This document shows, one piece after another, positions 1 to 64,000 of a DNA stretch of 64,000 nucleotides; positions within the stretch are counted from its first letter, which is position 1; every line of letters starts with the position of its first letter. The notes beneath the pieces were generated by a model. It was not told the DNA's origin and did not search any database. It was given only the letters and a program-made list of their open reading frames with translations. Position numbers and translations under genes: made by a program. This DNA comes from Marinobacter persicus (GTDB taxonomy: Bacteria; Pseudomonadota; Gammaproteobacteria; Pseudomonadales; Oleiphilaceae): contig NZ_PTIV01000016.1 of NCBI RefSeq assembly GCF_002934325.1, forward strand, positions 1-64,000, read 5' to 3'.

Positions 1-620
1 TTCGCGATATCCGTGATTTGTTGTTTTAGCTTATTCCAATCCACCGCTCCGTCTGTGAGCAGGTTGTCGTCGCCCACCGGAGCCGTGCTTTCAAGTTTGG
101 AGGAGTATCGGCGACATTCGGCGGGAATCGACTTTAACCGGGCGTAGGCCATGCGAAAGCCGTTGGGACTGGCGTGACTTCCCCGGCGCTGTATCGGAAT
201 AAGCTCCACGATCGGGTTGGATGGGTCTTGGGCTCCGCTGACGGGCGCTAGCACGCCCCTCAGTTTTTCATTGGCACTGTCCAGCTCACCCTGGGCGACC
301 CGGATTTTTCTTTCCAGGATCTCGGGTCTATCGGACTGTTCGATCAGGGCTCGTCCTTCTGGTTTGAAGTAGTTCGCCTGCTTCACCTGAATGTAACTAT
401 CCTGAAGGGTTTTCAGGTGCGCGATGGCGTTCTGTTGCGCCTCGACCACGGCCTCAAGTAACCGCATTTCCGTGAGCATGGCGAGCATCTGCTGTTTTGG
501 GACGGCCAGCAGCGTGTTATGCCCCACCATGTAAAAGAGCTGGTCGGCAGGTTCAATAAACACATCCTGCCCTCTGGCGCGCAACTTGGTGGTGGTCTCT
601 CCATGGGCTTGCATGGTCAT
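1..620 (-). CDS. Hypothetical protein, C-terminus cut by window edge
   Basis: An open frame runs from an ATG at 620 to the left edge without a stop, giving about 206 residues. An AGGAGG ribosome site sits 9 bases before the ATG, so the start is well supported; a second in-frame ATG lies two codons later. The visible protein begins MTMQAHGETTTKLRARGQDV and has no signal peptide or membrane segment. Residues about 45-95 and 105-125 are rich in Glu, Gln, Lys and Leu and look helical or coiled-coil. I do not recognise the family. The start overlaps the stop of an upstream frameshifted reading frame (TGATG), which suggests translational coupling. Function unknown. Confidence 0.6.
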   Translation of the reverse strand, partial: MTMQAHGETTTKLRARGQDVFIEPADQLFYMVGHNTLLAVPKQQMLAMLTEMRLLEAVVEAQQNAIAHLKTLQDSYIQVKQANYFKPEGRALIEQSDRPEILERKIRVAQGELDSANEKLRGVLAPVSGAQDPSNPIVELIPIQRRGSHASPNGFRMAYARLKSIPAECRRYSSKLESTAPVGDDNLLTDGAVDWNKLKQQITDIA

Positions 621-867
621 CAGGCTTCCCCTCCTGCGGTGTCATCCAGAGGGTCGGGCAGGGCCTGTGGGGCGTGGAAGGCTTTCGAGAGCAAAAAGGG
701 GAGCGTACCTGACTCATCCATGAGCAGTTTCCATCCTTGGGATTGTTATCTCGGACAGCCCATCTTGGCCGACCGTTAATGGTCGAGAGGCTATCCCACA
801 TTGTTATCGACTTCAAGATTACGGCATCTACCTCAGGGGCTCCAGCAACAAGAAGCTCTATAAACAC
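620..867 (-). pseudogene. Small gene broken by an apparent frameshift
   Basis: On the minus strand one frame (from GTG at 867) encodes an ordinary-looking segment ending ...NGRPRWAVRDN. It then runs into the neighbouring frame, which continues plausibly as QSQGWKLLMDESG... and ends at a TGA overlapping the ATG of the next gene. Joined by a single base shift near 740 the two give about 80 residues of coherent protein, so I read this as one small gene with an indel or a sequencing error. The 3' part could still be translated from an ATG near 721. The product is not recognised. The remaining bases up to 915 hold nothing else I can support. Confidence 0.35.
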
Positions 868-915
868 GCCGAAGTAGCAGGCTTTTGGATGGCCTAGCCG
901 TTAATCCTTTAACCT

Positions 916-2709
916 TTAGTTATCCCCACCCCGATGCTGCTGCTCCCAAAGATGGGCATAGTGGCCACCGGTTGCCAACAACTCGTTATGGCTACCACTT
1001 TCTACGATTCTACCTCCGTCCATCACCAGAATCGTATCCGCGTCCCGAATGGTGGACAGGCGATGGGCAATCACCAGCGTGGTGCGGTGTTCGCTGACTT
1101 CCTTCAGTGCACCCAGGATGGCCTGTTCCGACAACGAATCCAGTGATGAGGTGGCTTCGTCCAGTATCAGCAGGGGCGGATTCTTGAGGATCACTCTGGC
1201 AATGGCCACCCGCTGTTTCTCCCCGCCGGACAACTTGAGTCCCCGCTCGCCGACTTTCGTGTCATAGCCGTCTGGAAGGCTGTGGATAAAGTGTTCCAGA
1301 TGGGCCATCCGCGCGGCCCGATGAACTTCTTCTTCTGTGGCATCCGGTCGGCCATAGGCCAGGTTCCGGTAGAGGGTGTCGTTGAACAGCACCGTGTCTT
1401 GCGGCACCACGCCGATGGCCGCGCGCAGGCTGTCTTGGGTGACATCGCGAATGTCCTGGCCGTCGATGCGGATGGCGCCTTCATCTACGTCGTAAAAACG
1501 GAACAACAGGCGGGCGAGCGTGGATTTGCCCGCACCGCTGGCGCCCACCACTGCGACCTTGTGGCCGGCCGGGATGGTGAAGTCCACGTCCTGCAGGATC
1601 GGACGGTCCTTGCGGTAGGCAAAGTGGAGGTGTTCGAAACGGATCTCGCCCTTATCCACAGCCAGCTCGCGGGCATCCGGGGCATCTTCAATCGCGGGTT
1701 TATCCCCAAGCAGTTTGAACAGCCGCTCGACGTTCACCAGCGCCTGCCGGATTTCCCGGTAGACAAACCCCAGGGCGTTGAGGGGAATGAACAGCTGCAA
1801 CAGGTACGCGTTGATCATGGTGAAATCGCCCAGGGTGATCTCACCACTGGCGACTTCGGTGACCGCCATGGCCATGATCACAATCAGGGCAACCCCGATG
1901 ATCAGGGCCTGCCCCGCGTTCAGGGTGGCCAGGGACAGGCGGTTTTTCAGTCGCGCCTGCTCCCATTCCTCCAGATCGGAGTCGTAACGCTGGGCTTCGA
2001 AACGCTCGTTGTTGAAGTACTTGACCGTCTCGTAGTTCAGCAGGCTGTCCACCGCGCGGGAATTGGACTGGTTGTCTCGGGCATTGGCCTCGCGCACGAA
2101 CTTGGTTCGCCACTCGGTCACCTTGATGGAGAACACCACGTACACCACTACGGCGACCAAGATGGCAATCACATAGCCGGCGTTGAACACCACCAATAAA
2201 ATGCCCGCCACCAGCAGGATTTCCAGCAGGGTAGGGGCGATGTTGAACAGAGTGAAACGCAGCAAAAAACTGATGCCGTTGGTGCCCCGCTCGATATCCC
2301 GGGCCAGACCGCCGGTCTTTCTATCCAGGTGAAAGCCCAGCTCCCGCTGGTGCAGATGCTCGAACACCCGCAATGACACCCGCCGCATCGCCCGTTCCGC
2401 CACCCGGGCGAAGACGGCGTCGCGCAATTCATTGAACAGGGTGCTGCCAAAACGCAGCAGGCCGTAGGCCACCACCAGAAGCACCGGAATCCACAGCAGC
2501 AAATCCTGACCACTGTTCTGATCCAGGTAGTCCACAATGTATTTCAGGGCAATGGGGGTGGAAACGGTGGCCAGTTTCGCAAGCACGAGCAAAGACAACG
2601 CCAGGGCCACACGACCCCGGAATTCGGTCAGGTAGGGCCATAAGCCGGCGATGATTTTCCAGTCCGGTTTATGGTCAGCGGGGTAGTCATTGTCAGCGTA
2701 GGCGCGCAC
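916..2709 (-). CDS. Atm1/HMT1-type ABC exporter (fused TMD-NBD)
   Basis: A half-transporter with an N-terminal six-helix membrane domain and a C-terminal ATPase; it works as a homodimer in the inner membrane. The ATPase shows Walker A GASGAGKST, signature LSGGEKQRVAIA, Walker B LLILDEATSSLD and the H-loop IAHRLST. The segment NYETVKYFNNERFE between membrane helices is the hallmark of the Atm1/HMT1/ABCB6-7 group, which exports glutathione-linked or metal-related substrates. An upstream in-frame GTG at 2754 lies inside an inverted repeat, so I prefer the GTG at 2709, which has a GGAG 12 bases upstream (about 597 residues). It is divergent from another ABC exporter at 2932. Substrate unknown. 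Confidence 0.85.
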   Translation of the reverse strand: MRAYADNDYPADHKPDWKIIAGLWPYLTEFRGRVALALSLLVLAKLATVSTPIALKYIVDYLDQNSGQDLLLWIPVLLVVAYGLLRFGSTLFNELRDAVFARVAERAMRRVSLRVFEHLHQRELGFHLDRKTGGLARDIERGTNGISFLLRFTLFNIAPTLLEILLVAGILLVVFNAGYVIAILVAVVVYVVFSIKVTEWRTKFVREANARDNQSNSRAVDSLLNYETVKYFNNERFEAQRYDSDLEEWEQARLKNRLSLATLNAGQALIIGVALIVIMAMAVTEVASGEITLGDFTMINAYLLQLFIPLNALGFVYREIRQALVNVERLFKLLGDKPAIEDAPDARELAVDKGEIRFEHLHFAYRKDRPILQDVDFTIPAGHKVAVVGASGAGKSTLARLLFRFYDVDEGAIRIDGQDIRDVTQDSLRAAIGVVPQDTVLFNDTLYRNLAYGRPDATEEEVHRAARMAHLEHFIHSLPDGYDTKVGERGLKLSGGEKQRVAIARVILKNPPLLILDEATSSLDSLSEQAILGALKEVSEHRTTLVIAHRLSTIRDADTILVMDGGRIVESGSHNELLATGGHYAHLWEQQHRGGDN

Positions 2710-2737
2710 AGTTAACGGTAACTCCAAAGTTTGGGCG

Positions 2738-2845
2738 CGTATGGCCGGGAACACTTTCCGGGACCGTCAAAAGCCAGGGATGGCTTTTGCCGAGCGTACA
2801 GGGACGTATTCACAGCGTGTCTCGGAAAGTGTTCCCGGCCATACG
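2738..2845. repeat. Hairpin-bounded intergenic repeat, copy A
   Basis: The 27-base left arm (2738-2764) and right arm (2819-2845) are inverted copies differing at one position. They enclose 54 bases with a small hairpin (AAAAGCC, loop, GGCTTTT at about 2769-2787) and then a segment GAGCGTACAGGGACGTATTC followed by ACAGCGTGT. The same inner segment, almost unchanged, recurs at 7083-7112 inside a second hairpin-bounded element whose outer arms are unrelated. It sits between two divergent genes and would form a long cruciform. This looks like a dispersed REP-like family, but no transposase is present. Confidence 0.8.
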
Positions 2846-2860
2846 TGCTTCACCCGTAGG

Positions 2861-2877
2861 TTGACAGGTCCTGTCAA
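2861..2877. promoter_or_regulatory. Palindrome overlapping a -35 hexamer upstream of the 2932 gene
   Basis: TTGACAGGTCCTGTCAA is a 17-base palindrome with one central base. Its first six bases form a consensus -35 box, and TATAAA follows at about 2891, though the 23-base spacing is longer than ideal. The arrangement suggests a repressor operator covering the promoter of the ABC exporter gene at 2932. The cognate regulator is not identifiable in the window. Confidence 0.4.
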
Positions 2878-2931
2878 AGATACGAATCGTATAAAGGCCC
2901 GAGTTTACAGTAGCCCACACCCCGGAGGCAC

Positions 2932-4701
2932 ATGATTAACAGCCGACACCGCAAAGCCCTGAAGCTTGTCGCGGAATTCATCAGCCCCTATAAGCGCACC
3001 GTCGCCGGAGCATTGATAGCACTGGTGTTTACCGCCGGGGTAACGCTGGGCCTCGGCCAGGGTTTACGTATTCTGGTGGATCAGGGATTAGCCACCGAGT
3101 CACCGGAAAACCTCTCCAAGGCCATCGGCCTGTTCTTCGTACTGGTCCTGGGGCTGGCCTTCGGTTCGTTTGCCCGCTTTTACCTGGTGTCCTGGATTGG
3201 CGAGCGGGTGATTGCCGATCTTCGCAAGAAAGTCTTCAACCACCTGATTGACCTGCACCCCGGCTTTTTTGAAGAGAACCGGGCATTGGAAATACAGTCC
3301 CGGTTTACCGCCGATACCACCGTACTGCAATCGGTCATTGGCTCCACCGTCTCCATTGCCCTGCGCAATGCCGTGATGCTGGTGGGCGGACTGATGCTGT
3401 TGTTTGTTACCAACGCCAAGCTGGCCAGCATCATCCTTTTGGGGTTTCCGGTAGTGATTGCACCGATCCTTTTTTTCGGCCGAAAAGTACGTCAGTTGTC
3501 TCGCTTGAGCCAGGACCGGGTAGCGGACGTGGGCAGCTACGTGGGGGAGAACCTTACCCAGATCAAAACCGTGCAGGCCTTCAACCACCAGCCCCATGAT
3601 CGCCAGCATTTCGCCGGCGTTTCAGAAAATGCGTTCGAGGTGGCCCGGGCCCGCATCCGCCAACGCGCCCGGCTGACCACCTTGGTGATCGGGCTGGTAA
3701 TGGGCGCAGTGGGCATTGTGATCTGGATTGGTGGGCTGGACGTGATCCATGGCCGGATCACTCCCGGCGAACTGGCTGCCTTTGTGTTCTACAGTCTGCT
3801 GGTGGGGGTGGCCGCCGGGGCCATAAGCGAGGTCATTGGCGAGCTGCAGCGGGCCGCCGGGTCCGCCGCCCGGCTGTTCGAGTTATTACAGACCCGGCCC
3901 GCATTTGTGCGAGAAAAAGTATCCCGGGTGTTGCCGGATGCAGTAGCGGGCGAGATCCGGATTGAAGGACTGGATTTTCATTACCCCAGTCGCCCAGAAC
4001 GACCGGCCCTGTCGGATCTCAACCTGACCGTCCGGGCCGGGGAAACCCTGGCGTTGGTGGGGCCTTCCGGCGCGGGCAAATCCACCCTGTTTGATCTGCT
4101 GCTGCATTTCTATCAGCCGGATGCCGGGCGCATCCTGATTGATGGTATCGACACCGCGGGGCTGTCCCTGTCGGACCTGCGCCGATGTTTTGCCCTGGTG
4201 CCCCAGACGCCAGCCCTGTTCCATGGCACGGTCGCGGACAACATCCGTTACGCCCGGCCGGAAGCCAACCAGGCTGAAGTAGAGCAGGCGGCGCGCATCG
4301 CCCATGCCCATGAATTCATCCAGGCCCTGCCTGACGGTTACCAGACCAAGCTGGGCGACGCCGGTGCCGGGCTCTCCGGTGGCCAGAAACAGCGCTTGGC
4401 CATTGCCCGAGCCCTGCTGGCCAATGCACCGATTCTGCTGCTGGACGAAGCCACCAGTGCCCTGGATGCGGAAAGTGAACACCTCATCCAGCAGGCCATG
4501 CCGAAACTCACCAGCGAGCGCACCACGCTGGTGATCGCCCACCGGTTAGCTACCGTGCGGGACGCTGATCGCATTGCGGTGTTGGACGAGGGGCGACTGC
4601 TGGCCGTGGGCAGCCATGAGGAACTGATGCGGGATAGCCCACTTTACCGCCGACTGGCCAAACTCCAGTTTCGCAATGAACCGCCCGAAAGCGCTCAATA
4701 G
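2932..4701 (+). CDS. ABCB/MsbA-like ABC exporter (fused TMD-NBD)
   Basis: A 589-residue half-transporter: membrane domain at residues about 15-320, ATPase at about 345-580. The ATPase has Walker A GPSGAGKST, the Q-loop, signature LSGGQKQRLAIA, Walker B ILLLDEATSALD and H-loop IAHRLAT. The coupling segment TVQAFNHQ is typical of the ABCB10/TAP/BmrA-like branch rather than strict MsbA. The GGAGG ribosome site is just before the ATG. It is transcribed away from the Atm1-like exporter with a hairpin repeat and a palindromic operator between them. The substrate cannot be read from sequence; lipid or drug export is likely from the family. Confidence 0.85.
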   Translation: MINSRHRKALKLVAEFISPYKRTVAGALIALVFTAGVTLGLGQGLRILVDQGLATESPENLSKAIGLFFVLVLGLAFGSFARFYLVSWIGERVIADLRKKVFNHLIDLHPGFFEENRALEIQSRFTADTTVLQSVIGSTVSIALRNAVMLVGGLMLLFVTNAKLASIILLGFPVVIAPILFFGRKVRQLSRLSQDRVADVGSYVGENLTQIKTVQAFNHQPHDRQHFAGVSENAFEVARARIRQRARLTTLVIGLVMGAVGIVIWIGGLDVIHGRITPGELAAFVFYSLLVGVAAGAISEVIGELQRAAGSAARLFELLQTRPAFVREKVSRVLPDAVAGEIRIEGLDFHYPSRPERPALSDLNLTVRAGETLALVGPSGAGKSTLFDLLLHFYQPDAGRILIDGIDTAGLSLSDLRRCFALVPQTPALFHGTVADNIRYARPEANQAEVEQAARIAHAHEFIQALPDGYQTKLGDAGAGLSGGQKQRLAIARALLANAPILLLDEATSALDAESEHLIQQAMPKLTSERTTLVIAHRLATVRDADRIAVLDEGRLLAVGSHEELMRDSPLYRRLAKLQFRNEPPESAQ

Positions 4702-4706
4702 TGGGT

Positions 4707-4735
4707 TTGTTTCCTGGCACCGGACTACCTACACT
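4707..4735 (+). promoter_or_regulatory. Possible sigma-70 promoter of gabT
   Basis: TTGTTT (4707-4712) and TACACT (4730-4735) are separated by 17 bases and lie 42 bases before the gabT start. It follows the end of the preceding ABC gene directly, so gabT may also be co-transcribed with that gene. No terminator is seen between them. Confidence 0.35.
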
Positions 4736-4776
4736 GTAATGGAAACTTGTGAACCTGAACCCAGGAGAACGACAAC

Positions 4777-6054
4777 GTGAGCAATAAAGAATTGCAGGCA
4801 CTCAAAGAACGCTATGTGGCAGCCGGGGCAGCCAGCCCTAACAACCAGTTTGCTGACCACGCTCTGAATGCGGAAGTATGGGATGCCGACGGCAAACGGA
4901 TGATCGATTTCGCCGGCGGTATCGGGGTGTTGAACATTGGTCATCGCCACCCGAAAGTGGTTGAGGCCGTGAAGGCCCAACTGGACAAAGTCATGCACAC
5001 CTGCCAGACGGTTATGCCGTATGAAGGCTACGTGAAGCTGGCTGAAAAACTGTCTGGCGTGGCACCGGTAAAAGGCCACGCCAAGGTCATGCTGGCGAAC
5101 TCCGGTGCCGAGGCGCTGGAAAACGCCGTGAAGATTGCCCGGGCAGCGACCAAGAAGACCAACGTCATCTGCTTTACCGGCGGTTATCACGGCCGCACCT
5201 TCATGACCATGGCAATGAACGGCAAGGCCGCGCCTTACCAGACCGATTTCGGCCCCATGCCCGGCCTGGTTTACCGCGCCCCCTATCCGATTCCCTATCA
5301 TGGCATCAGCGAGGAAGAAGCGCTTCGTGGCCTGGAGCTTGCCATGAAGGCAGACTCTCCGGCCCATAACACGGCGGCCATCGTGCTGGAGCCAGTGCTG
5401 GGCGAGGGCGGTTTCTATGTCGCATCGCCTGCGTTCCTGAAGGCCGTACGCAAGATCTGCGACGACAACGACATCCTGATGATCGTCGACGAAGTCCAGA
5501 GTGGCTTTGGCCGTACCGGCAAGATGTTCGCCGTCGAACACAGCGGCGTTCAGCCGGACATCATGACCATGGCGAAATCCATGGCCGACGGCATGCCCAT
5601 TTCCGCCATCGTGGGCACCGACAAGGTGATGGATTCTTCCGGGCCGAACTCACTCGGCGGCACCTACACCGGCAGCCCGACCGCCTGTGCGGCTGCGCTC
5701 GCAGTGTTTGATGTCTTTGCCGAAGAAAACATCCTGGAGAAATCCCAGCACCTGGGCGAAAAGCTCCGGGTACGGTTCGAGCAGTGGGAAGACCAATTCG
5801 CGCATGTGCATAACTCCCGCAACCTGGGTGCCATGGCCGCGTTCGAGCTGGTGGAAAGCAAGGAATCCCACAAGCCCCGGCCAGATCTGGCAGCAGCAGT
5901 CATCAAGAAGGCCAAGGAAAAAGGCCTGATCCTGCTCAGCTGTGGCCTGTTTGGGAACACGATTCGCTTCCTGATGCCGGTTACCATTGAAGACGAAATC
6001 CTGGAAGAGGGCCTGGCCATCGTGGAAGAGGCCCTGAAAGAAGCCGGAGCCTGA
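4777..6054 (+). CDS. gabT: 4-aminobutyrate--2-oxoglutarate transaminase
   Basis: A class III PLP-dependent aminotransferase of 425 residues, the usual GabT length. It converts GABA and 2-oxoglutarate to succinate semialdehyde and glutamate in the cytosol. Visible motifs are the cofactor-binding NSGAEALENAVKIAR, GGYHGRT, the Asp of IVDEVQSGFGRTG, and the PLP lysine in TMAKSMADGMP. The start is GTG at 4777 with AGGAG nine bases upstream. No gabD lies next to it. 5-Aminovalerate or related omega-amino acids are alternative substrates, since this family is promiscuous. A strong hairpin terminator follows. Confidence 0.9.
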   Translation: MSNKELQALKERYVAAGAASPNNQFADHALNAEVWDADGKRMIDFAGGIGVLNIGHRHPKVVEAVKAQLDKVMHTCQTVMPYEGYVKLAEKLSGVAPVKGHAKVMLANSGAEALENAVKIARAATKKTNVICFTGGYHGRTFMTMAMNGKAAPYQTDFGPMPGLVYRAPYPIPYHGISEEEALRGLELAMKADSPAHNTAAIVLEPVLGEGGFYVASPAFLKAVRKICDDNDILMIVDEVQSGFGRTGKMFAVEHSGVQPDIMTMAKSMADGMPISAIVGTDKVMDSSGPNSLGGTYTGSPTACAAALAVFDVFAEENILEKSQHLGEKLRVRFEQWEDQFAHVHNSRNLGAMAAFELVESKESHKPRPDLAAAVIKKAKEKGLILLSCGLFGNTIRFLMPVTIEDEILEEGLAIVEEALKEAGA

Positions 6055-6079
6055 AAAACCCGGCTTTAACAGGATCGCG

Positions 6080-6152
6080 AAAGGCGCCGCAATCATCGTA
6101 TACTGCTCCGGTCACCCCCGGAGCACGATGGTTCCGGCGCCTTTTGTTTTTC
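6080..6152 (+). terminator. Long rho-independent terminator after gabT
   Basis: AAAGGCGCCG at 6080 pairs with CGGCGCCTTTT near 6135-6144. A second inner pairing of GCTCCGG with CCGGAGC forms the top of the stem, and a run of T (TTTTGTTTTT) follows. The stem ends about 13 bases before the next start codon at 6165, so the downstream gene probably has its own promoter or depends on read-through. Confidence 0.75.
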
Positions 6153-6164
6153 CCAGGTATTTCC

Positions 6165-6923
6165 ATGACATCACAATCGTCACCCAACACTACACCTGAC
6201 CACCAACCCCGCCCCTGGATCGACCTGCTGGTCAGCATCGTTATTCCCTCGGTCATCCTGATGAAATTCAGCGGAGAAGAGCATCTTGGCAGCGTTAACG
6301 CGCTGATCATCGGCCTGGCCTTTCCTCTGGGCTGGGGCCTTTTTGAGTTGGTCCGCTACCACAAGAAAAACTTTATCGCCTTACTGGGCCTAATCAGTGT
6401 TGCGCTGACCGGAGGCATTGGCCTGTTGGAACTCGATGCCGGCTGGCTGGCGATTAAGGAAGCGGCCGTGCCCGCCGTTATTGGCTTGGCGGTTCTGATT
6501 TCCACCCGAACCAAATATCCGCTGGTTCGCACGTTGCTGTACAACCCTAACGTGCTGGATGTGGATAAGATCCATGCCTCACTCGAGGAGCGCGGTGGTG
6601 TGGAAGAGTTTGAAAACCGGCTGCTGAAAGCCAGCTACTTCTTCGCCGGCACTTTCCTATTTTCCTCGATCATGAACTACATCCTGGCCAAATGGATCGT
6701 GGTCAGTCCCTCCGGCACCGAGGCCTTTAACGAGGAGCTGGGGCGGATGACCCTGGTCAGCTACCCCATGATCGCCATCCCTTCGATGGTCATGATGATG
6801 CTGATCTTCTATTACCTGTGGCGCACCATTCGCCGGTTGACCGGCCATACGCTGGAAGAGGTGATGGCGCCGCATCTGGTGGAGAAAGAGAAGGAAAAGC
6901 AGCGGAAGAAAGAGCGAGGTTAA
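6165..6923 (+). CDS. VC0807-family inner-membrane protein
   Basis: A 252-residue protein with a short polar N-terminus, about six hydrophobic segments (from WIDLLVSIVIPSVILMKF through the last at about MVMMMLIFYYLW), and a strongly charged tail ending KEKEKQRKKERG. It resembles the VC0807-type integral membrane proteins, whose function is not established. I chose ATG 6165, preceded by CAGG, over a TTG at 6144 that lies inside the gabT terminator. The charged tail should be cytosolic. It is convergent with gyrB. Confidence 0.65.
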   Translation: MTSQSSPNTTPDHQPRPWIDLLVSIVIPSVILMKFSGEEHLGSVNALIIGLAFPLGWGLFELVRYHKKNFIALLGLISVALTGGIGLLELDAGWLAIKEAAVPAVIGLAVLISTRTKYPLVRTLLYNPNVLDVDKIHASLEERGGVEEFENRLLKASYFFAGTFLFSSIMNYILAKWIVVSPSGTEAFNEELGRMTLVSYPMIAIPSMVMMMLIFYYLWRTIRRLTGHTLEEVMAPHLVEKEKEKQRKKERG

Positions 6924-6943
6924 ATTTGAGGCCTACTATGATT

Positions 6944-7140
6944 GCCGAGTAAGGGGGAGAGCTTTCAAAAACCGTGCGGAGCCATGGGTGAAGAGCGAAT
7001 AGCTCTTCACGGGCTGGCCAAGGATGGCCAGCCCAGGACCTTCAGCGCGACGCAGGAGCAGTAAGCGCTGAAGGGCGGAGCTCGAGCGTTACAGGGATGT
7101 ATTCACAGCGTGTTTTTGAAAGCTCTCCCCCTTGCTTGGC
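6944..7140. repeat. Hairpin-bounded intergenic repeat, copy B
   Basis: The 29-base left arm (6944-6972) and right arm (7112-7140) are inverted copies with two mismatches. The interior holds three more perfect hairpins: GTGAAGAGC/GCTCTTCAC, GGGCTGGCC/GGCCAGCCC and CTTCAGCGC/GCGCTGAAG. These are followed by the conserved segment GAGCGTTACAGGGATGTATT CACAGCGTGT shared with the copy at 2738. It lies between convergent genes. The outer arms differ completely from those of copy A, while the inner segment is conserved. Confidence 0.8.
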
Positions 7141-7161
7141 ACGGAGTTAACGGCTGGAAAC

Positions 7162-7199
7162 AAAAAACGGTGGCTCCTCGCGGATGCCACCGTTTTTTT
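7162..7199. terminator. Bidirectional terminator between the VC0807-like gene and gyrB
   Basis: AAAAAACGGTGGC and GCCACCGTTTTTTT form a symmetric GC-rich hairpin flanked by A and T runs, so it can act on both strands. It lies 28 bases beyond the gyrB stop codon and should end the gyrB transcript. Confidence 0.85.
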
Positions 7200-7226
7200 A
7201 TGCCTGCTTAAAACCCACAGCAACCA

Positions 7227-10807
<3,581 letters not shown>

Positions 10808-10820
10808 AATGAGAAGGGCC

Positions 10821-12077
10821 TCAATGCATGAGGGTCAATCGTTCGTCTTTCAGCATATCCATTCCCGGCGCGAGGATATGCACGTAACGATCGAAATAGA
10901 GAAACTGTTTCAGTAATAACGCGAACTCCCGTGGGAAATGCAGTCCGTGATTCTCACCCACGCGCACGACTTCCATCAACAGTTCGTTCACGTCCTCCTC
11001 CACCCGGGATGGGTTTTCAGAAGGGCTTTCCAGTTGTTGGGCCAGACGCTGAAGATCACGGGCCAATGCCTGGCGATCCACATTGGTGCCGGTCACACCA
11101 ATCCGGGTCATGGCATCAGCCATCCCGTTAAAATCCTGCGCCAGGAAAGTACTGCCAAAATCGCGCAACGCCAACCAGGTTTCCGGTCGTATCCGCCCAA
11201 CAATGCCGAAATCGATAAAGCCCACGCGGCCATCCTGCAAGACCATGAGGTTTCCCGCATGGACATCGGCGTGGAAGAACTCACAGCGAGTAAGGCTGGA
11301 AAACCAGGTATTCATCGCCGATATCAACGTGCCTTCCGGGTCCGCGGTGACCTGTCGAACGCTATCCAGATCCGTCAACGGAACGCCGTCGAAACGCTCC
11401 ATGGTCAATATGCGCCGGGTGCTGCAATGTTCGTAAACCCTGGGGACCGTCACCGCCTGGTTGTCCGTCGCTTCCAGAAACTGACGGAAGGCTTTCAGGT
11501 TGGCCGCTTCCTGGTGGAAATCGCACTCTTCCATCATCGAATGCTGGATTTCCCGGGCAATGCTGGAAAGCGAGGCCCAGGACAGGTTCGGGGCCAGGGT
11601 GTCGATGATTCGCGCAGACAGGGAAAGAAAGTTAAGGTCGGTGCCCAGGGTCGTTTCCACGCCCGGCTTCTGGACCTTGATCACCACCCGTTCGCCGGTG
11701 ACTAGCCGGGCGCCATGCACCTGGGCAATGGACGCCGAGGCGAGGGCGGTGGGCTCGATATGACTGAAAACGGTTTCCAGCGGCTGATCGAGTTCCCGGG
11801 CGATGAGCTTTCGGATCTCCCCAAAGGGCAGGCTAGGGGTTCTATCCAGGCAATACTGGAACTCGTCCACATACTCTTTTGGGAAAAACGTGGGCGAACT
11901 GGCAATGAACTGTCCCAGCTTGATGTAGGTGGCGCCAAGACGTTCAAACGTCTGGCGCAACATGCGGGGCGCGGGCGGCCGATCCCCCCGCAGCCAGTCT
12001 ACGCCGGTACGTCCGAGTACCGAGAGGGTCTGGCCAATTCGTAACGCGCCCCGGATGCCATCCGTCACCACTGCCAT
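10821..12077 (-). CDS. ABC1/AarF/UbiB-family atypical kinase
   Basis: A 418-residue protein of the ABC1 (ADCK/UbiB) kinase-like family. Motifs are the family signature GATYIKLGQFIASSP (about residues 48-62), the Ala-rich loop ASASIAQVHGA replacing the usual glycine loop, the lysine in VVIKVQKPG, catalytic HADVHAGNLM and the metal-binding FIDFGIVGR. It lacks the C-terminal paired membrane helices of UbiB itself, so it is a paralogue rather than the ubiquinone gene. It lies between dnaN and recF on the same strand with short gaps (13 and 20 bases), which makes it part of the dnaA-dnaN-recF-gyrB transcript. Role unknown. Confidence 0.88.
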   Translation of the reverse strand: MAVVTDGIRGALRIGQTLSVLGRTGVDWLRGDRPPAPRMLRQTFERLGATYIKLGQFIASSPTFFPKEYVDEFQYCLDRTPSLPFGEIRKLIARELDQPLETVFSHIEPTALASASIAQVHGARLVTGERVVIKVQKPGVETTLGTDLNFLSLSARIIDTLAPNLSWASLSSIAREIQHSMMEECDFHQEAANLKAFRQFLEATDNQAVTVPRVYEHCSTRRILTMERFDGVPLTDLDSVRQVTADPEGTLISAMNTWFSSLTRCEFFHADVHAGNLMVLQDGRVGFIDFGIVGRIRPETWLALRDFGSTFLAQDFNGMADAMTRIGVTGTNVDRQALARDLQRLAQQLESPSENPSRVEEDVNELLMEVVRVGENHGLHFPREFALLLKQFLYFDRYVHILAPGMDMLKDERLTLMH

Positions 12078-12097
12078 GAAGTGTCTGAAATTCCCGT

Positions 12098-13201
12098 TTA
12101 CAGGCGCATGGGCATAACCACGTACAGGCAGCCGACATCGGTTTCCGATTCAATCAGGGCACTGCTGTTCGGGTTGGACAGGGTGATCTTCACCTGGTCA
12201 TCGTCCAGGGCATTCATCACATCCACCAGGTAACCCACATTGAAGCCGATCTGCAGCGCTTCGCCTTCGTAATCCACCGGCAGCGCATCCTCGGCCTGCT
12301 CCTGGTCCGGGTTGTTGGCAAAGACCTGCAACTGGCCGGACGACAGATTCAGGCGGACACCACGAATGTTCTCGTGGGACAGGATGCCGGCCCGCTGCAG
12401 AGTATTTTTCAGGGTCGCCCGGTCCGCCAATACCACTTTGTCACCCCCGCGTGGGATCACCCGGTTGTAGTCCGGGAATTTGCCCTCGATCAGCTTGGAA
12501 GTGAAGGTATAGCTGCCGACGGTGGCCCGCAGGTGGTTATCCCCAATCACCAGGGTCACCGGCGATTCCACATCGTCCAGCAAACGAGCCAGTTCCAGCA
12601 CGCCCTTACGCGGCACGATCACCTGGCGCAGTTCCGGGCAGCCGGTTTCCATGTCCTGATGCGCCATGGCCAGTCGATGGCCATCGGTGGCAACGGTACG
12701 AACGTGACCCTGATCCACCTCCAGCAACAGGCCGTTCAGGTAATAACGCACGTCCTGCTGGGCCATGGCAAAAGCCGTGGCATCCAGCATCTGGCTAAGA
12801 TCTTTCTGGAACATCTCCAAACGGAAGCTTTCTTCCTCATCTTCCACGTTCGGGAAATGCTCGGCGGGCAGGGTAGACAGGGTAAAGTGGGAGTTACCCG
12901 CCCGAAGGTGCAACCGATCTCCTTCCAGCGCCATGTCAATCGGAGCCTCGTCACTGACCGCCCGGCAGATGTCCGCCAGTTTCCGGGCCGGGACGGTAAT
13001 ACGACCGGGCTGATCCACGTGCACCGGGGTAACCCGGGCCACCAGCTCCACTTCCATGTTGGTACCCGTGAGTGTCAGCGTGTTGTCTTCCGCCTCCAGC
13101 AACACGTTCGACAGCACCGGCATGGTCTGTTTCTTTTCCACCACGCCAGCAATGCTTTGCAGCGGGGTGAGCAGGGATTCACGGCTGATTGTCAGTTTCA
13201 T
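12098..13201 (-). CDS. dnaN: DNA polymerase III beta sliding clamp
   Basis: The processivity clamp encircles DNA as a homodimer and tethers the polymerase. The 367 residues begin MKLTISRESLLTPLQSIAGV and end VGCLYVVMPMRL; the C-terminal MPMRL is the usual beta-clamp ending that lines the client-binding pocket. The protein has the three repeated clamp folds at normal length. It is transcribed just after dnaA (52 bases apart) and upstream of the kinase gene and recF. Confidence 0.98.
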   Translation of the reverse strand: MKLTISRESLLTPLQSIAGVVEKKQTMPVLSNVLLEAEDNTLTLTGTNMEVELVARVTPVHVDQPGRITVPARKLADICRAVSDEAPIDMALEGDRLHLRAGNSHFTLSTLPAEHFPNVEDEEESFRLEMFQKDLSQMLDATAFAMAQQDVRYYLNGLLLEVDQGHVRTVATDGHRLAMAHQDMETGCPELRQVIVPRKGVLELARLLDDVESPVTLVIGDNHLRATVGSYTFTSKLIEGKFPDYNRVIPRGGDKVVLADRATLKNTLQRAGILSHENIRGVRLNLSSGQLQVFANNPDQEQAEDALPVDYEGEALQIGFNVGYLVDVMNALDDDQVKITLSNPNSSALIESETDVGCLYVVMPMRL

Positions 13202-13253
13202 GGCACTCGGTTTCTGTTATCGGAAGTGAATGTTTGGCAACGACCCGATTCCG

Positions 13254-14714
13254 TCAGGTCGTCAGCAGTCTCATGAAGTTCTGATAGTCCTCGCGGATAC
13301 CGGGATCGGTTTCCTGGAGCTCGACAATTTTCTTGCAGGCGTGCAGGACCGTGGTGTGATCCCGCCCCCCGAAGGCGTCCCCGATTTCCGGAAGACTGTG
13401 GTTGGTCAGCTCTTTGGCCAGGGACATGGCCACTTGGCGCGGCCGGGTGACGGTACGGGTCCGGCGTTTGGACAGCAGGTCCGCCACTTTAATCTTGTAG
13501 TACTCCGCCACGGTGCGCTGGATGTTGTCGATGCTAACCTGCTTCTCATGCAGGGCCAACAGATCCTTGAGGCTTTCACGAATAAACGGCGGGGTGATTT
13601 CCGAACCTGTGAAGTGAGCATTCGCTATCACCAGACGAAGCGCGCCTTCAAGCTCCCGGACGTTAGACCGGATTTTCTGCGCGATAAAAAACGCCGCTTC
13701 GCTGCTGAGCTTGACGTTCGCCTGCTCCGCTTTTTTCATCAGGATGGCCACCCGGGTTTCCAGTTCCGGCGGCTCGACCATCACCGTCAGGCCCCAACCG
13801 AAACGGGACTTCAGGCGTTCTTCCATGTCCACGATTTCCTTCGGAAAGCGGTCACAGGTCACGATCACCTGTTGCCCACCTTCCAGCAAGGCATTAAACG
13901 TGTGGAAAAACTCTTCCTGGGAACGCTCTTTGCGGGCGAAGAACTGGATGTCATCGATCAACAGGGCATCGACCGACCGGTAATAGCGTTTGAATTCGTT
14001 GATGGCGTTGAGTTGCAACGCCTTGACCATATCCGCCACAAAACGTTCCGAGCGCAAATAGGCCACTTTCGCGCCGGGATTGCGACGAACGATTTCATTA
14101 CCAATGGCGTGCATCAGGTGGGTTTTACCCAGACCGACGCCACCATAGAGAAACAACGGGTTATAGGCGCCACCGGGATTTTCCGCCACCTGCATCGACG
14201 CCGCCCGGGCCAGCTGGTTCGACTTACCTTCCACAAACGTTTCAAAGGTGAAGCTTTCGTTCAGGAAACTCTGATGCTTGATATCGCCTTCCACCTGCAC
14301 GTCCCGGCGCTGTTGACTGCGCCGCTCGGGCGAAACGGGTGCTGTGGTCGCGGCCGGTACTGTCGCGGCCACACTTTTTTCTTCTTCAGTGACCGTACGG
14401 CCGGTTTCCTCCACCGCCGAGGACGGCTCGGGCTTGTCCACCGAGCGATTCACAGGCTCGTTTTCCTTCGGTGCCGAACCCACTTTCATTACCACCCGTG
14501 GGGCCTGGCCACCGTTAAGGTCTTTCAATACTTCCTCTATACGGCGCAGATACTTCTGGTTGACCCAGTCCATCACGAAACGGTTCGGCGCGAACAACAT
14601 CAGTTGCCCCTCCCGCAGATCAGACTGCAGAGGCCGCAACCAGGTATTGAACTGTTGTGCCGGGAACTCGTCCCGGAGTACTTCAAGACATTGATGCCAC
14701 ATACTGCTCGACAA
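13254..14714 (-). CDS. dnaA: Chromosomal replication initiator protein DnaA
   Basis: AAA+ initiator that binds DnaA boxes and melts the origin. In the 486 residues are the N-terminal helicase-loading domain ([21 protein letters not shown]), a Thr/Ala/Ser-rich linker at about 85-150, and the AAA+ domain with Walker [11 protein letters not shown] and Walker [10 protein letters not shown]. The DNA-binding domain has the signature [16 protein letters not shown] start four codons later (MWHQC...) is equally possible. The origin region lies immediately upstream. Confidence 0.98.
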
Positions 14715-15200
14715 ACCGCCTGTTGCTGAAAACCGCTATTCCCGCGCCATACAACCCGGGGAGGGACGTTCAAGATGACCCCGAATTCTACCCCGAGAGT
14801 GTAACCAGTAAAAGGCCATCAATCTTCTTCATGAACAGCCTGTGGAAATATTTTGTTTTTTCTTTCATCAGCTTGTGGATATATACACAGCCTTGTGTAC
14901 AGAAAATCATCTCAAAAAAACTTACCCACAGGTTGGTGTGCATACCCCGTTCTCAACCCTGTGTGAAACCGTTGCACCGAACCATGAACAACTCCGTTTT
15001 TTTCGCCAAAGCGGCTTTTTACACATTTCCTGCCTCGACTTTCCACAGAGCTCATCGGCAATCATCAAGACCCTTATCAATATCCCAAGCAACTGTTTTT
15101 CGTTCATAAATTTGGCTTATTCACAGAAAACAGCCTGCCTAATAACAGTAATAAATAATCCTTAAAAGAATTAAAAAACCCTACTGATTTTTATGATTCG
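14715..15200. other. oriC: Chromosomal origin of replication (oriC), dnaA-rpmH intergenic
   Basis: A 640-base gene-free stretch between divergent dnaA and rpmH, the position of oriC in Pseudomonas-type genomes. DnaA-box-like sites include TTATTCACA (15117-15125, full match to TTATNCACA), one-mismatch sites at 14874-14882 (minus), 14881-14889, 14922-14930 (TTACCCACA) and 14937-14945 (minus), and looser ones near 14841 and 15040. An AT-rich run at about 15138-15195 is a candidate unwinding element. Strand bias of the flanking genes switches here, which supports the call. Confidence 0.85.
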
Positions 15201-15252
15201 TCATCCTCTGCGCTGCTCCGATCAGAAATACCAACGTCCCTTGCCAGAAACA

Positions 15253-15281
15253 TTGAACTTGCCCCGGGATTTGACTAGAAT
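15253..15281 (+). promoter_or_regulatory. Sigma-70 promoter of rpmH-rnpA
   Basis: TTGAAC (15253-15258) and TAGAAT (15276-15281) are separated by 17 bases, 74 bases before the rpmH ATG. Only this promoter is evident for the rpmH operon. Confidence 0.65.
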
Positions 15282-15354
15282 GCCGCTCCTGTTTTGGCTG
15301 TCTGTTTTTCAGCCAACGATCAAAGTCCATTGACGAATTTGTGAGAACTTCACC

Positions 15355-15489
15355 ATGAAAAGAACATTTCAACCGAGCGTCCTGAAGCGCAAGCGTGCTC
15401 ACGGTTTCCGTGCCCGTATGGCGACTGCAAACGGTCGCAAGGTCCTGTCCCGTCGTCGTGCCAAAGGTCGCGCACGTCTGTCAGCGTAA
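15355..15489 (+). CDS. rpmH: 50S ribosomal protein L34
   Basis: A 44-residue basic protein beginning [20 protein letters not shown] and ending [10 protein letters not shown], a near-textbook L34. It is the first gene of the rightward origin operon, 15 bases before rnpA, and lies downstream of a good sigma-70 promoter. Confidence 0.98.
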
Positions 15490-15504
15490 CTGCGGGATTA
15501 CCTC

Positions 15505-15903
15505 ATGAAGACTTTGGGGTTTCCGAAATCTCACAGGCTTCTGAAGCCTTCGGATTACAGCAAAGTCTTTAATGACGTAGCTCTGAAAGTTCCGCACAGG
15601 AATTTTCTGATCCTGGCAACGCCCAACCAGTTGGGCCACGCCAGGGTCGGTTTGATTTTCTCGAAGAAAAACCTGCGACTGGCCGTCCAGAGAAACCGGA
15701 TAAAGCGCCAGGTCAGGGAAACGTTCAGACTCCAGCAGGATCTTCCTGGGCTGGATATCGTTGTTCTCGGCCGTCAGGGACTGAACCGTCTTGATAATGC
15801 AACGGTGCAGTCATCCCTCAATGAACTCTGGCAACGTGTAAAGAAAAAACATCGCCAGATTTCGTCTGAACGCTCAGACGCAAAGCCTCGAGGTACGAGT
15901 TAA
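15505..15903 (+). CDS. rnpA: Ribonuclease P protein component
   Basis: Protein subunit of RNase P, which helps the catalytic RNA trim the 5' leader of tRNA precursors. The 132 residues include the conserved RNR-type signature [16 protein letters not shown] and the N-terminal [17 protein letters not shown]. The stop overlaps the yidD start (TAATG). The C-terminal tail is basic and a little longer than in E. coli. Confidence 0.96.
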
Positions 15904-16196
15904 TGCGTCAAATACTGCTCCTGCCGATCCGTTTCTACCAATACGCACTGAGTCCGATGATGGCGAGCCATTGCCGACATCATCCCACCTGTTCACAATA
16001 CGCCGTCGAAGCTATTCAGCATCATGGTGCACTCAAGGGAAGTTATCTGGCCGTTGCCCGTCTTCTGAGATGCCACCCCTGGGCTGAAGGCGGTTATGAT
16101 CCGGTACAAGGAACCGACACGTCTGTATCAACCTGTGAATCACAGGACTGCCATCAGACTGAACGCCCCCATTCCACTACTCAGACCAGACACTAA
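15903..16196 (+). CDS. yidD: Membrane protein insertion efficiency factor YidD
   Basis: A 97-residue member of the YidD family, thought to aid membrane protein insertion alongside YidC. Visible family features are the N-terminal [20 protein letters not shown], the Cys-containing [17 protein letters not shown] and the [16 protein letters not shown] signature. Its start overlaps rnpA by one base and it ends 4 bases before yidC. Confidence 0.95.
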
Positions 16197-16200
16197 GTTT

Positions 16201-17910
16201 ATGGATATCAAACGCATCGTTTTGTTTGCCGGTCTTGCGATTGTCAGCTACCTGATGGTCCTGGCCTGGAACGAGGACTACCATCAGCCAGCCACGGAAC
16301 AGGTTGCCCAGACAGAAAATGCCAGCATCGGTGCCGGTAACGGCTCGTCCGACGAAATGGTATTGCCTGAAAGCGGTACCGAGGCATCCGGAGAAGGCGA
16401 GTTTGCAACGCCCGAAACCGGTGGTCTGAGTGCTTCTAACTCCGCTGACACGGAAAAACTGGCAAACCGTTACCTCACGGTGACCACCGATGTCTATGAG
16501 CTGAAAATTGACCGGGTTGGCGGCAACCTGGTGTCCAGCTCCCTGCTGGATTACGACAAATCCCTGGACAGCAAGGCGCCACTCAAATTGCTGACCAACA
16601 CCGCCAATCGCACTTACCTCCTGGAAAGTGGTCTGATTGGCCAGGATGGTCCGGATGGTCGCAACTCCGCCAAAGCCCCGGTATTCAGCGCCGAGCGTAG
16701 TGAATACACGCTTGCGGAAGATCAGGATCAATTGCAGATTGACCTGACGTACACCACCGATAGCGGTGTTGTGATCACCAAGCGTTATGAACTGAACCGT
16801 GACAGTTATCAGATTGACGTTCGCTACCTGATCGACAACCAGTCCGATAACGCCTGGACCAGTAACTTTACCGGCAAGATCGTTCGTGATCAGTCTCCTG
16901 ACCCCACTGCGCAAGCCAGCATGGGCGTGCGCGCGTATCTGGGTTTGGTGGTCAGTACCCCAGAGGATCCCTACGAGAAATACGATTTCGAAAATCTGTC
17001 TGAAGAACGCTTGAACAAGCAGGTGACCGGGGGTTGGCTGGCGTTCCTGCAGCATTACTTCCTGACCGCCTGGGTACCTGAGCCAGAGCAACCGGCTCAA
17101 TTTCAGACCACCCAACGCGGCGATTTGTACGTAATGGGCTTTGTCTATCCGGCCACCACCGTGGCACCGGGTGAGACTGCGGAAGTAGGCGCCACCGCCT
17201 ATGTCGGTCCCAAGATCATCGAACGCCTGGAGTCCCTGGCCCCGAACCTGGACCGCACCGTGGACTTTGGCTGGCTGTTTTTCATCTCCCTGCCGCTGTT
17301 CTACATCCTGAAGTGGTTCCACGAGGTGGTGGGCAACTGGGGCGTGTCCATCATCCTGTTGACGGTTCTGGTCAAAGCGGTGTTCTTCCACCTGTCGGCT
17401 ACCAGTTACCGTTCCATGGCGAAAATGCGGGCGGTAGCGCCGCAGCTCAATCGCCTCAAGGAACTCTATGGGGATGACCGTCAGCGTATGTCCCAGGAAA
17501 TGATGGCGCTGTACAAGCGGGAAAAAATCAACCCGCTGGGCGGCTGTCTGCCGATCCTGGTACAGATGCCAGTGTTCATTTCCCTGTACTGGGTACTGTT
17601 TGAATCGGTACAGCTGCGCCATGCGCCGTTCTTCCTGTGGATCAACGACCTGTCGCAGATGGACCCGTACTTCATTCTGCCGATCCTGATGGGCGCCAGC
17701 ATGTTCATCCAGATGCACCTGAACCCGACGCCGCCGGACCCCATGCAGGCGAAGCTGATGAAGGCCATGCCGCTGGTGTTCACAGTGTTCTTCCTGTGGT
17801 TCCCGGCCGGTCTGGTACTCTACTGGCTGACCAACAACATTCTGTCGATCACTCAGCAGTGGTACATTACCCGCAAGATCGAAGCGGAAACCGCGGGCAA
17901 GAAATACTGA
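16201..17910 (+). CDS. yidC: Membrane protein insertase YidC
   Basis: A 569-residue Gram-negative-type YidC: N-terminal membrane helix (MDIKRIVLFAGLAIVSYLMV), a large periplasmic domain to about residue 330, then the conserved five-helix insertase core. The core includes MAKMRAVAPQLNRLKELYGD and INPLGGCLPILVQMPVFISLYW. It inserts membrane proteins alone or with SecYEG, including the ATP synthase c subunit encoded nearby. I chose ATG 16201 over upstream in-frame starts that overlap yidD. A terminator follows. Confidence 0.96.
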   Translation: MDIKRIVLFAGLAIVSYLMVLAWNEDYHQPATEQVAQTENASIGAGNGSSDEMVLPESGTEASGEGEFATPETGGLSASNSADTEKLANRYLTVTTDVYELKIDRVGGNLVSSSLLDYDKSLDSKAPLKLLTNTANRTYLLESGLIGQDGPDGRNSAKAPVFSAERSEYTLAEDQDQLQIDLTYTTDSGVVITKRYELNRDSYQIDVRYLIDNQSDNAWTSNFTGKIVRDQSPDPTAQASMGVRAYLGLVVSTPEDPYEKYDFENLSEERLNKQVTGGWLAFLQHYFLTAWVPEPEQPAQFQTTQRGDLYVMGFVYPATTVAPGETAEVGATAYVGPKIIERLESLAPNLDRTVDFGWLFFISLPLFYILKWFHEVVGNWGVSIILLTVLVKAVFFHLSATSYRSMAKMRAVAPQLNRLKELYGDDRQRMSQEMMALYKREKINPLGGCLPILVQMPVFISLYWVLFESVQLRHAPFFLWINDLSQMDPYFILPILMGASMFIQMHLNPTPPDPMQAKLMKAMPLVFTVFFLWFPAGLVLYWLTNNILSITQQWYITRKIEAETAGKKY

Positions 17911-17934
17911 CGCCGTCAGTCACTTTCACCACTC

Positions 17935-17966
17935 AAAGGCTCCCTTGCGGAGCCTTTGTTGTTTTT
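17935..17966 (+). terminator. Rho-independent terminator between yidC and mnmE
   Basis: AAAGGCTCC, a five-base loop and GGAGCCTTT, followed by GTTGTTTTT. It ends 16 bases before the mnmE ATG. Confidence 0.8.
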
Positions 17967-17982
17967 ATCCAGGATAGATTTC

Positions 17983-19353
17983 ATGCAGCCAGCTACTGAC
18001 ACCATTGCTGCCATCGCCACCGCCCCAGGCCAGGCCGGGGTGGGGATTGTCCGGGTCTCCGGCCCCAAAGCCGGTACCATTGCCCGCCAGATGCTGGGCT
18101 TTGACCCCAAGCCCCGCTACGCCCATTACGGGCCGTTTCTCGACAGTCAGGGCGAACTGATTGACGAGGGGCTGGGGCTGTTTTTCCCCAACCCCCATTC
18201 CTTCACCGGTGAAGACGTGCTGGAGTTGCAGGGGCATGGCGGAACCGTGATTCTGGATCTGCTGTTGCGCGAGGTCTGCGACCAGGGCGCCCGATTGGCC
18301 CGACCGGGGGAATTCTCCGAGCGGGCGTTCCTCAACGACAAACTGGACCTGGCCCAGGCCGAAGCCATTGCCGATCTGATCGAAAGCAGTTCGGAACAGG
18401 CGGCCCGTTGCGCCGTGCGCTCCATGCAGGGGGTCTTCTCCCAGCGCATCGACCAGCTGGTGGACGCCATCACCCACCTGCGCATCTACGTGGAGGCGGC
18501 GATTGATTTCCCGGAAGAGGAAATTGATTTCCTGGCCGACGGCAAGGTGGCCGGCGATCTCGCCGGGCTGATCGACCAGGTGCGGGCGATCCTGGCCGAA
18601 GCCGAGCAAGGCACCATTCTGCGTGATGGCATGAACGTGGTGATTGCCGGCCGCCCCAACGCCGGCAAGTCGAGTCTGTTGAACGCCCTCGCCGGCCGGG
18701 AAACTGCCATTGTGACTGCCATTGAGGGCACCACCCGGGACGTGTTGAAAGAACATATCCACATCGACGGCATGCCGTTGCATATCATTGATACCGCCGG
18801 GTTGCGGGACAGCCCGGATGAGGTGGAGCAGATCGGTATTGCCCGGGCTTGGGAAGAAATCCGCAAGGCCGATCGCATTCTGTTGCTGGTGGATGCCACC
18901 ACCACCGACAAAACTGAGCCCCACGAGATCTGGCCGGATTTTATTGACCAGTTACCGGAAAACGCGCCGGTCACGGTGATTCGCAACAAGGTGGATCTGT
19001 CCGGCGAGCCGGTGGGAATTTCGGCCGAGCCCGGCCAGTCGGCCCCGGTCATTCGCTTGGCGGCCAAGTCCGCCGAGGGGCTGGATACCCTTCGGGATCA
19101 CCTGAAGGAGTGCATTGGCTTTGCCAGCAGCACCGAGGGCGGATTCCTGGCGCGGCGGCGCCATCTGGATGCCCTGGAACGGGCCCATCAATCCATGCTC
19201 CAGGGCCAGACCCAGCTGGATGGCTATGGCGCCGGTGAATTGCTGGCCGAGGATCTTCGCGTCGCCCAGGACGCATTGGGTGAGATCACCGGACATCTGA
19301 CTCCGGATGAGCTGTTGGGCAAGATCTTCAGTTCTTTCTGTATCGGGAAGTGA
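17983..19353 (+). CDS. mnmE: tRNA uridine-5-carboxymethylaminomethyl modification GTPase MnmE
   Basis: With MnmG it builds the cmnm5 modification on wobble U34 of several tRNAs. The 456 residues comprise a folate-binding N-domain ([40 protein letters not shown]), a G domain with [15 protein letters not shown] and NKVD, and the C-terminal catalytic motif CIGK. The last six codons (FCIGK-stop) are the left attachment site of the genomic island, so the gene stays intact after insertion. ATG 17983 fits the family; an upstream TTG at 17956 overlaps the terminator. Confidence 0.96.
19336..19353 (+). other. attL: attL of the mnmE genomic island
   Basis: TTCTGTATCGGGAAGTGA is the last 18 bases of mnmE. 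A near-copy with 14 of 18 bases identical lies at 41796-41813. The integrase gene starts 170 bases to the right. The SGI1-type islands of Enterobacteriaceae use the same 3' end of mnmE (trmE/thdF). Confidence 0.8.
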
Positions 19354-19461
19354 AACGGCCAAAAAGATCGAAAAGCATCCAATAAAATACAAATAAGCCA
19401 TTGTTTTATAACGAAATTCATTCTATTTCTTTGCAGGCAATTTGATCCGTTTTGCCCCCTC

Positions 19462-19520
19462 TTGCTCCGTGTGTGCTCCGAGTATAAGTTTTCGGAGCAC
19501 TCGGAGCACAAAAGGAGCAA
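19462..19520. promoter_or_regulatory. Repeated GTGCTCC motifs upstream of the integrase
   Basis: Five copies of a TGCTCC-type motif crowd the integrase promoter: TTGCTCCG at 19463, GTGCTCCGAG at 19473, and inverted CGGAGCAC at 19493 and 19502 plus GGAGCAA at 19514. The pair 19473/19493 forms an inverted repeat around an AT-rich centre. Two related copies (GCACTCCAAT, GTGCTCCAAT) sit at 41738-41758 just inside attR. They look like arm-type binding sites for the integrase that could also autoregulate it. Confidence 0.5.
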
Positions 19521-19523
19521 AAC

Positions 19524-20714
19524 ATGAAAATCACTATCCAAAAACGCGAACCAGACAAGAACGGCCACCGTGCCTTGCGACTGGTCTACTATCACGGTTC
19601 CAAGACGGGTCAGAACGGTTCTCGGGCGCAGAAGCGCTCATATGAGCCCCTGAACCTGTTCCTCTACGACAAACCCCGCCTTCCGGCGGAGCGTGAGCAC
19701 AACAAGACCGTGAATCAGAAGGCTGAGGCCATCCGGGCAAAGCGGCTGTTGGAAATCGAGTCGTCACGACATGGCTTGGATGATCGGACCAAGCTTTCTG
19801 CCAGCTTCTTCGATTACTTCGATCAACTGACTGACGAGAAAGCTTCCGGAAGCAAATCCAACCATTCGATCTGGATCTCCACCCGTCATCACCTGCACCG
19901 CTTCCATGGCTTGTCTGAACTGACCTTTGAACAAGTCGATAAGCGATTCCTGGAGGGGTTCCGGCACTACCTTCAGCATGAAGCCACCACCAAATCCGGT
20001 ACCAAACTGGCCAAGAACACGACCAGCAGTTACTTCAACAAGGTTCGGGCTGCGCTCAACCAGGCCTATCGGGATGGCATTGTCCGTGACAACCCGGTTC
20101 AACAGGTCAAGTCCATCAAGCCGGAAAACACGAAGCGGACTTACCTGACCCTCGAAGAGGTCCGGGCTCTAACCAAAGCCGAATGCCGGTATGAAGTGCT
20201 GCGGCGGGCTTTCCTTTTCTCCTGCACCACAGGCCTTCGCTGGTCAGACATCCACAAGCTGGTCTGGGGTGAGATAGAGGAATTCGCCGATGGCCACTAC
20301 CGCATCATTTTTCGGCAGAAGAAGCTTGTGAACGCCGGGAACTCACTGCAATACCTGGATCTTCCAGACTCGGCTGTGAGATTGCTAAACCTGGAGAATC
20401 GCGGCAAGCCGGGTGATCGCGTATTCAAAGGTCTGAAGTATGACTCCTACACCAACGTTGCATTGGCGCAATGGGTCATGCGAGCGGGTATCACCAAGAG
20501 TGTGACTTTCCATGCCGGACGGCACACCTTTGCGGTCAATCAACTGGCCAGGGGTGTGGATATCTACTCGTTGTCCCGGCTTCTGGGCCACAGCGAGCTC
20601 AGAACAACGGAAATCTATGCGGACATACTCGAAACTCGCCGTACAGAGGCCATGAGGAGTTTTCCTGACATATTTGAGGAGACACTGGACGAGGTTGGGG
20701 AATGTGCAGCCTAA
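19524..20714 (+). CDS. int: Tyrosine recombinase, island integrase
   Basis: A 396-residue phage-type integrase with an N-terminal arm-binding region, a SAM-like core-binding domain (about 90-190) and a catalytic domain. The catalytic set is visible: R239 in TTGLRWSD, a lysine near 266, H330 and R333 in HAGRHTF, H356 in LLGHSELR and the nucleophile Y365 in TEIYADI. It lies directly beside attL and points into the island. An AGGAG ribosome site precedes ATG 19524. All catalytic residues are present, so excision and integration should still be possible. Confidence 0.93.
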   Translation: MKITIQKREPDKNGHRALRLVYYHGSKTGQNGSRAQKRSYEPLNLFLYDKPRLPAEREHNKTVNQKAEAIRAKRLLEIESSRHGLDDRTKLSASFFDYFDQLTDEKASGSKSNHSIWISTRHHLHRFHGLSELTFEQVDKRFLEGFRHYLQHEATTKSGTKLAKNTTSSYFNKVRAALNQAYRDGIVRDNPVQQVKSIKPENTKRTYLTLEEVRALTKAECRYEVLRRAFLFSCTTGLRWSDIHKLVWGEIEEFADGHYRIIFRQKKLVNAGNSLQYLDLPDSAVRLLNLENRGKPGDRVFKGLKYDSYTNVALAQWVMRAGITKSVTFHAGRHTFAVNQLARGVDIYSLSRLLGHSELRTTEIYADILETRRTEAMRSFPDIFEETLDEVGECAA

Positions 20715-20759
20715 GTGACGAGAGGGGCTTTCAAAGCCCCTCTTTACACCTGCCCCACA

Positions 20760-21104
20760 TCAAACACTCCGCCGTCCTGGTCTTCGATGGCTCACCAGAT
20801 GCTGAGCAGCCGCCTTTTCGATCTCGTCCGCCGTCGCAATCCGATTCGACTGGAGCCACTTCAGAATATCTGCACGGCGAAAGAAAATCCGGTGACCATT
20901 TGGTTTGAAATGAGGGATCTTCTTTTGGGAGGTTAGCTGGTACAGGGTGCTTTTCTTTAGCCCAGTGTATTCCGCACACTCCTCAAGGCTCATGATCTCC
21001 TTGTCGGCCTCCGGCGCCTTGCTATCATTGATATGGTCTAAAATGATTTTTTTAAGGATCATCATGTCCTGCAATACTCGCTGTAACATTTCTTTTTCTG
21101 TCAT
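20760..21104 (-). CDS. Helix-turn-helix DNA-binding protein, possible excisionase
   Basis: A 114-residue protein with a MerR/excisionase-type winged helix: MSLEECAEYTGLKKSTLYQL followed by KIPHFKPNGHRIFFRRADIL (about residues 38-83), the HTH_17 pattern. The N-terminal 35 residues look like a short coiled coil. It is convergent with the integrase gene and lies downstream of the DUF927 gene. Three TGGGAAA repeats lie directly upstream of its start. A role as recombination directionality factor or island repressor is inferred from fold and position only. Confidence 0.75.
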   Translation of the reverse strand: MTEKEMLQRVLQDMMILKKIILDHINDSKAPEADKEIMSLEECAEYTGLKKSTLYQLTSQKKIPHFKPNGHRIFFRRADILKWLQSNRIATADEIEKAAAQHLVSHRRPGRRSV

Positions 21105-21134
21105 CGCTCTACCCCTACACCGCCATAACCAAAG

Positions 21135-21157
21135 TGGGAAAACTGGGAAATTGGGAA
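21135..21157. repeat. Triple TGGGAAA direct repeat upstream of the HTH gene
   Basis: TGGGAAA occurs at 21135 and 21144 and as TGGGAAC at 21152, with 8-9 base spacing, about 30 bases before the HTH gene start. The same motif in triplicate (TGGGATA, TGGGAAA, TGGGAG) is on the opposite strand at 41645-41666 near attR. A single island protein may bind both. Confidence 0.45.
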
Positions 21158-21164
21158 CACCACG

Positions 21165-22841
21165 TCAGTCCTCATGTTCAACCCTCTCCAGCTCTTCAAG
21201 TTGCCGCCTAACTTGGTCAGGCCTGAGCGCGAAAAACCGCTGTAAATCTCCATTGGCCCTGGTTTTGTAGGTCCCCCGAGAACGCTCATTACTTACCAGG
21301 CAGTCACGCTGTAACAGCACTTCCACTTCCCTCATGTAATGGGTCGGCAGCCCGAGCCGCTTCAGGAAGTGCGATTTATAGATCAACCACAACTCGCGCC
21401 CATCGTGTGAGCGTCGAAAACCAGCACCCCCCTGGCCACTCGCTTGTTCAATATCACTGAGACTACGCTCCCAGACTTTCATTGCCCGCTCCAGCGCTTT
21501 GAGAAGCCGGAATTCCTCAGAGTTTCTGGAGTGGCCTCTATTATCCAACCAAGCCTTCAGAGTTCTGTGGACTGCCGATAGAGACTCCTCTTCTGACCAT
21601 GGTAGGATGAAATTTCTGCTTCCGAGACAAAGTGCTGCACCTATCAAGGCAAACCGCCGGATGACACGTTGCACCTGGGATGCCATCTGATCGTTTGACC
21701 ACGCACCGCTCAAACGACCAACCTCGTGATTTAGATACTGACTGAGCTCAGTGTGACGCTCGGTCAGTAACGAAACCCACTCCCGAATGACTGAGCCGTG
21801 GTAGCGCTGACAAGACGATTTAAGCTCGTCCACAAATTGTTGAGGATGCTTGTGACCATGCAATTCGTCGAACGCACCGTAGGTCCCAAACACTGGGAGC
21901 TCCACCAGGCGTATTTGCTGACCAGCGCGTAACGGTTTACCGATCTGCTGAAGCAGCTCAGCAATCCAGACTTCACCGCTACTCAACACCAGCGTTCGCC
22001 AGTGCGACGTTGCGGCCAGCTCGCCGGAAACGTTTGCGCGTAGCTTCCCTGAGCCGTTCATGATCTGATATATCGCCGTATCGATGTCTTCCGGACGGGC
22101 CATACCGATCTCATCCAACGGCAGCAGCATGTCGTTGTGCTCTGAGGAGACTGCCGCTAATCCGTTGCTGGTTGAGATCCAACTGCGGACATAGCGGTTG
22201 TTCCCGTAGACGCTGGCTGCCAATTGCAACAAGGTCGTCTTCCCAGTCGACGATGTTCCAACCAGATGGATAGCGCCATTTTCCATCCCAGCAGATGCAA
22301 TCAGTGGCGCCGCCAGTGCCGTGCCAATGCTGAATATTGCTAATGGATTGCCTCGGCATAGCTGCCCGACATAAGTCTGCCAGTCGCTGAGACTTCCAGA
22401 CTCCTCTAACGTCGGAGAGCCTGATAATTGGCCTACGAAATGGTACGGTTCTTCAGCTGAGCCGATCGTCCAGTTACTGGTGGCAAATACTCCACCGTGC
22501 CAACCCGTTCGATTAACCACTGTCGCCGGTTCGGCCAGAGCCATCTGTTCCAACAGATAGTGCTGAAGCCGGCTCCAGCTCGCCTGCCCGGGTGTCAGTG
22601 GATAACCGGTATCAACCAGCATATCCCGTACCTGCCGGGCATTGTCACTGTTGAGATCTCGCGCATACACGACCTCGCGTAACTTCACACCATCGAAATT
22701 CTGCCATTCCAGCAACGCTCCGTGCCCGTGCCGTTTGTCAGTTAGCCTGGTGCGAGCCATTACCTGAATCCAGCCACCGACACGCTGCCAATGGTCCCCT
22801 GATAAGGCATAGAGCCCGTCATCTTGCAGTTTGTATTGCAT
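21165..22841 (-). CDS. DUF927-domain P-loop ATPase of a mobile element
   Basis: A 558-residue protein of the DUF927 family, found on phages, plasmids and islands. Walker A GTSSTGKTT is at residues 195-203 and the Walker-B-like LLPLDEIG at 239-246, so it is an intact NTPase. The family is usually linked with element replication or helicase/primase-like work, but its action is not established. It lies between two small HTH genes on the same strand, 15 bases after the AlpA-like gene, consistent with one operon (alpA - DUF927 - HTH). Base composition is close to that of the host. Confidence 0.8.
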   Translation of the reverse strand: MQYKLQDDGLYALSGDHWQRVGGWIQVMARTRLTDKRHGHGALLEWQNFDGVKLREVVYARDLNSDNARQVRDMLVDTGYPLTPGQASWSRLQHYLLEQMALAEPATVVNRTGWHGGVFATSNWTIGSAEEPYHFVGQLSGSPTLEESGSLSDWQTYVGQLCRGNPLAIFSIGTALAAPLIASAGMENGAIHLVGTSSTGKTTLLQLAASVYGNNRYVRSWISTSNGLAAVSSEHNDMLLPLDEIGMARPEDIDTAIYQIMNGSGKLRANVSGELAATSHWRTLVLSSGEVWIAELLQQIGKPLRAGQQIRLVELPVFGTYGAFDELHGHKHPQQFVDELKSSCQRYHGSVIREWVSLLTERHTELSQYLNHEVGRLSGAWSNDQMASQVQRVIRRFALIGAALCLGSRNFILPWSEEESLSAVHRTLKAWLDNRGHSRNSEEFRLLKALERAMKVWERSLSDIEQASGQGGAGFRRSHDGRELWLIYKSHFLKRLGLPTHYMREVEVLLQRDCLVSNERSRGTYKTRANGDLQRFFALRPDQVRRQLEELERVEHED

Positions 22842-22856
22842 ATCACGCAGCCCCTC

Positions 22857-23054
22857 TCACAGCTTGTCCAGCCACGCTTTTACATCCTGGTAGCGAAAGC
22901 GAACGGCTCGGCCATTGGGATTTGGCTTCACTGGTGCCGGAAACCGGCCTTGCTTTACGTAGCGCCGTAAAGTTGCCTGTGACATTTTCAAAACAGTGCA
23001 AACTTCCTCATAGGTCAGCAAACACTCTTTTGAGGTGGTTATCTGTTTCTTCAT
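22857..23054 (-). CDS. AlpA-family transcriptional regulator
   Basis: A 65-residue protein almost entirely made of one excisionase-like HTH (LLTYEEVCTVLKMSQATLRR, then YVKQGRFPAPVKPNPNGRAV and RFRYQDVKAWLDKL). AlpA/Cox-type proteins activate excision and early genes of prophages and islands. I chose the ATG at 23054, which has AGGAG seven bases upstream, over a longer frame. It is the first gene of the alpA-DUF927 unit. Confidence 0.8.
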   Translation of the reverse strand: MKKQITTSKECLLTYEEVCTVLKMSQATLRRYVKQGRFPAPVKPNPNGRAVRFRYQDVKAWLDKL

Positions 23055-23365
23055 GACTACTCCTGATTTTTTGTGAATCAATCGGGGGTAATCATCGGAA
23101 ATATTCGTCTTGGGGGAGAACCGTGGAATTGCCCTTAAAGGGCACAAAGGCGAGGGTGGATGATAACTTGTTGATAATTAATAGATAAAAATCAAAATAA
23201 ATTAAAAAAAACAAGTCATTACTGGAAATTTATGGCTTGCGCGAGTGGGTTTTGCGCATTTTATGATCAAATTAGCTATGTGTCTTTCACATGTGAAAGT
23301 CAGTGCTCGTTATCAGCTGCATTTTTTGATGCACTGAAACTGATAACCACTTTCTACATCAGCCA
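23055..23365. other. Gene-free stretch with a 16-base palindrome
   Basis: About 310 AT-rich bases between the small exporter gene and alpA. It should hold the alpA promoter. The palindrome CTTTCACATGTGAAAG lies at about 23284-23299 and could be an operator. A weak stem TGCATTTTTTGATGCA follows near 23320. No coding frame is supported. Confidence 0.5.
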
Positions 23366-23854
23366 CTAACCTGAAAATGGTAGCTGTTTACCATCTGACA
23401 CTTCGGTAATGCCTATTCCCGCTAGAAAGCCGAAGAGCAACGAACAAAAAATCAATGACAAGGTAAACCAAAATAGTACACTTCGTTTTGTAGCTCCCAT
23501 TGCCATAGCAAATGCGGCCGCAGCATGGACCCCAATAAGAAAAGGACCAAGAAAAGCTAAGCCAGGAACACCGAACTTTTCAAGAATTCGGTGTTTTCTG
23601 TCTTTACGTTCAGGTACGGATTCAGCTATATCATCAGTTTCAGATTTTTTTAGCCAACGGCGGACAAAAGCAGTTACTTTTTCACTGGCGTAGATAATCG
23701 GTAGTAAAGATACAAGGTTGCCGATAAAGCCAACCATAGCTGCGGGGAACCACGGCAAACCGGCCACTACTCCTAAAGGTACGGCAATCCACACTTCCAG
23801 AACCGGAATCGCGGCCCCAACAAATACACTTACATAAAGCATCAACTCATTCAT
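23366..23854 (-). CDS. Small multidrug export protein family (PF06695-like)
   Basis: A 162-residue membrane protein with an N-terminal hydrophobic block (LMLYVSVFVGAAIPVLEVWI), a second helix near residues 38-55, a charged loop rich in Lys, Arg and Glu (about 65-95), and two C-terminal helices. The pattern AAIPVLEVWIAVPLG with conserved acidic and proline residues matches the small multidrug export family, whose transport role is weakly supported. ATG 23854 is chosen because TAGGAAC precedes it and it starts 10 bases after the RND permease stop. It is the last gene of the RND operon. Confidence 0.7.
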   Translation of the reverse strand: MNELMLYVSVFVGAAIPVLEVWIAVPLGVVAGLPWFPAAMVGFIGNLVSLLPIIYASEKVTAFVRRWLKKSETDDIAESVPERKDRKHRILEKFGVPGLAFLGPFLIGVHAAAAFAMAMGATKRSVLFWFTLSLIFCSLLFGFLAGIGITEVSDGKQLPFSG

Positions 23855-23864
23855 GAAAAAGTTC

Positions 23865-26800
23865 CTACGCGTTCGCGCTCTTTTTATTAAAAAACAGTAC
23901 ATACAGGCTTGGAACAACGATAAAAGATGCCACGGTTCCCGAGATAAGTCCGCCCATAATTACAACATTAAACGATCTCCATAAGGGATCATTCGCTATG
24001 AGTAACGGAAGAAGTCCAAGTATCGTTGTTATTTGGGTTAACATAATTGGACGAAATCGTTCCATCAAAGCCGATTTAAGGGAATCGAGCTCAGATTTCC
24101 CCGATTCTTTTTCAATATCGACCTGCTCAATAATTAACATAGCATTCGATACAATAATCCCTATTAAGGCGAATATGGCCAGATTCGCCATAAAATCGAA
24201 AGGAAGACGGAAGATAACTAGCGCGAGCAGCAAGCCGATGGCACAAAAAGGTACGCTCAAGACGATAATTGTCACTTTTCTAAACGAATTATACTTATAA
24301 ATAAACAGTATAATCATTGCTAAGATACACAATGGTAAGAAAGCAAATATCGCTTCTGCTGTAACTTCACTTTCTTCAATCTCACCACCAAACTGTACTT
24401 GAACGCCAAATTGCTCTTTTACTTCATCAATAGTGTTTGATATGGAGTTAACTAATTCTTTTGATGTCATTGAAGGATTCAATGCTGTCACCGTGACCGT
24501 CGGTGTTAGGTTGCGCTTCTTAATAAGTGACGGATCATGCCTGGTTTCAATGATCGCTATATCAGATAGATATACCGGTTTAGACGAGGACTCGGGGAAT
24601 ACTTGGATATTCTCCAATTGAGATAATGATAAATTCTCCGATAAATTCGTGCTCAGTACGATTGGAATTTGATACTCGCCCTCCCGAAGTACTGAGGCAT
24701 TTTCTCCCAAACTATGTTCACGGAGTGCTAATAAGATATCCTCACGAGTCACCCCTGTGGATAGAGCTGCGGGACGATCAACCTTTACCAGAAAGTTCGT
24801 AACGGAACGTTCCCAATCTTGCTTTACGTTAATAGTGTGCTCTACCTCGTTGAGAGCTCCTTGAATAGCATCTGAAGCCTTTAGAATATTCGATTGCTTG
24901 TTACCAATAAGACGAATAGCGGCCTCTCCTGGCGGCGTGGAGCCCATAAAGAACGGGTTGATTTCGAGTTCGGCAAAAGGATATTCAGGAGGCATTTCTG
25001 CTCTTAGTTTATCGACAAACTCGCTGACAAGCGTATCTTTGGTGACGTTTACAACAAAATATGCCGAGTGAGGTGCTGGTTCAGGAGGGTTTAAACCAAG
25101 GATAAAGCGCGGTCCGCCTTCACTTACATAAGCTGTTGCACCTGTAATTTCCGGGAACCGATCATCATTACTTAGCCACTGAGTCATCTCTTCAGCTACA
25201 GCAGCCGTTTGTTCCGCTGGCGTGTTCGCTGGCAGCTCAACAGAAATCTGTAGTTGAGAACGTTCTGAAGGCGGGAAGAACGCCTCTGGGATGGTGCTTG
25301 ACACAAACAATGCCACTACAAGACTTAAAACCGAAGCACTTAGAAACAACTTCGGACGCGAAATAACCTTGTCCCAAAAGGAAGACATTACGTTCATTAC
25401 ATAGGAAGGTTTACCGCCAGAGATCCCCCGGGTCTTGGACGATTGATTGATAAACCATTTAGCCATGATTGGTGTTAACATCGTAGCGACAAACCATGAA
25501 ACAAGCAGCATCACACCAATGACAATAGTTAGTGTCTGCATATAAATAGCAGTAATATTGTCAGTGAACACCGGGGGAGCAAAAGCCAATATCACGGTTA
25601 AACTAGCAATAAGAATGGGCGTCCCCAGAGTCTTTCCCGCAGATAAAGCAGCCGACTCTCTCTCCTCGCCTTGCGCTACCCTTTTTGAGATGTCTTCAAC
25701 AATGACCATGGGATTGTCAACGAGTATACCTAAGGCAATGATGAACGACGCAATGCTTACTTCGTTGAGTTCTACGCCAAAAATTCTTAGAAAAACTAAC
25801 GTGATAACACCCGTGACAGGAACAGCCAGTGCCACCAAAGATCCCGCACGAAGACCCAAGGCAAGTACAGTGACGATCGTCACCACTAGAATAGTTTCGA
25901 GCAGCGTTGAAATCATTTTCGATATCACTTGATCAACGACTTTCCCCTGATCAGTGATGGTTTTCATTTGGTAACCTACCGGTAGCTCACTCCCCCATTC
26001 GTCCAGCTTACGGCGCAGTTGCTTGTTAAAATCCACCATATTAAGCCCAGGCGCCATATAACCAGCAACAACAATGGCCTGATCACCATCAAGGTATGCT
26101 GCACTATTCAGAGGTCTAGCCGGAACCCTGGTGACATCGGCAATATTTTTCAACGGAAGCATAGATCCGTCTGGTAGCGATATCACGGTTTCCTTAACTT
26201 CAGCCAGTTCGTCATAACTGCTCTCAACAAAAATTCGGCTTTGCTGAGTATCAAAATTGATACGCGCTACTTCCCCGAGAGAATTGCTCTTACTCAGTTG
26301 TAAAAAGATGTCATTAGGGTTCAGCGCATACTGTGATGCCACAAACGGCTTAAGTTCTATTGATATCTGTTCATCGGCAACACCGTGCAACGTAACTTTG
26401 TCCATCCCTGGAATACTATAAAGATAATTGCGAAGCTCATTTGCCTTGTCCCTCAACTCTCTAAAAGAATAATCCGTTGCACTTAGCGCTACTGTCATCA
26501 CGGCTACCGCATCGTAATTATCATTAACGAATGGCCCTGATACCCCCTCCGGCAACTCAGTAAGTACATCGTGCATTCTCGCTCTGACTCTAAGCCACGC
26601 ATGCGAATAACTTGGCGTACCATCTTTTATTTCAAGAGAGAGATAAATTTCTCCTGCCCTTATTGAGGTCGTAATATTTTTCGTTTCTTCTAATTCTCGC
26701 AACGCTCGCTCAATTGGTCGTGCAATAAGGGCTTCTGTCTCATAAACATCTAAGGCTGGGTGGTAAGCCGTTATGATGGTTTGGTTGATAGGTAAGGTGG

Positions 26801-26912
26801 GCTCCTCCCGAGAAGGGTAATCCGGATATAATGCCAGACCCGTGATCGTTAGTATTATGAAAATAAATAAAACAAGTCGGCTGTTTTTTATCGAAAAAGC
26901 AGTAATAGACAT
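23865..26912 (-). CDS. RND efflux transporter permease
   Basis: A 1015-residue AcrB-superfamily inner-membrane pump driven by proton flow. The order is helix 1, a large periplasmic loop, the TM2-6 block with GILVDNPMVIVEDI in TM4, a second loop, and the C-terminal helix block ending SLYVLFFNKKSANA. The TM4 motif is VDN rather than VDD, as in many RND members outside the AcrB subgroup. Its start overlaps the stop of the membrane fusion gene (TAATG). No outer-membrane factor gene is nearby, so a chromosomal TolC-like channel is presumably used. The region is visibly more AT-rich than the flanking core genes. Confidence 0.93.
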   Translation of the reverse strand: MSITAFSIKNSRLVLFIFIILTITGLALYPDYPSREEPTLPINQTIITAYHPALDVYETEALIARPIERALRELEETKNITTSIRAGEIYLSLEIKDGTPSYSHAWLRVRARMHDVLTELPEGVSGPFVNDNYDAVAVMTVALSATDYSFRELRDKANELRNYLYSIPGMDKVTLHGVADEQISIELKPFVASQYALNPNDIFLQLSKSNSLGEVARINFDTQQSRIFVESSYDELAEVKETVISLPDGSMLPLKNIADVTRVPARPLNSAAYLDGDQAIVVAGYMAPGLNMVDFNKQLRRKLDEWGSELPVGYQMKTITDQGKVVDQVISKMISTLLETILVVTIVTVLALGLRAGSLVALAVPVTGVITLVFLRIFGVELNEVSIASFIIALGILVDNPMVIVEDISKRVAQGEERESAALSAGKTLGTPILIASLTVILAFAPPVFTDNITAIYMQTLTIVIGVMLLVSWFVATMLTPIMAKWFINQSSKTRGISGGKPSYVMNVMSSFWDKVISRPKLFLSASVLSLVVALFVSSTIPEAFFPPSERSQLQISVELPANTPAEQTAAVAEEMTQWLSNDDRFPEITGATAYVSEGGPRFILGLNPPEPAPHSAYFVVNVTKDTLVSEFVDKLRAEMPPEYPFAELEINPFFMGSTPPGEAAIRLIGNKQSNILKASDAIQGALNEVEHTINVKQDWERSVTNFLVKVDRPAALSTGVTREDILLALREHSLGENASVLREGEYQIPIVLSTNLSENLSLSQLENIQVFPESSSKPVYLSDIAIIETRHDPSLIKKRNLTPTVTVTALNPSMTSKELVNSISNTIDEVKEQFGVQVQFGGEIEESEVTAEAIFAFLPLCILAMIILFIYKYNSFRKVTIIVLSVPFCAIGLLLALVIFRLPFDFMANLAIFALIGIIVSNAMLIIEQVDIEKESGKSELDSLKSALMERFRPIMLTQITTILGLLPLLIANDPLWRSFNVVIMGGLISGTVASFIVVPSLYVLFFNKKSANA

Positions 26913-28051
26913 TATCGTACTTCCTCAGCCGGTCGAACCTTCTGACCCTCACTGATAAAGGCAGCACCCGCAGCAACATACGAATCTCCTTTCTGAAGAT
27001 CACTTTTAATCCAGTAGCCACCTTCTTCAGCGTTAACAATACGGATGCCTGCTTTACTAACTCTCCCGGTTTTTTCGTTGTACTGGTAAACAAAAGGATT
27101 CCCATCAGTAGGCTCAGCAACAACAGCACTGTGAGGCACAAATATCGCGCCTTCTCCGTCGGGCATTCGATAACTGACGCTAACCACTAATCCTGGCAAA
27201 GGGCGTTTTTCTCGGGAAGTGTCGAGACGAAGTCTAACGGGGAAATTTAATCCCTCGTTTGCTCGCTCACCCAAATGCTCGACGGTGGCATTAAAATATG
27301 ACCCCCGATAGTTCACTGTGATCTCTAGTTCTTTGTCATTTGATATATACTCTGCCAGATCACCGGGAATTGATGAGTCAACGATGAACTTCTCCATGCC
27401 GTCAAATGTAAAAGCGACTTGATTTGCAGTGACTTCTTCGAAGGGTTCGACACTACGACTTGAAATGACCCCATCATAGGGTGCCTTGATAGCGGTTTTA
27501 GAAAGGTTTCGCTCTGCAAGCCTGATTTGTGCCAGGGCATCACGGAGCGTCGATTGAGCGTTTTCGTATGTCGATCTGGCAGCATCTAAATTCTGTTCAG
27601 ATACAGAGTTATTTTCACGCAACCGCACGAGTCGCTCATAATTTGTTTTAGCTTCTTCAAATGTAACCCGCGCTTTCTCAGCTTCAGAGCGAGCGCTCTC
27701 AAGGGCAAGCCTATAGGGCTCCTGATCCAGAACAGCCATCACATCTCCGGTGTTGAGCTGCGCGCCAATATCGAAGAGAACGTCGTTCACTGTACCATCA
27801 ACACCAAAAGACAATTGGCTTCGGTTTTCTGTCTGTGTCACTCCTGGAAAACGAATGCTATTAACATAAGCATCGTCGGCCACACTGTTAATCGATACGG
27901 CTCTTACGTTTTCTGTAGCAGTTTGGGTCGGTTCTTCACTACAGCCCTGTAACAGCAGTAAAGTACAAATAAGCATGCCTAATACGAAAACTCGATTAGC
28001 CCGTGCATAATAAATATGTAACTGATCATTTATATAAATAAGCGATGTCAA
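26912..28051 (-). CDS. RND periplasmic adaptor (HlyD/AcrA-type lipoprotein)
   Basis: A membrane fusion protein linking the RND pump to an outer-membrane channel. A lipoprotein signal LLLLQGC follows a basic segment (RANR). It is followed by the barrel-sandwich half (VNDVLFDIGAQLNTGDVMAV), an alpha hairpin (about 110-175), and KAPYDGVISSRSVEPFEEV. I chose the TTG at 28051, since AGGAC lies eight bases upstream and a start at the later ATG (27976) would remove the basic n-region. It is coupled to the permease and lies 27 bases after the TetR gene. Confidence 0.88.
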   Translation of the reverse strand: MTSLIYINDQLHIYYARANRVFVLGMLICTLLLLQGCSEEPTQTATENVRAVSINSVADDAYVNSIRFPGVTQTENRSQLSFGVDGTVNDVLFDIGAQLNTGDVMAVLDQEPYRLALESARSEAEKARVTFEEAKTNYERLVRLRENNSVSEQNLDAARSTYENAQSTLRDALAQIRLAERNLSKTAIKAPYDGVISSRSVEPFEEVTANQVAFTFDGMEKFIVDSSIPGDLAEYISNDKELEITVNYRGSYFNATVEHLGERANEGLNFPVRLRLDTSREKRPLPGLVVSVSYRMPDGEGAIFVPHSAVVAEPTDGNPFVYQYNEKTGRVSKAGIRIVNAEEGGYWIKSDLQKGDSYVAAGAAFISEGQKVRPAEEVR

Positions 28052-28077
28052 TTTGTGAAGTCCTATAAACGAAAATA

Positions 28078-28674
28078 CTAAGGTCGAGGTCTTAAAAGCG
28101 TTTGTATAAACAGCCTTAACATGTCAGGCGAATACTCGGCGTCAGCCGTTGCAATATGGCAGGATATTCCGTCAATATATGCGAAAATAAAATGAGTTAT
28201 CTGTTCAGGCGTTAGGTGATTACTAATTACGCCCGTGTCTTGTGACTTTTTAAACATCGAGCACGAAACATCATAAAGCTCCTTGCTTGAATTAAGTACA
28301 ATCTTCTTTATCTCGGGGTTTCTAGACGATTCCGCGAGTATTTCTAAGTACATAATTGTTCCGGTCGTGTCACCGGTGAGGTGCGCTTCTTTCTCCAGAG
28401 CTGTTTGAAAGTCGTCGGCGCTTTCTACTCTTTTGAGGGCAGCCATGTCTCTTGAAAAATATCGCTTGGCGATTTCCAAGATCAACTCATTTTTTGAGGA
28501 AAAATATTGGTAGAGGCTAGCTTGACTAACGCCAGCCATTCGAGAAATCTCAGCGATTCCAGCCCCGTGAAAGCCTTTCTTAACGAAGCACTGGATGGCA
28601 CCATTAATGATTCGCTCTATTTTCGCTTCACGAGCAGCATAATTGATTGGACGGCCAATATTCGACATCTTCAC
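28078..28674 (-). CDS. TetR/AcrR-family regulator of the RND operon
   Basis: A 198-residue TetR-family repressor. The N-terminal HTH (INGAIQCFVKKGFHGAGIAE, then ISRMAGVSQASLYQYFSSKN) is standard, and the C-terminal half is a ligand-binding helical domain. It is the first gene of the unit tetR - adaptor - permease - small exporter, so it most likely represses its own operon until an exported compound binds. The ligand is unknown. Confidence 0.9.
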   Translation of the reverse strand: MKMSNIGRPINYAAREAKIERIINGAIQCFVKKGFHGAGIAEISRMAGVSQASLYQYFSSKNELILEIAKRYFSRDMAALKRVESADDFQTALEKEAHLTGDTTGTIMYLEILAESSRNPEIKKIVLNSSKELYDVSCSMFKKSQDTGVISNHLTPEQITHFIFAYIDGISCHIATADAEYSPDMLRLFIQTLLRPRP

Positions 28675-29126
28675 ACCTTAATTAAGTGAATAATCATTTA
28701 TATAATATACCGGTAGCATTGTCAACCATAAAGGTCCTTTCAGAGCCCCATTCAAGCCCTATTAGTAAACATCTACACCAACAATCGCGCAAAGAGTCCT
28801 TTTCGAGGCTCTTAAGAGAGGGAGAAGTGCTGGCAGGGAGGTTACTGGACTGAGAGCACGTCGTTTCCACCTGATTTGGAAAAACCACGCACTGGGATTC
28901 CGGCGACAACTTATCCAGATTAGTAGCGTATGTGCTGCTCATATCTCCAAGAGGCGACCTATTAGAGCGCATGGAATGGGCTCAAAGTTATCCAAATCAG
29001 ATAGGTATGTGTAGCGATTGGAAAGTCCTCCAGGAGAGTCCCCGACCGCTGTTGGAGAACTCTCGCTCATTGTGATCGTCCAGCCACTACTTTCCGCCCC
29101 AGTTGCCGGGGCGCTGTTCCCACTGC
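28675..29126. other. Stretch without a convincing gene
   Basis: About 450 bases upstream of tetR. The first 60 bases are AT-rich (TTATATAATATACC) and likely hold the operon promoter. Two overlapping minus-strand frames (28694-28972 and 28939-29130) are open but lack ribosome sites and recognisable content. The one ending at 28939 could be a scrap of a type I restriction gene, given the hsdR remnant nearby, but I cannot show it. Confidence 0.4.
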
Positions 29127-31226
29127 TCAATCAGCATCGTTCCCCATCTGCTTTTCGAACGCCTGTCGAATGAGCCCCATTACATAGGCCAGCTCAGATT
29201 CCTCACTTAACCCTACTTCTACATCGCCATTTCCCCAACGTCCGAGGTTGGTCACGTCACGAGCCATCCCTTTCGGATCGCTCAACTCGTGAAACGGCAT
29301 ATTCAGAGACAGTCGCAAACGGGTCTTTTGCGGGACCACATCGACAAAGTTCGTCTCGGCTTTGAACGCTATATAGAGCTTGAGAACTTCTTCAGTGACG
29401 CTCGGGTCGAGCGCCTGGACTTCCTTTCGGAGCTGCTCAAATAGAGCGCGCATTGGGGTCCCGTTTGCTAGTTGAGGGTGATCCTCAAGATTGTAGGCTT
29501 CTGGTTTGACGGCCACGTTGCGGTAGGTATCGAGGATCTCGTCCGGCAATACCGGAGCCGCCCAAACCCGCACCGCTTCCTGGGCCAGCTTGGCGGCCCG
29601 ATTCTTAATTGAGTCCTCATTCCATGCTTCTACAGCTCCCAGGCCCTCGTTGAGCCGTAGAGGGCTTTGTTTGAATCCGCCCTGCATATCGCGCTTCTCG
29701 ATGAAAGCTCGGTCGCTGTACTCTGAGTTGTAGCCCGTAAGAGTCAGGTTACCCAGCGTATGCAGCCAGGTTTCATGCACACGCTTCCATTCCGGACCTA
29801 GCTCATCCTTCCATCTAGCAGACAGATTCTCATTCTGCGGCATGATGTGTTCAATCGTGTATTCGTCGACCGGAACCCGCTCCTTGCGCTCGAAATTCTC
29901 CAGGCGGCGTAACCAGTAACTCCGGCTGCGGAAATTATAGAGATCGCGTACTGCCAGTTCCCTTTTGAACTCTTCGTCATTCGGAAAACGCCGGTATGAC
30001 TTCAAACCGAGCAGGTGAGCCTTGACGCTCTCCAGGTAACGGTTCTTCTGCAATGATTTGTGAAAGGTCGCAAAGGTCTTGTTCAGCGAGTTTGTGGGGA
30101 TGGCACAAACGGCACGACGGAACACATAAGCCTCGATCAGCCGAATAGCGCTATGAAAGTCATCTTGGGACAGATTGTCCTGTTGGTAATCATGGTAAAG
30201 TTCCAACAGAAACGGATATGCCACATCGACTTTGAGTTCACGCAGATCTTTAAATGCCATTCCGAGCTGTTTATCTGTTTCTTTCCCCAATGCCATCGCA
30301 CAAAAATACCGAGCGAAAGCATGTATTTCGGCAACCAATGAATCGACACCAGCACTCGCAACTTCGGCGCGACGTGAATGCTGTTTGAAAGCCTCGTACA
30401 CTTCATCTAACCGTGGAATTTCCCCGGTTTTAACCGTGAGGTAGTGACGCATGAAGCTGTCAAAGTAAACGCCATAGCCTTCTTGCCCGAATTCCACCTC
30501 CATCGGACGCCAGTGGTCGCGATAGAGCCGAGTTTGATGCTCCGGCTCCAGTCCCATCAGCACATAGTTCCGGATCAGGTCAGCCTGGCTCAAAGCTTTT
30601 CCTGTGGAATTCATGCTCTCAAAAATGAGTTGCGGGTTATCCTGGTCTCGGCTCAGCGCAATATCAACGATGATGAGCTTTGAAAGGCCCCGGCAGAGGG
30701 TTTCCAGTTCCCCGTTTAGCCGCTCAATCTGGCTGTTGAAGAACTCGAAGTTTTCTTGGATTCGAAGAGAACCGTCATCAGGTAACGGCTTCTGCGTGAC
30801 CAACGCCAGCAGGCTCTCTTTGTCCGTCTGGGTCAATAGCAGTTTGTAAGCTCGCTCACCGTCTTCCAACGGGTTAAGCAGGTAGTAATTGCGCAGCTTC
30901 TTAGCCGAAAACCCCTCCAGAGTCTCTGTGTTCCCAAGGTGTCGAGATAGCGCCTCAAGAATCAGCATGGTGGTAGTCAGTCGCTGTTGCCCATCAATGA
31001 CCAGCAATGGTGATTGACTGGACACCTGATAAAGCCCCTTCTCGATGTAGACCACCGAGCCAATGAAATGTGCTGATATACCATCGTTGGTGCCGGCTCG
31101 CATAATGTCGTCCCACAGTTGGCGACATTGCTGTTCAGACCAGGAATACGTTCTCTGGTAAATCGGAATGACAAATTGTGGCGACTTCTTCAGGAAGTCG
31201 AGCAACTTGGCTTCTGTAGCTTTCAT
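29127..31226 (-). CDS. DUF262/DUF1524 protein, GmrSD-type defence nuclease
   Basis: A 699-residue single-chain GmrSD-like protein. The N-terminal DUF262 (ParB/DndB-like) domain shows IPIYQRTYSW (20-29), IDGQQRLTT (77-85) and ESMNSTGKALSQADLIRN (203-220). The DUF1524 HNH nuclease shows EHIMPQN (459-465) and GNLTLTGYNSEYSDRAF (492-508). The last 110 residues match a DUF5655-like module. Members such as GmrSD and BrxU are NTP-dependent enzymes that cut modified phage DNA. All key motifs are present. It lies 27 bases after an hsdR remnant and downstream of the TrlF-like gene on the same strand. Confidence 0.88.
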   Translation of the reverse strand: MKATEAKLLDFLKKSPQFVIPIYQRTYSWSEQQCRQLWDDIMRAGTNDGISAHFIGSVVYIEKGLYQVSSQSPLLVIDGQQRLTTTMLILEALSRHLGNTETLEGFSAKKLRNYYLLNPLEDGERAYKLLLTQTDKESLLALVTQKPLPDDGSLRIQENFEFFNSQIERLNGELETLCRGLSKLIIVDIALSRDQDNPQLIFESMNSTGKALSQADLIRNYVLMGLEPEHQTRLYRDHWRPMEVEFGQEGYGVYFDSFMRHYLTVKTGEIPRLDEVYEAFKQHSRRAEVASAGVDSLVAEIHAFARYFCAMALGKETDKQLGMAFKDLRELKVDVAYPFLLELYHDYQQDNLSQDDFHSAIRLIEAYVFRRAVCAIPTNSLNKTFATFHKSLQKNRYLESVKAHLLGLKSYRRFPNDEEFKRELAVRDLYNFRSRSYWLRRLENFERKERVPVDEYTIEHIMPQNENLSARWKDELGPEWKRVHETWLHTLGNLTLTGYNSEYSDRAFIEKRDMQGGFKQSPLRLNEGLGAVEAWNEDSIKNRAAKLAQEAVRVWAAPVLPDEILDTYRNVAVKPEAYNLEDHPQLANGTPMRALFEQLRKEVQALDPSVTEEVLKLYIAFKAETNFVDVVPQKTRLRLSLNMPFHELSDPKGMARDVTNLGRWGNGDVEVGLSEESELAYVMGLIRQAFEKQMGNDAD

Positions 31227-31253
31227 AACGGACGTTATCCCTTTTTTGTTCTG

Positions 31254-31613
31254 TTACTGTGATTCAACGCTGGTTTTGACCTGGTTATACACAGCCCGCA
31301 TCAGGTACTGAGAAGCGATATTGCGGAAGGATTCGTCGTTCATCAAGCGTATGAAGATGTCTTCGTTGCCGTCCATTCGCTCTACAAACAAATTCTCAAG
31401 CTGCTTGTTAAATACCGGTTCGAAATTCTCCAGGCTGTTGGCCATGACGGCCTGCCGTAGCTGTTCGTTGGCAACAGCGGTTCCCTTCACCTGATCGAAG
31501 AACAGCTGATCCGCCGGGGTAAATTCAGTACCAAATCGCTCGTTGAGCTTGTCGACCAGCGTCGATAACTGCACCTCTTCCTCTCCCTGGCCGGTGCCGA
31601 CCTCGATCGGGCC
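31254..31613 (-). pseudogene. C-terminal remnant of type I restriction subunit HsdR
   Basis: An in-frame stretch of about 119 codons without a proper start (GTG at 31574 is the only candidate) reads GPIEVGTGQGEEEVQLSTLV... and contains NERFGTEFTPADQLFFDQV, ANSLENFEPVFN and ERMDGNEDIFIRLMND. This is the characteristic C-terminal helical tail of type I restriction HsdR proteins. The helicase and nuclease domains, hsdM and hsdS are absent. It lies between the TrlF-like gene (9 bases) and the DUF262 gene (27 bases), so it may still be translated through coupling. Confidence 0.75.
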
Positions 31614-31624
31614 TTAAGTTGTCC

Positions 31625-34540
31625 TTATCGCTTGAAAGCGTACTTACGCTCTCGCTCTTCGAATGCAAGTTGCCCCCCCTCTAGAACCTCGCAAATATGC
31701 TCTCTAATGCCGAATTTCTTAAGCAATGAAGGCGCATCTGGTTCGAAAAACGTGCACTCCATGGCGCCGGAAACATATTCGAATCTAAATTGCTCGTTTT
31801 CCATATCATGCTGCTGGCCAGCCTGATTCGCGACGATAACACATTCGGAATCCGTGGATACAACCATATTAGCGTTGTGAGTGACCATGATGATTTGTCT
31901 TTTCTCTTTCCTTTCCCTAATAAAGTCGCGGAGTTCATTATAAACTGTTCGGTTATCTAAATTATCTTCAGGCTGATCTATAAGTATAGGGTGAGAGGAA
32001 TTGCTCAAGTGTAGTATGAGATGGAGAAGCACCAGTCCTCGCTTACCGGGCGACATGCTGATAATGTCGTCATTTTTATAAAGCAAGTTAAAAGATATGT
32101 AAAAGCAATCCTGAAGTAGATTTCTAAGGATTAGTTCCTCGTTCGCACTCTTTCGAACTTTATGGGCGATCTGGGAGAAATCTCGAACCTTCTCGCTCAG
32201 GGTGAATATAGAGTCTAAATGCGTGTCTTTTGAGTAAATATAATTGTTTTCACTATCAATCGAGTCGCCTAGAATACTTGCAAGGCTTCCTCTGGCATCA
32301 AAACAGTTTATGAAAGAATCGAAACTATTGTGATCGAATTCTAGGCTAGCTTGAAGCGTTATATTTTCATTGTCTATCTTCGCAGCACCATTGAAAAGCG
32401 CCTCTATTTCACCATATGTGTCAAACAACTGCTCATACAGGGCTTTAAGCTGATCAGAAGCTGCTTTTCCTTGTTCGAGAGTGCTTTTGACCTTCTTGCC
32501 TGCTTCTTGAATAGCTCTAAGCTTAGCTTCTTCCCGTTTTTGCGCCTCTAGAAGTCCTTTCAATTCGTTTTGGCTTTTTACTTTAGACGAGAATTTTTCA
32601 AGACTTTCCGTGGTATTTATAATTCTTTCATCTAGCGAGCCTATCAAGCTATTAGCGCGGCGAATGTTCTTTCCCGCTTCTATTGGCAGGTCATCAATAA
32701 TTTTCTGAATCTTAGCCAGTGTTATCTGAACAAGGCGGCTTCCAGTGTGAAACCGTTTTTTTTCTGACTCTTCAGAATTCGTCATAAGAGCTACGTTTCT
32801 AAACGAGTCTTCCATCTCTCTTACTAATTCATTTTTTAGCTCAGTGTGTATTTCAATATATCTTAAAAGAGACGAACGCCTTTTTTCACTAACTGACAAT
32901 CTGTCGCTAAGCTTTTTATAAATCTTGCTTTCTTCAGGAGTAAAACCTGATGATTTTTTTATTTTTTCTATTTTTTCTTTTATTTTTTCTCTTTCATTAT
33001 TTACCGAATTCTCAGCTCCTATTTTTTCCTTTTCGCTCTTTTCTTTTGCATACTTGTGTCTGAGGGATACAAGTTTTGTAACCTGTGTACTGATGCTCTC
33101 ATTCAACGAATCACATTTTTTAAAAAGCTCTTCAGCATCTAGCTTTATTTCCCTGTCTTGATATAGAATTTCGAGTACAAGCTCATTGAGTTGATCTCGA
33201 CCACTTTCCTCGGCTAATTTATTTATATATAGCTGAGGTATATAGGTTATTGGTCGTTGGTCGTTTGTTTCTCTAAAGCTTTGTTTAGTGTTGTCGTTCC
33301 AAGTGATTTCAAAGTCGAAATTTGATTCATTTTCAAATTCTGGATAAGTACTTGCCTTTGCTAGATCACACTTCTTTACGGTTTCCTCTTTGTTTGCCGT
33401 CCTTGAAATATGATAGAGTAAAAGCGATTTCCCTGAGGATTTGCCACCAATAATCGAATTTAAATCCGAATTTAATTCTATTTTATATTCAGGAAAAATA
33501 TTTTTCCCACTGGAATCTTTGAATCGAACAGAGTCTATAACTTCATAGCTTACCTTATCGCCAGGGCAGGTATCTTGAATAGCAACCCGTGACCTCGGCT
33601 CAAATACTACCTGCTTGAGGCCCTCAAAAGTAAGATCAGCCTTTATCCAAGTGTTATTTTCTTCGTCAGGCTCAAAAAGTGTGTCGTATGCATGTGCATC
33701 AGAACCCCATATACAAGCTTTAGGTAAGCCAAATTCTTTTCTGAAAGAGGTAGGATTATCGTGATAATCTCCGAGCAAGAAGCTTCTCGTACGCTTGTTA
33801 GATGAGAATATCAGTTGGCTCTGTTGAATAAGTGTCTTCCGAGTACCGTGACCGGCCGAGTTCCAACTTACTCTGCTGAGGTCTTCGTCACACGGCAAAG
33901 CTAACAAGTAGTTTTTTTTGAATCTTCCATCTTCGGTGAGCAGTTCTGCTATTTCGCTTGTATTGACCGAGGCATTGCAGATCCCTACCGCAAGGGCAGA
34001 TTGGCCTCTAAACTCGGGGTGTTCTTCAATTAGTCTTTCACCATATTCTATCAAGTTTTCTTTGGTTAAGGCTCTTCTCTCTGCTTTAAGCCCTGTTTCA
34101 GCGTGAGTTTCAAACTGTATTCTAGATAAAAACTCTCTTTGGATTAATGTGGGAGACAATTCATTGGAAAGGATAACGTGGAAGTTGGTCCGCCTATTCC
34201 ATTTTAAGTCGACCTCTTTGCCTACTACGAGTTTGTCCAAGCGAAACTCGAGATTTGGGAAAATAGCAATATTCTTAATTTTCCTGATTTCATCCTCATC
34301 AAATAGCTCAGATAGTTTATCATCGTTGAGAATATAGTCTTCGACTACTTTTTTATAGCCGTCAAGAAGGCAATAGTCGGTCAGGCCAATGGCACTTACA
34401 TTATGATCTATTGCTGACCGAAAGAGTTTTCTGACGTAATTGTCAAAGTCGTCGCCGAACTGGTTGTTCAGAATTGAAAATGGGGTATGGACATGGAGGT
34501 CCCACTTTCTCCAAATTGATCCTTTTGAGCAGTTTTTCAC
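31625..34540 (-). CDS. TrlF-family PHP-phosphoesterase/SMC-like ATPase
   Basis: A 971-residue two-domain protein. The N-terminal PHP domain shows DLHVHTP (14-20), GLTDYC (about 53) and GSDAHAYDT (about 277), with the usual metal-binding His and Asp residues. Walker A IGGKSSGKSLL follows near residue 350, then a long Glu/Lys-rich coiled coil (about 470-700), and the C-terminal ABC half with ILIDQPEDNLDN and IIMVTHNANMVV. It thus resembles a RecN/SMC-type ATPase joined to a nuclease-like head. Family members cluster with restriction and other defence genes. The gene is much more AT-rich than the core genome, a sign of recent transfer. Confidence 0.85.
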   Translation of the reverse strand: MKNCSKGSIWRKWDLHVHTPFSILNNQFGDDFDNYVRKLFRSAIDHNVSAIGLTDYCLLDGYKKVVEDYILNDDKLSELFDEDEIRKIKNIAIFPNLEFRLDKLVVGKEVDLKWNRRTNFHVILSNELSPTLIQREFLSRIQFETHAETGLKAERRALTKENLIEYGERLIEEHPEFRGQSALAVGICNASVNTSEIAELLTEDGRFKKNYLLALPCDEDLSRVSWNSAGHGTRKTLIQQSQLIFSSNKRTRSFLLGDYHDNPTSFRKEFGLPKACIWGSDAHAYDTLFEPDEENNTWIKADLTFEGLKQVVFEPRSRVAIQDTCPGDKVSYEVIDSVRFKDSSGKNIFPEYKIELNSDLNSIIGGKSSGKSLLLYHISRTANKEETVKKCDLAKASTYPEFENESNFDFEITWNDNTKQSFRETNDQRPITYIPQLYINKLAEESGRDQLNELVLEILYQDREIKLDAEELFKKCDSLNESISTQVTKLVSLRHKYAKEKSEKEKIGAENSVNNEREKIKEKIEKIKKSSGFTPEESKIYKKLSDRLSVSEKRRSSLLRYIEIHTELKNELVREMEDSFRNVALMTNSEESEKKRFHTGSRLVQITLAKIQKIIDDLPIEAGKNIRRANSLIGSLDERIINTTESLEKFSSKVKSQNELKGLLEAQKREEAKLRAIQEAGKKVKSTLEQGKAASDQLKALYEQLFDTYGEIEALFNGAAKIDNENITLQASLEFDHNSFDSFINCFDARGSLASILGDSIDSENNYIYSKDTHLDSIFTLSEKVRDFSQIAHKVRKSANEELILRNLLQDCFYISFNLLYKNDDIISMSPGKRGLVLLHLILHLSNSSHPILIDQPEDNLDNRTVYNELRDFIRERKEKRQIIMVTHNANMVVSTDSECVIVANQAGQQHDMENEQFRFEYVSGAMECTFFEPDAPSLLKKFGIREHICEVLEGGQLAFEERERKYAFKR

Positions 34541-34710
34541 ATATCCCTCGCAGTCAACCGTAAGAATTGCTTTTTATTGTCAAACTATCGTATACACAGG
34601 TCGGTGCGAATACAAAAAAATCTAGGTCTTTCGACAAATCTTGTACCCAGAGGATTACGTAGTTCAAGCCAAATACTGTTTGTAATCATCCACTAAAATA
34701 GATGCATAAA
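34541..34710. other. Short gene-free stretch upstream of the TrlF-like gene
   Basis: About 170 AT-rich bases that should carry the promoter of the TrlF-DUF262 unit (minus strand). I see no conserved motif beyond general AT-richness. Confidence 0.4.
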
Positions 34711-34746
34711 GCCCGTCGGAAAGGGACGGGCCTGAACGATTTTTTG
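34711..34746. terminator. Hairpin terminator at the 3' side of the mobI-like gene
   Basis: GCCCGTC, loop GGAAAGG, GACGGGC, with a T run (34740-34746) on the plus strand and only a short TTTA on the minus strand. By position it should end the minus-strand mobI-like transcript. By T-run strength it reads better on the plus strand, where no gene precedes it. Confidence 0.5.
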
Positions 34747-34747
34747 T

Positions 34748-35326
34748 TTAGGATTCTGGAGGCCGAAGGCCATCGAAGTGCGCCTCCAAACTGTCCAACT
34801 GCTTCAGGTTTGCCCTGACGAGACGGCGCATGTGAGTGAGGTTTGCATTCATGATACGCACTATCTCAAACCCGGCTTCGGTCTCCTCAATGATGGGCCT
34901 TTCCCAGTCGTGAGCGCGGTTAAATGCGGGTTTTGAGTACCGGTGTTTCAGGGCACGGCGGATGTGTTCACTGAAAACCGCATGTCCCTTACCGTTTTTC
35001 ACTCTTACGAAGGTGTTGTAGTACCAGTGCATTTCCAAGCTGCCGTGCAGCATTCTCACCCGGCAGCCGTGATGGCCAGGATAGCCTCTCGTTTCTTTGG
35101 TTCGATGAGCCTCATTATGCGCCCAGAAATGGTCCGACAGTCGCTGAGCGAGATAGCGAAGGCGCGCTCGCTCCATATCCAGGCTTTTGGAAAGTGATTG
35201 TAGATACTGTCTGCATTGACCAAGTGCCATTCGGCGCCCCTGATGATGGTCAAACTCCCCGGCGCGCGCCACCTCATGCCACTTATCGGTGATTTCCTGA
35301 ATGGTTTTGGGTTTGCTCATTAGCAT
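34748..35326 (-). CDS. MobI(A/C)-like conjugative mobilisation protein
   Basis: A 192-residue basic protein. The block CRVRMLHGSLEMHWYYNTFV (about 89-108), FSEHIRRALKHRYSKPAF and the C-terminal helical ETEAGFEIVRIMNANLTHMR resemble the MobI family of SXT/R391 and IncA/C elements. There MobI is needed at oriT to start transfer. ATG candidates are M1 and M3; a CAGGAG site lies before the first. About 100 bases upstream lie inverted repeats of the kind found at oriT. On this island it would let a helper conjugative element mobilise the DNA. The family call rests on remembered pattern, not a search. Confidence 0.55.
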   Translation of the reverse strand: MLMSKPKTIQEITDKWHEVARAGEFDHHQGRRMALGQCRQYLQSLSKSLDMERARLRYLAQRLSDHFWAHNEAHRTKETRGYPGHHGCRVRMLHGSLEMHWYYNTFVRVKNGKGHAVFSEHIRRALKHRYSKPAFNRAHDWERPIIEETEAGFEIVRIMNANLTHMRRLVRANLKQLDSLEAHFDGLRPPES

Positions 35327-35359
35327 TCTCCTGTTGGTTGATGTTCAAGAGAAATGCTA

Positions 35360-35428
35360 CTGGCCGCAGAGACAAACCCACGGGTCTGTAATTTGCCAAT
35401 TTGGGCAAAAGTAGCCGTTTACCCCAGA
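35360..35428. other. Candidate oriT upstream of the mobI-like gene
   Basis: Two adjacent inverted repeats lie here: ACAAACCC/GGGTCTGT around ACG (about 35372-35390) and TTTGCC-AATTTG-GGCAAA (35393-35410). In SXT-type and IncA/C elements the origin of transfer lies next to mobI. This region, and the 100 bases between the mobI-like gene and the next small gene, is the obvious place for it here. Confidence 0.35.
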
Positions 35429-35584
35429 TTATCTGGAATTTTTATCGATCTGGCGGCGTGCTTTAAGCTTCCGGTTGAGAAATGCTTCCAGCTTGTCAGC
35501 ATTCAGGTATGTGATGCCGCAGATCGCCAGGATAACGGCGACAAAGCCGAGGAAAGCAATGAGTGTGACGAACATATCGATCAT
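35429..35584 (-). CDS. Small single-span membrane protein
   Basis: A 51-residue protein starting MIDMFVTLIAFLGFVAVILA with one long hydrophobic helix and a basic tail ending RQIDKNSR. ATG 35584 has AGGAGA seven bases upstream, which supports translation; the longer in-frame extension has no such site. It lies between the serine recombinase and the mobI-like gene on the same strand. Function unknown. Confidence 0.6.
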   Translation of the reverse strand: MIDMFVTLIAFLGFVAVILAICGITYLNADKLEAFLNRKLKARRQIDKNSR

Positions 35585-35625
35585 GTGAGTTCTCCTGTTT
35601 TCGTTCTTTGATTGCAAATTGCAGC

Positions 35626-36255
35626 CTATGCTGCACCTGACTGCTTTTGTTCCTTTGCGACAGAGGCAATCAGATGGCGCGAACAACCCAGGATGTCCTG
35701 GATTTCGTTATAGCTATGGCCAGTGCGCAGTAAACTGGCGATGTGTTGCCGCCTCTTCAGATCAGGTTGACGCCCCTGATACTTACCCTCGCTGCGAGCC
35801 TTGTTGATCCCTTGATTCTGTCGGCGACGTCTGTCCTCATAGTCTTTCCGGGCTACCGCTGCCAACATGTCGAGCATCATGCTGTTGACCGCCTGCAAGA
35901 TAGATTCGGTAAAGCCGGTGTCGTCTTTCTTGTCCAGAGCCAGCCAACTCGTTGGTAACTCGGGCGAGACAATCGCCAACCGCTTGGCTGCCAGCTTCTG
36001 TTTGAGCGTATCCCAGTCCTGCTGTTTAAGGCGGGCAAGCCGGTCTATCTGCTCTACCAGCACAATGTCACCTTCACCAGATTCGGCAATCAGTCGCATC
36101 AGTTCGGGACGATGCAATGTGGCACCGGAGACGTTCTCGGTATAAAAGGCAGCAATGCGCTGACCGTGTTGCTCGGCAAACTGGATTAGCGATGCTTTGG
36201 CCCGCTCGGCATTTTGTTCCTGGGTCGATGCTCTCAAATAGGCGCGTATAAACAT
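35626..36255 (-). CDS. Serine recombinase / resolvase-invertase family protein
   Basis: A 209-residue small serine recombinase. The N-terminal catalytic domain has YLRASTQEQNAERA with the nucleophilic serine at about residue 10, the arginines of EQIDRLARLKQQDWDTL, and ARKDYEDRRRRQNQGI. The C-terminal HTH is IASLLRTGHSYNEIQDILGC. AGGAGG lies five bases before ATG 36255. It could resolve island multimers or act as a DNA invertase; no inverted target was found nearby. It is probably co-transcribed with the genes at 36376-38090. Confidence 0.88.
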   Translation of the reverse strand: MFIRAYLRASTQEQNAERAKASLIQFAEQHGQRIAAFYTENVSGATLHRPELMRLIAESGEGDIVLVEQIDRLARLKQQDWDTLKQKLAAKRLAIVSPELPTSWLALDKKDDTGFTESILQAVNSMMLDMLAAVARKDYEDRRRRQNQGINKARSEGKYQGRQPDLKRRQHIASLLRTGHSYNEIQDILGCSRHLIASVAKEQKQSGAA

Positions 36256-36375
36256 TCATGCCTCCTCAGTCTGTTATAAGTGGTTCCGTTTGGCCGGTCT
36301 GTTTTAAATGGTTACTTGTCATGGTAAGCGGCCTGAGCAGTTGGTTCCCCTGATGTGTACCCATCAGGAACCACC

Positions 36376-36765
36376 TCAAGAGTCGAAAAACTCCCCGAAC
36401 GGATCATCCTCTCGGAGGATCGGATTGACTCTGAAGTCATCGAAGAGATCGCCTGCGCCTTCTTGACTCCCGGTATCGGAGGTTGTCGTGCTGCTTGGAC
36501 CGTTTTCTTCCCTACCACCGCCTCGACTAAACGACGCCATCTTTTTCTCGAATTCAGGAAACGTCATTTGCCCATCGAGTCCCTTGGCGAAAACCGTCTT
36601 GTAAGCATCGACTGCGGCCATTGCGAAACGAATAAGCAGTACGACCACCCAGAGCAAGAACAATAGATACCATGCGTAAAGCGCTGCATCGACGCCACTA
36701 AAGACGAGCTCCACAAAGCCGATCCCGGCGAGCCCCACTACTACTATTTTTGTTACTCTCACCAT
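36376..36765 (-). CDS. Hypothetical membrane protein with acidic tail
   Basis: A 129-residue protein with two hydrophobic segments (IVVVGLAGIGFVELVF and LYAWYLLFLLWVVVLLIRF). A short linker and a Ser/Gly/Thr-rich low-complexity stretch (about 78-103) follow, then an acidic tail DDFRVNPILREDDPFGEFFD. No family recognised. It lies 70 bases after the papain-fold-like gene and 120 bases before the serine recombinase, all on one strand. Confidence 0.55.
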   Translation of the reverse strand: MVRVTKIVVVGLAGIGFVELVFSGVDAALYAWYLLFLLWVVVLLIRFAMAAVDAYKTVFAKGLDGQMTFPEFEKKMASFSRGGGREENGPSSTTTSDTGSQEGAGDLFDDFRVNPILREDDPFGEFFDS

Positions 36766-36835
36766 GGTTTCAGCCCCCGATAGCTCTTTACTTCGAAGCT
36801 ACCAGAACCTGAGAAAATGCAAGTTTTGCCCGGCG

Positions 36836-37249
36836 TCAGGCCGCAGCGGCTTGCCCGGCTAGCCATGGCAGTTTCACCTTGCTGTAGGCATCATTTGTCA
36901 TCGCCCTCAAATCCTCCGTGTCCAGGCGTGAAACCAGCCACGCAGTGCCTTGGTATCGAACTCTGGGGTAGCTGGATGGCTGGAATACACCGTGAGGGAG
37001 GTCGTCCTCATCGCCCAGCCACTGTCTGAGCCGGAGATCGATACACCAGCCCTGTTCGAGCTCGATCCAGCAATGGGGAGCGGTGGCCATTCGGCTCAGT
37101 CGGTCCTCTGCGTATCCGATACGACATTGATGGAAGATGCCTTGCTCACTCAGAGCATTGCTGATCACAGAGGTCATGCAGTTGCTATCGATTTTGGCGT
37201 CTTCAAGCGGCAACAGCGCGAACTCAAGTTCATCATGCCAGTCACTCAT
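36836..37249 (-). CDS. Hypothetical protein with possible papain/transglutaminase-like triad
   Basis: A 137-residue soluble protein. The spacing of Cys in DSNCMTSVISNAL (residue 24), His in TAPHCWIEL (about 59) and Asp in GWCIDLRL (about 71) follows the Cys-His-Asp pattern of small transglutaminase-like or NlpC-type folds (compare NC..., PH-W-x-E, x-ID). If real it would be a peptidase, amidase or transferase. The ATG overlaps the stop of the upstream lipoprotein gene by 8 bases, so the two are coupled and likely act together. The assignment is pattern-based only. Confidence 0.55.
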   Translation of the reverse strand: MSDWHDELEFALLPLEDAKIDSNCMTSVISNALSEQGIFHQCRIGYAEDRLSRMATAPHCWIELEQGWCIDLRLRQWLGDEDDLPHGVFQPSSYPRVRYQGTAWLVSRLDTEDLRAMTNDAYSKVKLPWLAGQAAAA

Positions 37250-38090
37250 GATCTGGCTCCTTGAACATCAGTCGCTGGCCCTGCTCGTAAAGCACTGGGT
37301 ACGGCAGCGGTTCGCCATCCTGGACGACGGTGCCGGGAGGAAAATACATCACCATCCAGGATGGTAAGGCACCACTGACCGTGCGGTAGAACTCGTCCAC
37401 AGGGAAGCTTTGTTGTTCACCTGACTGCCGGAAAATGAGGCGAGAGTAATTCTCTGGATGATTGGCCGCGATGTTGAAGCTTTCAGGTCCAGTACCTTCC
37501 ACGTAGAGCGGTGACTTCCAGCGATTCGGAGTTTTGATGTTGTAGGCAACCACACATTGATTCACACCACATCCATGCTCAGCGCTTTCAATCGACCAAA
37601 GCACCAGTGGATGGCCGTCAATCTCGGGCGTCTCCACGTTACTGAGTTTGGTGGCCCTCAACGCCATATCATTGGCAGCTACTCGGATGGCCTGGTCCAC
37701 CAGATCCACATACTGCTCATAGGCCTGAGCCTCCGAACTGGCCATAGACGCTGGCATCCATCCCATCAGGCTTGGTCTCGCCGACGGATTGTCTGGAGTC
37801 ATCATGATGTCAGTAGCGTTGAACAAAAACGTCTGGTTACCTGAGAGATGTCGAAGCGGTGCATCGAATGAAGTCGCCAGGCTGGCGAGATCCAGTAATG
37901 GCACCAACATGCCTTTACTGTAGGAGCGAGTGCCATCCCCAGAATCCCGCAAGTCCATATCGTAGATGCCACCGGCTCTCGCCAGGTTTAAAGCCCGAGA
38001 CTCTTCCTGATTGTAAACTCGTGGGGTGGCCGCGCAGCCAGCCAGGGCAGCGGCCAATATTGCCGTAGTTAAGGGTGCTAATCTTTTCAT
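37242..38090 (-). CDS. Hypothetical lipoprotein
   Basis: A 282-residue protein with a clear lipoprotein signal (MKRLAPLTTAILAAALAGCA, Cys at 19). The mature part has two cysteines in EHGCGVNQCVV (about 173-178), which may form a disulphide in the periplasm. No family recognised. The AGGAGG site lies nine bases before the ATG. It is the first gene of a likely operon with the papain-fold-like gene, the acidic-tail membrane protein and the serine recombinase. Confidence 0.65.
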   Translation of the reverse strand: MKRLAPLTTAILAAALAGCAATPRVYNQEESRALNLARAGGIYDMDLRDSGDGTRSYSKGMLVPLLDLASLATSFDAPLRHLSGNQTFLFNATDIMMTPDNPSARPSLMGWMPASMASSEAQAYEQYVDLVDQAIRVAANDMALRATKLSNVETPEIDGHPLVLWSIESAEHGCGVNQCVVAYNIKTPNRWKSPLYVEGTGPESFNIAANHPENYSRLIFRQSGEQQSFPVDEFYRTVSGALPSWMVMYFPPGTVVQDGEPLPYPVLYEQGQRLMFKEPDHE

Positions 38091-38503
38091 TATGTCCTCC
38101 TGCTTTCATTAAATATTCTCATGAGGTTGAGAATATGCAAGAGGAAAACTAAAAATAATTCTTTTAAATCAATAGTTTGTACTAAAACAACAAAGTTCAA
38201 AACCGGACGTAGCGAAAAGTTGGCGGGGCATGCATATCATTGGCTATAAAAGAAAATGGTATTTTTGATCAGCAGAGGTTACCTATGGAAAGCGTCGCCG
38301 CAATTACTCTGACGGCGGTAGCAGGTGCTATTCTGGATGACCCGGAACCAAGGTCGCGGGGCCATTCTTATTGACTCCGGCTGTTTACTGGTAAGAAAAC
38401 GCGGTCATTTGTTTTACTGATTAGAAATCTATATCTGATAGGATCAGTCAAATATTCAAAGAAAGATTATTGTGGTTGACTGATTTAGCGTTGGGAGGCA
38501 TTT
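38091..38503. other. Divergent intergenic region
   Basis: About 410 bases between the lipoprotein gene (minus) and the TOTE-like gene (plus). It is AT-rich near both genes. A 29-codon frame starting ATG at 38285 with AGAGG seven bases upstream reads MESVAAITLTAVAGAILDDP...; it may be a leader peptide or chance. No repeats or RNA gene seen. Confidence 0.4.
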
Positions 38504-38536
38504 ATCCAAGTAGAAGAAGAGCTTGCGGCCATTGCA

Positions 38537-40846
38537 TTGAGGTTATCTGAGCTTGAGAAGGAAAAAGTAGCCTTACTTTCCCGGAGGAACGAGCTTCAGC
38601 GAGCTGCACAATCACCCACATCAATGCAATTGACTCCCAATCAAAAAGCTGAGTTATTTCGGGAGCTCTTTCGCGGCCGACAGGATGTCTATGCGGTTCG
38701 CTGGGAAAGTAGCTCGAATGGACGTTCCGGTTATGCTGTCGCCTGTGCAAATGAGTGGGTACAGGGCATCTGTCAGAAACCCCGGATCAAATGTAGCGAG
38801 TGCCCTCACAAAAAGTTCAAGCCTCTGGATTTCAGTGCAGTGTATGACCACCTGTCCGGCAAGCATGTAGCAGGGTTATACCCATTGTTGCCGGACAGTT
38901 CCTGTTATCTGCTGGCTGTAGATTTTGATAAGGAGGACTGGAGAGCAGATGTTCGTGCGCTGGCCCAGGCTTGTCGTGATGAAGGTGTCCCTTATCTTGT
39001 AGAGATCTCCCGGTCCGGTGCGGGTGCCCACCTATGGGTCTTCTTTTCGGACGCTGTTCCAGCCTGGTCCGCGAGGGCTTTGGGGTTCAAGCTGCTGGAC
39101 AAAGCCATGGAACGTCACCCGGGCCTGTCCTTCGATTCGTATGACCGGCTATTCCCCAACCAGGATACGATGCCCGATGGTGGATTTGGCAATTTGATTG
39201 CCCTTCCGCTTCAGCATGAGGCGCGAAGTCGTGGATGTACTGTATTCGTCGACGATAAGCTAACCCCGTATCCGGATCAGTGGGCGCTACTTAGTCAGCA
39301 AAAGACCGTTTCGCCGGCTCAGCTTCGAGATATCGTTGGAAATGAGCCTGATTCCGATGCGATAGCAGAAGTTGCGTTGCCGTGGGAACAAGCTTTACCG
39401 GTCGATACAGGGATAATTTCAGGATGTCCCGAGAGCATCACGCTTACCCTGGCCAATCACATTTATATGAAGTTGTCAGACATACCAGGGACACTGGCGG
39501 CACGAATAAAGCGCATGGCGAGCTTTGCCAATCCAGTATTTTTCAAAACCCAGGCACTTCGATTTTCAACTCATGGCATCCCTCGTTACATATCATGTGC
39601 CCGGATTGAGCAAGGTTATATCTCGGTACCGAGAGGCTGTTTTGATGATCTTCAGGCATTGTTGCACGAACAGGGAATAACAGTAGAAATCGATGACCGC
39701 AGAATGCCCGGCCAGTTGCTGCCGGAAGTCAGCCTGAAAGCAACGCTGCGTCGTGATCAGAAAAAGGCTGTGACGGCGCTTGCCGATCACGATACCGGAA
39801 TACTTCATGCTCCGACCGCTTTCGGCAAAACCGTAACCGCTATTGGCATTGTCGCCAAGCGGCAGGTAAACACGCTGATCCTCACTCACAGTCGTCAGTT
39901 ACTGGATCAATGGAAGGAGCGCCTGGAGACCTTTATTGAGGGTGCCTCCGTAGGTGTGATTGGCGGCGGCAAAAAGAAACCTACCGGTCAGATCGACGTT
40001 GCCACCTATCAAAGCCTGATCAACAAGAAAGATAATACGGTCTCAAGCAAGATCCGAGAATACGGGCAAGTCATCATCGATGAATGCCATCACATTTCAG
40101 CTCCCCGTTATGAAATGCTGCTTAACGAAGTCAGCGCCCGATATGTTGTAGGCCTCACCGCAACGCCTGACCGTCAGGATGGCCACCAAAAAATCATGTT
40201 TATGGTCGCGGGACCCGTTCGTCACAAAGTCAGGGCTGACCATGGGTCTAAGTTTGTCCAGCGTGTCATTGTTCGAGAACGTCATGAAACGCCACCGACG
40301 GACATCTTTCAGAATAATGGTGAACGACCACACATAGCATCGGTTTACCGTTGGCTCGCCCAAAGCAACGCCCGGAATCAGGATATTGTTCAGGATGTCG
40401 TACACTGCGTACAAAACGGGGCCAACTGTCTTTTGCTGACCGAACGACGAGAGCACGCCGAGACGCTGGCAACATTGTTGGAAGCTGAGTCTATATCGTT
40501 GGTTGTGTTGCGCGGCGGGATGCGCGTCAAAGAGCGCCGGGGTGTCGAATCGCAGCTACACGAAGCTCAGGTTATTGTTGCAACCGGGAAATACATTGGA
40601 GAAGGCTTTGACTTGCCTCGGCTCGACACTTTGTTTCTAGCCCTGCCCATAGCCTGGAAAGGAACGCTGTCGCAGTATGCTGGCAGGATTCACCGGGACG
40701 TCGACGGCAAGCAGGAAGTCACTGTGTACGACTACCTGGACAACAGTCTGCCAATGCTTGAACGCATGTTCCGAAAGCGCGAGAAAGGTTATAAGGCGAT
40801 GGGATACCAGTTTGCCCAATCCGAGCCGCAAACACGGCTACTGTAA
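38537..40846 (+). CDS. TOTE-type primase (AEP)-helicase fusion
   Basis: About 769 residues: a short coiled coil; a Cys cluster (ICQKPRIKCSECP, 79-90) likely binding zinc; an archaeo-eukaryotic primase domain with LLAVDFDKEDW (125-135), SGAGAHLWVFF (160-170) and the later LIALPLQHE; then a superfamily 2 helicase. The helicase has APTAFGKT (425-432), IIDECHHIS (513-521), GLTATPDR (539-546) and YAGRIHR. This order is that of the primase-helicase of TOTE conflict systems. The start is uncertain: TTG 38537 lacks a ribosome site, while GGGAGG at 38493 points to an in-frame ATC at 38504 that would add 11 residues and complete the coiled coil. Confidence 0.8.
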   Translation: MRLSELEKEKVALLSRRNELQRAAQSPTSMQLTPNQKAELFRELFRGRQDVYAVRWESSSNGRSGYAVACANEWVQGICQKPRIKCSECPHKKFKPLDFSAVYDHLSGKHVAGLYPLLPDSSCYLLAVDFDKEDWRADVRALAQACRDEGVPYLVEISRSGAGAHLWVFFSDAVPAWSARALGFKLLDKAMERHPGLSFDSYDRLFPNQDTMPDGGFGNLIALPLQHEARSRGCTVFVDDKLTPYPDQWALLSQQKTVSPAQLRDIVGNEPDSDAIAEVALPWEQALPVDTGIISGCPESITLTLANHIYMKLSDIPGTLAARIKRMASFANPVFFKTQALRFSTHGIPRYISCARIEQGYISVPRGCFDDLQALLHEQGITVEIDDRRMPGQLLPEVSLKATLRRDQKKAVTALADHDTGILHAPTAFGKTVTAIGIVAKRQVNTLILTHSRQLLDQWKERLETFIEGASVGVIGGGKKKPTGQIDVATYQSLINKKDNTVSSKIREYGQVIIDECHHISAPRYEMLLNEVSARYVVGLTATPDRQDGHQKIMFMVAGPVRHKVRADHGSKFVQRVIVRERHETPPTDIFQNNGERPHIASVYRWLAQSNARNQDIVQDVVHCVQNGANCLLLTERREHAETLATLLEAESISLVVLRGGMRVKERRGVESQLHEAQVIVATGKYIGEGFDLPRLDTLFLALPIAWKGTLSQYAGRIHRDVDGKQEVTVYDYLDNSLPMLERMFRKREKGYKAMGYQFAQSEPQTRLL

Positions 40847-40889
40847 ACTTTCCAAAGAAAGGGGAAACATGGCTGAAACGAAATGTGCT

Positions 40890-41213
40890 TCAGGCCTGCT
40901 TCAGAGGTAACTCGTGGGGCTTTACGCGTCTCACGTTCTTAGCTTCTTGTTCATAGGCACGATGACGGACGTCCCATAACTCAACTGCGTGCTGAATATT
41001 CAGCCAGAACTCCGGCGTATTCCCCAAAGCCGCTGCGAGTTTGATTGCCATGGGTGCTGTCAGCGTGCCTTTGTCATGCGCAATCCGACTGAGTGTATTT
41101 CTGTGCACACCCATTGCTTCGGCAAGTTCACTGATTTCGATGTTCATCGGCTCCAGAAACTCGGTGACCAGCATTTCGCCAACGGTCACTGGCCGACGTT
41201 TTGTATTCCTCAT
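40890..41213 (-). CDS. higA: HigA-type antitoxin
   Basis: A 107-residue Xre-family protein with the HigA pattern VTVGEMLVTEFLEPMNIEIS, an HTH (ELAEAMGVHRNTLSRIAHDK) and APMAIKLAAALGNTPEFWLN. It would neutralise HigB and repress the operon through the palindrome at 41499. Two ATGs (41219 and 41213) are close; GAGGAGG is best spaced for 41213. The upstream toxin reading frame is now fused in frame to this gene because of a deletion, so a 192-residue hybrid could also be made. Confidence 0.85.
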   Translation of the reverse strand: MRNTKRRPVTVGEMLVTEFLEPMNIEISELAEAMGVHRNTLSRIAHDKGTLTAPMAIKLAAALGNTPEFWLNIQHAVELWDVRHRAYEQEAKNVRRVKPHELPLKQA

Positions 41214-41227
41214 TACCATAACCTCCT

Positions 41228-41468
41228 CTAGCCCTTGTAAACATGCGGGTCTAGATATGTATCTTGGGCGGTGCCATCCAGACAGGTTTCCTTGCAAATG
41301 TTCAAAACGATTACCCGGTGGAATCCTCAAGTCTGACTCCTGCGTTGCGGCATCCAGAATCTGAATCTTTCTAAAGAGGGCGCTTTCAATAGTGCTGGGT
41401 ATTTTCTTATGACTTTGGTCTTGTTCGTAAAAAACCTCCAGCCACGTATCCCTGAATTCAACCGCCAT
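41228..41468 (-). pseudogene. higB: HigB toxin gene with an internal out-of-frame deletion
   Basis: The first 60 or so codons read as a HigB/RelE-type toxin (MAVEFRDTWLEVFYEQDQSH ... RIPPGNRFEHLQGNLSGW). Right after this the frame changes. The sequence next door in another frame is exactly the expected toxin end, DGTAQDTYLDPHVYKG-stop. The usual central segment of the family (the YSIRVNxQYRLIF-type strand) is missing, so perhaps 10-20 codons were deleted out of frame. The catalytic core strand is lost and toxicity is unlikely. Confidence 0.8.
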
Positions 41469-41498
41469 AGTTATCTGATCGCTTTTTAATCATTTTAT

Positions 41499-41515
41499 GC
41501 ACAACAATGTTGTGC
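41499..41515. promoter_or_regulatory. Operator palindrome upstream of higBA
   Basis: GCACAACAATGTTGTGC is a 17-base inverted repeat with a single central base, 30 bases before the higB start. HigA antitoxins bind such palindromes to repress their own operon. Confidence 0.65.
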
Positions 41516-41643
41516 GTCAAGTTCATTCAAAATGAGAACGGATCCGTTTAGAAAACGATGTTACTATAATTTTGTTCGGAAAAAGGGGCTGAAAGAGCGA
41601 TCTCAAGGCGCTGATTTCATAGAGATAAAAGCGTATACAAGGC

Positions 41644-41758
41644 TCCCAGTTTCCCACTTATCCCAGTTCTAAAATGGGTCGTCAGGAGCCGATGAAGAGG
41701 AAATTTGCCAATATTTACACTTTTTTCGCAAATTTCAGCACTCCAATGGTGCTCCAAT
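41644..41758. repeat. Right-end binding-site-like repeats of the island
   Basis: Two motif groups seen at the left end recur here, just inside attR. The minus-strand series TGGGATA, TGGGAAA, TGGGAG (41645-41666) matches the triple repeat at 21135. GCACTCCAAT (41738) and GTGCTCCAAT (41749) resemble the TGCTCC motifs in front of the integrase. A GGCTCC/GGAGCC pair encloses the first group. The surrounding 41516-41795 has no gene. Confidence 0.4.
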
Positions 41759-41795
41759 AGTTTCATAAGCTCATGTTTTTAAAGTATTTTATACA

Positions 41796-41813
41796 TTCTG
41801 CATCGGCAAATAA
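41796..41813 (+). other. attR: attR of the mnmE genomic island
   Basis: TTCTGCATCGGCAAATAA matches the last 18 bases of mnmE at 14 positions. Read in frame it encodes the same FCIGK-stop, with only synonymous codons and a different stop. Upstream sequence (TTTTATACA) is unrelated to mnmE, so similarity begins exactly at the site. This places the island at 19354-41813, about 22.5 kb. Confidence 0.75.
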
Positions 41814-42017
41814 ACCGCGCACAAGTGCACAGTATCGGATCACTCGCACCAACGGCGGGCAGTACGCCCGCCGGCCTCAACCTCCGGTTTTCCCTTCCTG
41901 TTACCAGTATCCCTTTAAAATCAGCCTGTTGAATTAAAATGGCACAGACCTTGATTGGGTAGTGTCACGCAGCGAGACGTTGGTGACTGAAACCACAATC
42001 AAAGCGCGACAATCTGA

Positions 42018-42126
42018 CAAATGGTCGACTAGGGTTCCGATCTGCCTTTTCCGAGGCAGATGACTGGTCCGAGAGTTGACGGCCTTTTCCAAGGCTACAC
42101 GGCGGGACAAAAGCCCGGGAGGATCG
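42018..42126 (+). ncRNA. Guanidine-I (ykkC) riboswitch 1
   Basis: It contains the conserved ykkC elements in order: ACTAGGGTTCCG, a variable hairpin (ATCTGCC/GGCAGAT), CTGGTCCGAGAG, a second variable stem (GGCC/GGCT) and ACACGGCGGGACAAAAGCCC followed by GGGAGG. The class binds free guanidinium. It lies about 60 bases before the first gene of the carboxyguanidine deiminase/carboxylase operon, with an overlapping terminator hairpin, so guanidine should turn the operon on. Confidence 0.93.
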
Positions 42127-42154
42127 TTCAGTTACTGACGCCTCTCGTTTTTTT
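42116..42154 (+). terminator. Riboswitch-controlled terminator
   Basis: CGGGAGG (42116-42122) can pair with CCTCTCG (42141-42147), followed by seven T. The left arm is also part of the conserved 3' end of the ykkC aptamer, so aptamer folding and terminator folding exclude each other. This predicts antitermination on guanidine binding. Confidence 0.65.
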
Positions 42155-42181
42155 GAAACGCCCAGCCAGGAGGAAAAGGCC

Positions 42182-42907
42182 ATGTTAGAAACGGCAGCTC
42201 CCCTCTACGACGATCTGATTCCCGGCGGATCCCACTGGTCCTTCATCATGCGTCGCGGCCACGTGCTGCGACTGATTGACGAGAACGGTGGCGCTAACGT
42301 TGGCATGTTGATGTACAACCCCGAGAACCCCCTCGAGCGGTACAATATGCCGGACACCCTGAAAAACCAGCATACTTTTCTGCTGACCCGGGGCCACGTG
42401 CTCATGTCCGACATGGGGCGCGTGTTCGCTTCAATCATCCATGACGACCTGGGCTGGCACGACACCGTCAGCGGTACCTGCAACGCCGAGCTGGTGGAAC
42501 AGCGTTGGGGCCGGAAGACTTATCAACAGGCCCACAACCACTACCACCGCAACGGCATCAGCAGTTTTCTGAATGAACTGGCCAAATACGGGCTCGGCAA
42601 GAAAGACCTCACCGCCAACCTGAACTGGTTCAGCAAGGTGCAGACCGACGACCAAGGCAACATGGCCTTCGCCGAAAACCACTCCCACGCCGGCGCCACC
42701 GTCGACCTGCGGTTCGAGATGGACACCATCGTGGTACTGCACACCTGCCCGCATCCGATGAATCCGGCCAGTGATTACCCCAGCCACCCCGTGCGTTACC
42801 AGCTCTTCAAGGCGGCGCCGGTCACCGATGCCGACCCCTGCAAGACCTCGTCGCCGGAGGCCACCCGTGCCTTCGCCAATAACGCCCTGTACCACTCGTT
42901 CCAGTAA
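42182..42907 (+). CDS. Urea-amidolyase-associated protein 1 (DUF1989), carboxyguanidine deiminase subunit
   Basis: A 241-residue DUF1989 protein. Family members encoded next to urea/guanidine carboxylases were long called UAAP1 and UAAP2. They have been shown to be the two subunits of carboxyguanidine deiminase, which converts carboxyguanidine to allophanate and ammonia. Visible features are GGSHWSFIMRRGHVLRLIDE, YNMPDTLKNQHTF, CNAEL and TCPHPMNP, with Cys and His residues suited to metal or catalysis. An AGGAGG site lies eight bases before the ATG. It is the first gene after the guanidine riboswitch. Confidence 0.88.
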   Translation: MLETAAPLYDDLIPGGSHWSFIMRRGHVLRLIDENGGANVGMLMYNPENPLERYNMPDTLKNQHTFLLTRGHVLMSDMGRVFASIIHDDLGWHDTVSGTCNAELVEQRWGRKTYQQAHNHYHRNGISSFLNELAKYGLGKKDLTANLNWFSKVQTDDQGNMAFAENHSHAGATVDLRFEMDTIVVLHTCPHPMNPASDYPSHPVRYQLFKAAPVTDADPCKTSSPEATRAFANNALYHSFQ

Positions 42908-42919
42908 GGGAGGCCGGAC

Positions 42920-43558
42920 ATGATCAAAGCAAGCGAATTGAACCCCGAGAACGCAAGCTTCCGGGAGACCGTTCCGGCGGGCGAGTATTTCCTGAAAGTG
43001 GTGAAGGCGGGCGAGACCGTGCGGATTCTCGATCTGGAAGGTAACCAGGCCGCCGACACCCTGTTCTACAACGCCCACAACCCCACAGAGCGCTACAGCG
43101 TAATGGACACTATCCGCGAGCAGGGCAATGTCTATCTGACCGCCGGCTCCGTACTGATGTCCTCGGAAAACAACCCGATGCTGGAAATCACCGCCGATAC
43201 CTGCGGCCGACACGACACCCTGGGCGGTGCCTGCGCGGCGGAGAGCAACACCACCCGGTACGCGCTGGAGAAAAAATGCATGCACGCCTGCCGCGACAGC
43301 TGGCTGGTGGCGGTCACCGAACACGAAGAACTGGGCATGGGCAAACGGGACATCACCCACAACATCAACTTTTTCATGAACGTACCGGTCACGGCTGATG
43401 GCGGACTCACCTTTGCCAACGGTATTTCCGATGCCGGCAAATACGTGGAACTGGAAGCGAGGATGGACGTTCTGGTGATGATTTCCAACTGTCCACAGCT
43501 CAACAACCCCTGTAACGGCTGGAACCCCACGCCGATCGAGGTGCTGGTATGGAGCTGA
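42920..43558 (+). CDS. Urea-amidolyase-associated protein 2 (DUF1989), carboxyguanidine deiminase subunit
   Basis: A 212-residue paralogue of the preceding protein, with [55 protein letters not shown] and [20 protein letters not shown]. The paired GRHD and NCPQ segments are the DUF1989 hallmarks. It should form a hetero-oligomer with its neighbour. It lies 12 bases downstream of that gene with a GGGAGG ribosome site and overlaps the carboxylase gene by 10 bases, so the three are tightly coupled. Confidence 0.88.
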
Positions 43559-46500
43559 ACCGACCCGTCGAGAAGGTACTGATCGCCAATCGGGGTGCCA
43601 TTGCCTGTCGCGTGATTCGCACGCTGCGCACCCTGGGCATTACCTCGGTGGTTGTCTACGCCGAGGCCGATACCGACTCCCTGCATGTGCGCCAGGCCGA
43701 CGAAGCCTGGCCGCTGGGTGAGGGCACCCCGGCCCAGACTTACCTCGATCAGGACAAACTGTTTGAAGTGGTACGCCAGAGCGGCGCCGGTGCCATTCAC
43801 CCAGGTTACGGCTTTCTCAGCGAGAACGCGGATTTCGCCCGCCGTTGTGAGGCCGAAGGCGTGGTGTTCCTCGGGCCAACTCCGGAGCAGATGGAGCAGT
43901 TCGGGCTCAAGCACACCGCCCGTGCCCTGGCCAAAGAAGCCGGTGTTCCGTTATTGCCGGGTACGGAGCTGCTGACCGATCTGGACGACGCGCTCGCGGC
44001 GGCCAGCCACATTGGTTACCCGGTGATGCTGAAAAGTACCGCCGGTGGCGGCGGCATTGGCATGTCCCGGTGCTACAGCGCCGAGGATCTGGAAAAGAGT
44101 TTTGAATCGGTGCAGCGCCTGAGCCAGAACAACTTCAGCAACAGCGGCGTGTTCCTGGAAAAGTTTGTGGAACACGCCCGTCACATCGAAGTCCAGTTGT
44201 TTGGCGACGGTCAGGGGCAGGTACTGGCCCTGGGCGAGCGGGACTGCTCCGCCCAGCGACGCAACCAGAAGGTGATCGAGGAAGCGCCGGCGCCGGGTCT
44301 CACCGATGACGTGCGTGCGAGGATGCACGCCACCGCCCGCCAGCTGGGAGAGAGCATCGCCTATCGCAGCGCCGGTACCGTGGAATTTATCTACGACCCG
44401 GACAATGGCGAATTCTACTTCCTGGAAGTGAACACCCGCCTGCAGGTGGAACACGGTGTCACCGAAGAGGTGTACAACGTTGATCTGGTTCGCTGGATGG
44501 TGGAACTGGGCATGGGTACCCTGGCAGATCTTGCGGAACTGAGTCGCCATCTGAACCCAGCCGGCCACGCCATTCAGGCCCGCATCTACGCCGAGGACCC
44601 GAACAAGGATTTCCAGCCCGGTGCGGGATTGCTCACCAACGTGGATTGGCCCGAAGACGACGGCCTTCGCATCGATACCTGGATTCAGCCTGGCACCGAA
44701 GTCTCGCCGCTGTTCGACCCCATGCTGGCCAAGGTGATTGTCCACGAAGCCGAGCGGGAATCCGCTCGTACCCATCTGCTGAGCGCCCTGGGCGACAGCC
44801 GGCTGTATGGCATCGAAACCAACCTGGCCTACGTACAGCAGGTGCTGGCCGACCCGCGTTTTGTTGAAGGGCGCCTGTTTACCCGCACCCTCAATGAATT
44901 CGACTACCGGCCCGCCACCGTGGATGTGCTTACGGGGGGCACGCTGACCACGATTCAGGACTACCCGGGCCGTATCGGCTATTGGGAAATCGGGGTTCCG
45001 CCTTCCGGACCCTTTGACAGCTACTCGTTCCGTCTGGGCAATCGTCTGCTGGGCAATCCTGAAGGGGCGCCGGGCCTGGAAATCACCCTGAAAGGGCCGG
45101 TGTTGCAATTCAACCGGGCCACCCAGATCGTGCTGACCGGCGCCCAGCTGGACGCCACCCTGGACGACCAGCCGGTGAAGTTCTGGCAGGTTGTGAATGT
45201 ACCGGCCGGCGCCACCCTGAAGCTGGGTGCCACCACCGCCGATGGCGCCCGGGCCTACGTTCTGTTCCGTGGTGGCCTTGACTGCCCGGAATACCTGACC
45301 TCCTGCAGCACCTTCACCCTGGGCCAGTTTGGCGGTCATTGTGGCCGGGCCTTGCGGGCCGGGGATGTGCTGGCACTGGCAGAAGCAGAGCCAGAGTCAG
45401 CGAGCACCGAAACGCTCCCCAACGACCTGAAACCGGCCATCGGCAAGACCTGGGACCTGCACGTGACCTATGGCCCCCATGGCGCGCCGGACTATTTCAC
45501 CGAGCAGGACATCCGGACCTTTTTCGACAGCGAGTGGGAGATTCACTACAACTCCAGCCGCACCGGTGTGCGCCTGATTGGACCGAAACCCGAATGGGCC
45601 CGCAGTGATGGTGGGGAGGCCGGAATGCACCCCTCCAACATCCACGACAACGCCTACGCCGTGGGCACCGTGGATTTCACCGGGGACATGCCGGTAATCC
45701 TGGGCCCCGACGGCCCCAGCCTCGGCGGCTTCGTGTGTCCGGTAACCGTGGTCAGTGCTGATCTGTGGAAACTCGGCCAGCTGAAGGCCGGGGACAAAGT
45801 CCGCTTTGTGCCGGTGAGCCAGGAGCAGGCCGTGGTCCTGCGCCAGGCGCTGGATGAATCCATTGCCACCCTGACCGGTGCCAGTGCCCGGATTACCCCG
45901 GTCCAGCCGGTAACCCCGGTTCTGGATGCCCTGAACACCGAGGAACACGAAACCGGCGTGGTCTACCGGGCCGCCGGCGATAACTACGTGCTGGTGGAAT
46001 ACGGCGACATGGAGCTGGACATCCGCCTGCGCTTCCGGGCCCACGCCCTGATGCTCTGGCTGCGGGAGCAGGCCCACCCGGCGATTCTGGAGCTGACTCC
46101 GGGCATTCGTTCCCTGCAGGTGCACTACGATAGCCAGCAACTGGATCAGCGCGATCTGCTGGACCTGCTGATTCGCGCCGAAAAGGAACTGGAGCAACAG
46201 CCGGAGTGGGACGTGCCGGCCCGGATTGTTCACCTGCCCCTGTCCTGGGACGACGAGGCCTGTCAGCAGGCCATCAACAAGTACATGCAGTCGGTGCGCA
46301 AGGACGCGCCCTGGTGCCCGAGCAACCTGGAATTCATTCGCCGCATCAACGGCCTGGAGAGCATCGACGAGGTCAAGAAGACCGTGTTCGACGCCAGCTA
46401 CCTGGTGATGGGCCTGGGCGATGTCTACCTGGGCGCGCCGGTGGCCACACCCCTGGACCCGCGCCACCGTCTGGTGACCACCAAGTACAACCCGGCCCGT

Positions 46501-47181
46501 ACTTGGACGGCCGAAAATTCCGTGGGTATCGGCGGCGCTTACCTGTGCATCTACGGCATGGAAGGGCCGGGCGGCTACCAGTTTGTTGGCCGCACCCTGC
46601 AGATGTGGAACCGGTATCGCACCACCGAATACTTCCAGCCGGGCCAGCCGTGGTTGCTGCGCTTCTTTGACCAGATTCGTTTTTACGAAGTCAGCGCCAA
46701 GGAATTGCAGCAGATCCGCCGGGATTTCCCCAACGGCGATTACCCGATCCAGGTGGAGGAAACCCGCTTCAACCTGAAGGACTACGAGCAGTTCCTGGCC
46801 GACAACCAGAGCGACATCGAGGACTTCACCCACCATCGCAAGCAGGCCTTTGACGAGGAACTGCAGCGCTGGATCGAATCCGGGCAGATCAACTTCAGTG
46901 CCGAATCCCCCATCGAGGACACCGGCGAGGACGACCCGGCCAACCTGCCGGCGGGCCAGCACGCGGTGGAAAGCCATGTTGCGGGCAGCGTCTGGGAATG
47001 CCTGGTGAAACCCGGCGACATGATTGAGGCCCAGCGCCCGGTGGCGGTGGTGGAATCCATGAAGATGGAAATCGAATTGCTGAGTCCGGTGGCGGGCAAG
47101 GTGATCGAAGTCCGGCGGGAGGCCGGTCAGGCCGTCGCCCCGGGAGCGCCGGTGGTGATCGTCGAAGAACTCACAAGCTGA
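43549..47181 (+). CDS. Biotin-dependent guanidine/urea carboxylase
   Basis: A 1210-residue multidomain enzyme. The biotin carboxylase domain (1-450) has the glycine loop [29 protein letters not shown] and [10 protein letters not shown]. An AHS2/KipA-like domain (about 460-780, [20 protein letters not shown]) and an AHS1/KipI-like domain (about 800-1020) make the carboxyltransferase. The C-terminal biotinyl domain carries the biotin lysine in VESMKMEIE (about 1170). It makes carboxyurea or carboxyguanidine from bicarbonate, ATP and substrate. Because a guanidine riboswitch and the deiminase genes head the operon, guanidine is the likely substrate. Confidence 0.93.
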
Positions 47182-47234
47182 CACTTGAAACCAATCAGTG
47201 ATGACCAGACGGGCCATGCCCGAGGAGAGAAGCC

Positions 47235-48302
47235 ATGAAAACACGTAACCTGTGTAAACCCCTGGTCGCCGGTGTGCTGGCGGCCGCCCTGTCCCCCGCC
47301 GCGATGGCCGAGGAAAAAGACTCGTTCAGCATCGCCTGGACCATCTACGCCGGCTGGGTGCCCTGGCAGTACGCCGAAGACAGCGGCATCATGAAAAAAT
47401 GGGCCGACAAGTACGATATCGAGGTGGATATCGTGCAGGTGAACGACTACATCGAATCCATCAACCAGTACACCGCCGGCCAGTTTGACGGCGTGGTGGC
47501 CACCAGCATGGACGGCCTGTCGATCCCGGCGGCCTCCGGCCTGGACACCACCGCCCTGATCGTCGGTGACTACTCCAACGGCAACGACGGCCTGGTGTCC
47601 AAGGACGCCACCTCCATCGAAGAGCTGGACGGCGAAACCGTGCACCTGGTGGAGCTGTCGGTGTCCCACTACCTGCTGGCCCGGGCGCTGGAAAGCGTGG
47701 GCCTGAGTGAGCGGGATCTGGACGTGGTCAACATCTCCGACGCCGACCTGGTTTCAGCCTTCCAGACCGACGACGTGCGCCACGTGGCCACCTGGAACCC
47801 GCTGCTGAGCGAAGTGGAAGCCTATCCCGGTGCCACCAAGCTGTTCGATTCCAGCCAGATTCCGGGTCACATCAAGGACCTGACCCTGGTCAGCACCGAA
47901 ACCCTGGAAGACAACCCCAAGCTGGGCAAGGCGCTCGTGGGCGCCTGGTATGAAACCATGAGCATCCTCGAGTCCGACAGCGAGAAGGGCCAGGAAGCCC
48001 GGGCCCACCTGGGTGAGCTGTCCGGCACCGACCAGGCTGGCTACGAAGCCCAGCTGGCGGGTATGAAAATGTTCTGGGAGCCACAGATGTCAGTGGATTT
48101 CATCAACAGTGAGCAGGCCTTTGAGGCCATGGACAGCGTGCGCCAGTTCTCCTTCGACAAGGGCCTGCTGGGGCAGGGCGCCATGAGCCCGGATTTCGTC
48201 GGTATCGAGTTTCCGGACGGCACCGTCATGGGGAACACCGGTAACGTGAAACTGCGCTTCAACGATGACTACATGCAGATGGCCGCCGACGGCGAGATCT
48301 GA
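47235..48302 (+). CDS. ABC transporter substrate-binding protein for guanidine/urea-like solute
   Basis: A 355-residue periplasmic binding protein of the NitT/TauT type with a signal peptide (LVAGVLAAALSPAAMA). The mature protein begins near EEKDSFSIAWTIYAGWVPWQ. It matches the binding proteins that accompany urea-carboxylase loci. The permease and ATPase genes lie apart, at 51920-53520, behind a second guanidine riboswitch. An AGGAGAG site precedes the ATG, 53 bases after the carboxylase stop, so it belongs to the first operon. A terminator follows at 48335. Confidence 0.88.
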   Translation: MKTRNLCKPLVAGVLAAALSPAAMAEEKDSFSIAWTIYAGWVPWQYAEDSGIMKKWADKYDIEVDIVQVNDYIESINQYTAGQFDGVVATSMDGLSIPAASGLDTTALIVGDYSNGNDGLVSKDATSIEELDGETVHLVELSVSHYLLARALESVGLSERDLDVVNISDADLVSAFQTDDVRHVATWNPLLSEVEAYPGATKLFDSSQIPGHIKDLTLVSTETLEDNPKLGKALVGAWYETMSILESDSEKGQEARAHLGELSGTDQAGYEAQLAGMKMFWEPQMSVDFINSEQAFEAMDSVRQFSFDKGLLGQGAMSPDFVGIEFPDGTVMGNTGNVKLRFNDDYMQMAADGEI

Positions 48303-48334
48303 TTTATCCACAACTTGTTTCGTTGGGAACCTGA

Positions 48335-48360
48335 GGGCACGATAGTCGTGCCCTTTTTTT
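48335..48360 (+). terminator. Terminator of the guanidine carboxylase operon
   Basis: GGGCACGA, loop TAG, TCGTGCCC and seven T. It closes the operon from the riboswitch at 42018 and precedes the regulator gene by 15 bases. A TTATCCACA DnaA-box sequence lies just before it at 48304-48312. Confidence 0.88.
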
Positions 48361-48374
48361 ACGAGAAAAATACA

Positions 48375-49007
48375 ATGCGTCGAACCAAGGAAGAGGCCGA
48401 GAAAACCCGCCAGACGGTACTGGAAGCGGCTCTCACGCTGTTCAGCCGGGACGGCTATTCGCTGACCACCCTGAGCCGCATCGCCAGGGAAGCCGGCTGC
48501 AGTCGTGGACCGATCTACTGGCACTTCCAGAACAAGGACGACCTGTACGAAGCGGTGCTGGCCTATTCCCAGGAGCCCCTGGAAGCGTTGGTGGAGGAAT
48601 GCCGGAACATGGCCGACCGGCCGGTGGCGGCCATGGAACATTTCCTTGAGCAATGGCTGTCGTTGCTGGCCAACGACCGGCGTTACCGGCAGTCGTTCGA
48701 AATCCTGCTCAACAAGACCGAACTGACCGACGCCATGAGCCGGACCCTGAAACGGGAGCGGGAGCTGACGGGCTCGATTGTGGCGCTGTTTGGCGATCTG
48801 GCGGGCAAGGCCCTGGAGCAGGGCCAGTTGAAGAGCCATGAGCAGCCCGAGGACCTGGGGCTGCTGTGTTACACCTTCCTGATGGGGATCACCCAGACCT
48901 GGCTGTTTGCGCCCGGGTTGTTTTCACTGAAACAACAGATCCCGTTTTTCCAGCGCCAGTTCCGGCATCTGCTGGGGAGTGCGTCGACAGGCACGGGAAG
49001 CGCATAG
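48375..49007 (+). CDS. AcrR-like TetR-family regulator
   Basis: A 210-residue TetR-family repressor whose N-terminus (MRRTKEEAEKTRQTVLEAAL, GCSRGPIYWHFQNKDDLYEA) is close to AcrR/TtgR-type proteins. The C-terminal AcrR-like domain (about 85-200) is the ligand-binding part. ATG 48375 follows the terminator T-run. It is convergent with glnT. A palindrome resembling the ACATnnATGT-type AcrR operator lies upstream of glnT and the hydrolase gene at 50461-50482, so it may control those genes. Confidence 0.88.
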   Translation: MRRTKEEAEKTRQTVLEAALTLFSRDGYSLTTLSRIAREAGCSRGPIYWHFQNKDDLYEAVLAYSQEPLEALVEECRNMADRPVAAMEHFLEQWLSLLANDRRYRQSFEILLNKTELTDAMSRTLKRERELTGSIVALFGDLAGKALEQGQLKSHEQPEDLGLLCYTFLMGITQTWLFAPGLFSLKQQIPFFQRQFRHLLGSASTGTGSA

Positions 49008-49028
49008 CCTCCCGGCCCTGTTCAGGCT

Positions 49029-50387
49029 TCAGAACATCTTCAGGTAACGCTGGATTTCCCATTCCGAGACGTGGTTGTGGTAGCTCTCCCACTCGTCTTT
49101 CTTGAAGTCGACGAACGCCCGGAACATGTCGTCACCGAACACGGCTCTGGCCAGCGGGTCCGCCTCGAAGGCTTCGATGGCCTCCCCCAGGTTGCGGGGC
49201 AGGTATTCGATGCCCTGTTCGGCAATGTCGGCGTCGCTGTAGTTGTACATGTTCTCGTGGTGCGGCGCGCCCGCGTCCAGGCCTTCGCGAATACCTTCCA
49301 GGCCGGCCGCCAGGATCAGGGCTGAACCCAGGTAGGGGTTGCAGGCAATGTCGGCGGCCCGGCATTCGATGCGCTCGCCCACGCCCGGAATCCGGATCAT
49401 GTTGGTGCGGTTGTTGGAGCCATAGCACAGGAACACCGGTGCCCAGGTGGAGCCGGACATACTGCCCTGGCGCACCAGGCGCTTGTAACTGTTCACGGTG
49501 GGGGCGATCACCGCACTGATGGCGGCGCCGTGCTTCAGTACACCGGCGATGAATTGGTAGGCGATCCGGCTGATGCCGCAGTTGTGGGTATCGTCGCCGT
49601 TGGGCTTGAACAAGTTTTCCCCGGTCCGGGCATCGGCCAGTGACATATTGTAGTGGGCGCCACTGCCGGTCCGGTCACTGAAGGGCTTGGGCATGAAGCT
49701 GGCGAAGGCACCGTGCTTGCGGGCGATTTCGTTGGCCATCATGCGGAAGAACACCAGGCGGTCGGCCATGGTCAGGGCATCGGCGTACTTGAAGTCGGTT
49801 TCGAACTGGCCGTTGGCGTCTTCATGATCGAAGGAATACACGTCCCAGCCCAGTTCGTTCATGGCGTCCACCAGCTCGTCCATGATCGGCAGGTTGTCCA
49901 TCAGGCTGCGGGGGTCGTAGCAGGGTTTGCCCAGGGTATCCCGGTCACTGAACGGGGCGAAGCCGCCATCCTCGGTCTCCCGGAACACAAAAAACTCGGT
50001 TTCGATGCCCAGGTTGAACTGGTAGCCCATGCCTTGGGCCACCTCCAGCTGCCGGCGCAGAATGTTTCTCGAACAGGCCTCAAAAGGCTGGCCATTCAGG
50101 TAAAGATCACCGGGGAACCAGGCCAGTTGGCGGTTCCAGGGGCAGATAGCGTGGTTGGCGGCGTCTGGCATGGCGGCCACCTCGTCATCGGAGATGTCCT
50201 GGGGCACGCCGTCCAGGGCAGCGCCTGTGTATAACTCGGAGCCTTCCATCATCTGGCCCAGGTGGGCCACCGGCACGAATTTCCCCTTGCTCACGCCGTG
50301 GATATCCACGTAGCTGGCCATGGCGTATTTCACGCCCGCGTCGGTCAGTTGCCGTTTCAGGGCCTGGGTATCGGTCATTTCGGTCAT
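49029..50387 (-). CDS. glnT: Type III glutamate--ammonia ligase (GlnT-like glutamine synthetase)
   Basis: A 452-residue glutamine synthetase-family enzyme that fixes ammonia onto glutamate. The beta-grasp segment (YVDIHGVSKGKFVPV) is followed by the catalytic barrel with GIETEFFVF, EDANGQFETDFKYADAL, GSGAHYNMSL, APTVNSYKRL and NMIRIPG. It is of the GlnT branch found with methylamine, ethanolamine and guanidine gene sets rather than housekeeping GlnA. Its neighbours release ammonia from guanidine, so it probably captures it. Some members are gamma-glutamyl-amine ligases, which remains possible. Confidence 0.88.
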   Translation of the reverse strand: MTEMTDTQALKRQLTDAGVKYAMASYVDIHGVSKGKFVPVAHLGQMMEGSELYTGAALDGVPQDISDDEVAAMPDAANHAICPWNRQLAWFPGDLYLNGQPFEACSRNILRRQLEVAQGMGYQFNLGIETEFFVFRETEDGGFAPFSDRDTLGKPCYDPRSLMDNLPIMDELVDAMNELGWDVYSFDHEDANGQFETDFKYADALTMADRLVFFRMMANEIARKHGAFASFMPKPFSDRTGSGAHYNMSLADARTGENLFKPNGDDTHNCGISRIAYQFIAGVLKHGAAISAVIAPTVNSYKRLVRQGSMSGSTWAPVFLCYGSNNRTNMIRIPGVGERIECRAADIACNPYLGSALILAAGLEGIREGLDAGAPHHENMYNYSDADIAEQGIEYLPRNLGEAIEAFEADPLARAVFGDDMFRAFVDFKKDEWESYHNHVSEWEIQRYLKMF

Positions 50388-50460
50388 CTCTCATTCCTCA
50401 TATCGGCCCGGTTGGACGGGCGTTCGGGTCTGTGTGTCTGGCACGGATCTTTCATTCAAC

Positions 50461-50482
50461 TTACATGCCAGCATGTATGTAA
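50461..50482. promoter_or_regulatory. AcrR-like operator between glnT and the hydrolase gene
   Basis: The perfect palindrome ACATGCCAGCATGT (50463-50476) sits within a looser inverted repeat TTACAT...ATGTAA. It lies in the 139-base divergent gap, 45 bases before the hydrolase start and 75 before glnT. The AcrR-like regulator at 48375 is the obvious candidate protein. Confidence 0.55.
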
Positions 50483-50526
50483 ATGAACCCGGACAGGCGT
50501 CCGGAAACCGAAAAGGGGAAACTCAA

Positions 50527-51561
50527 GTGACTGATTTGGAGTGGGTTATCGACGATTTTCTGGCCGGGCCGCTGCCCCTGGCCAGCGGTGAAATCCTGGA
50601 GAATGCCCGGTTGCGCTACCACCGGATGGGTCGCCTGAACGCACCAAAAGACAACCTGGTGTTGCTGCCCACGTACTACGGTGGTGCGGCCGCCGGTAAT
50701 CACCCCTGGGTAACGCCGGGTGGACCGCTCGATCCCGAGCGGTACTGCATTGTCGTGCCCGCCATGCTCGGTGCCGGAGAGTCTTCGTCGCCCTCCAATA
50801 CCGTTGGGGCCCAGGCGGGACCGGGCTTTCCGAGCATCAGCCTGTACGACAACGTGATGCTGCAAAAACGGTTGCTGGACGAGGTTTTTGGTGGCGCCCG
50901 GCTGGCGCTGGTAATGGGCTGGTCCATGGGGGGCATGCAGGCGTTGCAATGGGGCAGTCTGTTTCCCGACCGGGTGGCGGCGGTGCTGGCGGTCTGTGCC
51001 ACCGCCCGCTGTTATCCCCATAACCATGTTTTCCTGGAAGGGGTGAAGGCGGCGCTGACCTGCGACCCGGCTTTTCGCGATGGCCATTATGGCAAGCCTC
51101 CGGAGCGTGGGTTGAAAGCCTTTGCCCGGGTGTACGCCGGTTGGGCCTATTCCCAGGCGTTCTTCCGCAACGAAGGCTATCGCCAGCAGGGCTTTGAATC
51201 GCCCGAAGCCTTGCTGGCGTTCTGGGAAAAGGACCACCTGCAACAGGATGCCAATGACCTGCTGGCGGTGCTCAATACCTGGCAAACCGCAGACATCAGT
51301 GCCAACCCCGTGTTCCAGGGACGTTACCGGGAAGCGCTGGGGCGGCTGGTGATGCCCACGCGAATGCTGCCGTCGGCGACCGATCTCTACTTCACCACCA
51401 CCGATGCCCGCGCCGACACCGCCGCCATGCCCGCAGGCCGTTGCCTGCCAATGGACTCGGACTGGGGCCATGTGGCGGGCGGACCCGGAAGAGAGCCGGA
51501 ATGTCACCGCCGCATACTGGCGGCGGCCGCCGAATTACTGGAACGGGGTGCGTTGTCATGA
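50527..51561 (+). CDS. Alpha/beta-hydrolase of the homoserine O-acetyltransferase (MetX) fold
   Basis: A 344-residue protein with the nucleophile elbow GWSMGGMQ (Ser133) that marks the MetX subgroup. It also has the acidic residue in ATDLYF (about 288) and His in WGHVAGG (about 317). MetX itself is about 370-380 residues and acylates homoserine. This shorter homologue without other methionine genes, in a guanidine locus, more likely hydrolyses an amide or ester. The GTG start at 50527 has AGGGG upstream; an upstream in-frame ATG lies before the operator and is unlikely. Confidence 0.75.
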   Translation: MTDLEWVIDDFLAGPLPLASGEILENARLRYHRMGRLNAPKDNLVLLPTYYGGAAAGNHPWVTPGGPLDPERYCIVVPAMLGAGESSSPSNTVGAQAGPGFPSISLYDNVMLQKRLLDEVFGGARLALVMGWSMGGMQALQWGSLFPDRVAAVLAVCATARCYPHNHVFLEGVKAALTCDPAFRDGHYGKPPERGLKAFARVYAGWAYSQAFFRNEGYRQQGFESPEALLAFWEKDHLQQDANDLLAVLNTWQTADISANPVFQGRYREALGRLVMPTRMLPSATDLYFTTTDARADTAAMPAGRCLPMDSDWGHVAGGPGREPECHRRILAAAAELLERGALS

Positions 51562-51756
51562 GGCAAAAACGGGGTAAACGCACCGGTCAGGTGCATCTCA
51601 TTGCGCCGGTGAGTGTCAAAAGGCCCGGAATCGTGAGAACCCTGGGTACTGGCACAGTGCCTGCAGAGTTTCTGTTGTCAGCCCCGATGCGCGGGGCGGA
51701 AGACCCATATCCGTTCACAGCAACACCGCATCTCGTGCGGCCAGACAAACGGACAC

Positions 51757-51870
51757 AATGGGTGACTAGGGTTCCGGTCCGGCGAAGACAGTCTCTTTCC
51801 CGGATGGCTGGTCCGAGAGTCACCGACCTCTGGACGGGGTTACACGGCGGGACAAAAGCCCGGGAGATTG
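51757..51870 (+). ncRNA. Guanidine-I (ykkC) riboswitch 2
   Basis: Same conserved order as the copy at 42018: GACTAGGGTTCCGG, variable hairpin, GCTGGTCCGAGAGTCA, variable stem (CCTCTGGACGGGG) and TACACGGCGGGACAAAAGCC followed by CGGGAGA. It ends about 50 bases before the permease ATG. Unlike copy 1 there is no T-run terminator after it, so control may be at translation or through another fold. About 195 bases upstream (51562-51756) hold no gene and should carry the promoter. Confidence 0.93.
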
Positions 51871-51919
51871 GATTGCACGCGATTCCATGGCCGTGTTCTG
51901 TGACCAGAGGAGAAAGATC

Positions 51920-52735
51920 ATGCGATTGATAAACCGCACGCCTGGCCGGCTGACCGCCACCGCGCTTGGTGTCCTGCCTTTCGTTATCCTGTTACTGATC
52001 TACGGCGCCGCCTCGCAACAGCGGCTGGCCGACAACCCCAACGACAAGCTGCTGCCCGGCCTGGAGCAGATGACCGCCGCCGTCGACCGGATGGCTTTCC
52101 AGGAAGACCGCCGCAGTGGCGATTACCTGATGTGGGTCGACACCCTGGCCAGCCTGGAACGCCTGGGCATGGGTGTCGGGGTGGCGGCGTTGATGGCCCT
52201 GGTGGTGGGCCTGGCCAACGGGGTGCTGCCGCTGGTGCGGGCCAACCTGGCGCCGCTGGTCTCGGCATTGTCCATGGTGCCGCCACTGGCCATTCTGCCC
52301 ATCCTGTTCATCGTTTTTGGCCTTGGTGAATTGTCCAAGGTGATGCTGATCGTCATCGGCACCGCTCCCATCATGATGCGCGATGTGGCCCAGCGGGTCA
52401 GCGAACTGCCCGGCGAACAGCTGATCAAGATCCAGACCCTGGGCGCCAACAGCTGGCAGGTGGTTACCCGCATGGCGTTGCCCCAGGTGTTGCCCCGGCT
52501 GATTGATGCCGTGCGCCTGAGCCTGGGGCCGGCCTGGCTGTTCCTGATTGCCGCCGAGGCTATTGCCTCCACCGAAGGTCTGGGTTACCGGATCTTCCTG
52601 GTGCGCCGTTACCTCGCCATGGACGTGATCCTGCCTTATGTCATCTGGATTACCCTTCTTGCCATTGTCATCGACCAGTGTCTGCGACTTGCCAACCGCA
52701 GGTTGTTTCCCTGGTACAACGCCGGAGGTCACTGA
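51920..52735 (+). CDS. ABC transporter permease, NitT/TauT type
   Basis: A 271-residue inner-membrane permease. It has an N-terminal helix (LTATALGVLPFVILLLIYGA), then the five-helix permease core with the ATPase-docking EAA-type loop (EQLIKIQTLGANSWQVVTRM, ALPQVLPRL). It pairs with the ATPase whose start overlaps its stop, and with the binding protein at 47235. GAGGAG lies six bases before ATG 51920. Riboswitch 2 directly upstream implies guanidine or a related cation as cargo. Confidence 0.9.
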   Translation: MRLINRTPGRLTATALGVLPFVILLLIYGAASQQRLADNPNDKLLPGLEQMTAAVDRMAFQEDRRSGDYLMWVDTLASLERLGMGVGVAALMALVVGLANGVLPLVRANLAPLVSALSMVPPLAILPILFIVFGLGELSKVMLIVIGTAPIMMRDVAQRVSELPGEQLIKIQTLGANSWQVVTRMALPQVLPRLIDAVRLSLGPAWLFLIAAEAIASTEGLGYRIFLVRRYLAMDVILPYVIWITLLAIVIDQCLRLANRRLFPWYNAGGH

Positions 52736-53520
52736 TGAGTTTTATCAGCGTCAACAAACTGTGGAAGGAGTACGGCGACCAGGTCGTGCTGGAAAACCTG
52801 AACCTGGAAGTGGAGCAGGGCGAGTTCTGCACCCTGGTGGGCGCGTCCGGTTGTGGCAAATCCACCTTTCTGAAAATGCTCCTGGGCCAGGAAGTCCAGA
52901 CCCGGGGCGAATTGCTGCTGGAGGGCGACACCTTTCCCGCCGAGCCGGATCGCAACCGGGGCATCGTGTTCCAGCGTTATTCGGTGTTTCCGCATCTCAC
53001 GGTTCGCCAGAACGTGTTGATGGGGCTGGAGCTTGAGCAGAAACCGATACTGGGCAAACTGTTTGGCAGTGCCCGAGCCGAAGCGCTGGAGAAAGTGGAT
53101 GACATGCTGGAACTGGTGGGCCTGGGGCCGTCCGCCAACAAGTGGCCCCACGAGTTGTCGGGTGGTATGCAGCAGCGTCTGGCCATTGCCCAGTCCCTGA
53201 TCATGCGGCCGCGGGTGCTGCTGCTGGACGAGCCGTTTGGTGCGCTGGACCCCGGTATTCGCAAGGATATGCACGAGCTGCTGTTGCGACTCTGGCGCGA
53301 AATCGGCATCACCATTTTCATGGTGACCCACGATCTGCACGAGGGTTTTTACCTGGGCACCCGCCTGCTGGTGTTCGATAAGCTTCGGAACGATCCCCAT
53401 GCTCCGAACGCCTATGGGGCGACCATTACGTACGATTTGCCCATTGGCCAGACCGATGAGCACTTGCTGCGGGACATTGACCAGTCAGTCACCAACACGG
53501 CGCGAAATCAGGCCGCCTGA
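52735..53520 (+). CDS. ABC transporter ATP-binding protein, NitT/TauT type
   Basis: A 261-residue ATPase with Walker A GASGCGKST, Q-loop VFQRYSVFPH, signature LSGGMQQRLAIA, Walker B LLLDEPFGALD and the switch histidine in VTHDLHEG. The start ATG overlaps the permease stop (TGATG). It energises the proposed guanidine/urea importer. An in-frame extension at the N-terminus overlaps the permease and is not needed. Confidence 0.92.
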   Translation: MSFISVNKLWKEYGDQVVLENLNLEVEQGEFCTLVGASGCGKSTFLKMLLGQEVQTRGELLLEGDTFPAEPDRNRGIVFQRYSVFPHLTVRQNVLMGLELEQKPILGKLFGSARAEALEKVDDMLELVGLGPSANKWPHELSGGMQQRLAIAQSLIMRPRVLLLDEPFGALDPGIRKDMHELLLRLWREIGITIFMVTHDLHEGFYLGTRLLVFDKLRNDPHAPNAYGATITYDLPIGQTDEHLLRDIDQSVTNTARNQAA

Positions 53521-53703
53521 CCCCGGGAGCCGGACACCAACAGCGGGCTGATGGCCAGTTCCAAGTGTGTCCGGTACCACGTCCTGAGTGTTTAAAATTG
53601 TAACCGTAGGGTTTTTAAAGCCTATTTCCGCTGGCTATTCTGTGATCCATTGGTATCTTGTGTATTAAATTTTTGACATTTATGCACAGGCCGGACTACG
53701 GAC

Positions 53704-55998
53704 ATGAGTAACAGGCACCCTGCGGATATGGACGAGAGCATCGAGAACAGCAATCAGGACAGGGGAGCGGACAACAGTTCCGCCGTGGCATCGGAAGCCC
53801 GGGTGGTCAAGAAGGCCACAACCAGCAGAAGCACCTCAAAAAGCAAGAGCAGCAGTAGCTCAAGCCGCAAAACCTCCAAGGCCCCGGCCGCGAAATCCGC
53901 CGATAGCCAAGCTCCGGACTCTTACATGTACTTTACCGAGCGGGACCTGGACCAGATTCTGTCCAACCTGGATTACCTTCGGGAATCGGTTTTCCCGCGG
54001 GTTTTCACCGACAGCCAGAAAGAAGAAGGCAAGCAGCAGTTCTTTCCGTCGGTGTGCCTGATCGGTCTTGGCCGCTGTGGCTCCAACATTGCCCTGGATG
54101 TCGCCGAGCTGGTGCACAGCGCCCGGTCCTATTACCTGCAGGAGCTGGATAACGAAGAGCGCCGCAGCCGGGAAAAAGAAATCGGCCCCATGCGCTGGAT
54201 TCGTCAGAGCCTGAACCTGCCCACGGCCAATACCGTGAAGCCGGTGTTCCTGATTGAACCCATGGTGATGCTGGGGGATCTGGACAAGGACATCGAAGGG
54301 CGCATCCGTTTTTCCCGTCGGGCCGACGAAAGCACCTTCCTGGAAGACTACAACAAGATGAAGATCATGGACCTGTCGGAGGTCCATGCCGGTGGTGCGG
54401 GTAACGCGCCGATCCTGGGTCAGTACCTGGCGCGGATCATCCTGAACAAGGACACCGATCATTTCTCCAATGAGGAATGGAAGTTTATCCACAGCTATCT
54501 GATTGATTCCTGTGGTATCAAGGCCAACCAGTCCCGGCTGTATTTCTACATTTTCAGTGCCGGTGGTGGTACCGGTTCGGGCATGGCCTCGGAGTTTGGT
54601 TTGGCGCAGCAGTATTCCTACATGCGCAAGACCTTCGACCCGAAGCTCGAAGACCGGGAGCTGGAAAACCGCGACCATTCCTTCGTATTCGAGCCGATCT
54701 TCACCAGCGGCATCTGTATCCTGCCCAATATTCAGGACAACCGGATTGAAATGTCCGAGGCCCTGCACATCAACGCTGGCCGTCTGCTGTGCAAGTACCT
54801 GGCTGAGGAGTGGGACTTCTCCTACAACTTCGATGCCGATGAGACCCGCGACGCCGACATGATGCACCGCATCCGCCCGTGGAACGCCATGATGTTGATT
54901 TCCAACGACATCATGCGTTACGCCGAGCAGCAGGATGAAGGTAAGATCCGCGATGTGGATGTGAACGCGATGGAGAAGTACGCCAACCAGTACATCTCCC
55001 AGCAGATCTTCAACATCCTCACCGCCCAGGCGGTGACCACGGATTATGATGAAGATTATTTCCGTCGCGCCGGTGTGGATATCGGCGAGACCATCCGCCT
55101 GGATGCCAACGACCTGTTCATGAGCCTGGCCGGTCCCGTGGCAGTGGCCTACGCGGAATCAGTCGTGCCCACGGATGCCCATGCCACCGAGTTCCGGAGC
55201 ATCAATGGCGAGTCCCGTCTGGACATCGACGACCTGTTCTTCCGGTCCATCGACCTGCCGCACTTCAACAAGGTTACCGAGGCCATTGAAGGGGTCAGCC
55301 TGCTGCCGATTGAGGCAAGCCGGTACCGGGAGGCCCTGCACAAGTACAAAGAATCCGGCTACGACGCCAGCCACCTGAAAGACCTGCATTTCTTCAAGAA
55401 CTGCTCGTCCATCGTCTCGATTGTGTCCCTGCCCAAGGACTACAAGCTGTCCTACATGGACCTCAACCGTCTGAAGACGCACCTCAACGCACTGTTCCCG
55501 AACACCACCCTGAAGCGTTACGCGCTGGTGATTGGTGCTTCGGCGAACCTGTCGCTGACCACCCTGGTGGTGAAGAGCCCCTGTCTGAGCGACGACTTCC
55601 TCACATTGATTCTGGCCTACATCAAGCGGTGCTTTGCCAACGACCAGACGCGCTATGATGACAGTCTGGACGAGGCCATGCTGGACTTCATCCGCTCGCC
55701 GGAGCTGGATGAGGAATTGATGGACAGCATGCTCAACGAGTTCGAGAATCCGGCCAAGATCCTGGACACCAACTGGTACGCCATCAAGCCCATGTATGAG
55801 AAGAAATACCGGGAGATGTGCCACGACCAGGACAACTTCGTGTCCATCAACGACCTTCGCCTGAGTCGAGGCAATGTGAAGAAAGCCATCAAGTATTTGC
55901 GGGAAATCTTCCGTCACCGCATCAGCAAGACCCGGATGATCAGCCTCAATGGCGAGGAGGGTTCTGGCTCAGGCCTGACCCTCTCCGGCGACGATTAA
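53704..55998 (+). CDS. Large tubulin/FtsZ-superfamily protein
   Basis: A 764-residue protein with a low-complexity Ser/Lys/Thr tail at residues 30-65 and a GTPase core. The core has a nucleotide-binding loop LIGLGRCGSNIA (119-130) and the tubulin signature SAGGGTGSGMAS (285-296). A second Rossmann-like block (FVFEPIFTSGICILPNIQDN) and a long C-terminal region follow. It is about twice the length of FtsZ and fits the tubulin-like families predicted to remodel membranes. It stands alone between the guanidine locus and ectD, with its own terminator. Substrate and role are unknown; it probably polymerises or binds GTP. Confidence 0.78.
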   Translation: MSNRHPADMDESIENSNQDRGADNSSAVASEARVVKKATTSRSTSKSKSSSSSSRKTSKAPAAKSADSQAPDSYMYFTERDLDQILSNLDYLRESVFPRVFTDSQKEEGKQQFFPSVCLIGLGRCGSNIALDVAELVHSARSYYLQELDNEERRSREKEIGPMRWIRQSLNLPTANTVKPVFLIEPMVMLGDLDKDIEGRIRFSRRADESTFLEDYNKMKIMDLSEVHAGGAGNAPILGQYLARIILNKDTDHFSNEEWKFIHSYLIDSCGIKANQSRLYFYIFSAGGGTGSGMASEFGLAQQYSYMRKTFDPKLEDRELENRDHSFVFEPIFTSGICILPNIQDNRIEMSEALHINAGRLLCKYLAEEWDFSYNFDADETRDADMMHRIRPWNAMMLISNDIMRYAEQQDEGKIRDVDVNAMEKYANQYISQQIFNILTAQAVTTDYDEDYFRRAGVDIGETIRLDANDLFMSLAGPVAVAYAESVVPTDAHATEFRSINGESRLDIDDLFFRSIDLPHFNKVTEAIEGVSLLPIEASRYREALHKYKESGYDASHLKDLHFFKNCSSIVSIVSLPKDYKLSYMDLNRLKTHLNALFPNTTLKRYALVIGASANLSLTTLVVKSPCLSDDFLTLILAYIKRCFANDQTRYDDSLDEAMLDFIRSPELDEELMDSMLNEFENPAKILDTNWYAIKPMYEKKYREMCHDQDNFVSINDLRLSRGNVKKAIKYLREIFRHRISKTRMISLNGEEGSGSGLTLSGDD

Positions 55999-56013
55999 CC
56001 GGTTCCGGAAACC

Positions 56014-56046
56014 AAAAAGGGGAAGCCATGTGGCTTCCCCTTTTTT
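56014..56046. terminator. Bidirectional terminator between the tubulin-like gene and ectD
   Basis: AAAAAGGGGAAGCC, loop, GGCTTCCCCTTTTTT. The symmetric A and T runs serve both convergent genes. Confidence 0.9.
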
Positions 56047-56083
56047 ATGGCAATGCTGCCATTGGCGAGCGCGCTTGCTGTCC

Positions 56084-57019
56084 TTAGCCGGTCCGGCGCA
56101 GATCCGGCGAATCCACCGGCACCAGGGCGTCGGTATTGGTCCGGTTACCCAGGAAGTCCGGGCGGGGCCGATTGCCACAGAACGGCTTCTCCAGCTGGTT
56201 TTCCACGCTGTTGTACACGAAGAACAGGTTACTGCGCGGCCAGGGCGACATGTTGGCGTTGGAGCCGTGCATGACGTTGCACTCAAAGATGATCAGCGAG
56301 CCGGCACCCCCGGTGGCGGTTTCAATGCCGTTTTCCCGAATCATCCGGTCCAGGTCTTTCTGGCTGGGCACGCCCAGCTCCTGTTTTTTCAGGGAGGACT
56401 GGTAGTTGTCCTCCGGCGTGCGGCCCACGCAGGGGAACCAGGTCTTGTGGGTACCGGGCACCAGCATCAATGGGCCGTTGAACGGGTTGTTGTCGGTCAG
56501 CGAGATGGAGAAACTCACCGCGCGCATGCGGGGCATGCCGTCCTCCGCGTGCCAGGTTTCAAAATCCGAGTGCCAGTTGAAACCCTTGCCATTGAAACCG
56601 GGTTTGTAGTTGATCCGGGACTGGTGAATGTAGGCATCGCTGCCCAGCAACTGGTGCACCATGTCCAGGATGCGGCGGTCCCGGGTCAGCTTGTCGAAGC
56701 GGTCGGACAGCTCGTGGATGCCAAAGATCGAGCGGATTTCCTGTTTCCCGGGTTCGGTAATGGTGCCCTCGGAATGCAGGATGCTGTCATCATCCTCGTA
56801 GGCGCGCAGGTCATCCCGGAAACGCTGGACCGTTTCCTTGTCCAGGAAGTTGTTGAAGACCAGGAAACCATTGCGTTCGTACTGGTCCAGCTCTGCTTCG
56901 CTCAGCGGACCGTTGGCGCGAGCCTCCCCCTGGCTGTGAACCACCGGATCTTTGCGTTCAAAGCTTTGCAGCGGGCGCTCCAGGCGAGTCGGATAAAAGT
57001 CGTCAGTACGATTGGCCAT
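56084..57019 (-). CDS. ectD: Ectoine hydroxylase
   Basis: A 311-residue Fe(II)/2-oxoglutarate dioxygenase that converts the osmolyte ectoine to 5-hydroxyectoine. Iron ligands His and Asp are in FNWHSDFETWH and the second His in NVMHGSNAN; the EctD signature region PRMRAVSFSISLTDNN is intact. ATG 57019 has AAGGAGG seven bases upstream. ectABC are not in the window, so the substrate is supplied by a distant operon. Its presence fits a salt-adapted organism. Confidence 0.95.
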   Translation of the reverse strand: MANRTDDFYPTRLERPLQSFERKDPVVHSQGEARANGPLSEAELDQYERNGFLVFNNFLDKETVQRFRDDLRAYEDDDSILHSEGTITEPGKQEIRSIFGIHELSDRFDKLTRDRRILDMVHQLLGSDAYIHQSRINYKPGFNGKGFNWHSDFETWHAEDGMPRMRAVSFSISLTDNNPFNGPLMLVPGTHKTWFPCVGRTPEDNYQSSLKKQELGVPSQKDLDRMIRENGIETATGGAGSLIIFECNVMHGSNANMSPWPRSNLFFVYNSVENQLEKPFCGNRPRPDFLGNRTNTDALVPVDSPDLRRTG

Positions 57020-57234
57020 CTTCGAACCTCCTTCTTTTATGCGTTGTCTGAATGTGCATGGGCCATCCGCCGCAGGCTGCGGATGACGGAAAAACCTCTC
57101 AGTGGATAACGTCTCAGTGAATAACTTGGTCGGAATAACCTGCACAGGATGTAAGGATTTAGATCGGGATTTCAAGGGCGCTCGTATCTTCCTGCCGGAG
57201 AGTTGTTCAGTGAATCTGAAAACGGAGTGGGAAG

Positions 57235-57792
57235 ATGATGACGACAAAAACGCGGATGACCAGTCTGGGGCAGCTGGGGTTTGTTCTGCTTTTACTGGCG
57301 ATGTTGTCGGGTTGTGCAGGGCCATCGCTGGAGGATTACCGTGACAATCGGCCAACACTGGTGCCACAGGAATTCTTTTCCGGGACGTTGTCCGCCCGGG
57401 GGGTGGTGAAGGATTTTTCCGGAGAGGTGATTCGCACCTTTGACGCCGACATCATCGCTAGCTGGGACGACAACGGAGTAGGTACCTTGGACGAGGTCTT
57501 CCGGTTTGATGACGGTGAGGTACAGACTCGCGTATGGACACTGGTGCCCAAAGGCGATACCTATCACGCCTCTGCCGGCGATGTCGTTGAGGCGGGCACC
57601 ATGCGTTGGCAGGGCAATGCCATCCACATGAACTATGTGCTTCGGGTGCCCTACGGTGATGACACCCTGGATGTACGGATGGACGATTGGATGTATCTGG
57701 TCACGCCGGACACGCTGATCAATGAAACCTCCATGACTAAGTGGGGGATTGAAGTCGGGGAAGTGGTTCTGGTGATCCAGAAACAGCCCTGA
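57235..57792 (+). CDS. DUF3833-family lipoprotein
   Basis: A 185-residue protein with a lipoprotein signal (LGFVLLLLAMLSGCAGP) and a beta-rich body (YRDNRPTLVPQEFFSGTLSA, ARGVVKDFSGEVIRTF) typical of DUF3833. The family is widespread in marine gammaproteobacteria and has no known function. ATG 57235 and 57238 are equivalent. It is divergent from ectD with a 215-base gap that should hold both promoters. Confidence 0.85.
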   Translation: MMTTKTRMTSLGQLGFVLLLLAMLSGCAGPSLEDYRDNRPTLVPQEFFSGTLSARGVVKDFSGEVIRTFDADIIASWDDNGVGTLDEVFRFDDGEVQTRVWTLVPKGDTYHASAGDVVEAGTMRWQGNAIHMNYVLRVPYGDDTLDVRMDDWMYLVTPDTLINETSMTKWGIEVGEVVLVIQKQP

Positions 57793-58192
57793 GGCCCGCC
57801 ACGGCCAGTCTTCGGTTTGGGTTGATTGGCTGTGGATAATTATTGGGAAAACCTACGGATAACCTTTGGGTAATAATAAGTAAATCGTGAAATAACAGTG
57901 AGTTATCTCAATTATGGAGGTGTTGAAAACAGATCAGTCATGTGGATAAGTTTCTTGAAAACTTTTCTGAATACTTTTTGACAACCCTCTGATAACTGGT
58001 TGATTTCGGTATTTACTCACCCGCGGACGCCCAAAGGGCGCGTCGGCCTTCAGGCTGGTCGTGAAAGTCTTTTCCGTCGCCGCCGGTTCTGGTTAAAATT
58101 TGCACATTCTAACTGCATTTTCCCGGGCGAGGCGTTATACTCGCCGCCCTGTTTTTATACCCTTATTTAAAGCCTGATTTCCGAGGTGAAGA
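57793..58192. other. DnaA-box-rich intergenic region upstream of mnmG
   Basis: A 400-base gene-free stretch. Two perfect minus-strand DnaA boxes (TTATCCACA) lie at 57831-57839 and 57941-57949, and a one-mismatch site (TTATCCGTA) near 57854. The stretch 57836-58010 is very AT-rich. A hairpin GGGCG...CGCCC precedes the mnmG start. In E. coli and Vibrio the functional oriC lies beside mnmG, so this may be an ancestral or second DnaA-binding locus. Confidence 0.6.
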
Positions 58193-60079
58193 GTGGATTT
58201 CCCGACCCGTTTCGATGTCATTGTTATTGGCGGCGGCCATGCTGGTACCGAAGCCGCGCTGGCGGCCGCGCGCATGGGGTCGCAAACCCTGCTGTTGACC
58301 CACAACATTGAAACCCTGGGGCAGATGTCCTGTAACCCCGCCATCGGGGGCATTGGCAAGAGCCACCTGGTGAAGGAAATCGACGCCCTGGGCGGCGCCA
58401 TGGCCCAGGCCACCGACCAGGCGGGCATCCAGTTCCGCGTGCTGAATAGCCGCAAGGGCCCGGCCGTGCGTGCCACCCGCGCCCAGGCCGACCGTGTGCT
58501 ATATAAGGCAGCCATTCGGCACATGCTGGAAAACCAGCCCAACCTGACGTTGTTCCAGCAGGCCGCCGACGACCTGATTGTGGAAAACGATCAGGTGACC
58601 GGCGTGGTGACCCAGACCGGCATCCGCTTCCGCGCACAGACCGTGGTATTGACCACCGGTACCTTCCTGGGCGGGGTTATCCACATTGGCATGCAGAACC
58701 ATTCCGGCGGCCGCGCCGGCGATGCCCCGGCCAATGCCCTGGCCAAGCGTCTGCGCGAACTGCCGTTCAACGTGGGTCGGCTGAAAACCGGGACGCCGCC
58801 GCGTGTCGACGCCCGCTCGGTGGATTTCTCAGTGATGCAGGAGCAGTGGGGCGACAACCCCACCCCGGTGATGTCGTTCATTGGTGACCGTAGCCAGCAC
58901 CCGGAGCAGGTGTGCTGCTACGTGACTCGCACCACCGAAGAAACCCACGACATCATTCGCAGCGGTTTTGACCGCTCGCCCATGTTTGCCGGGGAAATCG
59001 AGGGCGTGGGCCCGCGTTACTGCCCGTCCATTGAAGACAAGGTGAACCGCTTTGCCGACAAGGATTCGCACCAGATTTTCGTGGAGCCCGAAGGGCTGAC
59101 CACCCACGAGCTATACCCGAACGGCATTTCCACGAGCCTGCCGTTTGATATCCAGCTGGCGGCGGTGCGCTCCATTCCCGGGTTCGAGAACGCCCACATC
59201 ACCCGGCCGGGCTACGCCATTGAGTACGACTACCTGAACCCACAGGACCTGCGCCACACCCTGGAAACCAAGTTCATCCAGAGCCTGTACTTCGCCGGCC
59301 AGATCAACGGCACCACCGGTTATGAGGAAGCGGGTGCCCAGGGCCTGCTGGCGGGCATCAACGCTGCGCTCCGCGCGCAGGAGAAAGACGAGTGGTACCC
59401 GCGCCGGGACGAGGCCTACCTGGGTGTGCTGGTGGACGACCTGATCACCATGGGCACCAAGGAACCGTACCGCATGTTCACCAGCCGTGCCGAGTACCGG
59501 CTGATCCTGCGCGAAGACAACGCCGACCTGCGTCTGACCGAGACCGGTCGCAAGCTGGGTCTGGTGGACGACGAGCGCTGGCAGAAGTTCAGCGACAAGC
59601 GCGAAGGCATCGCCGCCGAGCGCGAGCGCCTGGAAACCACCCGCATTCATCCGAACACCGAGGCGGGCGAGCGGGCCAACCAGTACCTCAAGCAGCCCAT
59701 GAACCGGGACCACACCCTGGCGGAGCTGCTGCGCCGGCCGGAAATTGTCTACGACCACGTGGCGGAGATTGGTGCTCAGCGGGCCGAAGATCCGAACGTC
59801 GCGGACCAGGTGGAAATCGAGATCAAGTACGAGGGCTACATCTCCCGTCAGTCGGACGAGATTGAGCGCCTGCGTAAAAATGAGAACACGGCCCTGCCGA
59901 TCGATCTGGATTACGACACCATTGGCGGGCTGTCCAACGAGATCAAGCAGAAGCTCAAGGAAGTGCGCCCGGAAACCGTGGCCCAGGCCTCACGCATTCA
60001 GGGCGTCACCCCGGCGGCGGTCAGCCAGATCCTGGTGTACCTGAAAAAGCGGGACCTGTTGAAAAAGCAGAGCGCCTGA
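58193..60079 (+). CDS. mnmG: tRNA uridine-5-carboxymethylaminomethyl modification enzyme MnmG
   Basis: FAD-dependent partner of MnmE in wobble-uridine modification. The 628 residues (GTG start) include the dinucleotide-binding [17 protein letters not shown], the conserved [29 protein letters not shown], and the C-terminal helical domain binding tRNA and MnmE. It heads the unit mnmG-rsmG-parA-parB. It is now about 39 kb from mnmE because of the island and the guanidine block. Confidence 0.97.
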
Positions 60080-60080
60080 C

Positions 60081-60725
60081 ATGAGTTATCCACAGTGGCA
60101 ACGCCAGCTCGAATCGGGGCTGGCCGACATGGACCTTTCCCTGAGCGACAGCCAGCAGCAACAACTGCTGGCTTTTCTGGCTCTGCTCAATAAATGGAAC
60201 AAGGCCTACAACCTCACCGCCGTGCGCGATGAGCGGGTGATGGTCTCGCGCCAGCTGCTCGACAGCCTCAGCATTGTGCCCTGGATCAGCACCGATCACC
60301 TGCTGGATGTGGGCGCCGGTGGCGGCCTGCCGGGCATTCCCCTGGCCATCGTGTTTCCGGAAAAACGCTTCACCCTGCTGGACAGCAATGGCAAGAAAAC
60401 CCGCTTCCTGAACCAGTGTGTTCTGGAGTTGGGCCTGGACAACGTTGAGGTCATTCACGGCCGGGCCGAAGACTGCCAGCCGGAGCAACCGTTTGACCAG
60501 ATCAGCAGCCGCGCCTTCACCGCGCTGGAGAACCTGGTGACCTGGTGTGAGCCGTTGCTGGCGGAAAACGGCGAGTTCCTTGCCATGAAAGGTCAGTATC
60601 CGGATGATGAAGTGTCTGCCCTTCCGGCCGGTTGGCAGGTAGAATCCAGCCAGGCCCTGACCGTTCCCGGAGCGGATGGCGAGCGTCACCTGCTGGTGGT
60701 TCGCCGGGCACCTTTATCCCGCTAA
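60081..60725 (+). CDS. rsmG: 16S rRNA (guanine527-N7)-methyltransferase
   Basis: A 214-residue SAM-dependent methyltransferase that modifies G527 of 16S rRNA. It has the SAM-binding LLDVGAGGGLPGIPLAIVFP, LLDSNGKKTRFL and SSRAFTALENLV. It starts one base after the mnmG stop. A perfect DnaA box TTATCCACA overlaps its second to fifth codons (60086-60094). Confidence 0.97.
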   Translation: MSYPQWQRQLESGLADMDLSLSDSQQQQLLAFLALLNKWNKAYNLTAVRDERVMVSRQLLDSLSIVPWISTDHLLDVGAGGGLPGIPLAIVFPEKRFTLLDSNGKKTRFLNQCVLELGLDNVEVIHGRAEDCQPEQPFDQISSRAFTALENLVTWCEPLLAENGEFLAMKGQYPDDEVSALPAGWQVESSQALTVPGADGERHLLVVRRAPLSR

Positions 60726-60746
60726 ACCCGCAACAGGAGGCGAAGC

Positions 60747-61541
60747 ATGGCGCGCGTAATCGCAGTGACCAACCAGAAAGGCGGTGTGGGAAAGACCACC
60801 ACCTGCGTGAATCTGGCGGCGTCGCTTGCCGCCACCAAACGCCGCGTGTTGCTGGTGGACATGGACCCCCAGGGCAACGCCACCATGGGCAGCGGCGTGG
60901 ATAAAAATGCCATGGAGCTGTCCGGCTTTGATGTGCTGACCAAGCGCGCCAAGCCTGCGGAAGCTGTGGTGACCGTCAGTGAAGCGGAGTTTGACCTGCT
61001 GCCGGCCAACGGTGATCTGACCGCCGCGGAAGTGGAACTGATGAACGAAATCGGACGGGAGCACCGCCTTCGCCTGGCCCTGAATACGCTGCGGGACAAC
61101 TACGACTACATCCTGATCGACTGCCCGCCGTCGCTGAACCTGCTGACGGTGAACGCGTTGTCGGCGGCGGATTCCATCCTGATTCCCATGCAGTGCGAGT
61201 ATTACGCCCTGGAAGGTCTGGCGGCGCTGATGAGCACCGTCGAGCAGATCCGGGAAACCGTGAACCCGGACCTGCAGATCGAAGGCATCCTGCGCACCAT
61301 GTACGACCCCCGCAACAGCCTGACGCTGGATGTTTCCGGCCAGCTCAGCGAGTATTTTGGTGACAAGGTCTACCGGGCGGTGATTCCCCGCAACGTGCGC
61401 CTGGCCGAAGCCCCGAGCTATGGCCTGCCGGCGCTGAAGTACGACCGCGCCTCCAAGGGCGCCATTGCCTACCTGGCCCTGGCCGGGGAAATGGTTCGCC
61501 GCCACGGGTCGAAAAAGACAGCGACCGCCGTAGCGGTGTAA
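60747..61541 (+). CDS. parA: Chromosome partitioning ATPase ParA (Soj)
   Basis: A 264-residue deviant Walker ATPase that moves ParB-parS complexes. The motif KGGVGKTTT with the signature lysine, DMDPQGNATMG and DYILIDCPPSLNLLT are visible. It starts with MARVIAVTNQKGG and is followed at short distance by parB. Its cargo sites, parS, lie in recF 50 kb to the left across oriC. Confidence 0.97.
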   Translation: MARVIAVTNQKGGVGKTTTCVNLAASLAATKRRVLLVDMDPQGNATMGSGVDKNAMELSGFDVLTKRAKPAEAVVTVSEAEFDLLPANGDLTAAEVELMNEIGREHRLRLALNTLRDNYDYILIDCPPSLNLLTVNALSAADSILIPMQCEYYALEGLAALMSTVEQIRETVNPDLQIEGILRTMYDPRNSLTLDVSGQLSEYFGDKVYRAVIPRNVRLAEAPSYGLPALKYDRASKGAIAYLALAGEMVRRHGSKKTATAVAV

Positions 61542-61601
61542 CATGCGTTGCCCGAGGGCAACTGTGCACACATCATTTCAACAGGAAGAATGACAGACAC
61601 C

Positions 61602-62477
61602 ATGGCGCCGAAGAAACGAGGCTTGGGCCAACGCGGACTGGGAGCACTGCTGCAGAACTCCAAAGTCGATCTCAATGAACCGTCCACCAACCACGACGGT
61701 GAGTTGCGGGAGATTCCCATCGACCTGATCCAGCGCGGACGCTACCAGCCCCGCCGGGACATGGACCCGGCTGCGCTCCAGGAGTTGGCGGATTCCATTC
61801 GTCAGCAGGGCGTGATGCAGCCGGTGGTGGTGCGCGCCGTGGCCGAAGGCCGTTACGAGTTGATTGCCGGGGAACGCCGTTGGCGGGCGACCCAGCTGGC
61901 CGAACTCGACAGCATTCCGGCCATTATCCGGGACGTGCCGGACGAGGCCGTGATTGCCATGGCCTTGATTGAAAACATCCAGCGGGAAAACCTCAATCCC
62001 ATCGAAGAAGCCTTTGCACTTCAACGCCTGCAGGACGAATTTGGCCTGACCCAGAACCAGGTGGCCGAGGCGGTGGGTAAATCCCGCACCACCATTACCA
62101 ATCTCTTGCGCCTGATCGGCCTGACCGAAGACGTGCGGACCATGCTCGAGCACGGCGACCTGGAAATGGGCCACGGCCGGGCCATGCTTACTTTGCCGCC
62201 GGAACAACAGGTGCAGGTGGCCAAACAGGTGGTGGCGAAGTCCCTGTCGGTGCGCCAGACCGAAGCGTTGGTGCGCCGCTTCCAGAACCAGCCGTCCGAT
62301 GCGGAAAAAACCGAGAAGCCAGCCCTTGACCCCAATATCCGCGCTCTTCAGGATGACCTGTCGGACCGATTGGGTGCGCGAGTCTCTATTGCCCATGGTA
62401 AGCGGGGGAAGGGAAAGCTGGTGATCGAGTACAGCTCGCTGGACGAGCTTGACGGAATTCTTGACCACATCCAGTAA
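61602..62477 (+). CDS. parB: Chromosome partitioning protein ParB (Spo0J)
   Basis: A parS-binding CTPase clamp. It has the ParA-interacting N-terminus (MAPKKRGLGQRGLGALL), the N-domain with RYQPRRDM, GERRWRATQLAEL and ENIQRENLNPIEEA, the central HTH (LTQNQVAEAVGKSRTTITNL), and a C-terminal dimerisation domain. ATG 61602 gives the usual start; an ATG four codons earlier (61590) is closer to the AGGAAGA site and is equally possible. Length about 291 residues is normal. Confidence 0.96.
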   Translation: MAPKKRGLGQRGLGALLQNSKVDLNEPSTNHDGELREIPIDLIQRGRYQPRRDMDPAALQELADSIRQQGVMQPVVVRAVAEGRYELIAGERRWRATQLAELDSIPAIIRDVPDEAVIAMALIENIQRENLNPIEEAFALQRLQDEFGLTQNQVAEAVGKSRTTITNLLRLIGLTEDVRTMLEHGDLEMGHGRAMLTLPPEQQVQVAKQVVAKSLSVRQTEALVRRFQNQPSDAEKTEKPALDPNIRALQDDLSDRLGARVSIAHGKRGKGKLVIEYSSLDELDGILDHIQ

Positions 62478-62634
62478 CATTTCCAGCCGCGTGAGGCCTC
62501 ATCCTAAAGTCCTGTATTGTGGGCGAACCACCAGATGTGGTTGTAGCTCAATGACCCCGGCACAACTTGTGTGAATTACCTAATTGACTGTAGAAAATTG
62601 CCTGTTTTTTGAGCATTTTTTCGAACAGATTGTA

Positions 62635-62663
62635 TTGAACACATTACGGTTAACCCATATAAT
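62635..62663 (+). promoter_or_regulatory. Sigma-70 promoter of the atp operon
   Basis: TTGAAC (62635-62640), a 17-base spacer and a consensus TATAAT (62658-62663), 29 bases before the atpI ATG. The 215-base gap after parB contains no gene. Confidence 0.78.
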
Positions 62664-62692
62664 TCCGCGCGCTTGATCCAACAGCAGGTGAC

Positions 62693-63088
62693 ATGACTCG
62701 CTATCGTAAAGCCATCACATACGTGCCATTGAAGCAATGGCTCACCATCGAGATGGCCGCGCTGAGCATTCAGAGCCTGCTGTGGTGGTTACTGGTAAGT
62801 CGTTTGGCCGGTTATTCCGCCCTGGTTGGCGGTCTTATTTTTGTCATACCAAACGCTTACTTTGCGCATCGCGCCTATCGTTACCAGGGCGCGCGCCAGA
62901 TGAGTCTGGCGGTGAGTAATATTTTCAGGGCTGAGAGCATCAAGCTCGCCCTTACCGCAGTGTTTTTTGCGGCCGTTTTCACTTTAATGGAGCCAGTCCA
63001 TGTACCGGCTCTGTTATTCACTTTTGCTGTGATGGTTGTAGTGGGTAACGTTCTGCGTTGGCTCATTCGGCCACGACCACAGCGATAA
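62693..63088 (+). CDS. atpI: ATP synthase subunit I
   Basis: A 131-residue membrane protein with four hydrophobic segments that acts as an assembly factor or magnesium-related accessory for the F0 c-ring. The region LVGGLIFVIPNAYFAHRAYR is characteristic of AtpI. It is the first gene of the ATP synthase operon, 15 bases before atpB. Confidence 0.92.
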   Translation: MTRYRKAITYVPLKQWLTIEMAALSIQSLLWWLLVSRLAGYSALVGGLIFVIPNAYFAHRAYRYQGARQMSLAVSNIFRAESIKLALTAVFFAAVFTLMEPVHVPALLFTFAVMVVVGNVLRWLIRPRPQR

Positions 63089-63958
<870 letters not shown>

Positions 63959-64000
63959 TAAAAACCCTTAATGCACTAAACCCTTAACTATCTGAAAAAC

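Follow-up and report, generated by a model that had tools for sequence, protein, structure and literature searches.

Probable exchange of a type I restriction operon for a TrlF cassette in a predicted mobilizable element of Marinobacter persicus

A contig of Marinobacter persicus (NZ_PTIV01000016.1, positions 1 to 64,000; this 64,000-nucleotide stretch is referred to as the window) carries three consecutive reading frames on the minus strand between 34540 and 29127: TrlF, then a C-terminal fragment of HsdR, then a GmrSD-type enzyme (Table 1). The original prediction, which is confirmed as to the three frames and their common strand, proposed that a type I restriction locus had been eroded or replaced, leaving TrlF and GmrSD as a possible two-component system in which the HsdR tail may still serve as a coupled or docking peptide. 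Is the block a new two-part machine, or is it what remains after one defence module has taken the place of another? Comparison with related loci makes it very probable that a type I operon was replaced by a TrlF cassette within a mobilizable element, that the hsdR fragment is a scar of this exchange, and that the two intact genes encode probably independent defences.

Table 1. Features of the TrlF-GmrSD locus and of the element around it (positions in the window)
Feature	Position	Strand	Description and basis
TrlF-family PHP + SMC/Rad50-like ABC ATPase	31625..34540	-	971 aa, GTG start, complete; NF045780
hsdR C-terminal 119 codons (residues 894-1012 of 1012), probable replacement scar	31254..31613	-	Identity to HsdR of sister loci
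GmrSD-type (type IV) restriction enzyme, DUF5655 C-terminal domain	29127..31226	-	699 aa, ATG start, complete; Pfam
Exchangeable cargo slot (holds the TrlF cassette; in sisters, type I RM)	31617..34703		blastn breaks, junction alignments
MobI mobilization protein bounding the slot	34748..35326	-	PF19456, 107.5 bits
Serine recombinase, element backbone	35626..36255	-	PF00239
Tyrosine integrase, near the element's left end	19524..20714	+	Tyrosine-recombinase models, under their cut-offs

Two complete genes and a fragment

The TrlF protein passes the NCBIfam model NF045780 with 576.5 bits against a cut-off of 350 and aligns to model positions 1-943 of 944. Residues H16, H18, D55, E98, H121, D281 and H283 in its PHP part, together with G365, S369, G370, K371, SPG at 830-832 and D855-Q-P in its ABC part, are invariant across seven aligned sequences, which include those of the window and of L007, a related locus in Idiomarina; in a wider set of 13 sequences, H121, S369, S830 and P831 are absent from the invariant list. 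We take these residues to be the PHP metal ligands and the ABC Walker and signature motifs. A structure model was built from 13 sequences (mean pLDDT 79.5, pTM 0.60), and in a fold search its C-terminal part matches SMC/Rad50 heads, with residues 332-957 resembling the SMC heads 5xei (Z 15.6, rmsd 11.6, 410 aligned) and 1w1w (Z 15.5, rmsd 3.1, 225 aligned). Residues 9-328 resemble the PHP endonuclease EndoQ (5zb8, Z 13.2, rmsd 3.7, 216 aligned) and also match PsfC (7rty, Z 13.0, rmsd 3.8, 204 aligned). A PDB sequence search with TrlF gave no match. Family knowledge and the predicted fold together suggest that TrlF is likely a single-chain enzyme in which an SMC/Rad50-like ATPase gates a PHP hydrolase or nuclease.

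The GmrSD protein exceeds the Pfam cut-offs for PF03235 (DUF262, 121.8 bits against 33.2), PF07510 (DUF1524, 87.2 against 23) and PF18899 (DUF5655). Its motifs QR (Q24-R25), DGQQR (D78-R82), FxxxN (F202-N206) and EH..N..N of the His-Me finger (E459-H460, N493, N500) are invariant in 15 aligned sequences, and roles were assigned to these residues by motif from the accessible portion of a study of TgvAB and related enzymes (PMC11411939). Since the residues important in TgvAB and its relatives, as that portion gives them, are kept, the enzyme is predicted, probably, to sense and cut modified phage DNA. A PDB sequence search returned four partial matches, two of which are SspE. In PADLOC, the same gene (29127-31226) matches the model Orf5 at 693 bits, far above HEC-06 (228 bits).

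Both genes had been predicted to be complete with intact motifs, and the family models and alignments bear this out. They also look constrained in sequence comparisons, TrlF on the basis of one sequence pair: between the window and L007, dS is 0.062 and dN/dS 0.127. For GmrSD, dN/dS is 0.03-0.10 between the window and six sister copies and 0.03-0.13 over all GmrSD pairs, and full hsdR pairs from five intact loci give 0.02-0.05. Base composition differs along the block, with a GC content of 38.8% at 32001-34000, in the AT-rich TrlF gene, compared to 52.3% at 29001-31000.

The middle frame is the HsdR C-terminal tail and nothing more, as had been predicted; against an intact HsdR (residues 892-1012) it shows 95% identity, and against the HsdR ends of sister loci 95-97%. 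The fragment has no Pfam or NCBIfam match at E 0.01 and a weak match to a PADLOC model (E 0.00075), and in a PDB sequence search an intact HsdR matches EcoR124-type HsdR outside the tail region. A type I system is thus not present at the locus, where HsdR residues 894-1012 alone remain. The frame is closed upstream by a TAA at 31616-31614, and its first ATG, GTG or TTG is the GTG at 31574, which gives an ORF of 106 aa (31574-31254). Of the two gaps originally reported, the 27 bases between tail and GmrSD stand, and the 9 bases between TrlF and tail become 50, counted from the TrlF stop, if a start codon is required.

A cargo slot and its probable older content

A GmrSD scan of one genome per species yielded 94 relatives, and the best 80 of these 94 represent 78 distinct loci. 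Ten of the 78 are close copies, with a GmrSD protein at least 97.5% identical, and the hsdR tail is found in nine of the ten. In six of them (L002, L003, L004, L005, L008 and L053) the tail is the end of an intact hsdR of 1012 aa, and GmrSD lies 26-27 bp downstream in five of these six, with two genes in between in L053. In three others (L001, L056 and L007) the tail stands after TrlF, as in the window. The tenth, L006, combines a GmrSD 98.6% identical with a distinct type I system and lacks the tail. In the close copies the operon runs WYL regulator, HsdM, HsdS, HsdR, with a DinD-like gene, or in L005 a Fic gene, between the last two, and its components pass type I Pfam models. The replacement of a type I locus had been predicted, and it is supported by sister elements that carry the operon intact at this position. 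Outside the close copies, the more diverged L074 also reads hsdM-hsdS-hsdR-GmrSD, its HsdR being 55% and its GmrSD 78% identical. The tail is also present in L148 (G646), which is probably the genome of L004 again.

The gene between hsdS and hsdR varies, being DinD-like at L003:5957-6895 and elsewhere and Fic at L005:5706-6854. In L149 (G581, 10032-13067) the full-length hsdR ends in the tail but is interrupted by a stop at codon 743, and the DinD-like gene lies in two pieces about 1.3 kb apart; this type I operon may be decaying in place.

An association of GmrSD with type I genes extends beyond the close copies. HsdM, HsdS or HsdR homologues occur in 40 of the 78 loci (best 80 of 94 relatives) and, with the ten close copies left out, in 26 of the 47 loci of at least 12 kb from the same set; the query proteins were taken from the same GmrSD loci and named by Pfam. 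This agrees with the accessible parts of two earlier studies, in which type I RM domains are among the most enriched GmrSD neighbours (Machnicka et al., PMC4619093) and TgvAB is a GmrSD-type system embedded in type I RM (PMC11411939).

The slot lies in what appears to be an element. MobI is present in 7 of the 78 loci (L001, L003-L007 and L056; best 80 of 94 relatives), the serine recombinase in L001, L006, L007 and L056 (in L003 and L004 the locus ends within it), and the integrase in L001-L006 and L056, with L007 having it split in two and L053 having fragments of it. A region of 18.9-19.1 kb is common to the window, L001 from Pseudidiomarina and L056 from Marinobacter at 98% DNA identity. 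An integrase, a mobilization gene and distant hosts together identify an integrative mobilizable element, with excision and transfer predicted from sequence. Comparison of the island DNA with plasmids gave three short matches and nothing longer, and the exact TrlF-hsdR junction was not found in IMG/VR. MobI matches occur in 4 of 341 genomes of the order, those of the window and G646 at 98% or more and the rest, at 53%, being a related MobI. The genome of the window itself has a second MobI, 53% identical (G000:C12:63066-63626), so a related element may sit elsewhere in it.

The boundaries of the slot are sharp. On the hsdR side, blastn homology stops at 31616 in L002, L003, L004, L005, L008 and L053, and base-level alignment places the right junction directly before GGCCCGA of hsdR. 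On the other side, homology resumes at 34695-34708 near MobI in L003, L004, L005 and L006, and behind mobI the left junction directly follows what looks by eye like an inverted repeat. The L006 alignment picks up again at 31271 of the window, which leaves just the last bases of the old hsdR. Between mobI and the fixed point in hsdR, the window, L001, L056 and L007 hold a 3.1-kb TrlF cassette. Of the eight MobI-bearing copies, four thus have TrlF, three (L003, L004 and L005) the type I system and one, L006, a type I system of another kind; since GmrSD was the query by which they were collected, they give no unbiased word on its retention. The sister loci with intact hsdR and the fixed junctions point to a defence-cargo slot in which the tail is a scar.

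The older state of the slot would have been a type I RM operon (WYL regulator-hsdM-hsdS-DinD-like/Fic-hsdR) followed by GmrSD. The TrlF cassette would have displaced everything from behind mobI to hsdR codon 893, and the last 119 codons, as the comparison indicates, would have been left between TrlF and GmrSD. Synonymous differences between the window and L007 number 36/607 in TrlF, 23/125 in MobI, 19/77 in the tail and 56/475 in GmrSD, and TrlF is less diverged than MobI (Fisher p 3e-5), the tail (1e-6) and GmrSD (9e-4). The closer likeness of TrlF than of both flanks suggests that the cassette moved between element backbones that had already diverged; judging from these patterns, it was probably exchanged later by crossovers in the shared flanks.

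A second variable region is present in the same element at 23337-28727, where homology to the sister copies, except L001 and L056, is broken; it carries RND efflux genes and a TetR regulator.

Partnership, docking peptide or scar

An assembly artefact or chimera that fused TrlF to an hsdR fragment would account for the sudden shift at the junction in both GC content and homology. However, the same junction is present in the Pseudidiomarina L001, Marinobacter L056 and Idiomarina L007 assemblies, with sequence differences in L007, which makes an artefact vanishingly improbable. A two-component defence that arose when TrlF came to lie upstream of GmrSD, TrlF being for example the sensor or DNA loader and GmrSD the nuclease, deserves closer attention. 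The two genes are on the same strand 398 bp apart, and a scan of that strand over 31000-35400 reported no terminator-like site, although both promoter and terminator scans scored under shuffle expectation in this interval. The arrangement is kept in four genomes, and the TrlF protein is 98.2% identical between the window and L007. The wider distribution of the two genes argues against a partnership. TrlF scores above the cut-off in 20 of 369 genomes of the class, own genome included. Around the other 19 genes, up to 8 kb was read on each side (less at contig ends), and an HMM of GmrSD relatives found no relative of the window GmrSD in any of these stretches (0/19). PF03235 was searched in the 20 TrlF genomes, and 6 of the 19 have a Pfam GmrSD_N match elsewhere, five of them on a different contig and the sixth at a distance of about 0.7 Mb; the viral and plasmid neighbourhoods were searched with the HMM, by which a remote DUF262 gene could be missed. 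L137 has a TrlF 47% identical to that of the window and no GmrSD in the 18.9 kb read. None of 17 IMG/VR TrlF loci has a relative of the window GmrSD by HMM, and GmrSD is neither annotated nor found by HMM in the plasmid TrlF neighbourhoods L131 and L132. Conversely, TrlF is found in 4 of the 78 GmrSD loci (best 80 of 94 relatives): it is adjacent in three (L001, L007 and L056), all of the same element, and 8.4 kb away in L034. Within the order, 10 of 341 genomes have a GmrSD relative, own genome included, and of the nine others one, L151, has TrlF in the stretch searched (two of these stretches were short). Sister elements, in addition, carry GmrSD without TrlF. Of the conserved TrlF-DUF262 neighbourhoods for which a search had been proposed, direct adjacency was thus seen in one element only, and a looser co-occurrence in two distant type III RM loci, L034 and L151. 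On one strand, L034:7096-22074 and L151:2-12995 hold a DrmD-like SNF2 helicase, GmrSD, type III Mod, type III Res and TrlF, with TrlF following Res by 0.4 kb in L151 and 3.5 kb in L034. This order is the best evidence for a wider, if loose, relation between TrlF and GmrSD. A similar helicase overlaps TrlF by 4 bp in L169 (IMG/VR). Given the rarity of linkage, TrlF and GmrSD are most likely independent, and the predicted two-component system is accordingly unlikely. GmrSD would act alone, sensing and cutting modified phage DNA as expected from its family, and TrlF would act separately. Cooperation, for example with the TrlF ATPase detecting phage DNA or loading onto it before GmrSD makes the cut, is improbable; if true, it would mean that a type I plus type IV pair was turned into a TrlF plus type IV pair, in parallel to the loose co-occurrence in L034 and L151.

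The tail has also been considered as a peptide, translated from the GTG at 31574, that docks or couples to GmrSD, TrlF or a resident type I methylase. Its frame is open in the window, L001, L056 and L007, and a purine-rich, SD-like stretch precedes the GTG by eye. The open frame was rejected as a sign of function, as 18 substitutions leave it open in 55% of neutral simulations. Selection was assessed over 118 codons (the last codon was left out) by counting the private changes of each allele, with six intact hsdR alleles as reference; L149 was left out for its stop. The L007 tail has 13 nonsynonymous and 5 synonymous changes (13/18), compared to 1 nonsynonymous and 17 synonymous single-allele changes in the intact alleles (Fisher p = 8e-5). 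With a neutral expectation of 0.713 nonsynonymous, L007 fits neutrality (p = 1.0) and the intact alleles do not (p = 8e-9). The window tail, with 3 nonsynonymous and 8 synonymous changes, has fewer amino-acid changes than neutrally expected (p = 0.003) and does not differ significantly from the intact alleles (p = 0.14). This counts against a simple claim that the tail is dead everywhere. It can be read as a tail that was recently replaced or carries inherited allelic differences, and allelic variation from an unsampled hsdR could explain the pattern. The proposed docking role thus fails for L007, where the tail looks neutral, and for L006, where a near-identical GmrSD does without it; the window copy (3/11 nonsynonymous) is the part that may speak for it. 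The draft genome (94 contigs) has no other close copy of HsdR or HsdM, with partial matches at 27-32%, and so offers no close HsdM partner. A docking peptide is therefore highly improbable.

Relation to known defence systems

In defence-cargo slots of integrative elements, constant backbone genes flank defence modules that can be swapped. The slot described here is like these in holding TrlF or either of two type I systems; it differs in that its right boundary lies inside hsdR, so that a replaced module leaves a recognisable scar. The exchange of type I for TrlF is best accounted for as a further case of a familiar type of event, set apart by boundaries of unusual clarity, and it resembles routine swapping of defence cargo more than a novel machine of two parts.

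In the accessible portions of the published descriptions, TgvAB (V. cholerae VPI-2) and RloF are similar in that a genomic island encodes a DUF262/DUF1524 enzyme together with a type I RM operon, within it or next to it (PMC11411939, PMC4619093). The sister elements L003-L005 have this TgvAB/RloF-like arrangement, with GmrSD beside the type I operon, whereas in the window the type I genes are gone and TrlF is in their place. The window GmrSD is a single protein with a DUF5655 tail positioned after hsdR, whereas TgvA and TgvB, according to that portion, form a pair encoded within the operon.

TrlF of the Photorhabdus Temperature Restricting Locus shares the family name and protein type, linked by the name of the NCBIfam model (PMC7554251). 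According to the part of that source available, the Photorhabdus operon is trlR-trlF-trlG, the phenotype was mapped to trlG and no trlF mutations were recovered. A trlG gene (AlbA_2 + HATPase_c_4) was not found beside the window TrlF, in contrast to Photorhabdus. A TrlG-like gene is immediately downstream in 11 of the 19 other TrlF loci, so trlG is not defining for the TrlF protein family; all six TrlG-like genes checked have the AlbA_2 + HATPase_c_4 architecture, which is that of Photorhabdus TrlG in the same part of the source (PMC7554251). The anti-phage protein Ppl (NF042955, PDLC02208) has mainly its C-terminal ATPase region in common with TrlF, whose scores of 74.2 bits (NCBIfam) and 67.8 bits (PADLOC) are far under the Ppl cut-off of 1000 bits, and TrlF is thus not a Ppl. 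Relatives of TrlF are distant in phage records (7 records, 0 covering 80%) and in plasmids (784 records, 174 covering 80%; best full-length identity about 37% among the matches listed), with one plasmid record in the 60-80% identity band. No paper in the literature collection searched brings TrlF, ATPase and phage together, and PMC13092281 does not mention TrlF, PHP, GmrSD or histidinol.

The comparison gives base-level limits for a defence-cargo slot in an element common to several marine genera. An apparent defence unit with a remnant peptide can be a replacement scar, which calls for caution in inferring partnership from adjacency. The element copies also provide a natural experiment, with near-identical GmrSD beside TrlF or either type I system, in which the complementarity of a type IV enzyme with other defences is measurable.

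Beside the element, the window carries at 38537-40846 a gene for an AEP-TOTE primase plus helicase protein (PF22548, 318 bits), similar to TOTE conflict systems. At 40890-41468, a single ORF encodes a HigB-like toxin that is truncated (model positions 2-64 of 91) and, after it, a HigA antitoxin, an arrangement suggestive of fusion by a frameshift.
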